Positions 1 to 64,000 of a stretch of 64,000 nt of DNA are shown here, in pieces. A program made the translations under genes and the position numbers. How positions within the stretch are numbered: position 1 is the first letter of the stretch; every line of letters begins with the position of its first letter. The notes beneath the pieces were generated by a model. That model did no database searches. It had not been told where the DNA came from and was given only the letters and a program-made list of their open reading frames with translations. This DNA is from Acholoe squamosa (taxonomy: Eukaryota; Annelida; Polychaeta; Phyllodocida; Polynoidae), in NCBI GenBank assembly GCA_949317995.1, contig OX439048.1:67833375-67897374 (forward strand), read 5' to 3'.

Positions 1-33
1 TCCCAGCCCCCGGGGGTCGGCATCTGGTGGTAG

Positions 34-44
34 TGTCATACTAG
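34..44 (-). repeat. Element 2 3' LTR, distal fragment cut off by element 1
   Basis: These 11 bases (TGTCATACTAG) match the first bases of the other LTR at 23546-23556. The rest of this LTR resumes at 9305, directly after element 1 and its duplicated CTAG. Confidence 0.85.
41..44. repeat. Target-site duplication of element 1 (left copy)
   Basis: CTAG at 41-44 is repeated at 9301-9304. The uninterrupted LTR at 23553-23556 carries CTAG once, so it serves as the empty site. Confidence 0.85.
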
Positions 45-462
45 TGTAGGGGTATGGTATTTTACACTTTAACGTTCATGCACCCGTGAGACTCAGACCT
101 AGGTCCTTCGGGTGTGGTGGGGGAATCCGGATGGCAGGTGGCAGCACCTGCCTCTGGGTTCGTATCCACTACACCAGGGGGCCTACCACTCGTCCGCCAC
201 ACGTCACGTGGCCGGTCTGAGTTTCGCGGGCTTTTCCCCTATATAAGGCTGGTCCTAGCCCTAGGTTCCTCAGTAGTGGTTTACCCACTGCTCAACCAGG
301 TTGTTACCCGAAAGGGTAACCGAATGCACTAGCAGCATGTAGTCCTCTGAGGCTGTGATCGTATGTAACGCAAGCTCTGAAATAAAAGCTCGGTTGCCTA
401 CCCGGAAACTTTTCTCTCTCTTCGTTATGATTTAATCTAACTTAACGAGACGAACCACTACA
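45..462 (+). repeat. Element 1 5' LTR
   Basis: 418 bp with 5-bp inverted ends TGTAG/CTACA. It contains a TATA box (CTATATAAGG near 239-248) and a polyadenylation signal AATAAA at 380-385, so U3, R and U5 can be placed roughly. A 72-codon ORF inside it is not considered a gene. Confidence 0.93.
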
Positions 463-463
463 C

Positions 464-481
464 TGGTGCCGTGACCAGTTG
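464..481 (+). promoter_or_regulatory. Element 1 primer-binding site (candidate)
   Basis: The sequence starts with TGG one base after the LTR ends, as expected for pairing with a tRNA 3' CCA end: TGGTGCCGTGACCAGTTG. The tRNA species was not identified. Confidence 0.6.
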
Positions 482-505
482 GTCTTCGGGTAAGCGCAGT
501 CAGAA

Positions 506-3247
506 ATGACTGAGCTGAGCCCAGTTAGGGGAAATGGCTCAAATCGTGAGCTAGACTCCCCGATGGAGGATGGTGAAATCAAGTCACCACCCCAAGGTAC
601 GGAGTGGAGGGATCCACTAGAACACTACCCTGATGAGTTAGAAGATGTAAGAAGAAACTTACATCATGAACTGGATGAATTTGGAGACTCCTTATTCATG
701 CCAGGAGGTACTTCGAAACCTGCACCAATGCATAAAAGTACTGCTCAATTTGGTAAATTACCATTTGAGGTACCAAAGCCTAGTGCAGGTATGTTTGAAA
801 CTCCATACAGTTCTCGAATTAAACACCAAAAATGTGGATTCGAAAAGAACAAAATGGACGAGCTTGAAGACATGAGAGCTGAATACGAGAAGATCCAGAA
901 GGATCTTATTACACTGACCGGAACCCGAGACAAGATTCTGACTGAAAACAAACAGTTGATATCGGAACGTCTCGATTACGATCAGAGTTGTAGACGCCAA
1001 CAACAATTGTTGTTGGATCAGATGGAGAAAGAAAAGCAAGATTTTCAACTCCAGCACGAACAGTATCGTGATGCACTATATACGGCGGATCTGGAATACA
1101 GAGCCTCGTATGATGAGTTGAATAGAACTAAACAAGAGTTAAATTCAACTCAATCGGCCTACGGCAAGTATCAAGAAGAGCTGAAGAAAATAGAATCAGC
1201 CTTCAAAGATGCTCGGGAAACGTACCAAAAACAGACCGATGAGCATGAAAAACTCAAAGATCAATTGATACGCGAATCCACAGATTTGGCTGTTAAACAG
1301 ACTAAAATGATGGATGATTATTCCGAACTGGAGGCTAAAGCTATCCAGATGTCAAAGTATCTAGAAGATACTGGTCGTGCAGTAGGCACTCTTGAATCAG
1401 ACTTCACTGTTTCAGGAATTGCCCTAAACACGACAAGTAACCAGATGTTCTCTTTGAGGGGCAATGACGGGGTAACAGAGACAACTGTACCTCGTTATGA
1501 AGGAGTAAAGAGTCATCAGGTTAGATTTACAGATAATACCTCTATACCTCTTGGTCTAGGTACGGGAAATAAAGGGGATAATTCTGCGAGTGGAGCTAAA
1601 CAAAGCCGCTCGGCAGGAAGCTCCACCTTTGACGGCGGATGGCCACAACAGTCACCTTTAGGGGGACCAAATGGCCCGTATGCCCAGTATGGATGGAATC
1701 AGTCCCAAACAGGAACGAATCCGTCCAATGGTAACACCCGGAACACGTCCGGAGGAACAACCGGACGAGCACCCGGAGGTTCCAGTACAGCTGGGGGGCA
1801 ATCCGGATGTGATCAAAGATCCGGACCCTCAAGCGATCGTTCCAGGAGCAGACCCTCTGCCAGTGGGACTGGTTTCAATAATGGAAATCAGTCGTATGGA
1901 ACAGGAGGAAACACTAATCCCAATAGTGGTTTCTTTAGCTTTGGTGGAAATACACAACCCACCAATGGTCCAGGGCCGGCTCCCCAAACCAGTGGATACA
2001 CCTTTTCACAGGTGCCTCCATACGGAGCAGGGGGATCAGGAGGTGGAGGAGGACCACCATCCGGAGGCCTTGGAAGTACTTATGGTACGAATCCTCCAAG
2101 GAAAAAGAGACTCAGTCGCCGAGTATCTCTTTCTCCAGGGTTACAAGCGCTGCATGATTCTAATGCAGCGATTGCTAACTTAGGTGTTGATTGTTACAAT
2201 CAAGGTCTGGACGATACGGAGATCATGGAATGGAGTAAGGGTTTAACCCTTACTGGATCCACGAATCCGGCTCGTAGAGTAGCTAAGATACCTACCCCCT
2301 TTAATGCCAAGAACCCTTGGAAGGAGGAGTATCAAGGCTGCGCGGATGTCTTTAACTGCAATGGATGGGGTAAAGCGGAAGCTCTGCCTTATTTAGTATG
2401 CTGGTTAAAGGAAGGCGACGGAAAAGGAGCCGTGGAACAATGGAGAGATTCTCAAATAACAGGAATCTCAGCCCATATGAAGTATGATGAACTCATAGAG
2501 ATTGCTTCATATTTATATGGGAATATAGTTGGAGAAGACCCTTGGCTGACGTTCACTAAAAGAACACAGAAGCCCAAGGAGTCTGCCAAAGTGTTCGGCT
2601 TAGAATGTCAACGACTGTTGCATAAAGCCAGACCTCAATGGAGACTAGATGATGAATGCTTCCTAGATGAGATGTTTAAACAATTCATTGAAGGATTGCG
2701 GAATCAAGAACACAGGACAGTAGCCTGTGAAGCTTGGAAGAATGATGCCTCTTTGACAGATTTGTTCCAGTCCCTAGATCATTATGATCGAAAGGCCCGT
2801 ATCTTTGCCGGGAAGGTACCCCAACGGATGTCAGCAATGATAATCCCGGAGGGAATACCCGAAACCGATTCATCCGAATCAGGGGAACCTGACGAAGATG
2901 AAAACGTTGGGGCCATTGGCCAAGGGAACCCCCGGTACAACCGGAACTGGGGAAAGAAACCGGGTTACGTCAAGGAGAAAGTGATCACTTCTAAACCTCC
3001 TGTGACTCAACCCGATACCAAACCCACGACGGGTCCTTCTTTATCAGAGGACCTGGTTAACAATTTGGTAAAGAAGATTACTGAAAATCTTAGGAGGCCT
3101 AAGCCTGATAGGACTGTTGTGACATGCTTCCGATGTCAGGAAACTGGGCATTATGCTGCCGAGTGTGAGGCAGATAAGCCAGTTTATAGAAACACTCGTT
3201 ACCGGAGCAATCCGGGTAAGGAGGACTCAGTGAAGAAGGAAAACTGA
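506..3247 (+). CDS. gag: Element 1 Gag polyprotein (913 aa)
   Basis: The structural protein that would form the virus-like particle. It starts at the first ATG after the primer-binding site. Residues about 115-300 are a long charged coiled coil. Residues about 365-550 are Gly/Ser/Asn/Pro-rich and probably disordered. Residues about 600-790 resemble a Ty3-type capsid domain (Trp-rich, helical). A CCHC zinc knuckle, CFRCQETGHYAAEC, begins at Cys874 and would bind RNA. At 913 residues it is long for a Ty3/gypsy Gag because of the added N-terminal coiled coil and low-complexity region. It ends SVKKEN-stop on the frameshift heptamer at 3238-3244. Confidence 0.9.
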   Translation: MTELSPVRGNGSNRELDSPMEDGEIKSPPQGTEWRDPLEHYPDELEDVRRNLHHELDEFGDSLFMPGGTSKPAPMHKSTAQFGKLPFEVPKPSAGMFETPYSSRIKHQKCGFEKNKMDELEDMRAEYEKIQKDLITLTGTRDKILTENKQLISERLDYDQSCRRQQQLLLDQMEKEKQDFQLQHEQYRDALYTADLEYRASYDELNRTKQELNSTQSAYGKYQEELKKIESAFKDARETYQKQTDEHEKLKDQLIRESTDLAVKQTKMMDDYSELEAKAIQMSKYLEDTGRAVGTLESDFTVSGIALNTTSNQMFSLRGNDGVTETTVPRYEGVKSHQVRFTDNTSIPLGLGTGNKGDNSASGAKQSRSAGSSTFDGGWPQQSPLGGPNGPYAQYGWNQSQTGTNPSNGNTRNTSGGTTGRAPGGSSTAGGQSGCDQRSGPSSDRSRSRPSASGTGFNNGNQSYGTGGNTNPNSGFFSFGGNTQPTNGPGPAPQTSGYTFSQVPPYGAGGSGGGGGPPSGGLGSTYGTNPPRKKRLSRRVSLSPGLQALHDSNAAIANLGVDCYNQGLDDTEIMEWSKGLTLTGSTNPARRVAKIPTPFNAKNPWKEEYQGCADVFNCNGWGKAEALPYLVCWLKEGDGKGAVEQWRDSQITGISAHMKYDELIEIASYLYGNIVGEDPWLTFTKRTQKPKESAKVFGLECQRLLHKARPQWRLDDECFLDEMFKQFIEGLRNQEHRTVACEAWKNDASLTDLFQSLDHYDRKARIFAGKVPQRMSAMIIPEGIPETDSSESGEPDEDENVGAIGQGNPRYNRNWGKKPGYVKEKVITSKPPVTQPDTKPTTGPSLSEDLVNNLVKKITENLRRPKPDRTVVTCFRCQETGHYAAECEADKPVYRNTRYRSNPGKEDSVKKEN

Positions 3248-6200
3248 GAGGGGGTGTCCACAATGGCAACCGGATTACCCCCAGAGTGAGTGATTGCCAT
3301 GACTGCCAGCCTATCGCAGCTTGCGGTACTGGCAAGAATCCTCTAGCGATTTCGCCCAGCAGTGAAGCTAAGGAGCCTGATCAGTTCCTTACTCATGAGG
3401 CTGGGGAGACTGATAGTACACCAGGTGTCAAGAACCGGCAGAAGAACACAGAGGGGAAACCCGATATCAGTCCAGAGGGAGCGGCCAATGAGTTGGCCAG
3501 GGTGGGGTGTGCCCAGTTCCCCCCGGGTCATCCTTGTCTCGAATTCTTAAAGGGATGTGGATTTGACCTCGGCGCTAAGACGGAACTTGCTAAGTATGCA
3601 AGTAGTCCTACCTACTTGAAAGGTAGGAGGTGGTACGCAGTTGTATCTGTGAGTGGTAGATCCGCTGAGTTTCTTGTCGATACGGGTGCTAGCCACTCCT
3701 GTATTGCTAAGAGATTCTACGATCTTTTGCCTACGAATCATGAAACTTTCACAACGGAAGGAAATGCTCGTACGGCCGACGGTAGCATGATACAAACGTT
3801 CGGTAGAACATGTATGAGGTTCAGTCTACAGGAAGATAAGGACTTCATCCTTACCCCTACTGTGGCGAACATCGCGGATGATGGTATACTCGGTCTGGAT
3901 TTTGCTGCATTATATGGAGCAAGGTTAGATTCCCAGAGGGGAATATTGGAAGTGAGAGACCCGTACCATCTCGAAGTACAATGTGTACTTAGGCAAGTAA
4001 GCAGTGTAGCCAGTGTAGCCCAGACTGTTAAGATACCACCAGGCACAGCCTGTGATGTCTTATGTCGAGCGGACAGACAGTTTTCAGGAAAAACTGGAGT
4101 TGTAGAGCCAGACATGGCCATGTTGTCAAGTATCGGATTGGAATCCGCTGATGTTCTAGTAGCTAACGCTGCTTGGACGGTGGTTCCTATATCCAATACC
4201 GGTAACAAGACTGTCTATGTACAGAAGGATACGATCCTTGGATCGGTTGTCTTATCCGAATTGATAGAAGACTGTAAACATGTTTCGGCACCCGGAGCCC
4301 CTTCCTCACCCGAAAGGAGCCCGGAACTAGACACTCTAGTAGCCGAAAGCCATGTAGAAAGTGATGAACAACGTGAAGCTCTAACTGACTTGTTGTACAA
4401 GTACCGTAAAGCTTTTGCAGCACCGAGTGAACAATTGGGGCGTACCGATAAAGTACTGCATACGATTGACACTGGTGAGAATGAACCTTTTAAGATTCCT
4501 TATAGAAGACTCCCACTAGCCAAAAAAAAGGTAGCTGAGGAGGAGATAGCTAAAATGCTTGAACAGGATGTAATAATTCCATCAACCAGTCCTTGGTCTA
4601 GCCCTGTGTGCATGGTGACCAAGAAAGATGGTAGCATCCGTTTCTGCATAGATTACCGGAAATTGAATGGTATGACCAAGAAGAATTCATATCCCTTACC
4701 ACGGATCGATGAGACTATAGACTCCCTTGGAGGTAAGCAATGGTATTGCTCTCTAGACTTACAATCCGGGTACTGGCAAGTGGGTATGCATCCGAAAGAT
4801 ATGGAGAAGACGGCCTTTTCCAGTCATATTGGATTATTCCAGTATAATGTGATGCCGTTTGGATTGTGCAATGCACCGGCGACATTTGAAGCCATGATGG
4901 AAACTTTATTAAGTGACCTTTTATGGAAGAAATGTCTCGTCTATCTAGACGATGTGATTGTCTTTGGAAAGACGTACGAAGAATGCTTGGAAAATTTAGG
5001 TATGGTCCTGGAAAGGATCATAACTAATGGTTTGAAGCTGAAACCCAAGAAGTGCGATCTTTTCAAAAGATCTATTAATTACTTGGGGCGAATAATCTCG
5101 AATGAAGGGATTAAAGCCGATCCGGAGAAACTGGATGCCGTGTCAAATTGGCAAGCACCCACGAATGCGAAAGAAGTTAGGTCCTTCCTCGGATTCTGTT
5201 CCTACTACCGGGACTTTATCCCAGGATATTCAAGGGTTGCCTTTCCTATCCAGAGTTTGTCCCACTGGACACCCGGGATCAGAAAGGAACGATTCCCTTG
5301 GGGACCCGAGCAAGACGAGGCCTTTATGAAAATAAAGGATTTGTTTGCTATCACACCTGTGTTGAGATACCCCACGGAGAATGATCATTTCATTCTAGAT
5401 ACTGATGCTAGTAATGAAAGCATAGGAGCCGCCCTTTCTCAGGTCCAGGATGGGGTCGAAGTTCCTATAGCCTTCGCTAGTAACACGTTGAGTAAATCTC
5501 AAAGAAACTATTGTACCACTAAACGTGAGTTGTTGGCTGTGGTGGTCTATACGAAGAAGTTCAAGCACTTTTTGTGGGGGAGTGATTTCACTCTACGGAC
5601 TGATCACTCTTCCCTCAGATGGTTATTGAACTTCAAAGATGCAGAGGGGATGATAGGTCGCTGGTTAGCGCACCTATCCGAATTCGGTCTAAATCACAGC
5701 CAGATTGAACACCGAGCCGGGGCAAAGCATTTGAATGCAGATGCTTTGTCTAGAATCCCAGTGAGGAAATGTGCAAATGCTGAGTGCACTGATTGTGGAG
5801 CACACAATGCTGTGTTGGCAGGGATTCGAGTTCCATTCGAAACCCATCCGGAACATGTCTTGAATTGGTCCTTGGAGACCATCAGGCAGTTCCAGAAGTC
5901 TGATGCAGTCACATCACGTTTGATTAAATTCCTTAATCAGGGTATCTGTCCCCCAAGACCCGTAGTGTCATTGGAGAACAGAGAGATGAGACGATTCTTA
6001 GCTCAATGGGCCGAGCTAAAAGTCCGGGAGGTTGGCAAGAAATGTGCTAAATGCACAGGATGTGTCACCCCCCGACGCGGAGACATGGTCCGGCACTATG
6101 TGACTTCGCATGGAGAGGGCCTGGAGGCAGCCATAGATCGGGTGATGAAAATTCACTCCGAACTCTATGGCAACCTTAGGGGCCTCAATGCAGAGAAGTT

Positions 6201-7572
6201 GGCTTCCCTCACACCGAGTACGAAGCAGTTTGCGCCTACGGTTCCTGGTACTAACCAGAAACTAAAGGCTCGGTTTGCCCAGACTCCCGGGTCCGGCAAA
6301 CTAGAGTACGCTCAGGAGGAGTACGATCTGTTAAACGAATGGAGAAGCAACAAGGCCCGCCGTCGTGGTGGGGCTTATGTAACTCCATCCGGAGAACAGG
6401 TCCGAAGCCGCAGGGATTACCGCCAGGGACCCTCTGTAGCAGATAGGAAGAGACAGGCGTCTGAATCTCCAAGCCGAGCCAGGTCACCACTGGAGGCGCT
6501 GGAGAGACAGACAAATGGGGGAAGGAAGAAGCCACATCTTCCATCTCCTACTGGAACTCCTTCCCATTATGGGCGAGCACCAACTCCACGAGGTGCACAG
6601 AACCCGACATTCTTTGGTGTCAGTGGACCGAGTGGCCAGTCCGCCCGGAAACACGCGCCTTTGAATGTCAAAGACCCGAAGCAGTACCCTGCTATGGGCC
6701 CACCCGGACCAGAGATGCAAATCTTTGATCAGTACGGGAGGGTCAAGCAGGAACTGCCGACAGTAGGAGGTCAAGCTCCCCGACCTACAATGAGTGCTGT
6801 GGTGAGACAACGTCCACCCGCACCATTGTTGACGGCCAAAGACCTTAGAAGGGAATTGTCACGGTTGCCCCTGGTTCAGGGATTACCAACTCAAGGCCCT
6901 TCTTCGACCACTGCTAGTGCGGTTACTACTGCGGTTGCTTCTTCGCACACGCAGGTAGCTGTCACTGCGAGTGGGTCTGGAGCACAGCCGAAGCCTCAGG
7001 GTCAGGTACCCCCACCTGGTGCTGTGGTTCATCGGCCTAAGCTGATCCAGACAGTGGAGACCTTCTTCAAGAAGGAGGACAAATTGTCTTGCAATATCCA
7101 GAGCAAACAATTTGAGACGCTACAGCACCATCTGGAAAACCTCCACCTGGACATGTATCGTCGGACCGTGTCGAGCACTCTCCAGTGTATTGACGCGATC
7201 CAGAAGTCAGAGATCAACCGAATCTCGACTCAGATCAAAGCGGATGTTGCCAAAGATAAGCAGGAAGCTGCTAATCTGCGGCAGGAGGCCCTATCCGAGA
7301 AGGAAACAGCTTCTCAGATGCTCGACCTAGAACGAGCAACGAACATGAAGAACCAGCAAAAGTTCTTCAAGGTCTTCGGAGTTATCATGGATAACTGGGA
7401 CGGTACACCTGAGCATGCTTTGAAGCTGTTCGAAGCACGCCAAAAGGTGAAACTTACACCTGCTGTCCCCGCATTGGCACCTACGGATGGAACTGGTATG
7501 AACCCCCCTGTTCAGCCACTGGCTCAACAACCGGGTCCAAACCAGCCACCCGAGGAGAACATGGAACAGTAA
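3220..7572 (+). CDS. pol: Element 1 Pol: protease, reverse transcriptase, RNase H and a non-integrase C-terminal extension
   Basis: Residue numbers count from 3286, a GTG in the open frame that is probably not a start codon. The frame is open back to 3220 and is likely entered by -1 frameshift. The aspartic protease motif DTGAS starts at Asp132. RT follows with YLDD at 553-556. The RNase H motif DTDAS has its second Asp near 707. The usual linker (PP..VS.E.RE....QW..L.VR) is present to about residue 915. Instead of the HHCC/DDE integrase there is C920-x2-C923-x13-H937-x4-H942, then a basic Pro/Ser/Arg-rich region, a Ser/Thr/Ala stretch and a coiled coil (about 1250-1390). The ORF is unbroken over 1428 codons. 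Confidence 0.9.
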   Translation, partial: GGLSEEGKLRGGVHNGNRITPRVSDCHDCQPIAACGTGKNPLAISPSSEAKEPDQFLTHEAGETDSTPGVKNRQKNTEGKPDISPEGAANELARVGCAQFPPGHPCLEFLKGCGFDLGAKTELAKYASSPTYLKGRRWYAVVSVSGRSAEFLVDTGASHSCIAKRFYDLLPTNHETFTTEGNARTADGSMIQTFGRTCMRFSLQEDKDFILTPTVANIADDGILGLDFAALYGARLDSQRGILEVRDPYHLEVQCVLRQVSSVASVAQTVKIPPGTACDVLCRADRQFSGKTGVVEPDMAMLSSIGLESADVLVANAAWTVVPISNTGNKTVYVQKDTILGSVVLSELIEDCKHVSAPGAPSSPERSPELDTLVAESHVESDEQREALTDLLYKYRKAFAAPSEQLGRTDKVLHTIDTGENEPFKIPYRRLPLAKKKVAEEEIAKMLEQDVIIPSTSPWSSPVCMVTKKDGSIRFCIDYRKLNGMTKKNSYPLPRIDETIDSLGGKQWYCSLDLQSGYWQVGMHPKDMEKTAFSSHIGLFQYNVMPFGLCNAPATFEAMMETLLSDLLWKKCLVYLDDVIVFGKTYEECLENLGMVLERIITNGLKLKPKKCDLFKRSINYLGRIISNEGIKADPEKLDAVSNWQAPTNAKEVRSFLGFCSYYRDFIPGYSRVAFPIQSLSHWTPGIRKERFPWGPEQDEAFMKIKDLFAITPVLRYPTENDHFILDTDASNESIGAALSQVQDGVEVPIAFASNTLSKSQRNYCTTKRELLAVVVYTKKFKHFLWGSDFTLRTDHSSLRWLLNFKDAEGMIGRWLAHLSEFGLNHSQIEHRAGAKHLNADALSRIPVRKCANAECTDCGAHNAVLAGIRVPFETHPEHVLNWSLETIRQFQKSDAVTSRLIKFLNQGICPPRPVVSLENREMRRFLAQWAELKVREVGKKCAKCTGCVTPRRGDMVRHYVTSHGEGLEAAIDRVMKIHSELYGNLRGLNAEKLASLTPSTKQFAPTVPGTNQKLKARFAQTPGSGKLEYAQEEYDLLNEWRSNKARRRGGAYVTPSGEQVRSRRDYRQGPSVADRKRQASESPSRARSPLEALERQTNGGRKKPHLPSPTGTPSHYGRAPTPRGAQNPTFFGVSGPSGQSARKHAPLNVKDPKQYPAMGPPGPEMQIFDQYGRVKQELPTVGGQAPRPTMSAVVRQRPPAPLLTAKDLRRELSRLPLVQGLPTQGPSSTTASAVTTAVASSHTQVAVTASGSGAQPKPQGQVPPPGAVVHRPKLIQTVETFFKKEDKLSCNIQSKQFETLQHHLENLHLDMYRRTVSSTLQCIDAIQKSEINRISTQIKADVAKDKQEAANLRQEALSEKETASQMLDLERATNMKNQQKFFKVFGVIMDNWDGTPEHALKLFEARQKVKLTPAVPALAPTDGTGMNPPVQPLAQQPGPNQPPEENMEQ
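3238..3282 (+). promoter_or_regulatory. Candidate -1 ribosomal frameshift signal at the element 1 gag-pol junction
   Basis: The heptamer GGAAAAC (3238-3244, gag frame G GAA AAC) directly precedes the gag TGA. After a 5-nt spacer, GGGGGT (3250-3255) pairs with ACCCCC (3277-3282), and an inner TCC/GGA pairing extends the stem. The pol frame is -1 to gag, is open from 3220 and has no ATG near its beginning, so frameshifting is the simplest route to Pol. Glu-tRNA can re-pair with GGA using a G-U pair, and Asn-tRNA can shift to AAA. Confidence 0.65.
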
Positions 7573-7583
7573 AAAACTGTTGC

Positions 7584-7763
7584 ATGAAGATCGGACATAA
7601 TTGTGTGTCCCGGGGTTCTATTACCCATGCATTGTTGGATAAGAAACCATTTTTTTATCCAACCCGTATTGATTCGGGTACCAAACTGTACCCTAATCCG
7701 GAAACTGAAAACAGAAGGAGAAAACAAACAAGTCACTCTGGAGGAGGAGTACGAATGCTGTAA
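7584..7763 (+). CDS. Possible small ORF after element 1 pol (59 aa)
   Basis: An ATG ORF 11 bp after the pol stop. It overlaps a second open frame (7603-7833) that encodes a Cys/His-rich stretch (ECCKHHNCTVPQCNDC) but has no ATG near its beginning. The two frames may represent one protein joined by a frameshift, or neither may be translated. No family was recognised. Confidence 0.25.
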   Translation: MKIGHNCVSRGSITHALLDKKPFFYPTRIDSGTKLYPNPETENRRRKQTSHSGGGVRML

Positions 7764-7884
7764 ACACCATAATTGTACTGTGCCACAATGTAATGACTGT
7801 GCCTATTATAAAATCATGGACAATTTACACTAATATGGACTTTTGAACTACAAACCGGATTTACTACTACACCACTACTATTTG

Positions 7885-8070
7885 TGAGCTAGCACTACAG
7901 GCATCAGGGTTTAGCTACGCCCATAGAGTCCATCAACAGTCTACAACTGGATCTACTATAACCTCCAGTTAGCTAGCACTACAGGCATCAGGGTTTAGCT
8001 ACACCCACCAACAAGTTTTACTATAGCACTTCAGGCATCAGGGTTCAGCTCGCCCATACCAAGCCATCAG
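7885..8070 (+). repeat. Short direct repeats in the element 1 3' region
   Basis: The phrase GCACTACAGGCATCAGGGTT (or close variants) occurs near 7892, 7976 and 8025. The rest of the 3' region to 8870 is AT-rich with no convincing ORF. Confidence 0.6.
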
Positions 8071-8871
8071 CAGCATCCGACTCCTGTTACATCCTCCAAT
8101 CATGAAAACAAGTAACTTTGTTGATATTATTATATTGTATGTAAAATTGTATTTATAACTATATAATATCTTTTATAAAGATATATTATTATATAAGGGT
8201 ACCTATAAATATACTGGATCTGCGAATCCTAAAAGTTATTTAAGGTAATCCTAGACCTATAACTGTCTATATAGGTCATTCCTGGTCTCAATATATTAAG
8301 AGACTATAATTCTTCTGTAACTTGTAAATATAAAACACTAAGGTATAAACTGAGCTGCGTCTCAAAAGTATAAATATTTTTCTATAAAATAAGAGAAGGT
8401 CCAACGGATTTCTCTAAACTTAGTATTGTATTACTCAGGTTAATACCTAATTGTGTTCATATAGTATCAGATTAATTGTCCATATCTGATCATTAATATT
8501 TAATTCACTCTGTAAAGTAGACAGAGCTGTTAATTTAAAAAGTCGAAAATTTTTTTTCCGGGTTCAATAACCATAATACGATCATTGTTAACAACCACCG
8601 GTCCTTTTCAGGACCCTACTGTTGTCAAAACGTTACTATAAATCTGTGATAATTGTATATTTATCATTTATGGTTGTTATAAGCTAGTGATGGAAATAAC
8701 ATGAACGACACTCGATGCTATTATTGTATAATTTTTCAGAAATAGGATAGTCTTATACTATAGCCTATTTCACATCGAGCAAGTGTAATTAATACCCCTT
8801 TTTAGTATTGTAAACAATCACTTACTAGGTTATTAATACACTGCGGTTTAATTACCCCCAAGTTATTGTCT

Positions 8872-8882
8872 AAGGGGGGCAG
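8872..8882 (+). promoter_or_regulatory. Element 1 polypurine tract
   Basis: AAGGGGGGCAG abuts the 3' LTR, where the plus-strand primer would be generated. Confidence 0.7.
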
Positions 8883-9300
8883 TGTAGGGGTATGGTATTT
8901 TACACTTTAACGTTCATGCACCCGTGAGACTCAGACCTAGGTCCTTCGGGTGTGGTGGGGGAATCCGGATGGCAGGTGGCAGCACCTGCCTCTGGGTTCG
9001 TATCCACTACACCAGGGGGCCTACCACTCGTCCGCCACACGTCACGTGGCCGGTCTGAGTTTCACGGGCTTTTCCCCTATATAAGGCTGGTCCTAGCCCT
9101 AGGTTCCTCAGTAGTGGTTTACCCACTGCTCAACCAGGTTGTTACCCGAAAGGGTAACCGAATGCACTAGCAGCATGTAGTCCTCTGAGGCTGTGATCGT
9201 ATGTAACGCAAGCTCTGAAATAAAAGCTCGGTTGCCTACCCGGAAACTTTTCTCTCTCTTCGTTATGATTTAATCTAACTTAACGAGACGAACCACTACA
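8883..9300 (+). repeat. Element 1 3' LTR
   Basis: Same length as the 5' LTR with one visible substitution (A at 9064). The TATA box and AATAAA are conserved. CTAG follows at 9301-9304. Confidence 0.93.
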
Positions 9301-9304
9301 CTAG

Positions 9305-10643
9305 TGATTGGCATGATCAAGTTGTCATATGAGAAATATCATAAGACTAGTGGTATATAGTGTAATTATCTCAAGGCTCTTATAAATAGTGTTCTTTCCA
9401 GTTGTCACTGGTTTATTCAGCTTTAGGCAACATGTAAGAAATATCAATCATACAGTAGTTAGTATGTAGGTAATTTGTACATACAGTAAACATACAGTAA
9501 TTTATAAAGTACAATGTTCTGTTCCACTCCACCTGTGAGGTATTAATAATACAGTGTCCAGCATATTTCTAGGTGGGTTCCCACACCTAGCTCCTGACCT
9601 GCTGCTTAGAGGAATAATGTAATAATGAGTAACTTTACCCTCTGGTGGAAGTCTTGAAGGAGATAGCCTCTGGCCACTAATGGTAGGAAACCAATGCCTG
9701 TCTAGCATAGTTTCACCATAGTGCAGTGGTATAGCAGGTAGCAGGAGATGACTGGAGATGTTACCTCTAGAGCGGTTCTTGGTGATGTGTCTTCCTGGAG
9801 GTGCAGACAGGCTATTTGTAGCAAATCTTGGAAAAGCACCTCCAGACTGACTGGAGCCAGCAGCATCTGCCTAACTCTACAATTGTTTGAGGGGACTCTT
9901 TCAAGTGTCACAGGGGGACAAAGGACCCCCATGGACGCCGCTATGCCCCCCATTGTCTTGGTCGGTTCTGCATCTTTAGACCCTCATATCTCGGTCGTTT
10001 ATGCGTTTATAACCGCCATTTTGGGCATGCGCGGAGTTGAATATGCCAAGTTTATAATGCCCACTGGATAGGCGCGTAATTTGCGCCGGTTTGTCTGTAG
10101 TGCACTCGGAGCTCCTTTCAGTCTCCATAGCATAACTTCCTTAATAATGAGAGTTCCGCCTTGATCTTGGGCTCATTTTGACCGTCTAATTATGGGCTTT
10201 CCATAAATGCTTTGATATTTGACCTAGCTTGCTCAGGAGCGACGCTAGAGCGACCGGAAGGTTATGGCGTCGTGCTTATGTAACCCATTGTTCAGTCCTT
10301 AGAGTGCTCAGACACTCATGACGGCGTCAGCGGTGCTCAGGCACCCGTGACGGCCGGTTGCATTCACTTACAAGTTATTAATTTGTGCATTGAACCATGA
10401 GGTCGCACACTGAGACCCTTATTCTTATTATATTGTGCAGTGAACCATTAGGTCGGAGCCTTTGATGTCAGAGAGAGTGTTTGTAACTGACCTGGCTGGT
10501 GTGCAGTGGGGCATGAACGCTCTTATACAAAGTTTGAGCGCTCTTATAGCTCTTAGAACCAACCTATGTATTAATCTCATAGATATTCTTTGATTAATAC
10601 GAAATATGTCAGAATTTATGGAATAATAAAATGGTATATCATA
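9305..10643 (-). repeat. Element 2 3' LTR, main part
   Basis: Aligns end to end with 23557-24895 (both 1339 bp). On the sense (minus) strand a TATA-like TATAAGAG lies near 10545-10550 and AATAAA at 9416-9411. On the plus strand, CTTATAAATA near 9379-9388 could serve as an antisense TATA box facing the plus-strand ORF at 12569. Confidence 0.9.
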
Positions 10644-10647
10644 GAAT

Positions 10648-10660
10648 ACTCCCTCTCCCC
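10648..10660 (-). promoter_or_regulatory. Element 2 polypurine tract (candidate)
   Basis: On the minus strand GGGGAGAGGGAGT lies a few bases before the 3' LTR. Confidence 0.55.
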
Positions 10661-10999
10661 GAGAGAATGCGAAACTCCGTCATTTCGCCGAGGGAATGTA
10701 CGATTTATACAATTTTTACCTTATTTTGGAGTTATATACTGTTTTGTAAGAGGATTTGAAGTAATGGGGAGTGCTTCAAATGCAATTTTTGTGGTAGAGC
10801 TTTGTCAGTATAAACAATTTTCTCCTGGGTATAAGTACATTTCCGAGTTTCTATATCTTACTATACCTGAGCTTATTTGCTCATGTGACATCAATTTTGG
10901 GTACAATTTCCCATTTTTATGTACAACATTCAATTTGGCAAATAGTGTGCAATTTTGGCATTCAATGTTCAATTTAGCGTGCAAATTGAACATAAATGA

Positions 11000-11335
11000 C
11001 AATTTTAGTGTGCAAATTTACAATTTAGCGTGTAATTGCGTTCAATTGACAATTTCAGTATGCAAATATATAATTTTGCGTACATTTGGCAATTTAAGTG
11101 TGCAAATATATAATTTTCGCGTATATTTGGCAATTTTAGTGTGCAAAATATATAATTTCGCGTACATTTGGCAATTTTAGTGTGCAAATATATAATTTCG
11201 CGTGTATTTGGCAATTTTTGGTGTACAAATATATAATTTTTGCGTACATTTCACAGTTTTAATATGCCAATATATAATTTTGCGTTCAATTGATAGTTTC
11301 TGTATGTACATATATAATTTTGCGTACAGCTTGGA
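11000..11335. repeat. AT-rich tandem repeat (about 40 bp) in the element 2 3' region
   Basis: Repeats of GTGTGCAAATATATAATTTT followed by GCGTACATTTGGCAATTTTA, with increasing divergence toward both edges. It lies between env and the 3' LTR of the minus-strand element. Confidence 0.8.
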
Positions 11336-11399
11336 TACACATAGAAATGTTGATTTTCTAAAAATCTGACTTCAGTGTATGAATTGGGTACAGACATAC

Positions 11400-11785
11400 A
11401 GTATAATGTGCAACATATAATTCAAATGTAAATTGGATACAACTTACAATCTAGTGTGCAAACATACAATTTTTGTGTGCAAATTGGGTACAAGCGTACA
11501 ATCTGGTGTGCAAACATACAATTTTAGCGTGCAAATTGGGTACAAGCGTACAATCTGGTGTGCAAACATACAATTTTAGCGTGCAAATTGGGTACAAGCG
11601 TACAATCTGGTGTGCAAACATACAATTTTAGGGTGCAAATTGGGTACGAGCGTACAATCTGGTGTGCAAACATACAATTTTAGTGTGCAAAATTGGGTAC
11701 AAGCGTACAATCTGGTGTGCAAATCTACAATTTTAGTGTGCAAATTGGGTACAAACGTACAATCTAGTTTACACTATACAATTTT
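11400..11785. repeat. Tandem repeat (51 bp) in the element 2 3' region
   Basis: About seven units built on GTGCAAATTGGGTACAAGCG, then TACAATCTGGTGTGCAAACA. Wording such as GTGCAAAT and TACAATTTTAG is shared with the neighbouring 40-bp array, so the two probably share an origin. A 61-codon ORF here is a by-product of the repeat. Confidence 0.85.
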
Positions 11786-12568
11786 TGGGATTTGAGACAA
11801 ATTTTTCCGAGGGCCGGAAAAACAAAGTACTTCATGTACAATAGGCTTGTTTGTCTCTGAGTTACTCATTGATCTTGCTATATGGGTGTATTAATTGGCA
11901 ATTTCGGCAGTGGGCCGCTGCTTAATTGACTTTTCCCTAGCCTTCTTGAGTATGTGTCCCTGGAAGAGATTATTTGGTGAGTATCTTAAGTAAACATGTT
12001 TTATGTCAACCATTTTCTCAACAATTTTTTTTTTTTTTTTTTTCATTCATTTTTCCAACAATTTTCTTGGATACCTAAAGTGTGTTACTTTAAGTAAACC
12101 TTGGCATAGTATACAAGTGCTAGTGGGTACAAAAACTGTCTTAGTTATCTACCTGCATTCATGTATATTAATGTTAGATTTGTACAATTTTACAATTTGT
12201 AGTTTGCAATTTCGCAATTTTGCGCGTATATGCGCGCATTAATCATCGATTTTGTGAGAATACCATAGATTTTCATATTATACATCAACAAGTGGCTGTG
12301 TATATAATTTTTTTTTCTAATACTTTGATAATTTCATTGACAGTGGAGGTGTGTCAGGAGTGAGATGTGAGTCTCCTCCCTGGTGTGCTCATGCAGTGGT
12401 GGCACTTGAGGTGTTAGGTGCCAGATTTTGGCATGTGTCTGTGGCAGTGCCTAGCTTGGTGTCAGTGGACAGTTCAGGGTGGGGGGGGGGTGTGTGTGTG
12501 TCCATTTAAGGAGTGTGTGGCTGGTATTGGAGCATCAGTTCCTCTCTGGAAGTCACTGCTGTAGTACC

Positions 12569-13048
12569 ATGGCCCACCTACAAGCTCTCTTTGCTCTGCC
12601 TGTCCCCCAGGTGATGGAGGTGGGGAGTCCAGTTAGGGCCCTGGTTGAGTCTAACCAGACCATCCATTATGGGTACATAGTGAGTAATTTCAAGGAGATC
12701 ATTGAGCATGGTGATGTGATGGTCTGTAATTACTCCTGCCACTATTTCTTAGGCTCAGCCTTGCGTCGGGGGGCCACTGTGGCCCTTCTGACTAGGGCCT
12801 TGGGTAATATGGGCTTCTGGCCCATGGACTATAACCTAGGGCCGCGGGAGCGAGTGCTATGGGATTATCTGTTGGCGGCATCCCTCCTCGATCTTGCGGC
12901 ATCCGGGAATCCATCCACGGCTGCCGAGTATGGGCTGGGGATGCTGGAGGCCCGGCTCGCTGAGTGGGAGCAGGATCACGGCCATATGTATGGCTCGGAC
13001 TCGGACTCTGACTCTCCCATTGATGTTGAACCCGAGGATCTGTGGTAG
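12569..13048 (+). CDS. Antisense accessory ORF in element 2 (159 aa), unknown function
   Basis: This ORF lies on the strand opposite to gag-pol-env, tail to tail with env (134 bp between the stops). The chosen ATG has an excellent context (ACCATGG). The frame is open 90 nt further upstream, but without an ATG in good context. The protein has a mixed globular-looking N-terminal part with hydrophobic and Leu-rich helices (for example LLAASLLDLAASG) and a very acidic Asp/Ser/Glu tail ending PEDLW. No signal peptide, membrane segment or known domain was recognised. It could be expressed from an antisense promoter in the 3' LTR. It might instead be a captured host exon or a chance ORF. Confidence 0.5.
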   Translation: MAHLQALFALPVPQVMEVGSPVRALVESNQTIHYGYIVSNFKEIIEHGDVMVCNYSCHYFLGSALRRGATVALLTRALGNMGFWPMDYNLGPRERVLWDYLLAASLLDLAASGNPSTAAEYGLGMLEARLAEWEQDHGHMYGSDSDSDSPIDVEPEDLW

Positions 13049-13181
13049 GATCCCGGCTGACTGAAACCTAGGGTGTAAAAACCCGCCATCCCAAAGGCCC
13101 TTTTCAGGGCCGGCAAATTGTCCGAAAAGTTCTGAATACTGTCTCTGATGTGTTGTCTCCTGGTGGTGGACTGGGGGCAGC

Positions 13182-15392
13182 CTAGGCTGTGGGCAGTCTG
13201 TGGTATATTTTAAAATATATTGTGGGATTTGTGCGCTTGACCACATTTTTCTTGCCACAGTGTGTCTGTGCAAATTTCTTAAGGTACTTCATTATTCTGT
13301 AGGCTGAGTAGATGGTCAGGGTGAATAATATAGCAATTATCAGGGTGTGGGTTTCCTGAATTGTGAGGAAAGGGGTGTGGGTTTCCTCTGTAGGGGTTAA
13401 TTTGGTAGGATTCTTATCTGGGAGCAATTTGTGTAGGGGCAGCTCGGTGACTAGTCTGAATGCTTTGGCTGTAGGCAGGTAGGCTACAGTCCCTCCTAGT
13501 CCGTATAATTTGAGTAGTATGTATACTATAAAAATGTGAGCTGATATCCCTAGGATGAGTGCTAAGCTTTGGAAGATTGGATGCTCTGTAACTCGACGTA
13601 GGTATGATTCCTCGTAGCGCGTTTCCATTTCCTTATTAAGGTTGGAGGCATCTTTTAATACTGTTTTGGCAAAGGGCTCTAAATTTAGTTGAGTAATATC
13701 ATCCATGATTGGATTTTCCTGTAGTTTTTCTAAGGTTCTAGAAAGGTTCACTACTGGGAAATTTGGAAGATTCTCTCTTTCATCTGGTTTGGTTTCAGAA
13801 ATTTTGTTAAGTGCTGCCATGAATGGTAAATTAATTGTCTTGAGAATGTAATGAAATGATAAGGTTGAGTTACAGGGCAACCTTGTGTTTGGAAGAGAAA
13901 ATTCTCCTACACTGATTGTGCACCCACAGGGTACACCTATGATTGAGTAGGACTGGGCCTTCCGAGTTTCAGACGTTTTACCATGGCAGTTGATAAAGTA
14001 ATGGGGTTCATTAGTAGTGACCAGATACTCATCTTCAGAAATGGAAATAGCATGGGTGGTAGGTGCTTGCAGTGGTGAAACTGTAAACTTGCAATGTTCC
14101 TTAATCTGTCGAGCCTGGTTAGTAAAAATGGCTACAGGGCATGTAGGCCTGTGTTTATAGATTCTACCATTTACATCTCTGCATACCTTTACTGTAGTAC
14201 CTTCACATGCCTGCATATCTGCTGAGTCCAATTCGCGAAATAATGATTCGTCGTAAGATACTGCTAGAAACTCAGTTGTGGTTTGTAATTTTGTGACTCC
14301 TCTGGTGGGGGTCTCCTGTGTGTCTATAGGCATGGGTGATGTAATCATTTGGTACAGTTTGAAGGTTGAGGTGGTAGATTGAATTATAATGTCCAGATGA
14401 ATATATATATGGTGAGCTGAGTAAGTGTATGAGGTCAGCTTCTGTGAATAATAGAAATCTAAGTCATTAATTGTGACTTGTGCTCCAGGGTGTGTAATCC
14501 TAAGTTTGTTATTAATGTCAATTAGGTATCTAGCAAGGTCTGAGGGTGGTACTATATCAGGGGTTAGGATCCCTGATGATAGCATCCTCAGGGCTGCATT
14601 TGTCCTTTGCAGTGATTGAACTGTATTCATTCTTGCTGCTATGATAATTAGTGCATCATTTAATACTTGCATTTTCTCCCTTTGAGTTTTCTCGTGCCTT
14701 GAATATGAGTCAAGTGACCTGGACATGTTAGAGGCCCACCGGTTGACGGTGTCACCTATGGTGTTGATTGTGCTGTCTAGTACCTTCTTATCTTGGATGT
14801 ATGCTTTAACAAACTTATCTTGTCTGTCTGTGATCTTTTCAATGAGATTAGCTGCTTCCTGATCTTGTTTAGCAAATTTCCTTAGTATTTCATCTATGTT
14901 CTTGAGCTGTCCCATTACTTGGTTTACATCTTCTACTGTGGCTAGACCTAGCACACCGCGAAACAGGGGTGCTAGAAAACCCAGTATGGCCTCTCTTTTG
15001 GCCTTGTCCAATGTGTTTATGGGGTTGGATAAGAACAATTTGATGGAGGCTAGTGTTTCATTTATCTCCTTGTCTGCAATTTCCAGCAAGGTGTCTAGCT
15101 CCTTAGCTTGTTGGATATTTTGGCCAGAGGTATGATCTTGTAGAGTAGGAGTGGTCAAATGGAGTATTCTATCCCTTATGGATCCTTGGGTAACGGGTGC
15201 CCGAGGTATCTTGTAGGGGATAGCTAACAATAGTGTTGTGGTTGTATGTCCATTGACCAATGGTTGAGGGCTAGGTTTGAATACTACTCCTATGTTTTGT
15301 CTCACCACAGGTGTATAACCTGCAGTAAGTGGTTCAATAGTATATAATAACAGCATAGTTAGCAGTATGGGTGAAACTCTCAGTGTCCCCAT
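13182..15392 (-). CDS. env: Element 2 envelope-like membrane glycoprotein (736 aa)
   Basis: The third gene position and the architecture identify it; the sequence was not matched to a named Env family. The ATG at 15392 has context ACCATGG and opens a signal peptide (hydrophobic to about residue 24, ending near LTA). The frame extends six codons further 5' but without an ATG. A long ectodomain follows with coiled-coil-like heptads in the first third, paired cysteines around residues 390-520 and several N-x-S/T sites. A transmembrane segment lies near residues 602-626 and a second hydrophobic stretch near 683-705, followed by a basic tail. The frame is intact. It would presumably be made from a spliced subgenomic RNA. 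Confidence 0.75.
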   Translation of the reverse strand: MGTLRVSPILLTMLLLYTIEPLTAGYTPVVRQNIGVVFKPSPQPLVNGHTTTTLLLAIPYKIPRAPVTQGSIRDRILHLTTPTLQDHTSGQNIQQAKELDTLLEIADKEINETLASIKLFLSNPINTLDKAKREAILGFLAPLFRGVLGLATVEDVNQVMGQLKNIDEILRKFAKQDQEAANLIEKITDRQDKFVKAYIQDKKVLDSTINTIGDTVNRWASNMSRSLDSYSRHEKTQREKMQVLNDALIIIAARMNTVQSLQRTNAALRMLSSGILTPDIVPPSDLARYLIDINNKLRITHPGAQVTINDLDFYYSQKLTSYTYSAHHIYIHLDIIIQSTTSTFKLYQMITSPMPIDTQETPTRGVTKLQTTTEFLAVSYDESLFRELDSADMQACEGTTVKVCRDVNGRIYKHRPTCPVAIFTNQARQIKEHCKFTVSPLQAPTTHAISISEDEYLVTTNEPHYFINCHGKTSETRKAQSYSIIGVPCGCTISVGEFSLPNTRLPCNSTLSFHYILKTINLPFMAALNKISETKPDERENLPNFPVVNLSRTLEKLQENPIMDDITQLNLEPFAKTVLKDASNLNKEMETRYEESYLRRVTEHPIFQSLALILGISAHIFIVYILLKLYGLGGTVAYLPTAKAFRLVTELPLHKLLPDKNPTKLTPTEETHTPFLTIQETHTLIIAILFTLTIYSAYRIMKYLKKFAQTHCGKKNVVKRTNPTIYFKIYHRLPTA

Positions 15393-16219
15393 GGTGCTTG
15401 TGTAAAGCAAGTTTGCTGTTTAAAGTCTTGTCAAATTTGTAGTGATTTGGTGCTGGTAAAGTCTAAGTGTATGGTGTAACACTTTAAATGAAGTGGTTCA
15501 AACTGTACCTTTGCAAGATTGAGCTGTCTTGGCAATATGTCCGGTGAGTCTATAGAGATTGACCAGTAAATGGTAAGGTCAGGTTGAAGGTGAAGTAGGT
15601 GTGTTCTTTATCCTAGTGCAGTCTCTCCTCATGGAGAAGTGGGCTGGCTAATTCCCAAGTGGGGTCCTGTAGACTTGTGTTCCAGACTGCAGCTGGATGA
15701 AGACTGATGGTGGGCTATGGTCCACAGTGCTTCTTATGTAGCCTACCCTACCCACATCCATTGTGGGCCTGGTATTGTTTCTCTGGAGTCAAGGCCTTGA
15801 TCTCCAGTGTCTGCAACTGTGGGGGTCTATTGTGTACTCTGTGTACTGGTAATTAGCTCCTCCTGTCATCCAGGACAGCCATTCATGACCGTCTAGACAG
15901 TTGTCTGAGTGTAGCTTATAAGGTCAATTGATCTCTATAGACTGCTGTGTTGGCATAGCGCGCTCTTTCATGTGGGGATTAGGCTTTAGACACTCCATTG
16001 TGTTACCCTTACTCTTCTTAGACTTCATGTCTGCTTTACTTGGGGGGTCCCAGTCTTTGACCCTTTTCAGAGGCAATAACCTACTGATATATTTACAAAT
16101 TTGATTGGCTTTATATACATAGTAATTCATTATCAGTCACACATGTCTTATGTGTGGATGAAGAGAATTTGTAATATATTTTGAAAATCTTATGTTCTTT
16201 TGGTATCTCAATTTTGTTT

Positions 16220-18022
16220 CTAATTTCTTGAAACTGCACCACACCTAGATGTCTTTCTTAGTATGTGGTGTGCAGGCCTAGGCTTGATAGGGCCTATGCC
16301 TGTGGTTTCTCTTGTAAGGGTGATATCATTTTTGTTCCTTACAATTTTGCTGTAGTATTTGGCCTCATGTGGAATAAGCCTGTGTGCAAATTCATTATTT
16401 CTGACAGCCACAACCTTTTTCAGTCTGTCTATGTGCACTGGTCTGGCCACCAATAGATTGGTGTCCAAGTTTTTGAGTTTGGCACTTGTCAAACTAGGTC
16501 TATCTACTACAACATATGGTCCCATAAAAAGGGGTTGAAGTTTCTTACACTCTGTATTGGTCAGGATTCTTGGTATGTTTAGGTACACCATGTCGGTGAC
16601 CTTGATTTCCTGTGGTGTAAGTTTCTTATCATATCTATCCTTTCTTTCCTTTTGTAGCTTGGCGACCCTTTCTATAGCTTTCCTCCTAGAGGTATCTTGA
16701 TTTGTTATCATGTTAGCTACATGGTCTGCTACTGTGGATATGTCTTCCTGTATTCCCAGCCCTAAGTCCATTGGGGTGGCTGGGTTTCTTCCATGGAGTA
16801 GGAAGAAAGGGGTGAATCCTGTGGTTTGGGATTCGGTGTTGTTTAATGCAAAGGTTATGGGTTCAATAAATGAATCCCAATTGTTTTGGTGCTTTGAGCA
16901 GAATGCTCTGAGTGCTGTGCCTATGCTAGCATTGAATCTCTCTACAAGCCCATTTGATTGTGGCCTGTATGGTGAGGAGAATTTATGTTTGATCTTGAGG
17001 TGTTTAGTTAACTTTGTGAACTTTGCACCTGTATAACATGTCCCGTTGTCTGTTTGAAGAGTGGCTGGTGTTCCATGATGACAAATTATATTCTTGTAGA
17101 ACTCTGCTGCTGTTGTCTCAGCTTTTAAGTCAGTAGTAGCCCAAGCTGTTGCATATCTGGTAGCATAATCTATGCAGACTTGTATATGTTTGTTTCCCCT
17201 GGCAGTTGTGGGAAGTGGTCCCACCGCGTCTAGGTTTAGGAACTTCATTGGTGAAGTCATGTACTCTCTCACTGTCATTGGTGTTTTGTGTGAGTGTACT
17301 TGCCTTTTTGCTGTGAGGCATGTGTGGCAGGTGGAAACATATTTTGTTGTGTCTGCTAGCATAGACTTCCAATATACCCTAGGTCGGAGTGCTGACAGCA
17401 TCCTACTTGAACCAAGATGGCCGCCAGTAGGTGAGTCATGGAAATACTGTAGTGTACTTGTTACCCATTGCTGTGGTATAACAATTTGAAGTGGTACAGT
17501 ATTGGTTTTTCTCCAATTTATGGGGCATATATGGACTAATGTACCATTTACCAAGGTGTATGTCTGGCCTTGGTTGATGATTCTATTTCCTTGTGCTTTT
17601 AGTGCAGGCAAGGTCCCATCCTCAAGATATTGTATGAGGGGCAATAGGTCCTTGTCTTTCCTTTGTTCCAAGCCAAGGTTTGTACCTGAGATGGATGTGT
17701 CGGGAATCTGATCCAGTAGTTGATTTATATCTAGCACATGTTGTTTTATTCTGTCTCTTTCTTTTTCTTTTTCATCGACTATTGGCCTATCTTGTGCCTT
17801 TTGTTGGGGTGTGTCACTCTTGTTTTGGTGTGTAGGCTCCTTTGGAGGGCCTATTCTCGCCTTGATGGGAGTGGCAACCTTTTTCTTTAAAGGCACAATT
17901 TGCTTTTTGTCATTCTTCTTTGTCTCAGAGTTCTTTGACTTAGTAGATGCAGTGTCTTTTGTGACATTTTTCCTGGCAGGTGGGGTTTTGGTAGTTTTTG
18001 TTTCCTGTGACCTTTTTCTCAT
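16220..18022 (-). CDS. int: Element 2 integrase ORF (600 aa)
   Basis: Encodes integrase as a separate ORF. Its ATG directly follows an in-frame TAA, and its first 83 nt overlap the end of the RT ORF in the +1 frame, so translation needs +1 frameshifting, reinitiation or a spliced RNA. Residues 1-90 are Lys/Thr/Pro-rich. An HHCC zinc-binding domain covers about 194-236 (two His, then CHTC). The catalytic core has Asp265, Asp325 (QTDNG) and Glu361 (VERFN), an exact DD35E spacing. The C-terminal part continues with a GPY-like segment (LFMGPYVVVDRP). All key residues are present, so it may be active. Confidence 0.92.
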   Translation of the reverse strand: MRKRSQETKTTKTPPARKNVTKDTASTKSKNSETKKNDKKQIVPLKKKVATPIKARIGPPKEPTHQNKSDTPQQKAQDRPIVDEKEKERDRIKQHVLDINQLLDQIPDTSISGTNLGLEQRKDKDLLPLIQYLEDGTLPALKAQGNRIINQGQTYTLVNGTLVHICPINWRKTNTVPLQIVIPQQWVTSTLQYFHDSPTGGHLGSSRMLSALRPRVYWKSMLADTTKYVSTCHTCLTAKRQVHSHKTPMTVREYMTSPMKFLNLDAVGPLPTTARGNKHIQVCIDYATRYATAWATTDLKAETTAAEFYKNIICHHGTPATLQTDNGTCYTGAKFTKLTKHLKIKHKFSSPYRPQSNGLVERFNASIGTALRAFCSKHQNNWDSFIEPITFALNNTESQTTGFTPFFLLHGRNPATPMDLGLGIQEDISTVADHVANMITNQDTSRRKAIERVAKLQKERKDRYDKKLTPQEIKVTDMVYLNIPRILTNTECKKLQPLFMGPYVVVDRPSLTSAKLKNLDTNLLVARPVHIDRLKKVVAVRNNEFAHRLIPHEAKYYSKIVRNKNDITLTRETTGIGPIKPRPAHHILRKTSRCGAVSRN

Positions 18023-20951
18023 TTAGAATAGTTTGTGATTGTGTGGGGGGTTTTGGTGTGCCCTCCTGAATCATTTCTCTAGTCTTTGAGCGTGTGGTCA
18101 TAGGACACAAATGGTTTGATGTTTCCTCTCCCTGCATTGGTTCAAAGAATCTGACTGATTTAGAAGTTGCTTGAGTAATAGCATATATTGTGTCTTCTGG
18201 ATCTTCATCATCTGAGTCAGGTGGGGTGAAGGGTGGCTCCTTAGGAGTTGCCTTCACTATCTGATTGAGTGATGAGAATTCAATAGGCTCGAAGTCATTA
18301 TCTGGAAAGAGTTGTGAGTATTCTCTCTCACAGTGGCAAAACACATAGTGTGTAGATTGCTTCAAGATACCCCTAATGGGTGTCTCTGGCCTTTCAATGG
18401 TGTTGGGTGGATCATCCCTTTTGAATGGTACTTTCTTTGTCACTTTTGCAAACTTGGTTCTACTGGCTGCTCTAACTCTCCTTGGTGGGGGTGGAGGGTT
18501 AGTCATGGGTCCAGAATCTGGGTATTCTCTTCTAGACATAGCATCTGGTGGTGTGTTATCATCACCTTTCACGTGTTGGATGGTGAATGAAAATTGTTGT
18601 ATGTCTAGAGCCCATCTGGCCCATCTATGTGTGAGTCCTGTATTGGTTAGCAGTGGGATTAGGGCTGCATGGTCTGTGTATAATTGGAAGTGTCTAGTCT
18701 CTAGATAGTGTCTGAAATGTAATACTCCATACACTACTCCCAGTAGTTCTCTCTCTGTGGTATTGTAATTTCTCTCATGTTTGGAGAGGGTTCTACCTGC
18801 AAAGGCTACTGGTCTGAGCACTCCTTCATTATCTCTCTGTGAGAGTACAGCTCCTAAACTCACATTGGAAGCATCAGTTGCCAAACTGAACTCTTTCTCA
18901 TAGTTTGGATATCTGAGAAGAGCATTGGTACAGAGGGCATGCTTTAATGTTTTGAAAGCATTATCTGCCTCTTCTGTCCAGACAAATGCTTTGAGATGTG
19001 TCTGTAGATCATATAATGGTCTAGCAATTTGGGCATAACCTTTGATAAACTTTTTGAAGTATTGGCATAGGCCTGTGAAGGATCGGACATTTTTGACTGA
19101 TTTTGGTATTGGGAAGGTTTTGATTGATTCCACCTTTGTGGGAGATGGTTGCAGTCCCATGGGTGTCACTCTCATTCCCAAGAAGTCTATTCTGTCTATG
19201 AAGTATTCACATTTTGATTTCTTCAGTTTGAGTTTACCAACTCTTAGGCTGTTGAACACATCTTCCAGGTCATGGAAGTGTTGTTCGATTGATGGTGATA
19301 ATACCAATATGTCATCTAGGTATGGTAGGGCACATTTGTACTTGAGTTTGTTCAGAATTAATGTGACTAGATGGCAGAATCCCGCCGGTGCCGTCGCTAA
19401 ACCCATCGGCATCCTTTCATAGACATATTTTTTGTCATTTGCTATGAATGCGGTTTTATGCTGATCCTCCTGTCTTATAGGAATTTGAAAAAATCCCTGT
19501 TGGGCATCTAGCTTACTGAATACTCTTGGTCTGAGTGACCCTATCATGTCTAGAGTGTCGTCGGCCCGGGGTGTAGATAAGGCTTGATTTATCGTGTTCT
19601 GGTTCAAATAACGAAAATCTGTGACGAGCCGATGGCCTCCCGATGATTTTTGTACTAAAAAGGATCTGGAGGCCCAGGGGCCTTCAGCACATTCTCTCAG
19701 AATGCCCTGTTGTACTAGCCTTTCACACTCTTCCCCTATTGCGGCCTGTTTTTCTGGTGTTTGTCTATATGGTAGGAAATGACATGGTACTGCCTCAGGT
19801 TTTACATGTATTGAGTGTGTATACAGGTGTGTGGCACCAATGTCTCCATCTTTTCCTACAAATACATCATCATACTTGGTCAGCAGTGATCTTAATCTAT
19901 CATGCTGATCTTTGGATGTGAGCACAGATTTTGGTGGAACATTCTCTTCCAATTCTGGCTCGAGGTCATGTGCCTCACTATGTATAGCAGCTATTTCAGA
20001 GAGTCTGATTGAGTTGGGTTCAGGGTCAGCATATGTGGACTCACAGTCTGAGTCTGTGTCACTGAATTGAGTTACATCCTCAGGCCGTATGGCTGAGATG
20101 GATTGATCAGTGTGTGGGGTTGTGTCTGACACCTGTTGAGGTTTCTCTAAATCAGATTCCTTGACTTCCTGAAATAGAGCTATGATGGCACCCTTTTTGA
20201 TTTTATGTGGGCGCCTGCTGGTGTTGAGTAACACTAGGGGATGTTTGTTATCTTCCCTGGGGGTTACTGCTGCCCTTTGAACTAGATATGGGGCATTGTT
20301 ATTTCTTTGGAGGTTATCTACTACTCCAGTTTTCCCTTGCAGTGATTGAGTAGATGTGACCTTACCCAATACTGCAAGTTCAGAGAATGGAGGGATGGTA
20401 AAATCCCTCACTGCCCTAATGGGTTTGAGAATTTGTTCAGGATCAACATTAAATTCAATTTGAGATTTTGTAGTGCTTAAGAAGTCTGTGCCGAGTACAA
20501 CGGGCTGTGTGAGGTTGGGTATTACAGCAAATTGGTATTGGAATCTGACACCTTGGATTCTAAAGTTCAGCATAGCTGAATGTCTAACATGACACACCGA
20601 TCCATCTGCCAAGTGGATGTTGATTTTTGATTTCCTCAGTTGGATATGGAATCTCTTTTGGAGATCCATGAGGAATGATTGTCTGACACAGGTGATAGTA
20701 GCACCTGTATCAACCAAACATTGTACATTTGAAACATCATATAGATTTGCATTGATACAGCCATTTTGAAGAAGTACAATAGAAAGCTTGGTACTCTCAC
20801 CTGTATCCTTTGATGATGAATCTGGTGGGGTGATGTGTATCACTGATGGACGTCTCTGTCTGTTAGATGGTAGATTTGCACTAGCAATTGTCTCTGGTTG
20901 GATCTTTGTTAATCCTGATTGATTGTTTGTTTTTGGGGTGTCACAGTGCAC
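17940..20951 (-). CDS. pol: Element 2 protease, reverse transcriptase and RNase H polyprotein
   Basis: The first codon at 20951 is GTG, not ATG. The frame is open upstream into gag and is -1 to it. The protease motif DTGA starts at Asp81 (CLVDTGATITC). RT includes YLDD at 544-547, RNase H has DAS near 693-695, and the typical C-terminal linker (GDDN.PPDAMSR) follows. After RNase H come about 180 Pro-rich and acidic residues that join no recognised domain, before the frame ends inside the integrase ORF. There are no internal stops over 1003 codons. Confidence 0.92.
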   Translation of the reverse strand: MHCDTPKTNNQSGLTKIQPETIASANLPSNRQRRPSVIHITPPDSSSKDTGESTKLSIVLLQNGCINANLYDVSNVQCLVDTGATITCVRQSFLMDLQKRFHIQLRKSKINIHLADGSVCHVRHSAMLNFRIQGVRFQYQFAVIPNLTQPVVLGTDFLSTTKSQIEFNVDPEQILKPIRAVRDFTIPPFSELAVLGKVTSTQSLQGKTGVVDNLQRNNNAPYLVQRAAVTPREDNKHPLVLLNTSRRPHKIKKGAIIALFQEVKESDLEKPQQVSDTTPHTDQSISAIRPEDVTQFSDTDSDCESTYADPEPNSIRLSEIAAIHSEAHDLEPELEENVPPKSVLTSKDQHDRLRSLLTKYDDVFVGKDGDIGATHLYTHSIHVKPEAVPCHFLPYRQTPEKQAAIGEECERLVQQGILRECAEGPWASRSFLVQKSSGGHRLVTDFRYLNQNTINQALSTPRADDTLDMIGSLRPRVFSKLDAQQGFFQIPIRQEDQHKTAFIANDKKYVYERMPMGLATAPAGFCHLVTLILNKLKYKCALPYLDDILVLSPSIEQHFHDLEDVFNSLRVGKLKLKKSKCEYFIDRIDFLGMRVTPMGLQPSPTKVESIKTFPIPKSVKNVRSFTGLCQYFKKFIKGYAQIARPLYDLQTHLKAFVWTEEADNAFKTLKHALCTNALLRYPNYEKEFSLATDASNVSLGAVLSQRDNEGVLRPVAFAGRTLSKHERNYNTTERELLGVVYGVLHFRHYLETRHFQLYTDHAALIPLLTNTGLTHRWARWALDIQQFSFTIQHVKGDDNTPPDAMSRREYPDSGPMTNPPPPPRRVRAASRTKFAKVTKKVPFKRDDPPNTIERPETPIRGILKQSTHYVFCHCEREYSQLFPDNDFEPIEFSSLNQIVKATPKEPPFTPPDSDDEDPEDTIYAITQATSKSVRFFEPMQGEETSNHLCPMTTRSKTREMIQEGTPKPPTQSQTILNEKKVTGNKNYQNPTCQEKCHKRHCIY

Positions 20952-20984
20952 TGGCCCATCGGCACTGTGACATCCTAGTTTTCC
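20941..20984 (-). promoter_or_regulatory. Candidate -1 frameshift signal at the element 2 gag-pol junction
   Basis: On the minus strand GGAAAAC (20984-20978) is followed by the gag TAG (20977-20975). After a 7-nt spacer there is a perfect 9-bp hairpin, TCACAGTGC pairing with GCACTGTGA (20970-20962 with 20949-20941), with a 12-nt loop. Pol is in the -1 frame with no ATG start. Confidence 0.7.
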
Positions 20985-22612
20985 TGGTTCTGTGGGGTGG
21001 TTGAGATGCTTGCCACCAGGAGCTTGGAGATTTGATCCATTACATGAGGTGGTATTTGGGGGTTACTTTGTTGGTTCCCCTGGTAACCTCTTGTGTCAGG
21101 TTTGTAATCCTCCTGGCGTGAGTTGGAACCCTGGTTATATTGACCAGAGTTGCTGTATTGACCGGAGTTATTGGATCTCTGGTTGTTGTAGGCACCATTA
21201 TTGTTGTAGGATCCACTATTGTAGTTCCTATGTGGACTCTGGCTCCTACTGTTGGATCCTTGATTATAGGATCCAGAGTTGTTTGAACCCTGGCTGTTGT
21301 TGTAGGATCCAGAGTTGTTGTAGGATCCAGAGTTGTAGTTCCTATGTGGACTCTGGCTCCTACTGTTGGATCCTTGATTATTGTAGGATCTGCCATTACT
21401 TGGGGTTCTGTCTCTCCTATCACTGTATGAAGAGTTACCATTGTTGGAGTTGGAAGAGCTGTTGTCTTTCCTACTGTTGTGACCCCCCCGGTTGTTGTTG
21501 TTGCCCCCTCTACCTCTACCTCTATTGGATTGGTAGTTGGGGTCATAGTTATTTCCTCTGTATCTACCGGTAGGGTCTCTTGATGCAACCTTAGCTTCCT
21601 GTTGCCTTACATGGGCACTAGACATTAGGTTAACATCTTCATCTGAACTAGTGCTGATTTCCTGGACCTTTTTCTTAGTAGGCTGTGGGTTGGATTCTGC
21701 ATCCCTTACCTTCCTAGATCTCTCTTGGGTCTCAACCTCTAGGGCTAGGTCTAGGGCTTGGTCAAAAGAGTCTATTTTCTTGTTCTCAAGAGCTACAGAG
21801 ATCCAGGGCCTCATGCCTTGGGTAAATGCCTTGCTTAGGGTTTCATCACTCTGGCGTTGGGCATTACACACTTTCCTGAGATGGCATGCATAGTCTAGAA
21901 CAGGTTCATCTATCTTTTGTGCACGGAGTGCAGTCCTTGAGATTATATTGTCTCGAGTAGCAAAATACTCTTTTAATTTATTCACTACATTGGTCCATGT
22001 CAACATATCAGGTGTGGCACTCTCCCTGAAGGATTCAAACCAAGCTAGTGCTTGTCCTTCGAGGTACTTGGGTAAATATGTTACCATGGTGTCACTGTCT
22101 GTCACTTTGTACTTATCCTTCAGATATTCTGGGAATTTGTGATCAATAAATAATGCTGTTGACATGAGTGGTGATGGGTGTGAAAAGGTTTTGGGTTTTG
22201 TTACCTCATGTAGCCTGTTCTTTCTGTCATCCTGTTGTTTTCTGTCTATGAGTTTGGTCATATTGGACACCATGGAGATTATGATGTCATCTTTGGATCC
22301 AGAGGCAGATGGTGTGACAACAGGTGTGATGGCAGGTGTGGGAGGTTGTGGGGTCTGGGATGATACCATCTTCATGAGATCTGCTATCTGTTGTTGTTGT
22401 CTCTCTAGGGACTTCCGCTGATCTTCCATGGCCTTCTGTTGAGCATCTATTGCTGCATTCCTCTCCGCCAGTTGTTGGTTGAGGATCCTCTCCCTTTCCT
22501 CCTGCTGGGACTTGTTGGTCTCTAGGGCAGTAACTGCATCTTGGATGGCCTTCTCATAGGCCCTTATCTTCTCAGCTGTCTGATTAGGTTGGGGGCCTTC
22601 ATCGGTGTCCAT
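20975..22612 (-). CDS. gag: Element 2 Gag (545 aa from the first ATG)
   Basis: The particle protein. The frame is open from about 22996 but begins there with GTG inside tandem repeats. The first ATG is at 22612 (ATCATGG context), so that start was chosen. A 128-residue Ser/Thr/Pro-rich leader would otherwise be added. After the ATG come a Gln-rich coiled coil (roughly residues 10-80), a capsid-like helical domain (about 135-305, with LEGQALAWF) and a C-terminal region rich in Arg-Gly, Asn, Ser and Tyr with repeated NYNSGSYNN-type motifs. There is no CCHC zinc knuckle; the RGG-like tract may replace it in RNA binding. Confidence 0.85.
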   Translation of the reverse strand: MDTDEGPQPNQTAEKIRAYEKAIQDAVTALETNKSQQEERERILNQQLAERNAAIDAQQKAMEDQRKSLERQQQQIADLMKMVSSQTPQPPTPAITPVVTPSASGSKDDIIISMVSNMTKLIDRKQQDDRKNRLHEVTKPKTFSHPSPLMSTALFIDHKFPEYLKDKYKVTDSDTMVTYLPKYLEGQALAWFESFRESATPDMLTWTNVVNKLKEYFATRDNIISRTALRAQKIDEPVLDYACHLRKVCNAQRQSDETLSKAFTQGMRPWISVALENKKIDSFDQALDLALEVETQERSRKVRDAESNPQPTKKKVQEISTSSDEDVNLMSSAHVRQQEAKVASRDPTGRYRGNNYDPNYQSNRGRGRGGNNNNRGGHNSRKDNSSSNSNNGNSSYSDRRDRTPSNGRSYNNQGSNSRSQSPHRNYNSGSYNNSGSYNNSQGSNNSGSYNQGSNSRSQSPHRNYNSGSYNNNGAYNNQRSNNSGQYSNSGQYNQGSNSRQEDYKPDTRGYQGNQQSNPQIPPHVMDQISKLLVASISTTPQNQEN

Positions 22613-22984
22613 GATGGAGGGTGTGGGGGAGGTGTCTCTGGAGGAGTGGCTGTCAAAGGCTGGAGCTGGGGTGGAGGATCTAGATGAGGGTGTGGATCCA
22701 CCCCCTGAGGCAGATCCTTCTTTTCCTGAGGTAGATAGCGTGAGTTGGGCGTCCTGTAGAGATCCCTGGGAAATGTTGGATCCCTGAGAACTGGTTGTTC
22801 CCTGAGTAGACAGGGTGGGTGGTGTGGGGTCTACTGAGTGTGGGTCTGTTGTATTGGAGGCTGGTTTGCCTCCTGTGGGCCTCCTAGATCTTGGTGGGAG
22901 GGAGACCTCTTCAACAGGCCCCTGACTACGTAAGGTCTTTGTGTGTTGTTCTGCCAGCTTGACTGATAAGGCCTTGATGTGTGT

Positions 22985-23330
22985 GGTGGACCTCACTGAC
23001 GTGTGGGAGACCTCTCTGACGTGTGGGAGACCTCACTGACGTGTGGGAGACCTCACTGACGTGTGGGAGACCTCTCTGACGTGTGGGAGACCTCTCTGAC
23101 GTGTGGGAGACCTCACTGACGTTTGGGAGACCTCACTGACGTATGGGAGACCTCACTGACGTTTTGGGAGACCTCACTGACGTTTTGGGAGACCTCACTG
23201 ATATATGGGAGATCTTACTGTTGTGTGAGAGATCTCATTGATGTGTGGGAGATCTCACTGATGTGTGGGAGATCTCACTGATGTGTGGGAGATCTCACTG
23301 ATGTGTGGGAGATCTCACTGGTGACCTTGG
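22985..23330 (-). repeat. 20-bp tandem repeat in the element 2 5' leader
   Basis: About 17 units of GTGTGGGAGACCTCACTGAC (plus-strand reading). They are near identical at the low-coordinate end and drift to GTGTGGGAGATCTCACTGAT at the other. They sit between the 5' LTR and gag. Confidence 0.9.
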
Positions 23331-23524
23331 TGGGTATGGTGTCAAGGTCAAGGTCACTGGGTGGGTGGAGTGGGTCTTACTGTGTGTATGCGGTACCAGC
23401 TTTAATTTACTGTGTGCATGATTGTTCTCAGTTGCGGTACCAGCTTTAACTTACTGTGTGCATGATTGTTTTTAGTTGTGTTACCAGCTTTAATTTTTAT
23501 GAGCCTGTGAGATATGGGATCTTA

Positions 23525-23542
23525 GTAGGATGTTCTCCACCA
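23525..23542 (-). promoter_or_regulatory. Element 2 primer-binding site (candidate)
   Basis: Three bases inside the 5' LTR end, the minus strand reads TGGTGGAGAACATCCTAC, which begins with the TGG expected for pairing with a tRNA CCA end. The tRNA was not identified. Confidence 0.5.
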
Positions 23543-23545
23543 CTT

Positions 23546-24895
23546 TGTCATACTAGTGATTGGCATGATCAAGTTGTCATATGAGAAATATCATAAGACT
23601 AGTGGTATATAGTGTAATTATCTCAAGGCTCTTATAAATAGTGTTATTTCCAGTTGTCACTGGTTTATTCAGCTTTAGGCAACATGTAAGAAATATCAAT
23701 CATACAGTAGTTAGTATGTAGGTAATTTGTACATACAGTAAACATACAGTAATTTATAAAGTACAATGTTCTGTTCCACTCCACCTGTGAGGTATTAATA
23801 ATACAGTGTCCAGCATATTTCTAGGTGGGTTCCCACACCTAGCTCCTGACCTGCTGCTTAGAGGAATAATGTAATAATGAGTAACTTTACCCTCTGGTGG
23901 AAGTCTTGAAGGAGATAGCCTCTGGCCACTAATGGTAGGAAACCAATGCCTGTCTAGCATAGTTTCACCATAGTGCAGTGGTATAGCAGGTAGCAGGAGA
24001 TGACTGGAGATGTTACCTCTAGAGCGGTTCTTGGTGATGTGTCTTCCTGGAGGTGCAGACAGGCTATTTGTAGCAAATCTTGGAAAAGCACCTCCAGACT
24101 GACTGGAGCCAGCAGCATCTGCCTAACTCTACAATTGTTTGAGGGGACTCTTTCAAGTGTCACAGGGGGACAAAGGACCCCCATGGACGCCGCTATGCCC
24201 CCCATTGTCTTGGTCGGTTCTGCATCTTTAGACCCTCATATCTCGGTCGTTTATGCGTTTATAACCGCCATTTTGGGCATGCGCGGAGTTGAATATGCCA
24301 AGTTTATAATGCCCGCTGGATAAGCGCGTAATTCGCGCCGGTTTGTCTGTAGTGCACTCGGAGCTTCTTTCAGTCTCCATGGCATAACTTCCTTAATAAT
24401 GGAAGTTCCGCCTTGATCTTGGGCTCATTTTGACCGTCTAATTATGGGCTTTCCATAAATGCTTTGATATTTGACCTAGCTTGCTCAAGAGCGACGCTAG
24501 AGCGACCGGAAGGTTATGGCGTCATGCTTATGTAACCCATTGTTCAGTCCTTAGAGTGCTCAGACACTCATGACGGCGTCAGCGGTGCTCAGGCACCTGT
24601 GACGGCCGGTTGCATTCACTTACAAGTTATTAATTTGTGCATTGAACCATGAGGTCGCACACTGAGACCCTTATTCTTATTATATTGTGCAGTGAACCAT
24701 TAGGTCGGAGCCTTTGATGTCAGAGAGAGTGTTTGTAACTGACCTGGCTGGTGTGCAGTGGGGCATGAACGCTCTTATACAAAGTTTGAGCGCTCTTATA
24801 GCTCTTAGAACCAACCTATGTATTAATCTCATAGATATTCTTTGATTAATACGAAATATGTCAGAATTTATGGAATAATAAAATGGTATATCATA
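23546..24895 (-). repeat. Element 2 5' LTR
   Basis: Intact 1350-bp LTR that is the uninterrupted counterpart of the split 3' LTR. GTAG follows at 24896-24899 as it precedes position 34. The small ORFs in it are duplicated in the other LTR and are not genes. Confidence 0.92.
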
Positions 24896-25529
24896 GTAGC
24901 TCCCCCCTACGTGTGTGTCATACCAATCCAGGTGTAGGTGCCTGGAATGGTATAGTACAGATACGCTTCGACCCTGGCAGTACTGTGTACTGGTAGGTCA
25001 ACTGGGAAGTCTCCACCAGTGAAGAGGTCGGCGGAAAATGTCCTGGAGAAACCGGAAGTCAAACCCGGGACCCTCCAACCTGTTTATAAAGATTGATTTC
25101 AAATGTGTACTTCACAAGTGTGATCTGAGGAGATGAGATAGTGCCCACATTGATGTGTCAATCTAGAATATCCTCCTACAAATGCCTCCTGTACTTTCCG
25201 ATCCATGCGGGTAGGTTTGTCCCGATAGCTGATGTTTAATAACAGCATCAACCAAACATGTCCATGTTTTCCTGAGCTCTCCCTTAGATCCTTCAACCAC
25301 AAGGCTGTTCATGTTTAACCCCTTATGTGCCAAATACTGATTTTATGCACTTTTGATGCATTCATGAATCATGATAGTCTTACAGGCATAAATAAAAGTT
25401 GTCATGATGCATTAATGCAGTTCAGATAGGTACTCACTACAAAAAGGGTGCATAGACCTGGATGCACCATGCAGCGTCAGAGGGTTAGGTTTGGAGGCAC
25501 TCAGCATAAATCTGACCGATACGCTGTTT
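24896..25529. other. Flanking genomic DNA, no gene recognised
   Basis: Beyond the GTAG target site no coding exon was recognised. Near 25050-25075 the minus strand reads GGGTCCCGGGTTTGACTTCC, a weak match to a tRNA-type B box, so a decayed SINE is possible. Confidence 0.3.
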
Positions 25530-26620
25530 TACTGTGTGTTGCTACAAGGGAGGGGCCCATAATAAACAGATGTTCCAGCTACTCATCTCAAATTGGGATA
25601 GCTCAACATCAGCTCTATTCATCCTGATACTTACTTTCTGATCATGCCTTCATGGTGAAACGCTAGACGGGAGGGCTCGTAATAGTTCCATATAGGTAAT
25701 TTGGACATGAATAATAGGGAGCAGTCTGGTAGTTAACAGGTACTCCGCTCAAATCAGGATGGTCCAACACCAGTTCTATTCATCCTGATAACTTAGATCG
25801 CGGCCTCAGTACGAAAAGTCTGTAGTTACCATAGTTCCATACAGATAATTTTGATATGAATGCAAAGGTATTCTGGTAATTAACAGGTACTCCTCTAAAA
25901 ATTGGGATGGTTGAACTGCATCTGAATTCATCCATAATTATCATAGTAGTAATCCGAACCTGCAAACAAGGGTCCCATAATTGACAGGGACTCTTGTCAA
26001 ATTGGGTAGTTTACTTTCCGCCTAATTCGCCTAGATTCGGCTAAGTACCTCCGGGTGTAGCTTTGTTGCATGATTGTTGAACGGAGGAGTCTCATAATTA
26101 CGATTGTGCCATACAGGTAATCTATATATGGATTAGGCGAGTTCAACTCCACCTGAACTCATGCTGATGTCGCTAACTAATTCGGATTGTGGCTTCACTG
26201 AATGATGCATAAAAGGGAGGGGTCCCTTAAGCCCCACTTCCATTGCCGTCACCCTATTCTGTCAGTGACGCTTACGTCACAATTTTGGATGAAATAGTGA
26301 TGGAATCATGACGGAATTGCATTCAGTGACCATTCCGTCGTCATTCCGTTGCCATTCCATCACAATTTTGGACGGAATTATGACGGAATCGTCACTGACT
26401 GAATAGGGTGGTGGCAATGGAAGTGGCCCTTTAGTCAACCATACTACCATATAGATAATCCTGACACAAATTATATTTCTTTTACTCCACCTGCACATAT
26501 CCTGATATCGTTAAGTAACGTATATATATGTACATCCCGACTTGACGGTTGAAGGGAGCGGTACCATCATTAACCATAATACTCTCAAATTAGAATGGTT
26601 CAACTTTGGCTGATGCAAGC
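25530..26620. repeat. Degenerate tandem repeat, period about 190 bp
   Basis: A recurring pair of phrases marks each unit: one like CCATACAGATAATTTTGATATGAAT and one like AAATTGGGATGGTTCAAC...CATCCTGATA. Instances are near 25590, 25700-25790, 25840-25940, 26110-26170 and 26440-26515. The units are heavily diverged, and a MITE sits inside at 26232-26428. Confidence 0.55.
26232..26428. mobile_element. Palindromic MITE (about 197 bp)
   Basis: The ends are inverted copies of CCACTTCCATTGCC...CACCCTATTC, with further mirrored ATTTTGGA and GGAATGAC-type motifs inside, so the whole unit folds on itself. No ORF. Confidence 0.75.
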
Positions 26621-26624
26621 CTTA

Positions 26625-27059
26625 TACAACATGGGCTTTCGTTATTTTCACCAATAGCCAGGGAGTATAAATTACGCTAATTAGATTATACAGGCAGGTC
26701 CTTAGTTCACTAGGAAATATCTGGTTTTTCTAATTGATAACTTTACATTGCATTAATGTATCAATTATTGGGCTTGACTTTTTCAAACAAATGATCATAA
26801 ACACTCGTGTCCAGGTTTATAGAAAATAAGTTTTATTCATGTTTCCTAGTTACAGAAAGCTAATTGTTTCCCAAGGTAAACTTAACATACAGACACCAAT
26901 GTTAAGTTATCAGGTGCCTCACCAATTATCTGGCCCCATGTAAGAGGCAATGGAGATAGGTGGCGACATCAGGTGGTGAACATGTAAGCAAGAGGACAGG
27001 TGCTGCCACCTCTTAACACTCATACCTAACATCACTCAGGTTACTGGCCAACTCGTAAG

Positions 27060-27060
<1 letters not shown>
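26625..27060. other. Intergenic DNA, nothing recognised
   Basis: AT-rich single-copy-looking sequence with no convincing ORF, exon or repeat. Confidence 0.3.

Positions 27061-27119
<59 letters not shown>
27061..27119. repeat. (TA)n microsatellite
   Basis: About 29 TA units, continued after the inserted LTR at 27618-27636. Confidence 0.95.
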
Positions 27120-27122
<3 letters not shown>

Positions 27123-27617
27123 GGCGTAGACCGAGGGGTCGGTGGTGGTGACGGAGCTGTGCTGTTGCGGAGGCAGAAGAAACACCGGCCCCCGAGTCAC
27201 GTCAAACGTTCTGTTATTACCATATATGTATTTAGGTGTAGACCGAGGGGTCGGGGGCGATGCCGAAACCGTCCTGGTGCGGGGGCGGAGGAGCCGCCGA
27301 CCTCGGAGTCACACCAAAACGTTCTATTTACCTTGCGTTCGGAGGAGGGTTCCTCCGACGCTGGGTCTCTGTCTGAGACGCCAGCGTTGGAAAAACGGGA
27401 GGCGTATAAATAGGAGGGGATCGACACCATTAGTCAGTCTGGATTTACGGGTGCTGGTGTCTACATCTTCGGGCTTCCCCTCCTTAGGCTAGGATTTACA
27501 CAAAGATACTTAGCTGGTGTGGCAGAGGATGCCAGGAAATAAAGTGTTGTTAATTAAAGAAGCTGAGTTGTGTGGTACTTCTGCATTACAATAGTGGACT
27601 CCGATAAAAACGCTACA
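27120..27617 (+). mobile_element. Probable solo LTR (498 bp) inserted in a TA repeat
   Basis: Begins TGTGGCGT and ends ACGCTACA, which are imperfect inverted ends, with TA repeat on both sides. It contains a TATA box (TATAAATA near 27404), AATAAA near 27538, and an internal near-duplicate of about 120 bp starting GTAGACCGAGGGGTCGG (27126 and 27238), typical of LTR enhancers. No internal element sequence adjoins it. Confidence 0.7.
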
Positions 27618-27798
27618 ATATATATATATATATATACTCAATATAAACCATGTCCCTATAGTTCTATTTTGACATTGCAAATCTACCATAGAATGACATT
27701 TTGATATATGGTTTGAGGATATTTGATGATGTCACAGTGGAGAACAGGGGAATAGTGAATGAGATTCAGTTTCTTCTGGCCTCAGAACATATCCTTAA

Positions 27799-28286
27799 CT
27801 ATACAACCTGTCTTTCTCAACATGAAATAAATCTAGATCCTCAACATCAACTGAGTAAATCCATTCTGAGGACGGAGGGGGCATGCAGCAGAAGCAATCT
27901 TGGCTTGGCTCTTAAGGGGGTGATCCACTAGTCCGTTTGCAAGTGCGAATTTCAACATCCGACAAACTGTGCGACAGCTGTCGCAGACATCAAAAGTTGT
28001 TGATATTTGCTTTTTCTGTCAGGCATCGCTCGCTAGTCACTGGGTGTTTGTCTCAGCAGTGGATCTGCTACTGCGATTTTCTGTTCGTTTTTGTACGTCA
28101 GAGAAGAAACGCAACAGCTGTCGCAGTAGTGGATCCCTGGCTTTACGTCATGAACAGTACGTCAACTGAGGCCAGAACCCTGAACGTGAGTGGCACTGGG
28201 GTGGACGGCAATCCTCAGTATACGACCTGTCATTCTCAACATGAAATAAATCTAGATCCTCAACATCAACTGAGTAAATCCATTCT
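27799..28286. repeat. 69-bp direct repeats bracketing a foldback segment
   Basis: Nearly identical 69-bp segments at 27799-27867 and 28219-28286 (containing CATGAAATAAATCTAGATCC). Between them GATCCACTA and TAGTGGATC, and two copies of ACAGCTGTCGCAG, form an inverted arrangement (27920-28135). Small ORFs across it look fortuitous. Confidence 0.6.
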
Positions 28287-28289
28287 CCA

Positions 28290-28768
28290 GAAAGCTGAGC
28301 TGAATATACCTGAAATGAAACCTCATAACACATAAGTAAGTACCAAGCCCATGGCCTATATGTGCGTGTTATGCCATGGGCTATACATGGGAGTTTACAA
28401 TAACCCAGCAAATTGTCGTCATCTATCGCCATGATTTGTCATCAATGGTGACTCCTTTTTGAGTGATAACTCATTCCGTCATCTTTCGCCACTGTGTGTT
28501 AGACTCACATGGCATTGCAATTGCTATTCCTGGTGATCTTGTGCTATAACGACGTCGTGTTCCATCTAGCGACATGTGTGAGCCACTTCACACAGGTTGA
28601 CGAGGACTCCCGACAATTTGCTGGGAAGTCAGGGTGTGCCTTATAGGCATGAACATAGAATCTGGGTTACATAAGGAATTATGATGTGTGACAGAAGGTA
28701 ATTCCCTGATGTATCCCTTGTTATACCCTGAATTAAATTGATCTTACTTACCGTAAGTGGATATTTCA
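28290..28768. other. Intergenic DNA
   Basis: No exon recognised. Several short mirrored phrases occur (for example around 28395-28490, GTCGTCATCTATCGCCA), which suggests decayed inverted repeats. Confidence 0.3.
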
Positions 28769-29028
28769 CCTACACTGAGAAAATATTCTTACTCACATGA
28801 GTCTAGATCCAGACTCAGGCAATGTCGCCAAAATGAGTATGATTTGAGACTCAGCCTGATCCTTGGATGATACTCAGGCAAAGCCAGAGTATCATCCATG
28901 GATCAGTCTCAGGATCTGCCTGAAAATCCTCCAAGGATCAGGCTGAGTCTCAAATCATACTCATTTTGGCGACATTGCCTGAGTCTGGATCTAGACTCAT
29001 GTGAGGAACAATATTTTCTCAGTGTAGG
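28769..29028. mobile_element. Long near-perfect palindromic MITE (260 bp)
   Basis: The arms of about 105 bp start CCTACACTGAGAAAATATT and are mirrored at the right end. A smaller inner hairpin (GATACTC/GAGTATC) lies at the centre. TA-CACTG...CAGTG-TA termini are shared with the 0.9-kb element at 47799-48704. Confidence 0.85.
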
Positions 29029-29785
29029 CTGATTTACTCATGTTTTAGAATCAGGAGCGCATCAGTTATCTTCCCAATGCATTTCAACATACTCACAGTA
29101 AAAAAACAAACTTAAATAAAATCAGGCCAGTTTTTGTCAATTTCCTTTGGTGGAACTTTAAACTGCTGAGTATATCATTCTGATTTTGATGTTCCACAAA
29201 GATGAGTTTCTAAGACCTTCTGTATAATTTGTCAATTAACAAATTACTTCCTTAATTAAGTTACTTTAATACTGATGTGTTCTATTAACATTAAGATTCA
29301 TCGTGATAGTTCAGAAAATATTAATATTTTACACTTATGCTTACAATGTTTCAAAATTAGGCTGAACTGATAAATAGTTGTCAGTTTACTGAAGATATGT
29401 GAGACAGAACCCTTGTCATAAGAATGAAACTGGTTTTCATGTAAAAGGGAAGAAATAAGCTTGAAGGTGACAAAAGCTGAGATTCTAGATGTTGGATTTC
29501 AAATAGTCCAGTAGAGAGAGAGAGGGGTATGGGGGTGGTAAACCATTCACGCATTCACTCACAAAATTAGCCAAGCATCCACATATTAATCATATAATTA
29601 TATCAAATTTACAATGTTCCCTCTAGAATATGATTTGATCACCTCTCAAAATTATTTTACAGTGATCTCTTATTGTGTGATCTATTATCATTTAGCGAAC
29701 TCAATCCGTCTTTACTTTTACTTTACCATAGTACCCCACATAGATAAGTTGTGACTAACACGTGAAGATAGACCCAAGGCAACAC
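29029..29785. other. AT-rich intergenic DNA
   Basis: No exon, ORF or clear repeat apart from short purine-rich GA runs near 29515. Confidence 0.3.
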
Positions 29786-30404
29786 CAGGAGGCCATTTCT
29801 TAACACACTATGACAGCTGTCCTTTAAATCGTAGTGAGAACCTAATGATTTGGCCATAACAGTACCATGCACTAGTAGTCCCTAATGTCTGCACCAGTAC
29901 GACTGCCCAGAGGCGTAGGAAGCAAATCTTCATTGGGGGGGCCCGGCGAGGGCACCATCGCGACCACCTTGAATTGTCGGCTGATGCGTGATGGTGTCTA
30001 TATAATGCGTATATAGAATTCATATAGAAAAGCAATTTTTGGTAAATTTTGGATCTGACTTTAGGCTCAGACCCCCATTTTCCCTATGACATCACCATAA
30101 TAATCTAATTTGAGATGTAAAGTTTTAGCTTCTTTTTCATTGTGTTTATGAGTTCTTGGAAAATATTGGGGGGGCCCAGACATACTCAGGCCCCACCTCC
30201 TTCATGATTGGGGGGGGCCCAGGCCCCCCTGGCCCCCCCTTTTCCTATGCCCCTGCTGCCCTACTAAACCTTATGTGATTACTGCATAGCTGCTAATCGT
30301 AGTGAGCAGTCATAGGGCAGTTCCTACATACCCTGGCTTATCCTTGGCATTTTTAAATCGTAGTGGCTGTGTGTAGTCGTAGTACATTGAGAAATGGCCT
30401 CCTG
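29786..30404. mobile_element. Inverted-repeat element ending CAGGAGGCCATTTCTTAA, carrying a nested MITE
   Basis: The left end CAGGAGGCCATTTC is mirrored at 30391-30404. Internal TTTAAATCGTAGTG motifs are also mirrored. A second copy lies at 55585-55840. The element is interrupted at 29908-30255. Confidence 0.75.
29908..30255. mobile_element. Nested MITE (348 bp) with 5-bp target duplication
   Basis: The ends CAGAGGCGTAGGAA and TTCCTATGCCCCTG are inverted repeats. CTGCC flanks both sides (29903-29907 and 30256-30260). Interior has G- and C-runs but no ORF. Confidence 0.75.
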
Positions 30405-30597
30405 ACAAGTTTGGAATGAGTCTTACATACAAACCCATATTTATGGCAAATTTCCGGAGTGGACGTGTCAAGGTATGTGGCCGTCTTTAGGTTAACCTAC
30501 CCTATGTAGTGTTATATATGCAGGGTAAATAAAAACAAGCCAGGTTAGCTCACATGTCTATCTAGATGCAGAACACACATACTGGGGGCCATCTCAC

Positions 30598-31586
30598 CTA
30601 TCCGATAGACGTTGTTTCTCCAATTACTGCCACATACTTACGAGGGATTCCCCAAGCAAGGCATGTTACATTCTGCCTCATCCACCCTTCCATAGCGTCC
30701 GTAGTAGTTAGAGCAGAAACACCAAATGGAAGCCTGATACACAATCATATCAACTATTGATAAACAGCGTATTCCTTTATGGGCAAGGCGTCAACGCATC
30801 ATGACCATCCATTGTCATGATGCACCAATGAAGCGCTGGCAACTCTGCTGCTGAGCACTTTATTGGTGCATCATTTCAACCTGTCCAGGACTGCATTGAC
30901 CTTTCAGGGTAAGCATTATACAACCAAAAGTGGAATTCTTACTTTTTGTACACTTAAAGCTCAAGTTCAAATCATCTTTATGAATAGCCACAATGAAAAG
31001 TCCTTCAGGTATTGACATTTCCTCTTCAAATAATCTGAGCTCTAAGAGAACTCAGTAAATGGACCACACTTGTATGAATATCACCTCATCAACCACTTAC
31101 CTGCAGACCAAAATATTCATAGTTACCAAAACAGAAGTCTTTACATGTGTTTACTGTCATCGTGCCTAAAATGATGGCAGTACCATTGAGGTCTCTGTCT
31201 GAAGTGTCCTTAAAGCAGCCTATATGGACATGTGACCCTGAAATAAAGATTCAAACGGCAATGTTAGGTTACAATAAGTGCAACCATAGTGTCTTTTGTA
31301 TTTATAAAGGGTCCTTATATGAACTTTGTTGTGTTTACAGTAGCATGCATGCCATTTTTCTGATGTACTCATGTATAAGACTGAGACTGCCAGATGCACG
31401 CTGAGTTTACAAACATCCTACAAGGTGTATCTGTGGTGCATGCTGGAAGCTAGCTGTTCATCACCTTCAACAGATCATTAGGAAGAGTCATTGAGATGAA
31501 TGAACTGTGACCTACTTACCAGAGCATTGAGTTAAGCTGGATATACCAATATACCAAAGGGTGAAAATACCCGGTATGCTCCTCAT
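30598..31586 (-). pseudogene. WSC-domain secreted protein gene, copy B (in-frame stop in exon 3)
   Basis: Minus-strand exons: 31520-31586 (ATG and signal peptide, 22 codons plus 1 nt), 31101-31237 and 30598-30733, each bounded by AG and GT. Exon 2 encodes the first half of a WSC domain (HIGCFKD...C...C, ending YFGLQ). Exon 3 encodes the second half (WCFCSNYYGRYG, NMPC, VCG). WSC domains are extracellular, cysteine-rich and likely bind carbohydrate. Exon sizes and phases match copy A (137 nt for exon 2; exon 3 is one codon shorter). Exon 3 has TAA at 30650-30648 where copy A has CAA, which would truncate the domain. It is probably a pseudogene unless the stop is bypassed. Later exons were not found. 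Confidence 0.7.
30787..30885. repeat. CATCATG hairpin repeat, copy in intron 2 of WSC copy B
   Basis: GTCATGATGCACCAATGAAG, then about 25 bp, then a mirrored CACTTTATTGGTGCATCAT. A related hairpin occupies the same intron in copy A. Confidence 0.65.
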
Positions 31587-31611
31587 ATTGACCTGTAAGG
31601 AACCAACAATG

Positions 31612-32540
31612 TTCATTTTTTTCTTGCAAAAATTGTGTTTAGATCCTAAACACAGTTGTAAACATATCCTTGCCACGATTTTGTAATCACATCAACTTCC
31701 CAGCCGTGTTTAGTCAAACAATTTTATTAGCTCAGGTGTTTAGATATCTAGATGTTTAGGTTTAAGGTTTTAAATTTTGTGTTTAGATCTCTCAATGATT
31801 AGATGGAAAGGCAGAGTCCAAAGGATTATCTTTTGTTTGTTTTTACTTTCTGGGGGATATCAATTGGCAGGTATTTACAAGTGCAAGGTCTCCAAAGATG
31901 TTGGCCAAATGTACATACACACAAACAAACACGCTGCCTTAGAATGAGAGACTTGAGAAAGTATGAAATCTTGGGAGGAAGGGTGTTGCTATATCATTTA
32001 TGAAGTAACCTGCAATAGGTGTCTGTGATGGATATTATTGATTATTGTAGACTAATGATGGTGATGTGAAGTGAATTTAGTCAATCCTCATTTGCTGTTT
32101 CTTTTCTCATGGAATTCTATTAAATGAAACCATGATCAACCTACAGTTTTTGGGATATTTACCACAACAAGTGATCGTGATCATATGTGACAGGATTTGC
32201 GAAAAGGGCCCTTATTGCAGGGTGTATTAAGGCCCCTATTCTCAGTACATGTCACATATGCATAATGTCCGTTCAAATGAAGTGCTGCTACCTGGTGTAA
32301 ATTTGACATCCAACTATCTAAACATATTGGTGTTTGAATCTAAACACCTGATATTCAATGTGTTTTAACTCTAAACATCTAAACATGTTTAGCAAAAATG
32401 TTAAGGTATTTAGAATAAAAGTGTCTAATTTCTAAACATGTAAATAATGAGACACCTACCTGACCTATATGTTTAGGTTTAAACATGTTTAGAAATGAAC
32501 ATGTTTAGAATCTAACCATGATTTTTGAACTGTGTTTAAC
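31612..32540. mobile_element. Diverged GTTTAG-rich inverted-repeat element
   Basis: The left end GCAAAAATTGTGTTTAGATCCTAAACAC is mirrored, imperfectly, by ATCTAACCATGATTTTTGAACTGTG at the right. Interior phrases (TCTCCAAAGATGT, GTGCTGCTACCTGGTGT) are shared with 47799-48704, so it is an older copy of that family. Small ORFs inside are not convincing. Confidence 0.65.
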
Positions 32541-32885
32541 TAACTTATTCTATACAAATGTGGTTTATGGATAATAGAAGAGGTTCTTCCTACATGAGTA
32601 TCCTGCTATATGCCTTCAAAGAATTCACAATCAATACATTGAGTCAATAATGGTGCAAGGGCAGCCTTAGTTAGCAGCTACTGTCATACCAACATCTTAG
32701 CATTTGTGTCTTTTGCTTAATTCTTAATTTCTTACTACTAATCCTTTGATCCAGTGACAGGTTATGGAATATTGATATTTTGTTATAATATACAACTTAA
32801 TCATAACTTTTAAATACTCTGTCTCAGCTAGAGTTCAACCCTCAAGACCCTAAACATGAACAAATACACCACTATAACTAAAATA

Positions 32886-33249
32886 AAGTGGCATAGTCCG
32901 ATGGTTGGGGATCAAAAATCTCCTCAAAAATGAACCAGGATGTTCACATAGATCATACTTCCCATGGTACCTACTTTATTTGTTCTCCTTACCCATATTT
33001 AAGCTCATATTTGAAGGAATTGTCAGATTTATACCTGATCTCCTACTTTTGACATGCATGCCAAAAGTCCATCCATTGGAAATACACTGTAAAATGCTTA
33101 TGGATAGGTCCATGGGACCCCTTTCTAAGCCAGTATAAGCTAAGGATATCAACAGATGACCCACACACACTTAAATATGATGTTATAACAGTGTAAGGAA
33201 CACATACGAATAAGATTTGAAAAATGAAAAAAATCGGACTATGTCACTT
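32886..33249. mobile_element. MITE (364 bp) with TA target duplication and an empty site in unit 2
   Basis: The ends AAGTGGCATAGTCCGAT and ATCGGACTATGTCACTT are inverted repeats flanked by TA on each side, as for Tc1/mariner-type elements. The paralogous position near 35378-35384 lacks the insert and runs straight into TTAATATGTTGC. A 77-codon ORF inside is not considered a gene. Confidence 0.85.
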
Positions 33250-33649
33250 TAATATGTTGCATACAAGCCTTGCCCTATATATGAAGCAGGCAAAGTTAGG
33301 GGTGTGCCCTTTTGGTGGGTATGATATACATTAAATTAGTAATAAAGTTGTCCAAACCATGCACCTGGTGTGCTCTTTGAGATCGCCTTAGGTTTGATGA
33401 ATACTTCATATGATTGGTATTGCAGTATGTAGAGATGTAAGGGAATAGCATTCTACTTACCACTGTGTACTTGGTGTATACTGAGCCAAGGGTGGTAGAT
33501 AGTCAATCATGGTGGTGGGGTGGGGGGGGGCACTTGCTCCTTAAACCAACTCTAGATGGGCTGATTTGATCAGTTTTGGGACAGTTGCTTTCCAATCTAA
33601 ATGGAAGAATGGTGTTTAATGCATTTGAAGGCCGCCGATGAATTAATGC

Positions 33650-33855
33650 AACATGCCCTTGGGTTGTCATGATGCACCAATGAAGTGCTGGTGAGTCTAC
33701 TCACCAGCACTTCATTGGAGCATCATGAAGACCCTCCGGGAGTATATGTATCAACCCCGTAGGGTCGACATGATGCTCCACTAAGTGCTGGTGAGTATCC
33801 TCTTCATCGGTGCATCATGATGACCAATGGGCATGATACATTAATGCATCAGCAG
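33650..33855. repeat. CATCATG hairpin repeat in duplication unit 1
   Basis: AGTGCTGGTGAGT-CTACTCACCAGCACTTCATTGGAGCATCATG forms a strong hairpin, followed by a second half-copy. The edges read GCATTTGAAGGCC and GCATCAGCAGCC. Confidence 0.75.
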
Positions 33856-34527
33856 CCTTTAAGAAGTAAATATTCCTAATTAGATCACATGTATAGACAA
33901 CCCTGATTTTCACCATTGGCTAACCAAGTCAGGCTCTATCTGTGGGTGGTTTTTATAGTTCCTATGCACAATCAACAAATCATCGGGACAAATTTGGCAA
34001 CCCTTTTTGAGGGAATTAGCCAAATGATATAGTGTTATCATACGTGAGTCCTCAAAAAATACTCCTAACCATCATAAGATAAAATATCCTGCCTGAAAAT
34101 GCCCAACTTCGAGACAAACCGAAATATGGCCAAACTTGTGGTCAATGATGGTGCCATTTTACCTTCAGAATCTTAAACCACCCTGAATTAAGGACCCTCA
34201 AGTGCCCAGGCCTTTGCCAAAAACTAATCCTTTCCCGTGGGACAAAGTGACCAAAAACTGGGTGAGTAGCCCCCTCCCTCTAGGCAACCGACGGTTATTC
34301 AAACGTAGGTATTTGTGCATGGCAACCATTCTTCAGACTTGTTTTGTACATCCTTTGTGACGCCTCCCATGTACTAAAATATTCTATTGTATACGAATGT
34401 GGTTTTATGGATAATAGATGAGGTTCTTCCTACATGAGTATCCTGCTATATGCCTTCAAAGAATTCCCAATCAATACATTGAGTCAATAATGGTGCAAGG
34501 GCAGCCTTAGTGAGTAAGAGCATAACG

Positions 34528-34593
34528 CATGGCTGGGCTTTCATGAGGTCCTTTATCTAAAGGATAAAAGGACCGAGTGGACGCCCAGCCATG
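34528..34593. repeat. Short perfect-ended hairpin
   Basis: CATGGCTGGGC and GCCCAGCCATG flank GGTCCTTTATC/GATAAAAGGACC. It marks the left end of the sequence present only in unit 2. Confidence 0.65.
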
Positions 34594-35691
34594 TACTATG
34601 ACGTTTATCCCATGGTTTCCACCATTGAATTAAACATCTTTACCTTTTACAGCCATGAAATTGAATAATTTTTGTTGCGAGTCGATGTGAAGGGGCCGGT
34701 CCTATGCCATATTGGTTTCTTGTCAAGTCATTGGTATGCGAGCATATATCTTCAATTTCCACTGTAAATGCAGCAAAACTGGAGACTTTGACAAGAGAGG
34801 TGAATGTAAATACGCATATATGTCACATAGGGCTAGAAATCATAATGGCATATGTAATTCTCCTCAATTTAGACATTTTCCGTCGACGACAGAGCTTCGA
34901 TTCAAATCAAAACACTGCGTATTCCCCAATAAGTGGACCGGACAGTGCGGATGCAAACTGTTATGTTGACATGCCTCCCTGGAGCATTTTCATAGTAGAA
35001 CAGCTGGCAAGCAGTGCGTGTGGCAGGTGGAATGACCTCAGATCATAAGCCAATGTAACTAATTGTATCAAAATTTTCCATGGTACCTTTAGCGGGGGCT
35101 AAATACATGGCTTTATCAGGGTTGGGCACCAGAAATCAGGTCGGAAACGTGATAACCATGGTATAACAGCTACTGTGGGGTCAGATCAACATCTTAGCAT
35201 TTTTTTCTTTTGCTTAATTCTTAATTTCTTACTAGTAATCCTTTGATCCAGTGACAGCTTATGGAATATTAATACTTTGTTATAATATACAACTTAATCA
35301 TACCTTTTAAATACACTGCATCAGCTAGAGTTCAACCCTTAAGACCCTAAACATGAACAAATACACCACTATAACTATATTAATATGTTGCTTACACTCG
35401 AAACGGAAGCTAATCGACGCCTCATCATTAGGTTTGATGAATGCTTTATATGATTGGTATTGCAGTATGTAGAGAGGTAAGGGAATAGCATTCTACCTAC
35501 CACTGTGTACTTGGTAGGTAGAATGCTGAGCCAAGGGTGGTAGATAGTCAATCATGGTGGTGAGGTGGGGGGGGGGGCACTTGCTCCTTAAACCAACTCT
35601 AGATGGGCTGATTTGATCAGTAGTAGGGACAGTTGCTTTCCAATCTGAATGGAAGAATGGTGTTTAATGCATTTGAAGGCCAACGATGAAT

Positions 35692-35905
35692 TAATGCAAC
35701 ATGCCCTTGGGTTGTCATGATGCAGCAATGAAGTGCTGGTGAGTCTACTCACCAGCACTTCATTGGAGCATCATGAAGACCCTCCCGGAGTATATACATG
35801 TATCAACCCCGTAGGGTCGACATGATGCTCCAACTAAGTGCTGGTGAGTATCCTCTTCATCGGTGCATCATGATGACCAATGGGCATGATACATTAATGC
35901 ATCAG
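35692..35905. repeat. CATCATG hairpin repeat in duplication unit 2
   Basis: Paralogue of the hairpin at 33650, with a few substitutions. Confidence 0.75.
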
Positions 35906-36563
35906 CAGCCTTTAATGAGTTAATATTCCGAATTAGATCACATGTATAGACAAATCTGATTTTCACCATTGGTTAACCAAGTCAGGCTCTATCTGTGGGT
36001 AGTTTTTATAGTTCCTATGCACAATCAACAAATCATCTAGACAAATTTGTCAACCCTTTTTGAGGGCATTAGCCAAATGATATAGTGTTATCATACGTGA
36101 GGCCTCAAAAAATACTCCTAACCGTCATAAGATAAAATATCCTGCCTGAAAATGCCCAACTTCGAGACAAAACGAAATATGGCCAAACTTGTGGTCTATG
36201 ATGGTGCCATTTTACCTTCAGAATCTTAAACCACCCTGAATTAAGGACCCTCAAGTGCCCAGGCCTTTGCCAAAAACTATTCCTTTCCTGTGGGACAAAG
36301 TGACCAAAAACTGGGTGAGTAGCCCCCTCCCACTAGGCAACCGACGGTTATTCAAACGTAGGTATTTGTGCATGGCAACCATTCTTCAGACTTGTTTTGT
36401 ACATCCTTTGTGACGCCTCCCATGTACTAAAATATTCTATTGTATACGAATGTGGTTTTATGGATAATAGATGAGGTTCTTCCTACATGAGTATCCTGCT
36501 ATATGCCTTCAAAGAATTCCCAATCAATACATTGAGTCAATAATGGTGCAAGGGCAGCCTTAG

Positions 36564-37969
36564 TTAGTAAGAGCATATAGATAGAACTAAACGACCGTGG
36601 TGTACAAGGTGGCCGATCCACCACGAGGGGGGAGGGGTCTCCCCCGAGGGCGTTAGCTTCATCTGGTACCCCAAGGGTACTCAAGGCTGAAGCAGTCAAT
36701 AATCTAGACTTTATAACCAGCGAACCAATAATGCCTTTTTTAATATAGTGTACTAGCAGCTTCGCCACTAGAGTTTGGGGCATTAACATAAGTAAATGAT
36801 ACAAATACAGTCTACCATAAAAATTTGGCTGCAAGGAGCATAGATATGATAAGAACTGCTATAACCATGCCCCTCCCCAAACCCCTCCCCCCCCCCACAC
36901 CCTGGCTACCTTCACCCCACCCATTTATTCTTGAAGAGGGTGGCAAAATATGTGGTGCCATCTGACGATCTGCGGCCGCATCTGTGATGTCATACGGCCT
37001 TGACATTTGACCTGTGACCTAGATACGGCCAGTGACGTCTGAGGATGGCTGATTGCAAAGTGACGTGACATTGCTTAGTGATGTGACGTCGCTTAGTGAC
37101 GGGATATAGCACCAAAAATAAAGTAGCAACAACACTCTCCAAGCAGATCCTCTCAGAAGAGTCCAGTTCAGAAGTTTGGGCATCAATACCTCAGTAACTT
37201 TGATCAATTTTAATGTCAAATTTCTTGGAGAAATGGTTTTGATAAACAACAACATTATAGTGTAGCATTTGTGAATACTCACTTTGGGAAATTGTTATTT
37301 TAAAGGTAGGTTAAAACAGAACAAAAATGGCTGATTTCTGTAAATTGTTCAGTTTCTTGATGTTATGCACTTTGTGGTGAGAGATTATATTTGACAAGAT
37401 TCTTTTTCCTAAAAGTATCTATGAAATTAAGTTCTAGAAATTAGGATTACCCAGGAATTTGCCCATGACACTGTGAAAATGTTAGATTTGGTAAATTTGA
37501 GAAGAAAAACCGAGTTAATTTTGAAAAAAGAGTACATACTTCTAGCTAGCCTTTTTTGGTTTATCTGTTCCTGGCAAGCAGTCAACCTTATTTCAATGGG
37601 GTGGTGACCTGCGACGAAGCAATACCTTTTTATATAATATAGGGTAAATAACCAACGAATTTAAGCTTAAATCTAGATGATTGCAATATTATCACCTACT
37701 TGAATAGAGGAGAGGTTAATAAGCACTGGCTAAAGGTTGTCACTTCAATTATAACTCTTTACTTATTTATTGTTCAGGTAAATGGGTCGACTCATTGATC
37801 TCTGGAAGCTGGAGACCATGGTGATGGTAAAACGATTACCTACACCTCTGGAGCTGGGTTCCACAAGAACTGTGATAGATACACACGCACATGTTCTAAT
37901 GGTGACTCGGTCCTTCATAGTTGTCGCGGCATGTGTGAAGGTGAGCTTTAGTGATGCTGTTGTATTAAC
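36564..37969. other. Intergenic DNA with short GTGACGT repeats
   Basis: GTGACGT occurs at 37032, 37059 and 37083. A C-run lies near 36885. Open frames here (for example 36499-36834 minus and 37782-38063 plus) match no family known to me. Confidence 0.3.
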
Positions 37970-38265
37970 CCTTCAAGGGCGATTTCCCATTGGTCATCAC
38001 TTTATTGGAGCACCATGCGGACCCTCCGGGAGTTTATGTATCATCCTCGTACGGTTGTCATAATTCTCCAATGAAGTGCTGGTGAGCAGTTTTGCCCGCA
38101 GTTCATTTGAGCACCATGCCGCCCCTCTGGGAGCATGTGTATCATCCTCGTAGGGTCGTCATGATGCTCCAATGAACTGCTGGGGAGCAGTCTTGCCAGC
38201 ATTTTATTTGTGCATCATGACGGCCAATAGGAATGATGCACTCCTGCATCAGCAACCCTTAAAGG
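37970..38265. repeat. CATCATG hairpin repeat cluster
   Basis: Three related blocks in tandem (GAGCACCATGC..CCCTC.GGGAG...TCATCCTCGTA.GGT.GTCAT), then CAGCATTTTATTTGTGCATCATGA. Confidence 0.65.
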
Positions 38266-38443
38266 GTTAATGCTGTTAGTGTTGAACACAGTCAGGCCTG
38301 ACTTATCCAGTAGTAGGGAAAGTTAGGTAAAGTCTGGCCAATCTCATCAGCAACATGTTTGTAAGAATATCAGTTCGTCATAAGTGCAGATGTCACAGAT
38401 CATCGCATTTGGGCAATCAAGTCAGACCCATCCGCTGTCCCAA

Positions 38444-40047
38444 GGGGCTACATCTGTCAGGAGATTGGTAAGTACATAACTACTACTGGAACACCCCCTG
38501 GGGCTACATCTGTCAGGAGATGGGTAAGTGCATAACTACTGCTGGAACACCCCCAGGGGCTACATCTGTCAGGAAATGGGTAAGTATATAACTACTGCTG
38601 GAACACCCCCTGGAGCTACATCTGTCAGGAGATGGGTAAGTATATAACTACTGCTGGAACACCCCCAAGGGCTACATCTGTCAGGAGATGGGTAAGTACA
38701 TAACTACTACTGGAACACCCCCTGGGGCTACATCTGTCAGGAGATGGGTAAGTACATAACTACTACTGGAACACCCCCTGGGGCTACATCTGTCAGGAGA
38801 TGGGTAAGTACATAACTACTACTGGAACACCCCCTGGGGCTACATCTGTCAGGAGATGGGTAAGTACATAACTACTACTGGAACACCCCCTGGGGCTACA
38901 TCTGTCAGGAGATGGGTAAGTACATAACTACTGCTGGAACACCCCCAGGGGCTACATCTGTCAGGAAATGGGTAAGTACATAACTACTGCTGGAACACCC
39001 CCTGGGGCTACATCTGTCAGGAGATGGGTAAGTACATAACTACTGCTGGAACACCCCCTGGAGCTACATCTGTCAGGAGATGGGTAAGTACATAACCACT
39101 GCTGGAACACCCCCTGGGGCTACATCTGTCAGGAGATGGGTAAGTACATAACTACTGCTGGAACACCCCCAGGGACTACATCTGTCAGGAGATGGGTAAG
39201 TACATAACTACTACTGGAACACCCCCTGGGGCTACATCTGTCAGGAGATGGGTAAGTACATAACCACTGCTGGAACACCCCCAAGGGCTACATCTGTCAG
39301 GAGATGGGTAAGTACATAACCACTGCTGGAACACCCCCTGGGGCTACATCTGTCAGGAGATGGGTAAGTACATAACTACTGCTGGAACACCCCCTGGGGC
39401 TACATCTGTCAGGAGATGGGTAAGTACATAACTACTGCTGGAACACCCCCTGGGGCTACATCTGTCAGGAGATGGGTAAGTACATAACCACTGCTGGAAC
39501 ACCCCCTGGGGCTACATCTGTCAGGAGATGGGTAAGTACATAACTACTGCTGGAACACCCCCAAGGGCTACATCTGTCAGGAGATGGGTAAGTATATAAC
39601 TACTGCTGGAACACCCCCTGGGGCTACATCTGTCAGGAGATGGGTAAGTACATAACTACTGCTGGAACACCCCCTGGGGCTACATCTGTCAGGAGATGGG
39701 TAAGTACATAACCACTGCTGGAACACCCCCTGGGGCTACATCTGTCAGGAGATGGGTAAGTATATAACTACTGCTGGAACACCCCCTGGGGCTACATCTG
39801 TCAGGAGCTGGGTAAGTACATAACTACTGCTGGAACACCCCCTGGGGCTACATCTGTCAGGAGATGGGTAAGTACATAACCACTGCTGGAACACCCCCTG
39901 GGGCTATATCTGTCAGGAGATGGGTAAGTATATAACTACTGCTGGAACACCCCCTGGGGCTATATCTGTCAGGAGATGGGTAAGTACATAACTACTACTG
40001 GAACACCCCCTGGGGCTACATCTGTCAGGAGATGGGTAAGTACTGGT
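38444..40047 (+). repeat. 56-bp minisatellite, about 28 units, each with a splice-donor motif
   Basis: Unit starts GGGGCTACATCTGTCAGGAG, continues ATGGGTAAGTACATAACTAC and closes TGCTGGAACACCCCCT. Units are highly homogeneous with C/T and A/G variants. Every unit carries G-GTAAGT plus a CTGTCAG acceptor-like string 7 nt before it. The period is not a multiple of three and TAA recurs, so it is not coding. Confidence 0.95.
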
Positions 40048-40525
40048 GAACCACCCTTGTGGCTTGTTTTGATATCCCTCAAGACAAAATGTATGGTGTA
40101 AAAGCATAACAGTTTTACAAGGAAAGTCAGCAAATAGAGAAAATAAGGAAAGCATTGCCCAAAATTTGCCTTAGAACCACTATTTTGTATTTTTCAATTC
40201 CAACACTGACCCCATGTGACCTTATGACTAATCTTGACTTCTGTGTGAATGGGACATGTGAGATGAGCAACAACAAGGCTAAATGCGTGTAGGCACTATA
40301 TAGCTACTATATTCTCAACATCAATCTATGAACAAAACATGAACTATTTAATACAGGCCTTTGTCCTGTAAAGGCCTGTACATCACACCAAATAGTTGTC
40401 ATTCAGTATGAATGCAACTTTTGTAAGCTACTTTCCATTGCTGCATCCAATTCAGTGCTCGTCATTCTGCTGTAGGACTCACTTTATGCATCATAAATAG
40501 GGATGATAACTTCATTTATGTCAAG
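40048..40525. other. Intergenic DNA
   Basis: No exon or repeat recognised. Confidence 0.3.
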
Positions 40526-40608
40526 GTGAATATCGTAGTTCCATAGAGAAAGCACTGAACCCCCGTATTGCACCCCTGCGTTAAATAACCGGTGCCAAAT
40601 CCGCACGA

Positions 40609-40676
40609 TGACGTCATAGTTCCATTGCGCATGCGCAGCCTTTTTGAAACGTAAACATCCAAGATGGCAGCGGTCA
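40609..40676 (+). promoter_or_regulatory. Promoter-like cluster: CRE, NRF1 and YY1 motifs
   Basis: TGACGTCA (40609-40616), TGCGCATGCGCA (40626-40637) and CCAAGATGGCAGCGG (about 40659-40673) lie within 70 bp, the spacing of housekeeping promoters. The ATG in the YY1-like motif opens only eight codons and GGTAAATA follows, so a noncoding first exon is possible. No downstream gene was identified. Confidence 0.4.
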
Positions 40677-40764
40677 GGATTTCGGGATGAAGACGGGTAA
40701 ATAAGGGTTTAATTTCAATCTTATTGATGAAATATTGATTAATTATCAACCCAAACACCATGAC

Positions 40765-40870
40765 ATAAATGTAAAGATGAACTCTGACCAGTTTGAGCTT
40801 CCTGTTTCTTCATGAGCGTGTCCTGCCCGTGAAGAAACGGTCAGCTCAAACTGCTCATCGTTCACCTTTA
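40765..40870. repeat. Foldback: GTAAAGATGAAC... / ...GTTCACCTTTAC
   Basis: GTAAAGATGAAC and AGTTTGAGCT...GTTTCTTCATG are mirrored by GTGAAGAAACGG...AGCTCAAACT and GTTCACCTTTAC. It forms an imperfect hairpin after the promoter-like cluster. Confidence 0.6.
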
Positions 40871-41186
40871 CCATTGTATTAGTTGCCATTTCATGCTGTC
40901 AGATTTCCTAGACGCCGACCAAACTTCTTCCTGGGTTGAGCCTAGATTGATGGCTATGGTTATAATATAATACACATAATTTTTTAGAGTTTGAGTTCTT
41001 TGCCTATATAATTGTAATAATGGAAAACTGTGAAAGTAATTCATTTCCTACAATACACCCCCACAAAGCCGATTTCTTAGAGCACCTTCAGCCCATCCAT
41101 CAAACTTATGTCACTTTTTTTTACCATTTTCCACCCTGCTTGGAACCCCTTCATCACTTTTAAAGACAAATTTACATAAAGATGTC

Positions 41187-41600
41187 TCAACAGGCATAGT
41201 TTATAACTTTGGTTGGCAAAAGTTTGATATGATTTTTATAGATGAAGGTTGTAGGATAACAGAGGATCCAATATGACTCATAAATATTTTTGGGTATTAC
41301 TTGTAGATCTTGGTTGCTTAACACCCCCCCCCCTACTATGGTGTCAAAAGCCTTTTCCATGTCAATAAAGGCAGCAAACATATTTGCAATATTAAAGTCT
41401 CCCTTGATATCATCCGTAAACTTATTAAGGGTATCAATCATACTAAAACTGGGAGCGGAAGCCTTCTTGGTCCTTTAACGAGAAATCCATACACTCTATT
41501 ATGGACAATGTTCTCCAATAGCTTACAGGTTAAAGGTAGGAGAAATAGGTCTATAGTTATGACAAGAGTCGCTGGCTAGCCTCAGGAATATGAGCATTTG
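41187..41600 (-). pseudogene. Relic of a non-LTR retrotransposon reverse transcriptase
   Basis: On the minus strand a broken frame reads like the RT N-terminal region (NYRPIS near 41560, then stops) and, in a later intact stretch, FIDMEKAFDTI near 41350, the RT motif A. Stops and length changes show it is dead. The clade cannot be given. Confidence 0.6.
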
Positions 41601-42570
41601 GCCTTGGAAATTTTCCAAGAGTTTAGAGCAATTATTGTCTGGAAGGAGAGATTGACTTTTACCAATTTATCTGGTATGGTATGTATAATATCCACAGGCA
41701 TGAATACTGTTTTCAAATTATCTGTAGAGATATTGTCAATTGCTATAAACTTGATTGCATTTATATCCTAAACTAATCCTGACTGTTATTTGAAAAGGGA
41801 TCCATGGACGCAGAATTTCGTACTCACGGTTTTTTCTGGACATTTACTGAATACCTTTGAGTGGACAAGGTATATAATACTAGTATAAATATATTTCTAG
41901 GTGTAGATTTGGATGAAGAAAATGTGAGAGGTAGGTAAGGTACCAGTGACCGAAGAAGGTTGCTTTAGTCAACCTATGACTGTCAACAAACCATGGACTT
42001 GAAATCAGTAGAGTGTGACTTGAACATACAGGTAAATACCTCAATAATATCTCTTTTAGTGGAGAGTATCCTTGAAATCATATGTTGTTCATGTCATAAA
42101 TTCTTTGAGTGTCGCTTTGTTTGCTGGTTCCACATCCATATTGTGCAGGTAATGTGGACAGATAGGAAGATCAAAAGATTTAAGAATGTCATGGGTAACA
42201 CTTATATTATGCTTGCAATGCTAGTGGATTTCATCTGTCATAGGTCTCCCATTCACTACCCTGGTGGCCAGGGGCACTTTCACGTGACCCAACCGGGTTA
42301 AGCCGGTTGACCGAATGTACACATCTGGGATAAGCCACTGCTACAACCCGGATGAACCAGCTACAGTCACCTGGTTGGAGCATGGCTCTAAATAATACAA
42401 AATGTCTATGTATACTTTAAAAGTCTATCAGTTTTATTGACAATGTACCTCTATGGTCCAGAGATAAAAACCAGATACATGTGCTGCCAAGTAAATTCTA
42501 TTGAAATTATTCATATCACTGTGGCAGTGTCTTGCAGTGATCAATTATTGCTGTGGTTGATCCCTTACAG

Positions 42571-44400
42571 GTTACATGGACGTAAATGCTGCCCTCTCGT
42601 GAGTCATATGGTATTCAGGCCTGCACTGAAGGTGATCTGGGTGCTGATTGGCTTAGAAATCATATGCAAGAAATATTGGTAAAATTATGAAAAAAATCAC
42701 AAGTGACCCCAAATAGTTCCTAAATGGAACAGTAGATGAGTTTTTATATTATGCCAAGGTTTGGGGATTTTATCAGGTCTGCAAATGTTCATCTGGCCAA
42801 TGGAGGTTTTGAGGCCCAAAATAGGGTAGAATGGCACTTGCTGTATGTATCGCTCTCTTAGTTAAGATTTTCAGGGTTAAGCCTATCCTATATTCTAACA
42901 CATTGTGTGTGAGAGATGGTTTAATCTTGCTACGGTCGAAAATATTACCAACGAACATTACGGGGGGCTGTTTTTGTGTGTTATGCTATATAGAAACATA
43001 GAGGAAATGGAATTAGTTCCACGTAACCTATAGGATGATTGGACATTTGACCTGCCTATTTCAAATGCCCTCTTAATGTCATTTTTCTGTTACAGCAAGG
43101 ATGGTTTTACAGGAATCTGGCCAAATTAGTCACAGAAATGGTGTGTAAATAAAAAAAAATAGGAAAACCTTGCTTGCGGAGGTAGGGTAATTCACTAAAT
43201 ATTGCAGTTTCTATGAATCTCCCAAAACATAACTTTTTCTGGACATAAACCACCTACAGGGTGAAATTCTCAGCAGAAAATGACATTTTAGCCTCATTTT
43301 AATCTTCCTAGGGTTATTGATACACAGATATCCATGTAGGGCCTACCATAGGGTCCATTGGAAGTTTGGTCGGGTTTGCGGTGTTTTGTCAAATTTTCAG
43401 TGAGAGCGCAATTATCTAATTAACCAGTAGTAATTTATCCCCCAGTGCAAATATTAGTACAATATTGATAACAGGTATTCTTGATGCATGTAACAGAAAA
43501 GGCATGCCTTAAAAAATGATCCCCTGGTAAGATATGATCTGTAAAAAGTGGGATTAATTATAGGCCTAATATTAATCATTTTTCACCAGTTTTATCATGT
43601 TTTTCATGATTTTGTGAGTTTTTCTGGCAAAATCCTAACAATATTTTGCAAAATCAATGCCCCCTTCATCATCAGGTGAATGAATTCAATGCAAATATGC
43701 AATTTGACAGCTCTAGAACTGCTGCTTGTGCACTGCATAGATCTTTGATGATAAAGGTCGCTGCTCGGAAATCACATTGAAAACTGGTAGGAATTTCAGT
43801 GTGAATTGCACACATCAATCCCCTCATATCATAACATTGAGAAAGGCTGTTGCCACCAAACTTTAGGATTTTATAGGACAGACCCTAAGGTTTGATAGGA
43901 AAAACATTTTAGTTTTATCTGAAGACCCTACCCCTAATTAAGGTTACATGGACGTAAATGCTGCCCTCTCGTGAGTCATATGGTATTCAGGCCTGCACTG
44001 AAGGTGATCTGGGTGCTGATTGGCTTAGAAATCATATGCAAGAAATATTGGTAAAATTATGAAAAAAATCACAAGTGACCCCAAATAGTTCCTAAATGGA
44101 ACAGTAGATGAGTTTTTATATTATGCCAAGGTTTGGGGATTTTATCAGGTCTGCAAATGTTCATCTGGCCAATGGAGGTTTTGAGGCCCAAAATAGGGTA
44201 GAATGGCACTTGCTGTATGTATCGCTCTCTTAGTTAAGATTTTCAGGGTTAAGCCTATCCTATATTCTAACACATTGTGTGTGAGAGATGGTTTAATCTT
44301 GCTACGGTCGAAAATATTACCAACGAACATTACGGGGGGCTGTTTTTGTGTGTTATGCTATATAGAAACATAGAGGAAATGGAATTAGTTCCACGTAACC
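42571..44400. mobile_element. Composite element with two 458-bp direct repeats, flanked by TACAG
   Basis: Direct repeats at 42571-43028 and 43943-44400 look identical. Each starts GTTACATGGACG and ends CCACGTAACC, so each also has inverted ends. TACAG precedes the left repeat (42566-42570) and follows the right (44401-44405), but does not flank the inner ends, so the 1.83-kb unit apparently inserted as one. The 914-bp interior has no ORF. It could be a small nonautonomous LTR-like (TRIM) element or two MITEs moving together. Confidence 0.65.
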
Positions 44401-44405
44401 TACAG

Positions 44406-45394
44406 ATACAGTTACTGGTTAACATATCACATACCCATAATTCTATCTTATAAGGCGTCAATGTACCCATATCAGTAATTCTTCTTAATACCAGTCAGTA
44501 TTCCTTTACGAAACAAATCTTTATATGCAATGATAAGATAAATGCAGTTGTAAATCTTCAATCTGAGTGTCATCAGGGCATACAGCCTGGGGCCGTTGAA
44601 GGTGGCTCCCCCACATCCCACATCAGTTGTAAGGAAAAGGTCATGTCCCTCTGTTGATCTCATCAAACTCATTGATGCATGATGCCAAGCCTACAGGGTT
44701 GGTAGATTGATAGTCTCAGAGTGTCAATATGGTGCTCCAATGACTGAGTTAGCTCATCAGCACGTCATCAATGATGCATCAGAACGACCGACGGGCATGT
44801 AGGCAACAGAGACATCAATCTAATACAGGCATGAACCATTCATGCATTAACTGCGCTTTCTGTTTAAAGGATGCTAATGCAAGAATTAGAGAATAGACAA
44901 CGATCTTCTTCACATCGAGACTGTCTGTTGTCCTATAATGCACGAATGCATCTGAGAAAGATATTTCTCAAAGAATTTTGAACAGTGATGTTTATTCATG
45001 AGATTACTAAACTTGTATACTGTAAGAGCTGGTAAACAAAATTAGAAGTTTCTGTGGTGTATATATTGGTAACAAAATCATATCACTGATTAAATCTGTC
45101 GGATGGACACAAAAAGTGACAAATTGTTATCACACAGCTATAAAATGGAACCGGCAGGGATAACTGTGTATAATTAGTGGTTCCAACCAGCCAAGACATT
45201 GTTCTTTCAATGTAATAAAGTGATTAATTCCTTTTCTGACTTTCATATTTAGGGCCTTCTCAGGGAGATTTGTATGTCCCCAGGAAATCTGGCCCATATA
45301 TGGGATGTGCCATTTACACTTGGTATTATGGTGCTTTGAAACAGAAGCGGTCAACCCACATTTTTACACATATTTTGGAAAAGGAACGTCTCAC
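44406..45394. other. Intergenic or intronic DNA of WSC copy A
   Basis: Contains a CATCATG-type hairpin at about 44680-44800. A 66-codon minus-strand ORF at 44472-44672 matches nothing I recognise. Further exons of WSC copy A could lie here but none was found. Confidence 0.3.
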
Positions 45395-48300
45395 CTATAA
45401 TCTGATAGATGCTGTTTCTAAAAGAAGCTCCACACACTTGTGAGGCATTCCCAGAGCATGGCATGTTACACTCGCTCTCATCTACCTGCCCATGACGACT
45501 GTAAGTGTCACCACAAAAGCACCATCTTGCAGCCTAAAACATCATATTAGATACAATAAGTCAACAGCATATCCATCTCGTGTACCTCTATGAGGTTTTG
45601 AGAAATAAAATCATTGTCATTGTCATTGTCATTATGGGCTAGTAGGGCATGAGTGCATCATGTCCATTGGTTGTCATGGTGCACCAATCAAGTGCTGGCA
45701 TTTCTATTTGTGTTCACTTCATTGAAGCAGCATAAGTGACAATCTTACTGACACCCTATATACCCATATAGGTTCCTGCACCTTATGCCATGGCGAATAT
45801 TGACGACACTATAGATTAGTACTACTTACGCCGTATTCAATGGGGGGGTGGAATACGATCCTCGCATATTCCGCGGTGCCATTTTGATATTTATACAGAG
45901 CTAATTAGTTTCGTATTTAGGTATGGTTATTAGAAGTTTTACGCAAAGAGAAGAATGATTGAACTAGTTAAATAATATTTTATTAATTGTTTAAGGTATA
46001 TCTATGTATTAGCGCCATGTTAAAAAAGAAGATATTGTCCTGCGCAAGGAACATTTATATCACAACTAAAAGTAGCGGCTAGCTCCGTATCACGTGACCA
46101 ATTTCGTCGAGCAAGGTGTCATGGCGGATCAAAACAAACCGGGACGAGTCTATGCCTTCAAAACCAGTAAATATTGTTGAAATCCTTTATTTAAAAGCAA
46201 TTTAAACCCATGGGCCATGGCATAAATGCAAATGTCAACTCACAGTGAATAATTTAGGATCGTATTCCCAGAGGTGCTTCTGCCCATATTCAACCAGGCC
46301 TTATTCACTGATCATTGACATTTGCTTATATATCTTATATACAGTACAGTAGTAATATACCTCCCACTGCCCTTATTCTAAATCCTTATTCATATAACTA
46401 TTATATAGGATGCATGGAAATGGCTTATACTGAGTTAAACTCTGTATTTAGTGCATATTACATTATTTGAAAATGCCTAATTTCAGAGAATTTGGGTTGT
46501 TAAGAAGGTAAGTGCTAAGAGTGTTTATAAAAAGACTCACTCACAGCATTTGATCATTGATGATGTCTAATATTGATTGTGATATTCCCAAATGCTTGTA
46601 TGATAAGTCCATGGCTTTTTTCTAGTCAAAAAATGTTAAAGAAATTCAAAAAACCATAGTACACTGAGGGCTACCCCCATCCCCAGAACAAAGCTGGGGT
46701 AGCAGTGGGAATGCTCTTACGCTATCTACCCCACACCCGATCTGGCTGGTTGACAAATCAATACCTTCCCTCTCCTTGTTTTGAAATGGTCTATATTTAA
46801 AGCTTATACTCGAAGTTTCGAAGTGGCTATCACATCAACATCTACTTACCTGCACGCCAAGATATTCATAAGAACCAACACAGATATCATAACATTTCCC
46901 TAGTGTCATGGTGCTTGAACGATCATTGTCACCATCGAGGTCTCTGTCCCATCTATCTTCATAGCAGCCTATATAGATGTACAATCCTGAAAAAGAGGAT
47001 CAAAATTCATTGCTAGGCTGGAATAATTACCACCATTATGCTTCCAGATTTGACAGAAAATTGTTAGAAAGTACTAAAATGGTGATATCCTTACGTAGGA
47101 TATAAATTATCTTCTAAGTAAAAAGATAGTTTTCTGCTAAACGGGTCATGTATCAGGTCACCTTACATATAGGTCTCACCCTGAGTTAAAGGATATGCAA
47201 TGTGTGGCAGTGGCTTCATTTTGAGGGTTTCAGATACCATTCTACAAAAGTCTAACCTATAAGGTAGACCCCAAGTTCAACTACATGCTATAAGGAGCAG
47301 CAAAGGCCTAGCATTGTATATAAATATTATACCATATTAATTCACTAGAGGCAGTCCAGCCGCCCTACTGCTTACATGGGTATGTCCATCATCCACCCCC
47401 GGACCTCCATAGTTTTACCATTGCAAAGACACCCACTAAAATGACAATTTGCAATGTAAGAAAGAGCCCCATGCCTTAGAAATTAGAGCTGCACAGAAGA
47501 AGAAGAATGTGGCTATCCCAACTATCAGTATTGGCAGCAAATAGTGAGCCAAAGGTGAGGCAGACCATTACAAACATGTGGGTCTATTGCAGTTACTGGA
47601 GTCCAAACCAGCCATGCCCCTGTAGGAGGAACAAAGTGGCATGGCCGCCACAAGCACCATCTGAAGTGCTCTCTTTTTGTTTCTATAACACTCCAATGAC
47701 ACCCACTTTACACTTGTGAGCTGTCATCACCTTGCCCTGAGACCACAAGGCCCATCGGTAGTTTAATGTCATTCTATGATTTGCATCTGGGATCATACCT
47801 ACACTGCAAAAATGGTGTTTAGATCCTAAACACAATTCTAAACATATTCTTGCAACATTTTTGTAATCACATTAATTTCCTAAACATGTTTAGCCAAACA
47901 ATGTGCTTAGCTCAAGTGTTTAGAAATGTAGGTGTTTAGGTTAAAACTTTGTGTTTAGATATCTATGAATTTTTGTGTTTAGGTGTTTATGAATTTTTGT
48001 GTTTAGATGTTTAAATGATTTGATGTAGCGTTAAGGTTTGCAGACATGTATGCATTAAAAAAAGAGATATATTTTGTTTGTTTTCTCATTTACTGGGGGG
48101 GACATCAGCAGGTATTTACTTGACAAAGTCTCCAAAGATGTCAGCCACAGCTGTATACGTGTACATGTATTACACACTGCATCAGAATGAGAGACTTGAG
48201 AAAGTACAACAGCTTGGCAGGAAGGACATTGCCTTATCTATTCCAGAATAACATCAAATAGGTGTCAGGCATGGAGCTTATTGATTATTTTATGCTAATG

Positions 48301-49899
48301 ATGGTGGCATAAGGTGAATCTAGTCAATTTTCTATTGCCCTTTCTATTCACATGACATTCTATGAAATGAAACCATGATAAACATGGGATTTGGGGACAT
48401 TTGTCACAACAATTGATTGTAACTATGTGCAGATAGTCCATTCAAAGGTAGTGCTGCTACCTGGTGTGGATTCAACATCCAAGTATCTAAACATATTGAT
48501 GTTTAAATCTAAACACCTATTATTCAACTGTTTCAACTCTAAACATCTAAACATGTTTAGTGTAAACTTTTATGTAGTTAGAATAAAAGTGTTCATTTCC
48601 TAAATGTGTAGTCGATGAGACACCGAACTGACCTATATGTTTAGGTATTAAACGTATTTAGACCTAAACATGTTTAAAATCTAAACACCATTTTTGCAGT
48701 GTAGGTTATTTTAGTACTGTTGTATTGGCCACTAGTTGGTCTGGAGCTGGTTCCTGTGCCCCACACTGATAAGGTGGGACCAGCATGTCCCAGGAATTGG
48801 TTTTTAACCAGGGACAAGGTACTCATCATGGTATGTCTTATCAGTGGGTTTTAGCTCAACCAGCGAAATTCAAGATGGTGGCCCCACTAGGCCTCCATAC
48901 TGAGTCCTATAGCTTGATATCCTCAGGTATAAGGTGCACCTCTAACTTTGGCTGCCTCTATAAAGGCACACAGGGGACCATCTATGAAGGAGCTCTACCT
49001 TTATATCTGAAGGCTTTCTGAACAATGTTTGGCATAAAGCATATTCTCAAATTAGTAAATTAATAATATTAAAATCAACTAAAGAGTATGAAGAATCATG
49101 TACTGTAAATGTAGATATTTTCACGAATTCCACAGAAATTAAAAATTTGCAGAAATGTATCTAGGTAGTCTGGTCTGGTCCGGTCAACGAAAGAAATTAC
49201 ATGCATCAATAAAATATGTACCAATGTGAAAAAGGATATTTATTTTCACCAGCAAACTCTAATCATATGGTACCAATAGTGCATTGGTAGATGTATTTTG
49301 AATGGGTGCCACTTGGTTGTGGAATTTACATGAATGATGGTACCAAGGAACAATGGTACCAGAATGGTGGTACCATGTTTTTAGGAATGATGATACTACC
49401 AAGAAGGAATGATGGCACCACTTCCAATTTAGGGTTGGGCAGGGGTAAGGGGGAGGGGTTTTAGCATCTCGTTTATATATATATATAAAAAAAAAAAGGG
49501 GGATTTAAAAAATCGGAAATTCGCGAATTTAAATACACACGAAAATGCATTTTTATACGAATTCGCGAAAATTTATACACACAAAAATAACTACATTAAC
49601 ACTATTCAGTATTATGACATCTCGTACACTTTTTGCTACATGAATTTGTCATGTGTAATTCATCTAACCTCTCAAGAACGTCAGCAGAACATTCAGAACA
49701 CATTGTAAAAAGATATGTCATTGAAATACCGCTGAAATCCTTTTCCCAAAATTGCCACAGATCAGTCATTATTTTACAAGATTCCATATACCACCTTACT
49801 GCCACCTGGGGCTTCTTGTAAAAGGTACTCGGTATACTTACCGGAGCAGCTGGATATACTCATATACCAGAGGGTGAGTATACACGGTACACATCTCAT
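45395..49899 (-). CDS. WSC-domain secreted protein gene, copy A (three exons seen, 3' end not found)
   Basis: Minus-strand exons: 49842-49899 (ATG, then a hydrophobic signal peptide ending SISSCS), 46850-46986 and 45395-45533. All junctions are AG/GT and phases fit (1, 0, 1). A possible acceptor (TTACAG) lies just before the 5' part of exon 1 at 49906. Exons 2-3 encode one WSC domain: YIGCYED, RDLDGD, C, C, YLGVQ, then WCFCGDTYSRHG, ECNMPC, CSGNASQVCG. The product is inferred to be extracellular and carbohydrate-binding. Intron 1 carries a 0.9-kb inverted-repeat element. The frame ends open at 45395 with a GTGAG donor, so more exons must follow at lower coordinates. Confidence 0.8.
45643..45740. 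repeat. CATCATG hairpin repeat in intron 2 of WSC copy A
   Basis: GTCATGGTGCACCAATCAAGTG...CACTTCATTGAAGCAGCAT. Same intron position as in copy B, so it predates the gene duplication. Confidence 0.6.
46118..46175 (+). promoter_or_regulatory. First-exon-like sequence (ATGGCGG...GTAAAT)
   Basis: CACGTG near 46092 is followed by GTCATGGCGGATC, a YY1-like start, then 16 open codons and CCAGTAAAT, a possible donor. The sequence after it (CATAAATGCAAATGTCAACT) resembles that after the cluster at 40609, so both may be copies of one repeat family. Confidence 0.3.
47799..48704. mobile_element. 0.9-kb inverted-repeat element (CTACACTGCAAAAATGGTG ends)
   Basis: About 24-bp near-perfect inverted ends CTACACTGCAAAAATGGTG(TTTAG) with sub-terminal repeats of the palindromic phrase TAAACATGTTTA. 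It lies in intron 1 of WSC copy A. No transposase ORF, so nonautonomous. Confidence 0.85.
48705..49835. other. Intron 1 of WSC copy A
   Basis: Contains short GGTACCA repeats near 49330-49420 and a small mirrored GAATTCGCGAA motif near 49530-49565. No exon recognised. Confidence 0.3.
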
Positions 49900-49905
49900 A
49901 TTGAT

Positions 49906-50629
49906 CTGTAAGCAGAATAGTTATCGTAGTCAAGTTAATGATCAATGATCACAACATCCTGTAAGGGTGATTAAAAAAGAAATATCAAAAACCAATGATA
50001 TACGATTGCAATTCTTTGCAGGAAATACAGGTCATGTGAGGAGATTTGATCACTGATATTTCTCTTTTAATGTCAAATCACCATTGTGACGTGTAGTGGG
50101 AAAGGGGGCCTTTTTGTACCCTGTACTAAGACCCGATCATGTCACATTTATTTCACTGGAAATTGTTTTAAAGTCTGGTCATCTCCCATTTCTAAAATAT
50201 TTGCTTCAAAATGCATCAATGATTGTTAGCATTTACGAATTACCCTGCATAGGGGTACACAAGATTAAATTGAATCAATGTTGATATAGCATCAATGACA
50301 AAATAGTTTTAACAAGATTATGTAGCAATGAAAGGATTTATACTCATCGGTGTGGAGATGTAGTGTACACTGCGGAACAATGAAAAAGCCAGTTGAAAGT
50401 CAAAGGTTAGGCCTCGTATAGTATTGTGTGCATGGTCACCTTCCTGTGGATACACCTGCCCTGCAATAATGCATTGCACTGTATACACTGAAGTACTTAA
50501 CAATAGCAGTGGATGTTGATTCTTTCATGAGTAACCTATCATACAAGCCTTTGAGAATGTTACAATCAATACTACAAGTCAATAATGATCAATTAGTCAG
50601 TGGCTGTCAATACCAGCTCTTATTGGCAT
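49906..50629. other. Upstream of WSC copy A, nothing recognised
   Basis: No clear TATA box or upstream exon could be assigned. Confidence 0.3.
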
Positions 50630-50740
50630 CGTGATGCATGGGTGTGGCAATGGTGAGTAACGGCCAGCATGATGCATCAATGAAGTGTCAGTGAGCACAC
50701 TTGCCAGCACTTCATTAGTGTATCATGCCGACCAATGGGC
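50630..50740. repeat. CATCATG hairpin repeat
   Basis: CATGATGCATCAATGAAGTG, 25 bp, then CAGCACTTCATTAGTGTATCATG. Confidence 0.65.
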
Positions 50741-51229
50741 ATTTTAAAAATAAAAGGTTTTGTGCTATGGCCAGGTATTGTGTAACTAGGGCCAATTAAA
50801 TGTGTGCCCACATATAACTTCCAGAGCTAGAGTTTAGTTGGGGAGGATAACTGTTATGGTCAGCGGTGAGAGCTATGATCGTTAGCTCCCGAGCGGTATG
50901 GGTTCAGAGAGCAGTTTGCAGATGAGCCAACAGATGCCTTCAGAGGATGCTGGCATGTTTTGGGGATGTCTATATAAGTAAGTCGTGCCTCCAGACTTCA
51001 GTTCCTATAGGACCCCAGAGGGTGCAGGCTCCATAGGCCCCCCCTGTCAAAAGGACCCCTGTCCCGAGGCCCCCCTGTCCCAAGGCCCCTCTGCCAAAGG
51101 CCCCCCATTCAATAGGCCCCACACCCTGAACCCCGCACCCCGCACATGACACTCATTATGCTCACTAAAGCCTAGTGGACGGGCCATCAATAAATCAACA
51201 GACAAGTTACTGGCGTCCGCCAGGAATAT

Positions 51230-53166
51230 AAGCAGATGCTAGTATCCTCGCTGACACCAAGTTGTCCGCTAATATCCTTGCTTACAGTACCCTTGCAGAC
51301 ACTTGTCTGCTAGTATCCAAACAGACACTTGTCTGCTAGTATCCTGGCAGACACTTGTCTGCTAGTATCCTAACAGACACGTGTCTGCTAGTATCCTGGC
51401 AGACACGTGTCTGCTAGTATCCTGGCAGACACTTGTCTGCTAGTATCCTAACAGACACTTGTCTGCTAGTATCCTAACAGACACGTGTCTGCTAGTATCC
51501 TGGCAGACACTTGTCTGCTAGTATCCGAACGGACACGTGTCTGCTAGTATCCTAACAGACACTTGTCTGCTAGTATCCTAACAGACACTTGTCTGCTAGT
51601 ATCCTGGCAGACACTTGTCTGCTAGTTTCCTAGCAGACACTTGTTTGCTAGTATCCGAACAGACAGGTGTCTGCTAGTATCCTGGCAGACACTTGTCTGC
51701 TAGTATCCTAACTGACAAGTGTCTGCTAGTATCCTAACAGACACTTGTCTGCTAGTATCCTAACTGACAAGTGTCTGCTTGTATCTGAACAGACACTTGT
51801 CTGCTTGTATCTGAACAGACACTTGTCTGCTTGTATCTGAACAGACACTTGTCTGCTTGTATCTGAACAGACACTTGTCTGCTAGTTTCCTAGCAGACAC
51901 TTGTTTGCTAGTATCCGAACAGACATGTGTCTGCTAGTATCCTGGCAGTCACTTGTCTGCTAGTATCCGAACAGACACGTGTCTGCTAGTATCCTGGCAG
52001 ACACTTGTCTGCTAGTTTCCTAGCAGACACTTGTTTGCTAGTATCCGAACAGACACGTGTCTGCTAGTATCCTGGCAGACACTTGTCTGCTAGTATCCTA
52101 ACTGACAAGTGTCTGCTAGTATCCTAACAGACACTTGTCTGCTAGTATCCTGGCAGACACTTGTCTGCTTGTATCTGAACAGACACTTGTCTGCTTGTAT
52201 CTGAACAGACACTTGTCTGCTAGTTTCCTAGCAAACACTTGTTTGCTAGTATCCGAACAGACACGTGTCTGCTAGTATCCTGGCAGACACTTGTTTGCTA
52301 GTATCCGAACAGACACGTGTCTGCTAGTATCCTGGCAGACACTTGTCTGCTAGTTTCCTAACAGACACTTGTCTGCTAGTATCCTAACAGACACTTGTCT
52401 GCTTGTATCCTGGCAGACACTTGTCTGCTAGTATCCGAACAGACACGTGTCTGCTAGTATTGTAACAGACACGTGTCTGCTAGTATCCTAACAGACACGT
52501 GTCTGCTAGTATCCTAACAGACACTTTTCTGCTAGTATCCTAACAGACACTTGTCTGCTAGTATCCGAACAGACACTTGTCTGCTAGTATCCTGGCAGAC
52601 ACTTGTCTGCTAGTATCCGAACAGACACGTGTCTGCTAGTATCCGAACAGACACGTGTCTGCTAGTATCCTAACAGACACTTGTCTGCTAGTATCCTGGC
52701 AGACACTTGTCTGCTAGTATCCGAACAGACACGTGTCTGCTAGTATCCGAACAGACACGTGTCTGCTAGTATCTTAACAGACACGTGTCTGCTAGTATCC
52801 TAACAGACACTTGTCTGCTAGTATCCTAACAGACACTTGTCTGCTAGTATCCTAACAGACACTTGTCTGCTAGTATCCTAACAGACACTTGTCTGCTAGT
52901 ATCCTGGCAGACAAGTGTCTGCTAGTATCCGAACAGACACTTGTCTGCTAGTATCCTGGCAGACACTTGTCTGCTAGTTTCCTAGCAGACACTTGTTTGC
53001 TAGTATCCGAACAGACACGTGTCTGCTAGTATCCTAACAGACACGTGTCTGCTAGTATCCTGGCAGACACTTGTTTGCTAGTATCCGAACAGACACGTGT
53101 CTGCTAGTATCCTAACAGACACGTGTCTGCTAGTATCCTGGCAGACACTTGTCTGCTAGGATCCTA
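51230..53166. repeat. 26-bp palindromic minisatellite, about 73 units
   Basis: Consensus CAGACACTTGTCTGCTAGTA then TCCTAA or TCCTGG. Many units have CACGTG in place of CACTTG, which makes GCAGACACGTGTCTGC a perfect 16-bp palindrome with an E-box core. Runs of one variant show local homogenisation. AATAAA follows at about 53252. Confidence 0.95.
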
Positions 53167-53690
53167 GTGGCACTGCTAGATGGATGATCGGAGGTTATAA
53201 CAGAACAACTCAGGACTTTATAGATGGTGTGGCCCTCACAAGTGGCTAGGCAATAAAACTTTATTTTGAACTTCTGTCATCACGACTTCATCCTCCAGAA
53301 CCAAGTGCTATACAATAGATCTCTGCACCAGAGGCACGGGGAGCACATAAAAAAAAGGAGGCTTAAAAAATGTCTGTAGGTCTGTGAAAAACCGTCGACT
53401 CCCTGTTAATAGATAATCACCACTCTGTTATGACCTCAGACTAAATCACAGGATATTAGGAAGATGTGTCAATGTATTAGACTTTATTTTATGTGAATAA
53501 CTTCTTCCTGTAGAGATAGCATTGCGCGGCCGATCGCCACACCCCCAGTGGCGTAACGTGTGTCGATCCACCACAGCGGCCGATCCGGTACCGTAGCCTC
53601 GTTCTGGGTGCGTGTAAATATTCAAAATGGCGGACCGCCGCTTGTACGGGGCAATACGGTAACGGATTTTGTTAATTTTCGGGCCTAAAT
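53167..53690. other. Short region between the minisatellite and the LINE
   Basis: 53515-53665 is CpG-rich with GCGGCCGATC repeated (53526, 53576) and AAAATGGCGGACC, so a fragment of a promoter or LINE 5' end is possible. Confidence 0.3.
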
Positions 53691-55418
53691 ACGGTAACGG
53701 ATTTTGTTCATTATTATAAAAGATGCCTTCATGTCTATTCCTGATGTAATTTTGACTTTGTATAATTGCTGCCTACGACATAGTATCTTTCCTACAAGTT
53801 GGAAGAAAGGGACAATTGTCCCCCTTCATAAGAAACCAAACTCCTTGGATGTTAATGACTTAAGACCAATTAGCCTTCTGTTGCTTCCTGGAAAAATCCT
53901 AGAGAAAATTGTGTGTCACAGATTACAAAACTATATGGAGGACAATGGACTCTTGTGCCCAACACAACATGGGTACAGAAAAGGACGTTCAACCCTAAGC
54001 GCAGTTACTGAGCACCTGAGCAATATTATAAATAATATCATCAATAGAAAGCCAACCTACTGCATATATCTCGATTACAAAAAAGCTTTTGATACTGTTT
54101 CTCACTTGAAATTACTGAGAAAATTATCACTTTTAGGCTTAAATGATAGGACTTGTGACTTTCTTAAGAACTATCTGACGAATAGAAAACAAATAACGAT
54201 AGCTAATGATAATTGTTCTAGCCCTAAAGATATAACACATGGGGTGCCTCAGGGCTCCGTTTTAGGACCTGTCCTTTTTTCGATTTATGTTAATTCATTA
54301 TCTAAGACCTGTGACTATAACATGACACTATATGCTGATGATGCCGTTGTCTCTGTTACTTCTCCAGAAGAAATGCGAATAGCCCTAACAAGAATTAAAG
54401 AATGGTGTCTACAGAATTCCTTAACAATTAATGAAAAGAAAACCAAATGGATGCTATATCATGATGTCCACCACGACAATAGTGTCTTTACTTTGAATAA
54501 TGTTATTATCGAAAGAGTTTATAGCTTCACATACCTTGGCCTTACCCTAGATACTGATTTCAATTTCATTGAACATAGAAACAACACCATTAGAACCATC
54601 AAACATAGAATATATCAATTATCCAGGATCAGAAAATTTATAAATTCTGAGACCGCTGTAGACATTTATAAATCAATGATTTTACCATGTTTTGACTATG
54701 GTGACTTCATTTGGGATAGGGATCATAGAGGCGAAACAAAAGAACTCCAACTACTACAGAACTGGGCCTTAAGGGTAGCTCATATGGTAAAACTGGAGGA
54801 AAACCCACGTATGACTACAATAGAAATCAGGCATGCTAGCAACTGTTTTGAACTAGACTTAAGAAGAGATAAGCATTTACTGTACTATGCCTTTCAACTA
54901 GCACAGAAAATAGAATATGTTGACAATAGACATCTACCAACTCGACTACATACAGGAAAAAGACTTATAATTCCACATTCGTTGAAACCTGTAGTACTTA
55001 GAAGCGCTCACTATAGAGCCAGAGTAAGATGGAATCAATTGAAAGCTCAGTACACCCATATACCTACATTGGAAAAATTCAAGAGTAAGATCGCATCTGA
55101 TTATCCAAATTGTTTTATCTAGTTTTCTTATCTTATTGTACGTCTTACACTGTGCCAATACCAATTTCTCACCTCTCATCTCATCTCATCCCCACCTAGC
55201 TAAGTAAGAAAATTTGTGACCTTGTTATCTTTTTATATCATAGTTCCTATGTATACTACCTCATCGATGCGGACATCATGTCAAATCATATCTATCCAAA
55301 TGTAATTGTATATGTCTATACAGGGGGCCTAGCGGAAGGACCACACCGCGTGGATGCTAGGTAAAAAGTACCGATTACAATGTACTCAGTATTTTCCCAA
55401 TAAAACACTTTAAAAAAA
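53691..55418 (+). mobile_element. 5'-truncated non-LTR retrotransposon (LINE)
   Basis: Starts inside the RT domain and ends with AATAAAACACTTTAAAAAAA near 55400-55418. ATACGGTAACGGATTTTGTT occurs at 53649 and again at 53693, at the truncated 5' edge. The RT frame is intact. Confidence 0.85.
53704..55122 (+). CDS. LINE reverse transcriptase ORF2 fragment (about 472 codons)
   Basis: No ATG at the left edge; the endonuclease and first RT segment are missing. Motifs seen: NDLRPISLL near residue 57, QHGYRKGRSTLSAV, YLDYKKAFDTVSH (motif A), HGVPQGSVLGPVLF, and YADDAV (catalytic motif C) near residue 213. The C-terminal part has WDRDHRGE..ELQLLQNWALR, as in CR1/L2/Jockey-like ORF2 proteins. The exact clade is not determinable by eye. 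No internal stops, so young or selectively maintained until recently. Confidence 0.88.
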   Translation: MFIIIKDAFMSIPDVILTLYNCCLRHSIFPTSWKKGTIVPLHKKPNSLDVNDLRPISLLLLPGKILEKIVCHRLQNYMEDNGLLCPTQHGYRKGRSTLSAVTEHLSNIINNIINRKPTYCIYLDYKKAFDTVSHLKLLRKLSLLGLNDRTCDFLKNYLTNRKQITIANDNCSSPKDITHGVPQGSVLGPVLFSIYVNSLSKTCDYNMTLYADDAVVSVTSPEEMRIALTRIKEWCLQNSLTINEKKTKWMLYHDVHHDNSVFTLNNVIIERVYSFTYLGLTLDTDFNFIEHRNNTIRTIKHRIYQLSRIRKFINSETAVDIYKSMILPCFDYGDFIWDRDHRGETKELQLLQNWALRVAHMVKLEENPRMTTIEIRHASNCFELDLRRDKHLLYYAFQLAQKIEYVDNRHLPTRLHTGKRLIIPHSLKPVVLRSAHYRARVRWNQLKAQYTHIPTLEKFKSKIASDYPNCFI

Positions 55419-55584
55419 CATAGAGACAGAAATACATTAAACTTGACAGGGCGAAATGTGAAGAAACAAGAAGAAGCGTTAAAGGGAGTTTCCCTGGCTA
55501 TGAAAGTTTCTCTTGCAATTTTGACTCTTTTGTCATGGCCAATTTAAAAGTCACGGGATGCCACCTAGTGCACCAAACTGGTCC

Positions 55585-55840
55585 CAGGAGGCCATTTCTT
55601 AACACCCTATGACTGCTCATCTAAAATCGTAGTCGGGGACCCTCAATTTATTGAAATTACAGACTTGTAACAGAGATTATGCTGCACATGCAGCACTACG
55701 ATAGCCTTACCAAATCTAATGTATTTGCTGCATAAGTGCTAATCGTACAGAGCAGTCGTCGGACACTACCGACGATCACTGACACTAAACTCTAGCCTTT
55801 CAAATCGTAGTAGCTGTGTGTAGTCGTAGTACATTAAGAG
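55585..55840. mobile_element. Second copy of the CAGGAGGCCATTTCTTAA element
   Basis: Shares both ends and the AAATCGTAGT motifs with 29786-30404 and lacks the nested MITE. Its right end is shortened. Confidence 0.65.
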
Positions 55841-56474
55841 TTAAGTACATGCATCCTAGACTCTGGTCTTTTGCCCTATGCATGGTGGGAAGGGGTCCTA
55901 AAGTAGTCCCTATTGATAGATGTACACACCAGGTGGAGGTGCAGTTTGAAAGGCACTGCTGTATGCTGCCAAAGTATTACATTCTGGTATTGTATATCTC
56001 ATTTACACCATGGTTATCGACATTCTGCACTGACTTGCATTCATTTTGTAGCTAAAAGGAGTGCATTTAACCACGGTGAGAAGGAATGATGTTGACACTG
56101 GAACAAAACATTGACAGCGACTCGTAATTACCATGGCAAACAGCGGGCTGCTGAAATATAGAACATTTATAGATATACCAAATGAATTTATTGAGTGAAC
56201 TTTGGTCTATAACATGTGTAAATGGAGTGCTTTTCTCAGCGGACCAGATGGCATGTTTACAAACAAGAATCCAATATGGCAGAAGGCCTCCCTTCTCGTC
56301 CGCTCCAACTCGCACCAGAACTCATTGAATTTCAAGGTAAATATTTAAAATACAGGTCAATGGGGAAACCATGATATATAAAGACAATATGTAAGCTTTA
56401 TTGAAGAATTCGTTGATGTTAGCCACTGGATAAACATATTCGGGCTTTGCCCTTGTGGATTGTATCCGTGGCTA
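55841..56474. other. Intergenic DNA with a first-exon-like sequence
   Basis: At 56274 CCAATATGGCAGAAGGCC opens about 20 codons to CAAGGTAAATA, a donor-like end at about 56336. It resembles the ATGGC...GTAAAT pattern at 40661 and 46131. No downstream exons found. Confidence 0.3.
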
Positions 56475-56783
56475 AGGGAGTGGTCATTTTTAACAACAGG
56501 GGGGGTTGGTGGGTTTGGGGGGGACAAAAAAAATTCAGACCCCTTCAAGGGGGGGACAAAAATATTTCAGACCCCTCTTAGGAGGGGGACAAAAAAAAAT
56601 CCCCTTTTGAGCGAAAAAAGCCCATGCGGCACTAAAGAATAAAAGGGGTAGGAAAAAATTTCAGACCCCTCCGAGGGGGGAGCAAAAAATTTTCCTACCC
56701 CTCCAAGGGGGGACGGAAAATTTTTCGCCGCACACGCACAGAATTTCACCAACCCCCCTGCTGTTAAAAAATGACCGCTCCCT
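56475..56783. mobile_element. G-rich inverted-repeat MITE (309 bp)
   Basis: The ends AGGGAGTGGTCATTTTTAAC and its mirror (GTTAAAAAATGACCGCTCCCT) plus CAGGGGGGTTGGTG/CACCAACCCCCCTG are inverted. The interior repeats GGGGGGACAAAAA and CAGACCCCT. Confidence 0.8.
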
Positions 56784-56845
56784 AAAATCAACTTGTTCAT
56801 CAATAAAGCTTGTATATCCTCTAAGTATTAGCCAGCCTTGTGTAT

Positions 56846-56920
56846 AATTAGCCTGTTGGTATAGTGGTTATCATCTCAGACTCTTATTCAGACGTCCTTG
56901 GGTTCTAATCACCTGGTCTT
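56846..56920 (+). ncRNA. tRNA-like sequence (SINE head or tRNA pseudogene)
   Basis: TTGGTATAGTGGTTA matches an A box and GGGTTCTAATCACC a B box at tRNA spacing, followed by a T-run (RNA polymerase III terminator). The anticodon stem pairs poorly, so it is unlikely to be a functional tRNA. Confidence 0.45.
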
Positions 56921-57086
56921 TTTTTTTAGATTAGGATTGTGTTAATAGATGCTATCAATATCTCTACAACAATTGTAATGAACGACTGCTCAAAGAAACT
57001 AAGATATTCATAGCAGAGGTGATGAATGTTCTTGGTTATGTCTCAATAAATACATTTCTTACAAAATAATAGTAGTGACCTGGTGG

Positions 57087-57149
57087 GCCCATGGTGACTT
57101 GAACCCATTTCCCTGACATTAGGAGTCCAACTGTCTGAGCTAGTGGGGC
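57087..57149 (-). ncRNA. tRNA-Arg(CCT)-like sequence, probably SINE-derived
   Basis: The minus strand reads GCCCCAC, TAGCTCAGACAGTTGG (A box), an anticodon loop CTCCTAA and GGTTCAAGTCACC (B box). The acceptor and anticodon stems have mismatches and it is short (63 nt). Confidence 0.45.
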
Positions 57150-57491
57150 TGTCATGGTCGACAAACACCTAATACTCCCAGAAAGGTTTTCAGCCAAATT
57201 ATATTTAGCTGAATGCATAGTCATAGGGTGATTGTGTTTGGGGTATATTGTTGTCAGGTTTGTATAATAGATGAAACCTCTATACTGCTGGTACAATGCA
57301 CACCTGTACCACTGCACCTATATGCAGGTGTGACACAATACATGTATTGGGCTGTACTAAACATAGGATCTACTTCTTGTGTTGCCCAATGATATCTAAT
57401 TAGCCACCACGGCTATATCCCACAATGCATGGCATAGAAGACCAGGGGTTACTACGAGTTAGGTAGTGACCTCTGGTACCAGGTTGCTAGT

Positions 57492-57950
57492 GGTTACATG
57501 GACGTAAATGCTGCCCTCTCGTGAGTCATATGGTATTCAGGACTGCACTGAAGGGTGTTCTGACTGCTGATTGGTTTAGAATTAGACAGAAGAAATATTG
57601 GTAAAATTATGAAAAAAATCACAGGTGTTCCCAAATAGTTAATAAATGGAATAGTAGGTGTGTTTTTATATTATGCCAGGCCTTGGGGATTTTATGAGGC
57701 ATGCAAAAGTTAATCTGGCCAATGGAGATTTTTAGGCCCAAAATAGGGTAGAATGGCACTCACTGCACATATCATTCCCTTATTTAAGATTTTCAGGGTT
57801 AAGCCTATCCAACATTCTGTCAGATTGTGTATGAGGGATGAGTTAACTGTGCTATGGTAAAAATCTTTACCAACGAACATTTTAGGCGGCTGTTTTTGTG
57901 TGTTATGCTATATAGAAACATAGAGGAAATTGATTTAGTTCCACGTGACC
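57492..57950. mobile_element. Solo, diverged copy of the 458-bp GTTACATGG repeat
   Basis: Aligns along its whole length with the direct repeats at 42571 and 43943, with many substitutions (ends GGTTACATGG and CCACGTGACC). No second copy adjoins it. Confidence 0.8.
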
Positions 57951-58079
57951 ACTACAACCCTGCTCACTCAGCCATCTGGTGTTAACTGCAGGAACTACAG
58001 AAACACATATTTGCACACTTAACTTGGTGAGACCTGAATACTGACAACACACACAGAGAACGACTTGGCAGCAGCTGGT

Positions 58080-61000
58080 ATGGCAGTCCCCAGGGTGTGT
58101 GTGTTTAGTGCGGTACCTGGACTGTTACAGGGTGTCAGGAAGGCACTACCAGGGGTGGACATACTCAGTGTCAATATACCAGGTAGGTGTAAAATAGGTG
58201 CAGGTACACTGACAGTAATCACAGCTGTAGATATACCGTCATGTGTTATCTCCACTGGTTTACACTGGTAGGCCTACTCACTGCAGTGCCAGTGGTGATA
58301 CTTATTGTCAGCTGGGCCTAAACTGGGCTGTAGTTAGGTGGGTGTCAGCTGGGCATAAGATGGGCTGAATTTAGGAGGGTGTCAGCTGGGATTAAGTCTG
58401 GCTGCAGTTAGAAGGGTGTCAGCTAGGCCTAAACTGGGCAGTAGTTAGGTGGGTGTCAGCTGGGCATAAGATGGGCTGAATTTAGGAGGGTGTCAGCTGG
58501 GATTAAGTCTGGCTGCAGTTAGAAGGGTGTCAGCTAGGCCAAAAGCGGCCTATAGTTAGGTGGGTGTCAGCTGGGCATAAAGTGGGCAGTAGTTATATAG
58601 GTGTCAGCTGGGCCTAAAGTGGGCAGTAGTTAGGTGGGTGTCAGCTGGGCCTAAAGTGGGCAGTAGTTACATGGGTGGCAGCTGGGCATAGAGTGCGCTG
58701 TAGTTAGGAATACTGTTAGGTTGGTGTCAGCTGGGCATAAGGTGGGCTGCATTTAGGAGGTTGTCAGCTGGGCCTATAGTCGGGCTGCAGTTAGGAGGGT
58801 GTCAGTTGGGCTTAAATTGGGAAGTAGTTAGATAGGTGTCAGCTGGGCCTAAAGTGGGCAGTAGTTAGGTGGTTGTCAGCTGGGCATAAAGTGGGCTGCA
58901 TTTAAGAGAGTGTCCACAGGGCCTAAAGTGGGCAGTAGTTAGGTGGTTGTCAGCTGGGCATAAGATGGGCTGCATTTAGAAGGGTGTCCGCAGGGTCTGA
59001 AGTGGGCAGTACTTATGTCGGTGTCAGCTGGGCTTAAGTTGGGCTGCAGTAAGGAGGGTGTCAGCTTGGCCCAAAGTGGCCTATAGTTAGGTGGATGTCA
59101 GCTTGGCCTAATGTGGCCTATAGTTAGGTGGGTGTCAGCTGAGCCTAAAGTGTGCAGTAGTTAGCTGGGTGTCAGCTGGGCCTAAAGTGGGCCGTAGTTA
59201 TATAGGTGGCAGCTGGGCCTAAAGTGGGCAGTAGTTAGGTGGGTGGCAGCTGGGCCTAAAGTGGGCAGTAGTGAGCTGGGTGGCAGCTGGGCATAGAGGT
59301 TGGTGTCAGCTAGGCATAAGGTGGGCTGCATTTAGGAGGGTGTCAGCTGGGCCTATAGTCGGACTGAAGTTAGGAGGGTGTCAGCTAGGCCTAAAGTGGC
59401 ATATAGTTAGGTGGGTGTCAGATAGGTGTAAAGTCGGCTGAAGTTAGGTGGGTGTCAGCTGGGCTTAATGTGGGCAGTACTTAGGTGAATGTCAGCTTGG
59501 CTCCATGTAGACTGAAGGTAGGTGGATGTCAGCTGGGCTTGAAGTGGCCTGTAGTTACGTGGGTGTCAAATGGGCTTAATGTGGGCAGTAGTTAGGTGGT
59601 TCTCAGCTTGGCTTAAAGAGGCTTATAGTTAGGTGGATGTCAGCTTGGCTCCATGTAGGCTGAAGTTAGGTCGGTGTCAGGTGGGTTTAAAGTGGGCTGT
59701 AGTTAGGTGGGTGTCAGATGGGCTTAACGTGGGTTGTATTTAGGACGGTGTCAGATGGGCTTAAAATGGGCTGTAGTTAGGAGGGTGTCAGCTGTGCCTA
59801 AAGTCAGGCTGCAGTTAGGAGGGTGTCAGCTGGGCCTAAAGTGGGCAGTGGTTAGTTGGGTGTTGGATGGGCCTAATGTGGGCTGTAGTTAGGTTGGTGC
59901 CAGATGGGGTTAAAGTGGGCTGTAGTTAGTTTGGTGTCAGATGGGCTTAAAGTGGGCCGTAGTTAGTTGGGTGTTGGATGGGCTTAAAGTGCCCTATAGT
60001 TAGGTAGGTGTCAGATGGGATTAAAGTGGGCTCTAGTTAGGTGGGTGTCAGATGGGCTTAAAGTGGGCTGTAGTTAGGTAGGTGTCAGATGGGCTTAAAG
60101 TGGGCTGTAGCTAGCAGGTAGACACATTTCCTTTGAGTTTTTGGATAAGAACATTATGTTTTCTATATTTTCGAACAGCAGGCGGTGATAGTTTACAGAA
60201 TGAGGAGAGGTGCAAAGTACATGAGGCAGAGATCCTTCTGACAGAACCCGGGCTCATCGAGAAGCACAACCTCATCTACTTACCAAACCTGAAATGGATG
60301 CAGTCAACATGGGCTGGTAAAATACTTTTAATTTGTTTTCCTTTTAAATATGTCAATAGGAGTATCATAGAGAACAACTATTTTATCATTGCAACAGCAA
60401 ATGAAGTTTCTTTTCAAAAGTCCAAATGAGGAAATAATAAGATTAATATGTCAATAGTAGAACATAATAGAGAACAACGTTTTATGAGTTTGACAGCAAC
60501 TGAAATGTATTTTTGTGGGTGTTTTCCAAAAGGTCAAAATGAGGATATGAAGTGACTAAGATATATCGTCACCTTAGTGCAAGAAGGTTGTAACTGACAT
60601 TTTGGCAAAAATGAGATTTCCTCTGTTTTAACATACATGTACTGACCCTTATCTAGCTACTATGAAATTTCTGGAACTCTGTCTATGAGATGTGTTTCCA
60701 CAGCCCTCAGTGCAATGTTGTTGTTTCCACTCTGTTCTATAGTAACTGGAACTGCAAAACTCTTCTGCAAAACTTGAAAAATGCAATACAACCTCCTAGC
60801 ACTAAGGCGACAATATAGCATAATGGTCATGGTCTGTTGAGAGAAAACATGGATCTGAATGAATCAGTGTATTTGAAGGTCTTATTTAGAGGTGGCTCTT
60901 TACTTCTGTAGAATTTACTTCTGGGTGGTTTCAGGTGTGGACTCGTTCATCAGAGCACTAGACAAAACAAAGGTAATAACAATTAGGCTTTAAAATAAGA

Positions 61001-63161
61001 TGAGCTCAAGAATGAGCTTAAGGGGCCATCCATGAATGCTGTCATGCCTTTTTTCCTAATTTTTGAAACGTCCTCTTTGTCTCGCTTTTACAATAGAAAT
61101 TATCCAAGCCACAGAAGCCCACTCCCTACCGCAGGATGTCATATATGAATGACCCCCCCAGCGTAATCTACTACCTCTTAGCTTATTTTAAGAACACTAT
61201 TGGGCTTATAGCAACATGTATGTTTCTAATACTTTGAATGATGGCGTGTACTCGAACAGTAGACAATTGGGAGCGAATAACGTCTATGTGTGTATCTTTT
61301 GGGATAGGTATTCCTTTGTTTTTGTTATTTTTGCTGTGTCTTTCATGGAAGTTCACGTAAAAGTGTGAGAATTGCCTATTATTTTGTGATGCCGATTATT
61401 GATATATCATTTGGTTTATTCTAGCCTTACCCGACATACCAGGTAGCACGACTCGCGAACGTCTTCGGTCCTCATATAGCAGAGTTTGTTGTCGCCCAAA
61501 TCATCTCACACGAGCGAAAGTTCCTACAAATGGCACTGGATCAGCAAAACAAACAGTGGTAAGGCCTTGACTACATGTCTGTTTTATTTCTGACATATTT
61601 TTTCTCTGTACAAGTACACTGTTTAGAGTTAAAGTGTTTATTCATTATATTTATTTTTGAGAAGTATCGGACACTGATGTAAGTCTTTATGCTCTGTTGC
61701 TCCTTAGAATGAAAGTCGTGTAAACAATACGGATGTTCAACTTTTATCTTACACTATAGGAACCAGAAGAAGTATACTGAGTATCAACTACTCTCAAAAC
61801 TTACCCTTGGCATCCTCGGACTTGGCGACATTGGAAGAGAAGGTAAGAAAAAGTCCACATAGGCCTACCATAAGTGTAAAATCTATGTTTCATCCTTTTT
61901 TCTATTCAACTCAAATAACAATTTCCAGTTTTGATTACTTAGATGTTTCAACATCAGGAAATTTGCAGTATGGTTGTCATCTGTATTACATGCCCGGTAA
62001 CTTTACTCATTTCAGTTGCTCGGGTGGCTAACTGTTTAGGTATGAAGGTGTGGGGTTACGGTACTCAGGAGGGGGCGCCACGTACACCCTGTCAACACTT
62101 AGACCAATACAGGTACGCACTCTACTATTTATCAGTTTTCTTTGAAAAAGATTAAAAGTAATAATCTAGTAACATACTGTATAGGCCCATCTAAGCAATA
62201 GATTCTCAACAAGGGAACAAGAAATAGTTTATTGAAATCTACAACTGCCTGGGTGCGAAAACAGGCCACTGCAGAAGGTTAGAGTCATGTCATTTCATGA
62301 AAAGCCAAAAAATGACAGTAAACTGATATGAATTTCATTAGCAGCCAGCTATTATACTGATGTTAAAAATAGTTTTCTCATTATGAATAGGACTTTAGCT
62401 GTGGAAATTGTATCTAACCCTCTGTATTCACTCACCCACTCCTTGTCCTCGTAATTACAGGGGTCCATCCGGTCTGAGTGAGTTGTTGGCAGCGAGTGAC
62501 TACGTGTGTAGTGTCTTACCAAGTACACCCGCCACCAAGGGACTACTGAGTGGGGACGTACTCGCTGCATGCAGAGACAAGGTTTGTGATTTGTTGATCT
62601 GCACACCCCAGTTCCATTACCAGTATCGATTCCCTCTTTTGGCCATGTGTTCTTCTCATGTGATTAATATAATTCACTGAACTTAAGGACCTTTGAATAA
62701 ATCTAACACACATGAAATAAATACAGGAGCATTATCATTGATCTACCCCTTGGGGAGGGGCCTTTCTCCCCTTGGGATGGATCGATTAAATGCATACCAC
62801 CGTCATTCCCCTCTCTTTCTATTTAAGCGTTGGTTCCACAGCCATACAATCGGTCGGAATAGCCCTAATCTGACGATTTATAATACATCAAAAGTATAGA
62901 AAAAAATCAGTCGGATTAGTGCTAATCCGACCGATTTAGGTCTGTGGAACCAGCGCTTTATTCACTGTGATACTGTAGGAATGTTTCATACCCCGCCACA
63001 CATACTACCCTGATTGGGTAGGTGCAAAAGGGACTTCTCTACTATAACTGGTTGTATATAAATTCTTTGCTGTTTTGTGTCACTACCTTCCAGAGTCCTG
63101 CGTTAATAAACGTTGGCCGTGGGGATGTTATAAGCGAGGAAAGCATCGTTAAAGCACTCAG
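58080..63161 (+). CDS. D-2-hydroxyacid dehydrogenase, glyoxylate/hydroxypyruvate reductase type (8 exons, 3' part outside the window)
   Basis: Likely a cytosolic NAD(P)H-dependent 2-ketoacid reductase. Exons: 58080-58182, 60182-60316, 60935-60972, 61425-61558, 61760-61842, 62016-62112, 62461-62581, 63094-63161. All introns are GT-AG and phases join without a stop, giving about 260 residues. Landmarks are the substrate-domain motif STWAGVD (residues 76-82), the Rossmann motif GLGDIG at about 157-162, the cofactor-domain stretch ending SVLPSTPATKGLL, and INVGRGD with the catalytic Arg near 246. The first ATG in frame with all exons was chosen; the frame is open five codons upstream. The C-terminal Glu and His catalytic residues must lie beyond 64000. 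Orthology to GHRPR or bacterial GhrA was not resolved. Confidence 0.88.
58297..60115. repeat. 38-bp minisatellite filling most of intron 1 of the dehydrogenase
   Basis: About 47 diverged units on the theme GTGTCAGCTGGGCCTAAAGT, GGGCAGTAGTTAGGTGG. It starts about 110 bp after the exon 1 donor and stops about 65 bp before exon 2. Unit classes (TTAGGAGG, TTAGGTGG) alternate in blocks, which suggests higher-order amplification. Confidence 0.9.
62826..62957. mobile_element. Small MITE with TTA target duplication in dehydrogenase intron 7
   Basis: Inverted ends AGCGTTGGTTCCACAG and CTGTGGAACCAGCGCT, with mirrored TCGGTCGGA...TCCGACCGA inside. TTA flanks both sides (62823-62825, 62958-62960), as for PIF/Harbinger-type MITEs. 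Confidence 0.8.
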
Positions 63162-63688
63162 GTAAGTTCATTGTTAAGTCTTTAGAATCTGTACCAGTAA
63201 TATCTATTTCATTTGTGAATTAAGAAAAGAAGTTTAAAGCCCATTTTGAAGTTGTTCACTGAAGAGAAGCCTTCATAACTCAAAATAACAAGATTTGTGT
63301 TAACTCAGTGCGTTTTGTTGTTTGGCAGCCTATGACGTCATAAGCCAATTGTTATGTCATAATGCTACAAGCAGGCCCCAAAGTGCAATGTGAAGAACAG
63401 AGTCAGAAGAAGATTGTTGTAGGCTTCAGCCAACCATGTGTGGAATCAAATCACATATTGTAGCATAAAAATGGCCGACAAATGTAATTAAAAGAACAGC
63501 AGAAAAACGGCAAATAAATGGTTTTAAGAGGTAAAAAACATTTTAAATCATTCTGTCACTTCAGAATTTTGATAAAATGTCTCAAACTGACATTTTAGGT
63601 GCATCACAACAAGTTTGTTTACATTTTTCAGCTGAGTTTGTTGATGTTTTCTGGCCGAGATTGTTGATGTTTTTTTGGCCAAGTTTGT

Positions 63689-63835
63689 TATCGTTTTTCG
63701 GGACAGTCAGAGTACCACTGTCACTCAGGTACCATTGAGTGATGGTCGTGTAGGAGTGACAGTCACAGTGCCACTGTCACTCAGGTACCATTGAGTGATG
63801 ATCATGTTGGAGTGACAGTCATAGTGCCACCCAAG
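63689..63835. repeat. Two-plus copies of a 65-bp repeat
   Basis: GTGCCACTGTCACTCAGGTA followed by CCATTGAGTGATGRTC and GGAGTGACAGTCA is duplicated in tandem in the last intron. Confidence 0.7.
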
Positions 63836-64000
63836 CTGGCCACAACTCGGAGTGACCTAATCACCTCGCTGGCTTGGGACCTGCCATTTCTTACTTGACC
63901 TATATCTGACAAGATTTTTATTCCTACGCCGCAGTGCTGAGGGTATGGTGAAAGTAGTTATGGCCAGCTATCCCACAGTCCCTCCAAGCTATGGTGGGAT

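What the first reader, a model, noticed from the sequence alone, without database searches (positions are those of the whole stretch)
6010..7572. Intact, recently inserted LTR element whose integrase has been replaced by a zinc-finger-like and coiled-coil tail
The sequence shows a single open pol frame with protease, RT, RNase H and the usual post-RNase H linker. It then switches, where the HHCC domain should start, to C-x2-C-x13-H-x4-H, a basic disordered region and a coiled coil. No DD35E core is visible in any frame of the element. Yet its LTRs are nearly identical and it has a clean 4-bp target duplication, so it moved recently. Either integrase came in trans, possibly targeted or recruited by the new tail, or the tail works in another way.
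Basis: partly seen in the sequence, partly recalled or inferred. Interest (0 to 1): 0.88.

Follow-up and report, generated by a model that had tools for sequence, protein, structure and literature searches.

The report
Retrotransposon copy missing its integrase
This is a young, damaged copy of a very common jumping element: an internal deletion removed its integrase and fused the stump to the end of the element's own third gene, so nothing foreign was acquired and the copy is ordinary.

Summary
The anatomy is as described: one pol frame (3286-7572) with protease, RT and RNase H, no integrase in any frame, a zinc-finger/coiled-coil tail, LTRs differing at 1 of 418 bases, and a CTAG target duplication. 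The window's genome (1.48 Gb) holds many near-identical copies with integrase in place: the uninterrupted pol/integrase boundary occurs at 775 sites, and integrase was read in 7 of 7 copies examined for it. Those copies have a separate third ORF after pol. The "new tail" is the C-terminal 515 residues of that ORF3, identical in the 82 other best-scored matches (1254-codon frame in 78 of 82). The window copy lacks 4139 nt (integrase, spacer, about 739 codons of ORF3). The breakpoints share 2 nt exactly, and there is no GT on the donor side, so canonical splicing is excluded. Among scored candidates only the window has the junction; an exact genome-wide junction scan did not complete. Two of 88 paired sites carry other large internal deletions. 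Still unexplained is what ORF3 does: it sits in the env position, and a distant relative (L001) has a partly homologous ORF there.

The parts
41..44 (+). target site duplication CTAG (left)
   Evidence: empty site in the other LTR of element 2 at 23547
45..462 (+). 5' LTR, 418 bp, TG...CA
464..476 (+). primer binding site, tRNA-His type (assignment recalled); its first 11 bases recur in relative L001
   Evidence: sequence; L001 match at 11671
506..3247 (+). gag, 913 aa, CCHC zinc knuckle; full-length copies have a gag frame of 917 codons stop to stop
3286..6028 (+). pol: protease, RT, RNase H and post-RNase H linker
6028..6029 (+). deletion junction: 4139 nt absent here relative to full-length copies; 2-nt exact microhomology
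   Evidence: measured on L010 and L003; three more pol-side and six more ORF3-side copies print the same letters there
6029..7572 (+). tail = C-terminal 515 residues of ORF3, fused in frame to pol
6043..6111 (+). C2H2-like zinc finger (C920 to H942), by eye the second of two in ORF3; the first lies in the deleted part
7099..7395 (+). long helix / predicted coiled coil of ORF3
   Evidence: single sequence
7573..8882 (+). AT-rich non-coding 3' region, also present in full-length copies
8883..9300 (+). 3' LTR, 418 bp, one mismatch to the 5' LTR
9301..9304 (+). target site duplication CTAG (right)
23547..23563 (+). uninterrupted target site in the other LTR of element 2

Best explanation
The element is a young internal-deletion copy of a Ty3/gypsy LTR retrotransposon whose full-length form is about 13.4 kb: LTR, gag, pol with integrase, ORF3, LTR. 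A 4139-nt deletion removed integrase, the pol-ORF3 spacer and about 739 codons of the ORF3 frame, and joined the RNase H linker in frame to the last 515 codons of ORF3. Shown: the full-length copies, both breakpoints, the identity of the tail, and the shared LTR ends. Inferred: the deletion arose by a microhomology-guided template switch during reverse transcription, inside a particle whose integrase came from a full-length copy (about 60%), or by a deletion in the chromosome after a full-length copy had inserted (about 40%). In neither case did the tail act as, or recruit, an integrase.
For: Tail search of the window's genome: 83 of 9542 first-look candidates were scored. The 82 besides the window match residues 6-520 at 100% inside a different, longer frame (1254 codons in 78 of 82; 1252, 919, 907 and 648 in the others); only the window has the fusion frame. 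Upstream of the tail in L003 lies more ORF3, not pol. Four copies read on both sides of the gap all carry pol of 1419 codons stop to stop, with an integrase 76.5% identical to that of P0001 over 413 aligned positions; they are 99.82-99.87% identical to the window copy over its first 5989 nt and 99.74-99.84% over about 3045 nt of the 3' part. Three further copies, picked for short ORF3 frames, also keep integrase. Breakpoints. With one mismatch allowed, the uninterrupted pol/integrase boundary occurs 775 times and the uninterrupted ORF3 side 731 times; the backwards control gives 0 (these 23-24-base patterns do not prove that each copy is whole). The four copies have identical LTR pairs (0 of 418) and 4-bp duplications; over 12 copies read, 9 have 4 bp, 2 have 5 bp, 1 has none. 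Two other large internal deletions in the family join at 1-nt and 4-nt overlaps. Among protein relatives, the 22 others in the window's well-supported clade all carry the integrase zinc-binding domain.
Against: The exact-junction pattern scan did not complete (11 requests). The 251-nt junction query scored only 40 of 2233 candidates and the tail query 83 of 9542, so further junction copies cannot be excluded. Reverse-transcription timing and in-chromosome timing cannot be told apart. Six substitutions in 5483 nt of gag and pol are private to the window among the five copies compared, which would also fit a small sub-lineage.
Confidence: 0.96

Rival explanations
1. Domain swap: integrase was replaced by a captured host gene or foreign module, giving an element with a new way to integrate or target.
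For: Before the genome could be searched this looked possible: the tail's codon usage correlates 0.15 with gag plus pol core (contiguous 512-codon blocks of that core against the rest: minimum 0.45) and its GC is 0.544 against about 0.46. No protein-database match was found.
Against: The tail is the C-terminal part of ORF3 in 82 other copies of the same family, in the env position. The distant relative L001 has an ORF after pol that is homologous around the fingers (E 8e-6 in a one-sequence comparison) and is likewise richer in GC than its gag and pol.
Confidence: 0.01
2. Retrotransposed spliced RNA: the missing part was removed as an intron that normally makes ORF3 mRNA, as for the cerv mRNA of Cer1.
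For: Cer1 makes its post-pol protein from a spliced mRNA (PMC10309623: abstract, passages found by term, and section 15 read).
Against: The bases following the junction on the pol side are not GT for any placement within the 2-nt ambiguity, and the breakpoint lies in the middle of ORF3.
Confidence: 0.02
3. An amplified integrase-less sub-family with this fusion that parasitises the full-length copies.
For: Gag, protease, RT, RNase H, the PBS and both LTRs are kept. Six substitutions are private to the window among five copies compared.
Against: No second junction copy among 83 scored tail matches or 40 scored DNA matches.
Confidence: 0.05

Closest known systems
Internal-deletion (non-autonomous) copies of LTR retrotransposons (general knowledge, recalled)
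   Same: Shares LTRs, flanking coding sequence and duplication length with full-length copies; lacks an internal block; breakpoints with short microhomology
   Different: The fusion happens to stay in frame, which made it look like a domain swap
Ty3/gypsy (Metaviridae) LTR retrotransposons
   Same: Protease-RT-RNase H-integrase order in the full-length copies, TG...CA LTRs, mostly 4-bp duplications
   Different: The window copy lacks integrase; the family carries an ORF3 with no credible Pfam match
Cer1 of C. elegans with CERV (PMC10309623; abstract, found passages and section 15 read)
   Same: A non-env ORF between pol and 3' LTR; CERV has a Cys-rich loop that the authors suggest may be an RNA-binding zinc finger
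   Different: No sequence comparison with CERV was made here; splicing and function of the ORF3 here are unknown
Bdelloid rotifer LTR elements with varied ORF3s (PMC5408684; abstract and outline seen)
   Same: Extra ORF after gag and pol
   Different: The ORF3 types named in that abstract are env-like, GDSL esterase or DEDDy exonuclease; this one shows zinc fingers and a coiled coil

Membership tests
Internal-deletion copy of an autonomous LTR family | near-identical full-length copies with the missing part exist in the same genome | tested here: met
   four copies read on both sides; boundary counts
Internal-deletion copy of an autonomous LTR family | both breakpoints map to single points in the full-length copies | tested here: met
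Internal-deletion copy of an autonomous LTR family | same LTR ends and duplication length as full-length copies | tested here: met
   four full-length 5' LTRs 0 of 418 different from the window's; 9 of 12 copies with 4-bp duplications
Ty3/gypsy LTR retrotransposon (full-length form) | protease-RT-RNase H-integrase order | tested here: met
   Pfam on relative P0001
Ty3/gypsy LTR retrotransposon (window copy) | integrase present | tested here: not met
LTR element with captured host domain | extra domain absent from sister copies and of host origin | tested here: not met
   the tail is ORF3 in 82 other copies
CERV-like accessory protein | ORF between pol and 3' LTR, not an envelope protein | tested here: inconclusive
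   position met; no credible Pfam match; an envelope role is not excluded beyond that
CERV-like accessory protein | spliced mRNA and nuclear RNA-export function | not testable with these tools
   needs RNA and cell data
CERV-like accessory protein | sequence homology to CERV | not tested
   CERV was not fetched

The most novel reading that the evidence does not exclude
The deletion copy is ordinary, but the ORF3 it exposed belongs to an uncharacterised kind of accessory protein in an abundant, very young Ty3/gypsy family: two C2H2-like zinc fingers, long basic and proline-rich stretches, and a C-terminal coiled coil. It would act like CERV of Cer1, binding the element's own RNA (or DNA) through the fingers and multimerising through the coiled coil, to export the genomic RNA or guide it. 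It is shared with a distant relative on another contig.
Probability: 0.3. Interest if true: 0.5.

Novelty: new member of a known kind. Interest (0 to 1): 0.15.

Why it matters
It shows how a deletion can mimic a domain replacement: the fused frame stays open, codon usage shifts and database searches return nothing, yet the tail is the element's own third gene. It removes a claim of integrase-free or tail-targeted integration. It also points to a very young, abundant family (hundreds of sites) with an uncharacterised ORF3, which is the part worth further study.

Tried and rejected
Diverged integrase fold in the tail: no Pfam match above cut-off, PHROGs best E 0.18, PDB sequences best E 0.67; 21 integrases from relatives gave nothing. 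The AlphaFold model of the tail is a long helix plus low-confidence stretches; that of the C-terminal half of L001's ORF3 is worse (mean pLDDT 43.6). No fold search was run.

Host-gene capture: suggested by codon usage and GC and by empty protein searches; dropped. Direct comparison of the tail alone with L001's ORF3 was weak: ordinary local alignment did no better than shuffles, single-sequence hhalign gave P 0.025 and 0.04 at two places, and a gap-tolerant score was reached by 2 to 37 of 400 shuffles depending on settings. It became significant (E 8e-6, one-sequence comparison) only when the part upstream of the junction was included; the 497-residue N-terminal piece of ORF3 had no match in L001.

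Viral contigs gave no relative of the tail, pol or L001's ORF3. Genome contigs gave none with the pol alignment and one, L001, with P0052.

Other checks: three copies with shortened ORF3 frames were read; all three keep integrase. Of the 12 of 100 listed pol sites without an ORF3 partner within 9 kb, two have a tail match; the rest were not followed up.
Full report
What is in the window. The element lies at 45-9300, with 418-bp LTRs that differ at one base and a CTAG duplication on each side. It sits inside the low-coordinate LTR of an older LTR element on the minus strand. The other LTR of that older element still shows the uninterrupted site at 23547. Gag is 506-3247; pol is one frame, 3286-7572. 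Pfam finds the protease, RT and RNase H, and only two matches below cut-off in the last 520 codons. Integrases of relatives, 21 sequences, find nothing significant in the element (best E 0.075), while an RT control finds its target at E 0.0.

First clues. A search with the RT region gave 7848 significant proteins among 7961 scored, of which 120 were listed. The close relatives (P0001-P0024 without P0009) are 68-79% identical in that region and all carry the integrase zinc-binding domain. In most, homology to the window stops at about residue 915, where their integrase begins; a few local alignments run on to 920-1039 at low identity (19 relatives were aligned). In a tree of 50 rows (the window, element 2, and those of P0001-P0060 with long coverage) the window's pol falls in a clade with 22 relatives, all with that domain (support 100/99; the inner group of 12 rows has 93/80). 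The tail alone matched nothing, and its codon usage and GC differ from gag and pol. That could mean a captured gene. But a distant relative, L001, a contig labelled as a Calditrichota MAG and probably contaminating eukaryotic DNA (inference), has an ORF of 1051 aa after its integrase. Part of that ORF resembles the tail, weakly: near the zinc finger and near a WDG motif. L001 shares the first 11 bases of the primer binding site.

The answer. When the window's own genome could be searched, 83 of 9542 first-look candidates were scored with the tail. One is the window. The other 82 match residues 6-520 at 100% identity within a different frame, of 1254 codons in 78 of 82. Seven of these were fetched with 1.5 kb on each side, L003-L009. 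In L003 the tail is preceded by more ORF3, including by eye a further finger, and all seven print the same upstream letters. The same 3' region follows in all seven, up to the same LTR in six; in L008 the match breaks off before the LTR. Upstream stretches of four of these copies contain the same LTR, gag and pol; pol has 1419 codons stop to stop and includes integrase. These stretches are 99.82-99.87% identical to the window copy over 5989 nt. The window copy equals L010 up to 6029 on the pol side and L003 from 6028 on the ORF3 side; 4139 nt are absent. The breakpoints share 2 bases exactly and, by eye, 6 of 8 in an imperfect stretch. No placement gives a GT on the donor side, so canonical splicing does not explain it.

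How common. The uninterrupted pol/integrase boundary occurs at 775 places and the uninterrupted ORF3 side at 731, allowing one mismatch; the backwards control gives 0. These are short patterns and do not prove that each copy is whole; integrase itself was found by tblastn in 7 of 7 copies tested. Of the first 100 listed pol-side sites, 88 have an ORF3 partner within 9 kb, 78 of them at exactly the full-length spacing. Two have large deletions of 1253 and 2161 nt, whose breakpoints overlap by 1 and 4 nt. Twelve are unpaired. Among 40 scored matches of a 251-nt query across the junction (of 2233 candidates), only the window matches end to end. The exact-junction pattern scan was requested 11 times and not answered, so uniqueness is likely, not proven.

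How it works, and timing. LTR pairs of the four full-length copies are identical, and duplications are 4 bp in 9 of 12 copies read, 5 bp in 2, and none in 1, where the left LTR follows what looks like a polypurine tract, as in a tandem pair. The window copy has the family's normal ends and duplication, as if inserted by the family's normal integrase (inference). If the deletion arose while RNA was copied, the integrase came from the full-length copy that made the particle; if it arose later in the chromosome, the copy arrived with its own. I favour the first at about 60% because the copy is so young and because short-microhomology deletions recur in the family, but the data do not decide. The in-frame fusion is taken as chance.

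Against this reading. Only part of the candidates was scored, and the scored ones are the best, so their identity is partly selection. Six substitutions in the 5483 nt of gag and pol compared are private to the window among five copies, which would also fit a small sub-lineage.

What remains interesting. Pieces of ORF3 have no credible Pfam match, nor has L001's ORF. The two are homologous over a 67-column stretch from the end of the first finger through the second (E 8e-6 in a one-sequence comparison); the N-terminal piece shows no match. ORF3 stands in the position of CERV in Cer1, a nuclear protein needed for export of the unspliced RNA (PMC10309623: abstract, passages and section 15 read). 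The parallel is one of position and general make-up; homology to CERV was not tested.

Noticed in passing
34-44 and 9305-24896, minus strand: A second, older LTR element with about 1.35-kb LTRs (1351 aligned bases, 11 mismatches), gag (22996-20975), protease-RT-RNase H ORF (20951-17940), integrase in a separate overlapping ORF (18022-16220) and an env-position ORF (15410-13182) without Pfam match above cut-off or PDB-sequence match of note. The window's element is inserted in its low-coordinate LTR.
   Followed up: partly
3220-3285: Gag and pol frames overlap by about 28 nt in what I count as a -1 relation; a GGAAAAC stretch just before the gag stop is followed by a GGGGGT...ACCCCC hairpin, a possible frameshift signal.
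   Followed up: no
L003-L009, L010-L013: The family looks very young: the 82 other best-scored tail copies encode an identical 515-residue stretch (a selected list, 83 of 9542 candidates scored), and four full-length copies have LTR pairs identical at 418 of 418 bases.
   Followed up: partly
L018/L019: One copy has a polypurine-tract-like sequence directly before its left LTR and no matching duplication, as in a tandem of two elements sharing an LTR.
   Followed up: no
L001 (JAADFT010000005.1): A contig binned in a bacterial MAG (Calditrichota) carries a Ty3/gypsy element and its ends overlap by 91 nt; probably eukaryotic contamination.
   Followed up: partly
38444-40043, 51296-53166, 58306-60114: Long tandem arrays with units of 56, 26 and about 37 nt.
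   Followed up: no
28769-29028: Inverted repeat with 130-nt arms, 92% complementary and no spacer.
   Followed up: no
53704-55122: ORF of 472 aa that reads like a non-LTR reverse transcriptase (by eye).
   Followed up: no
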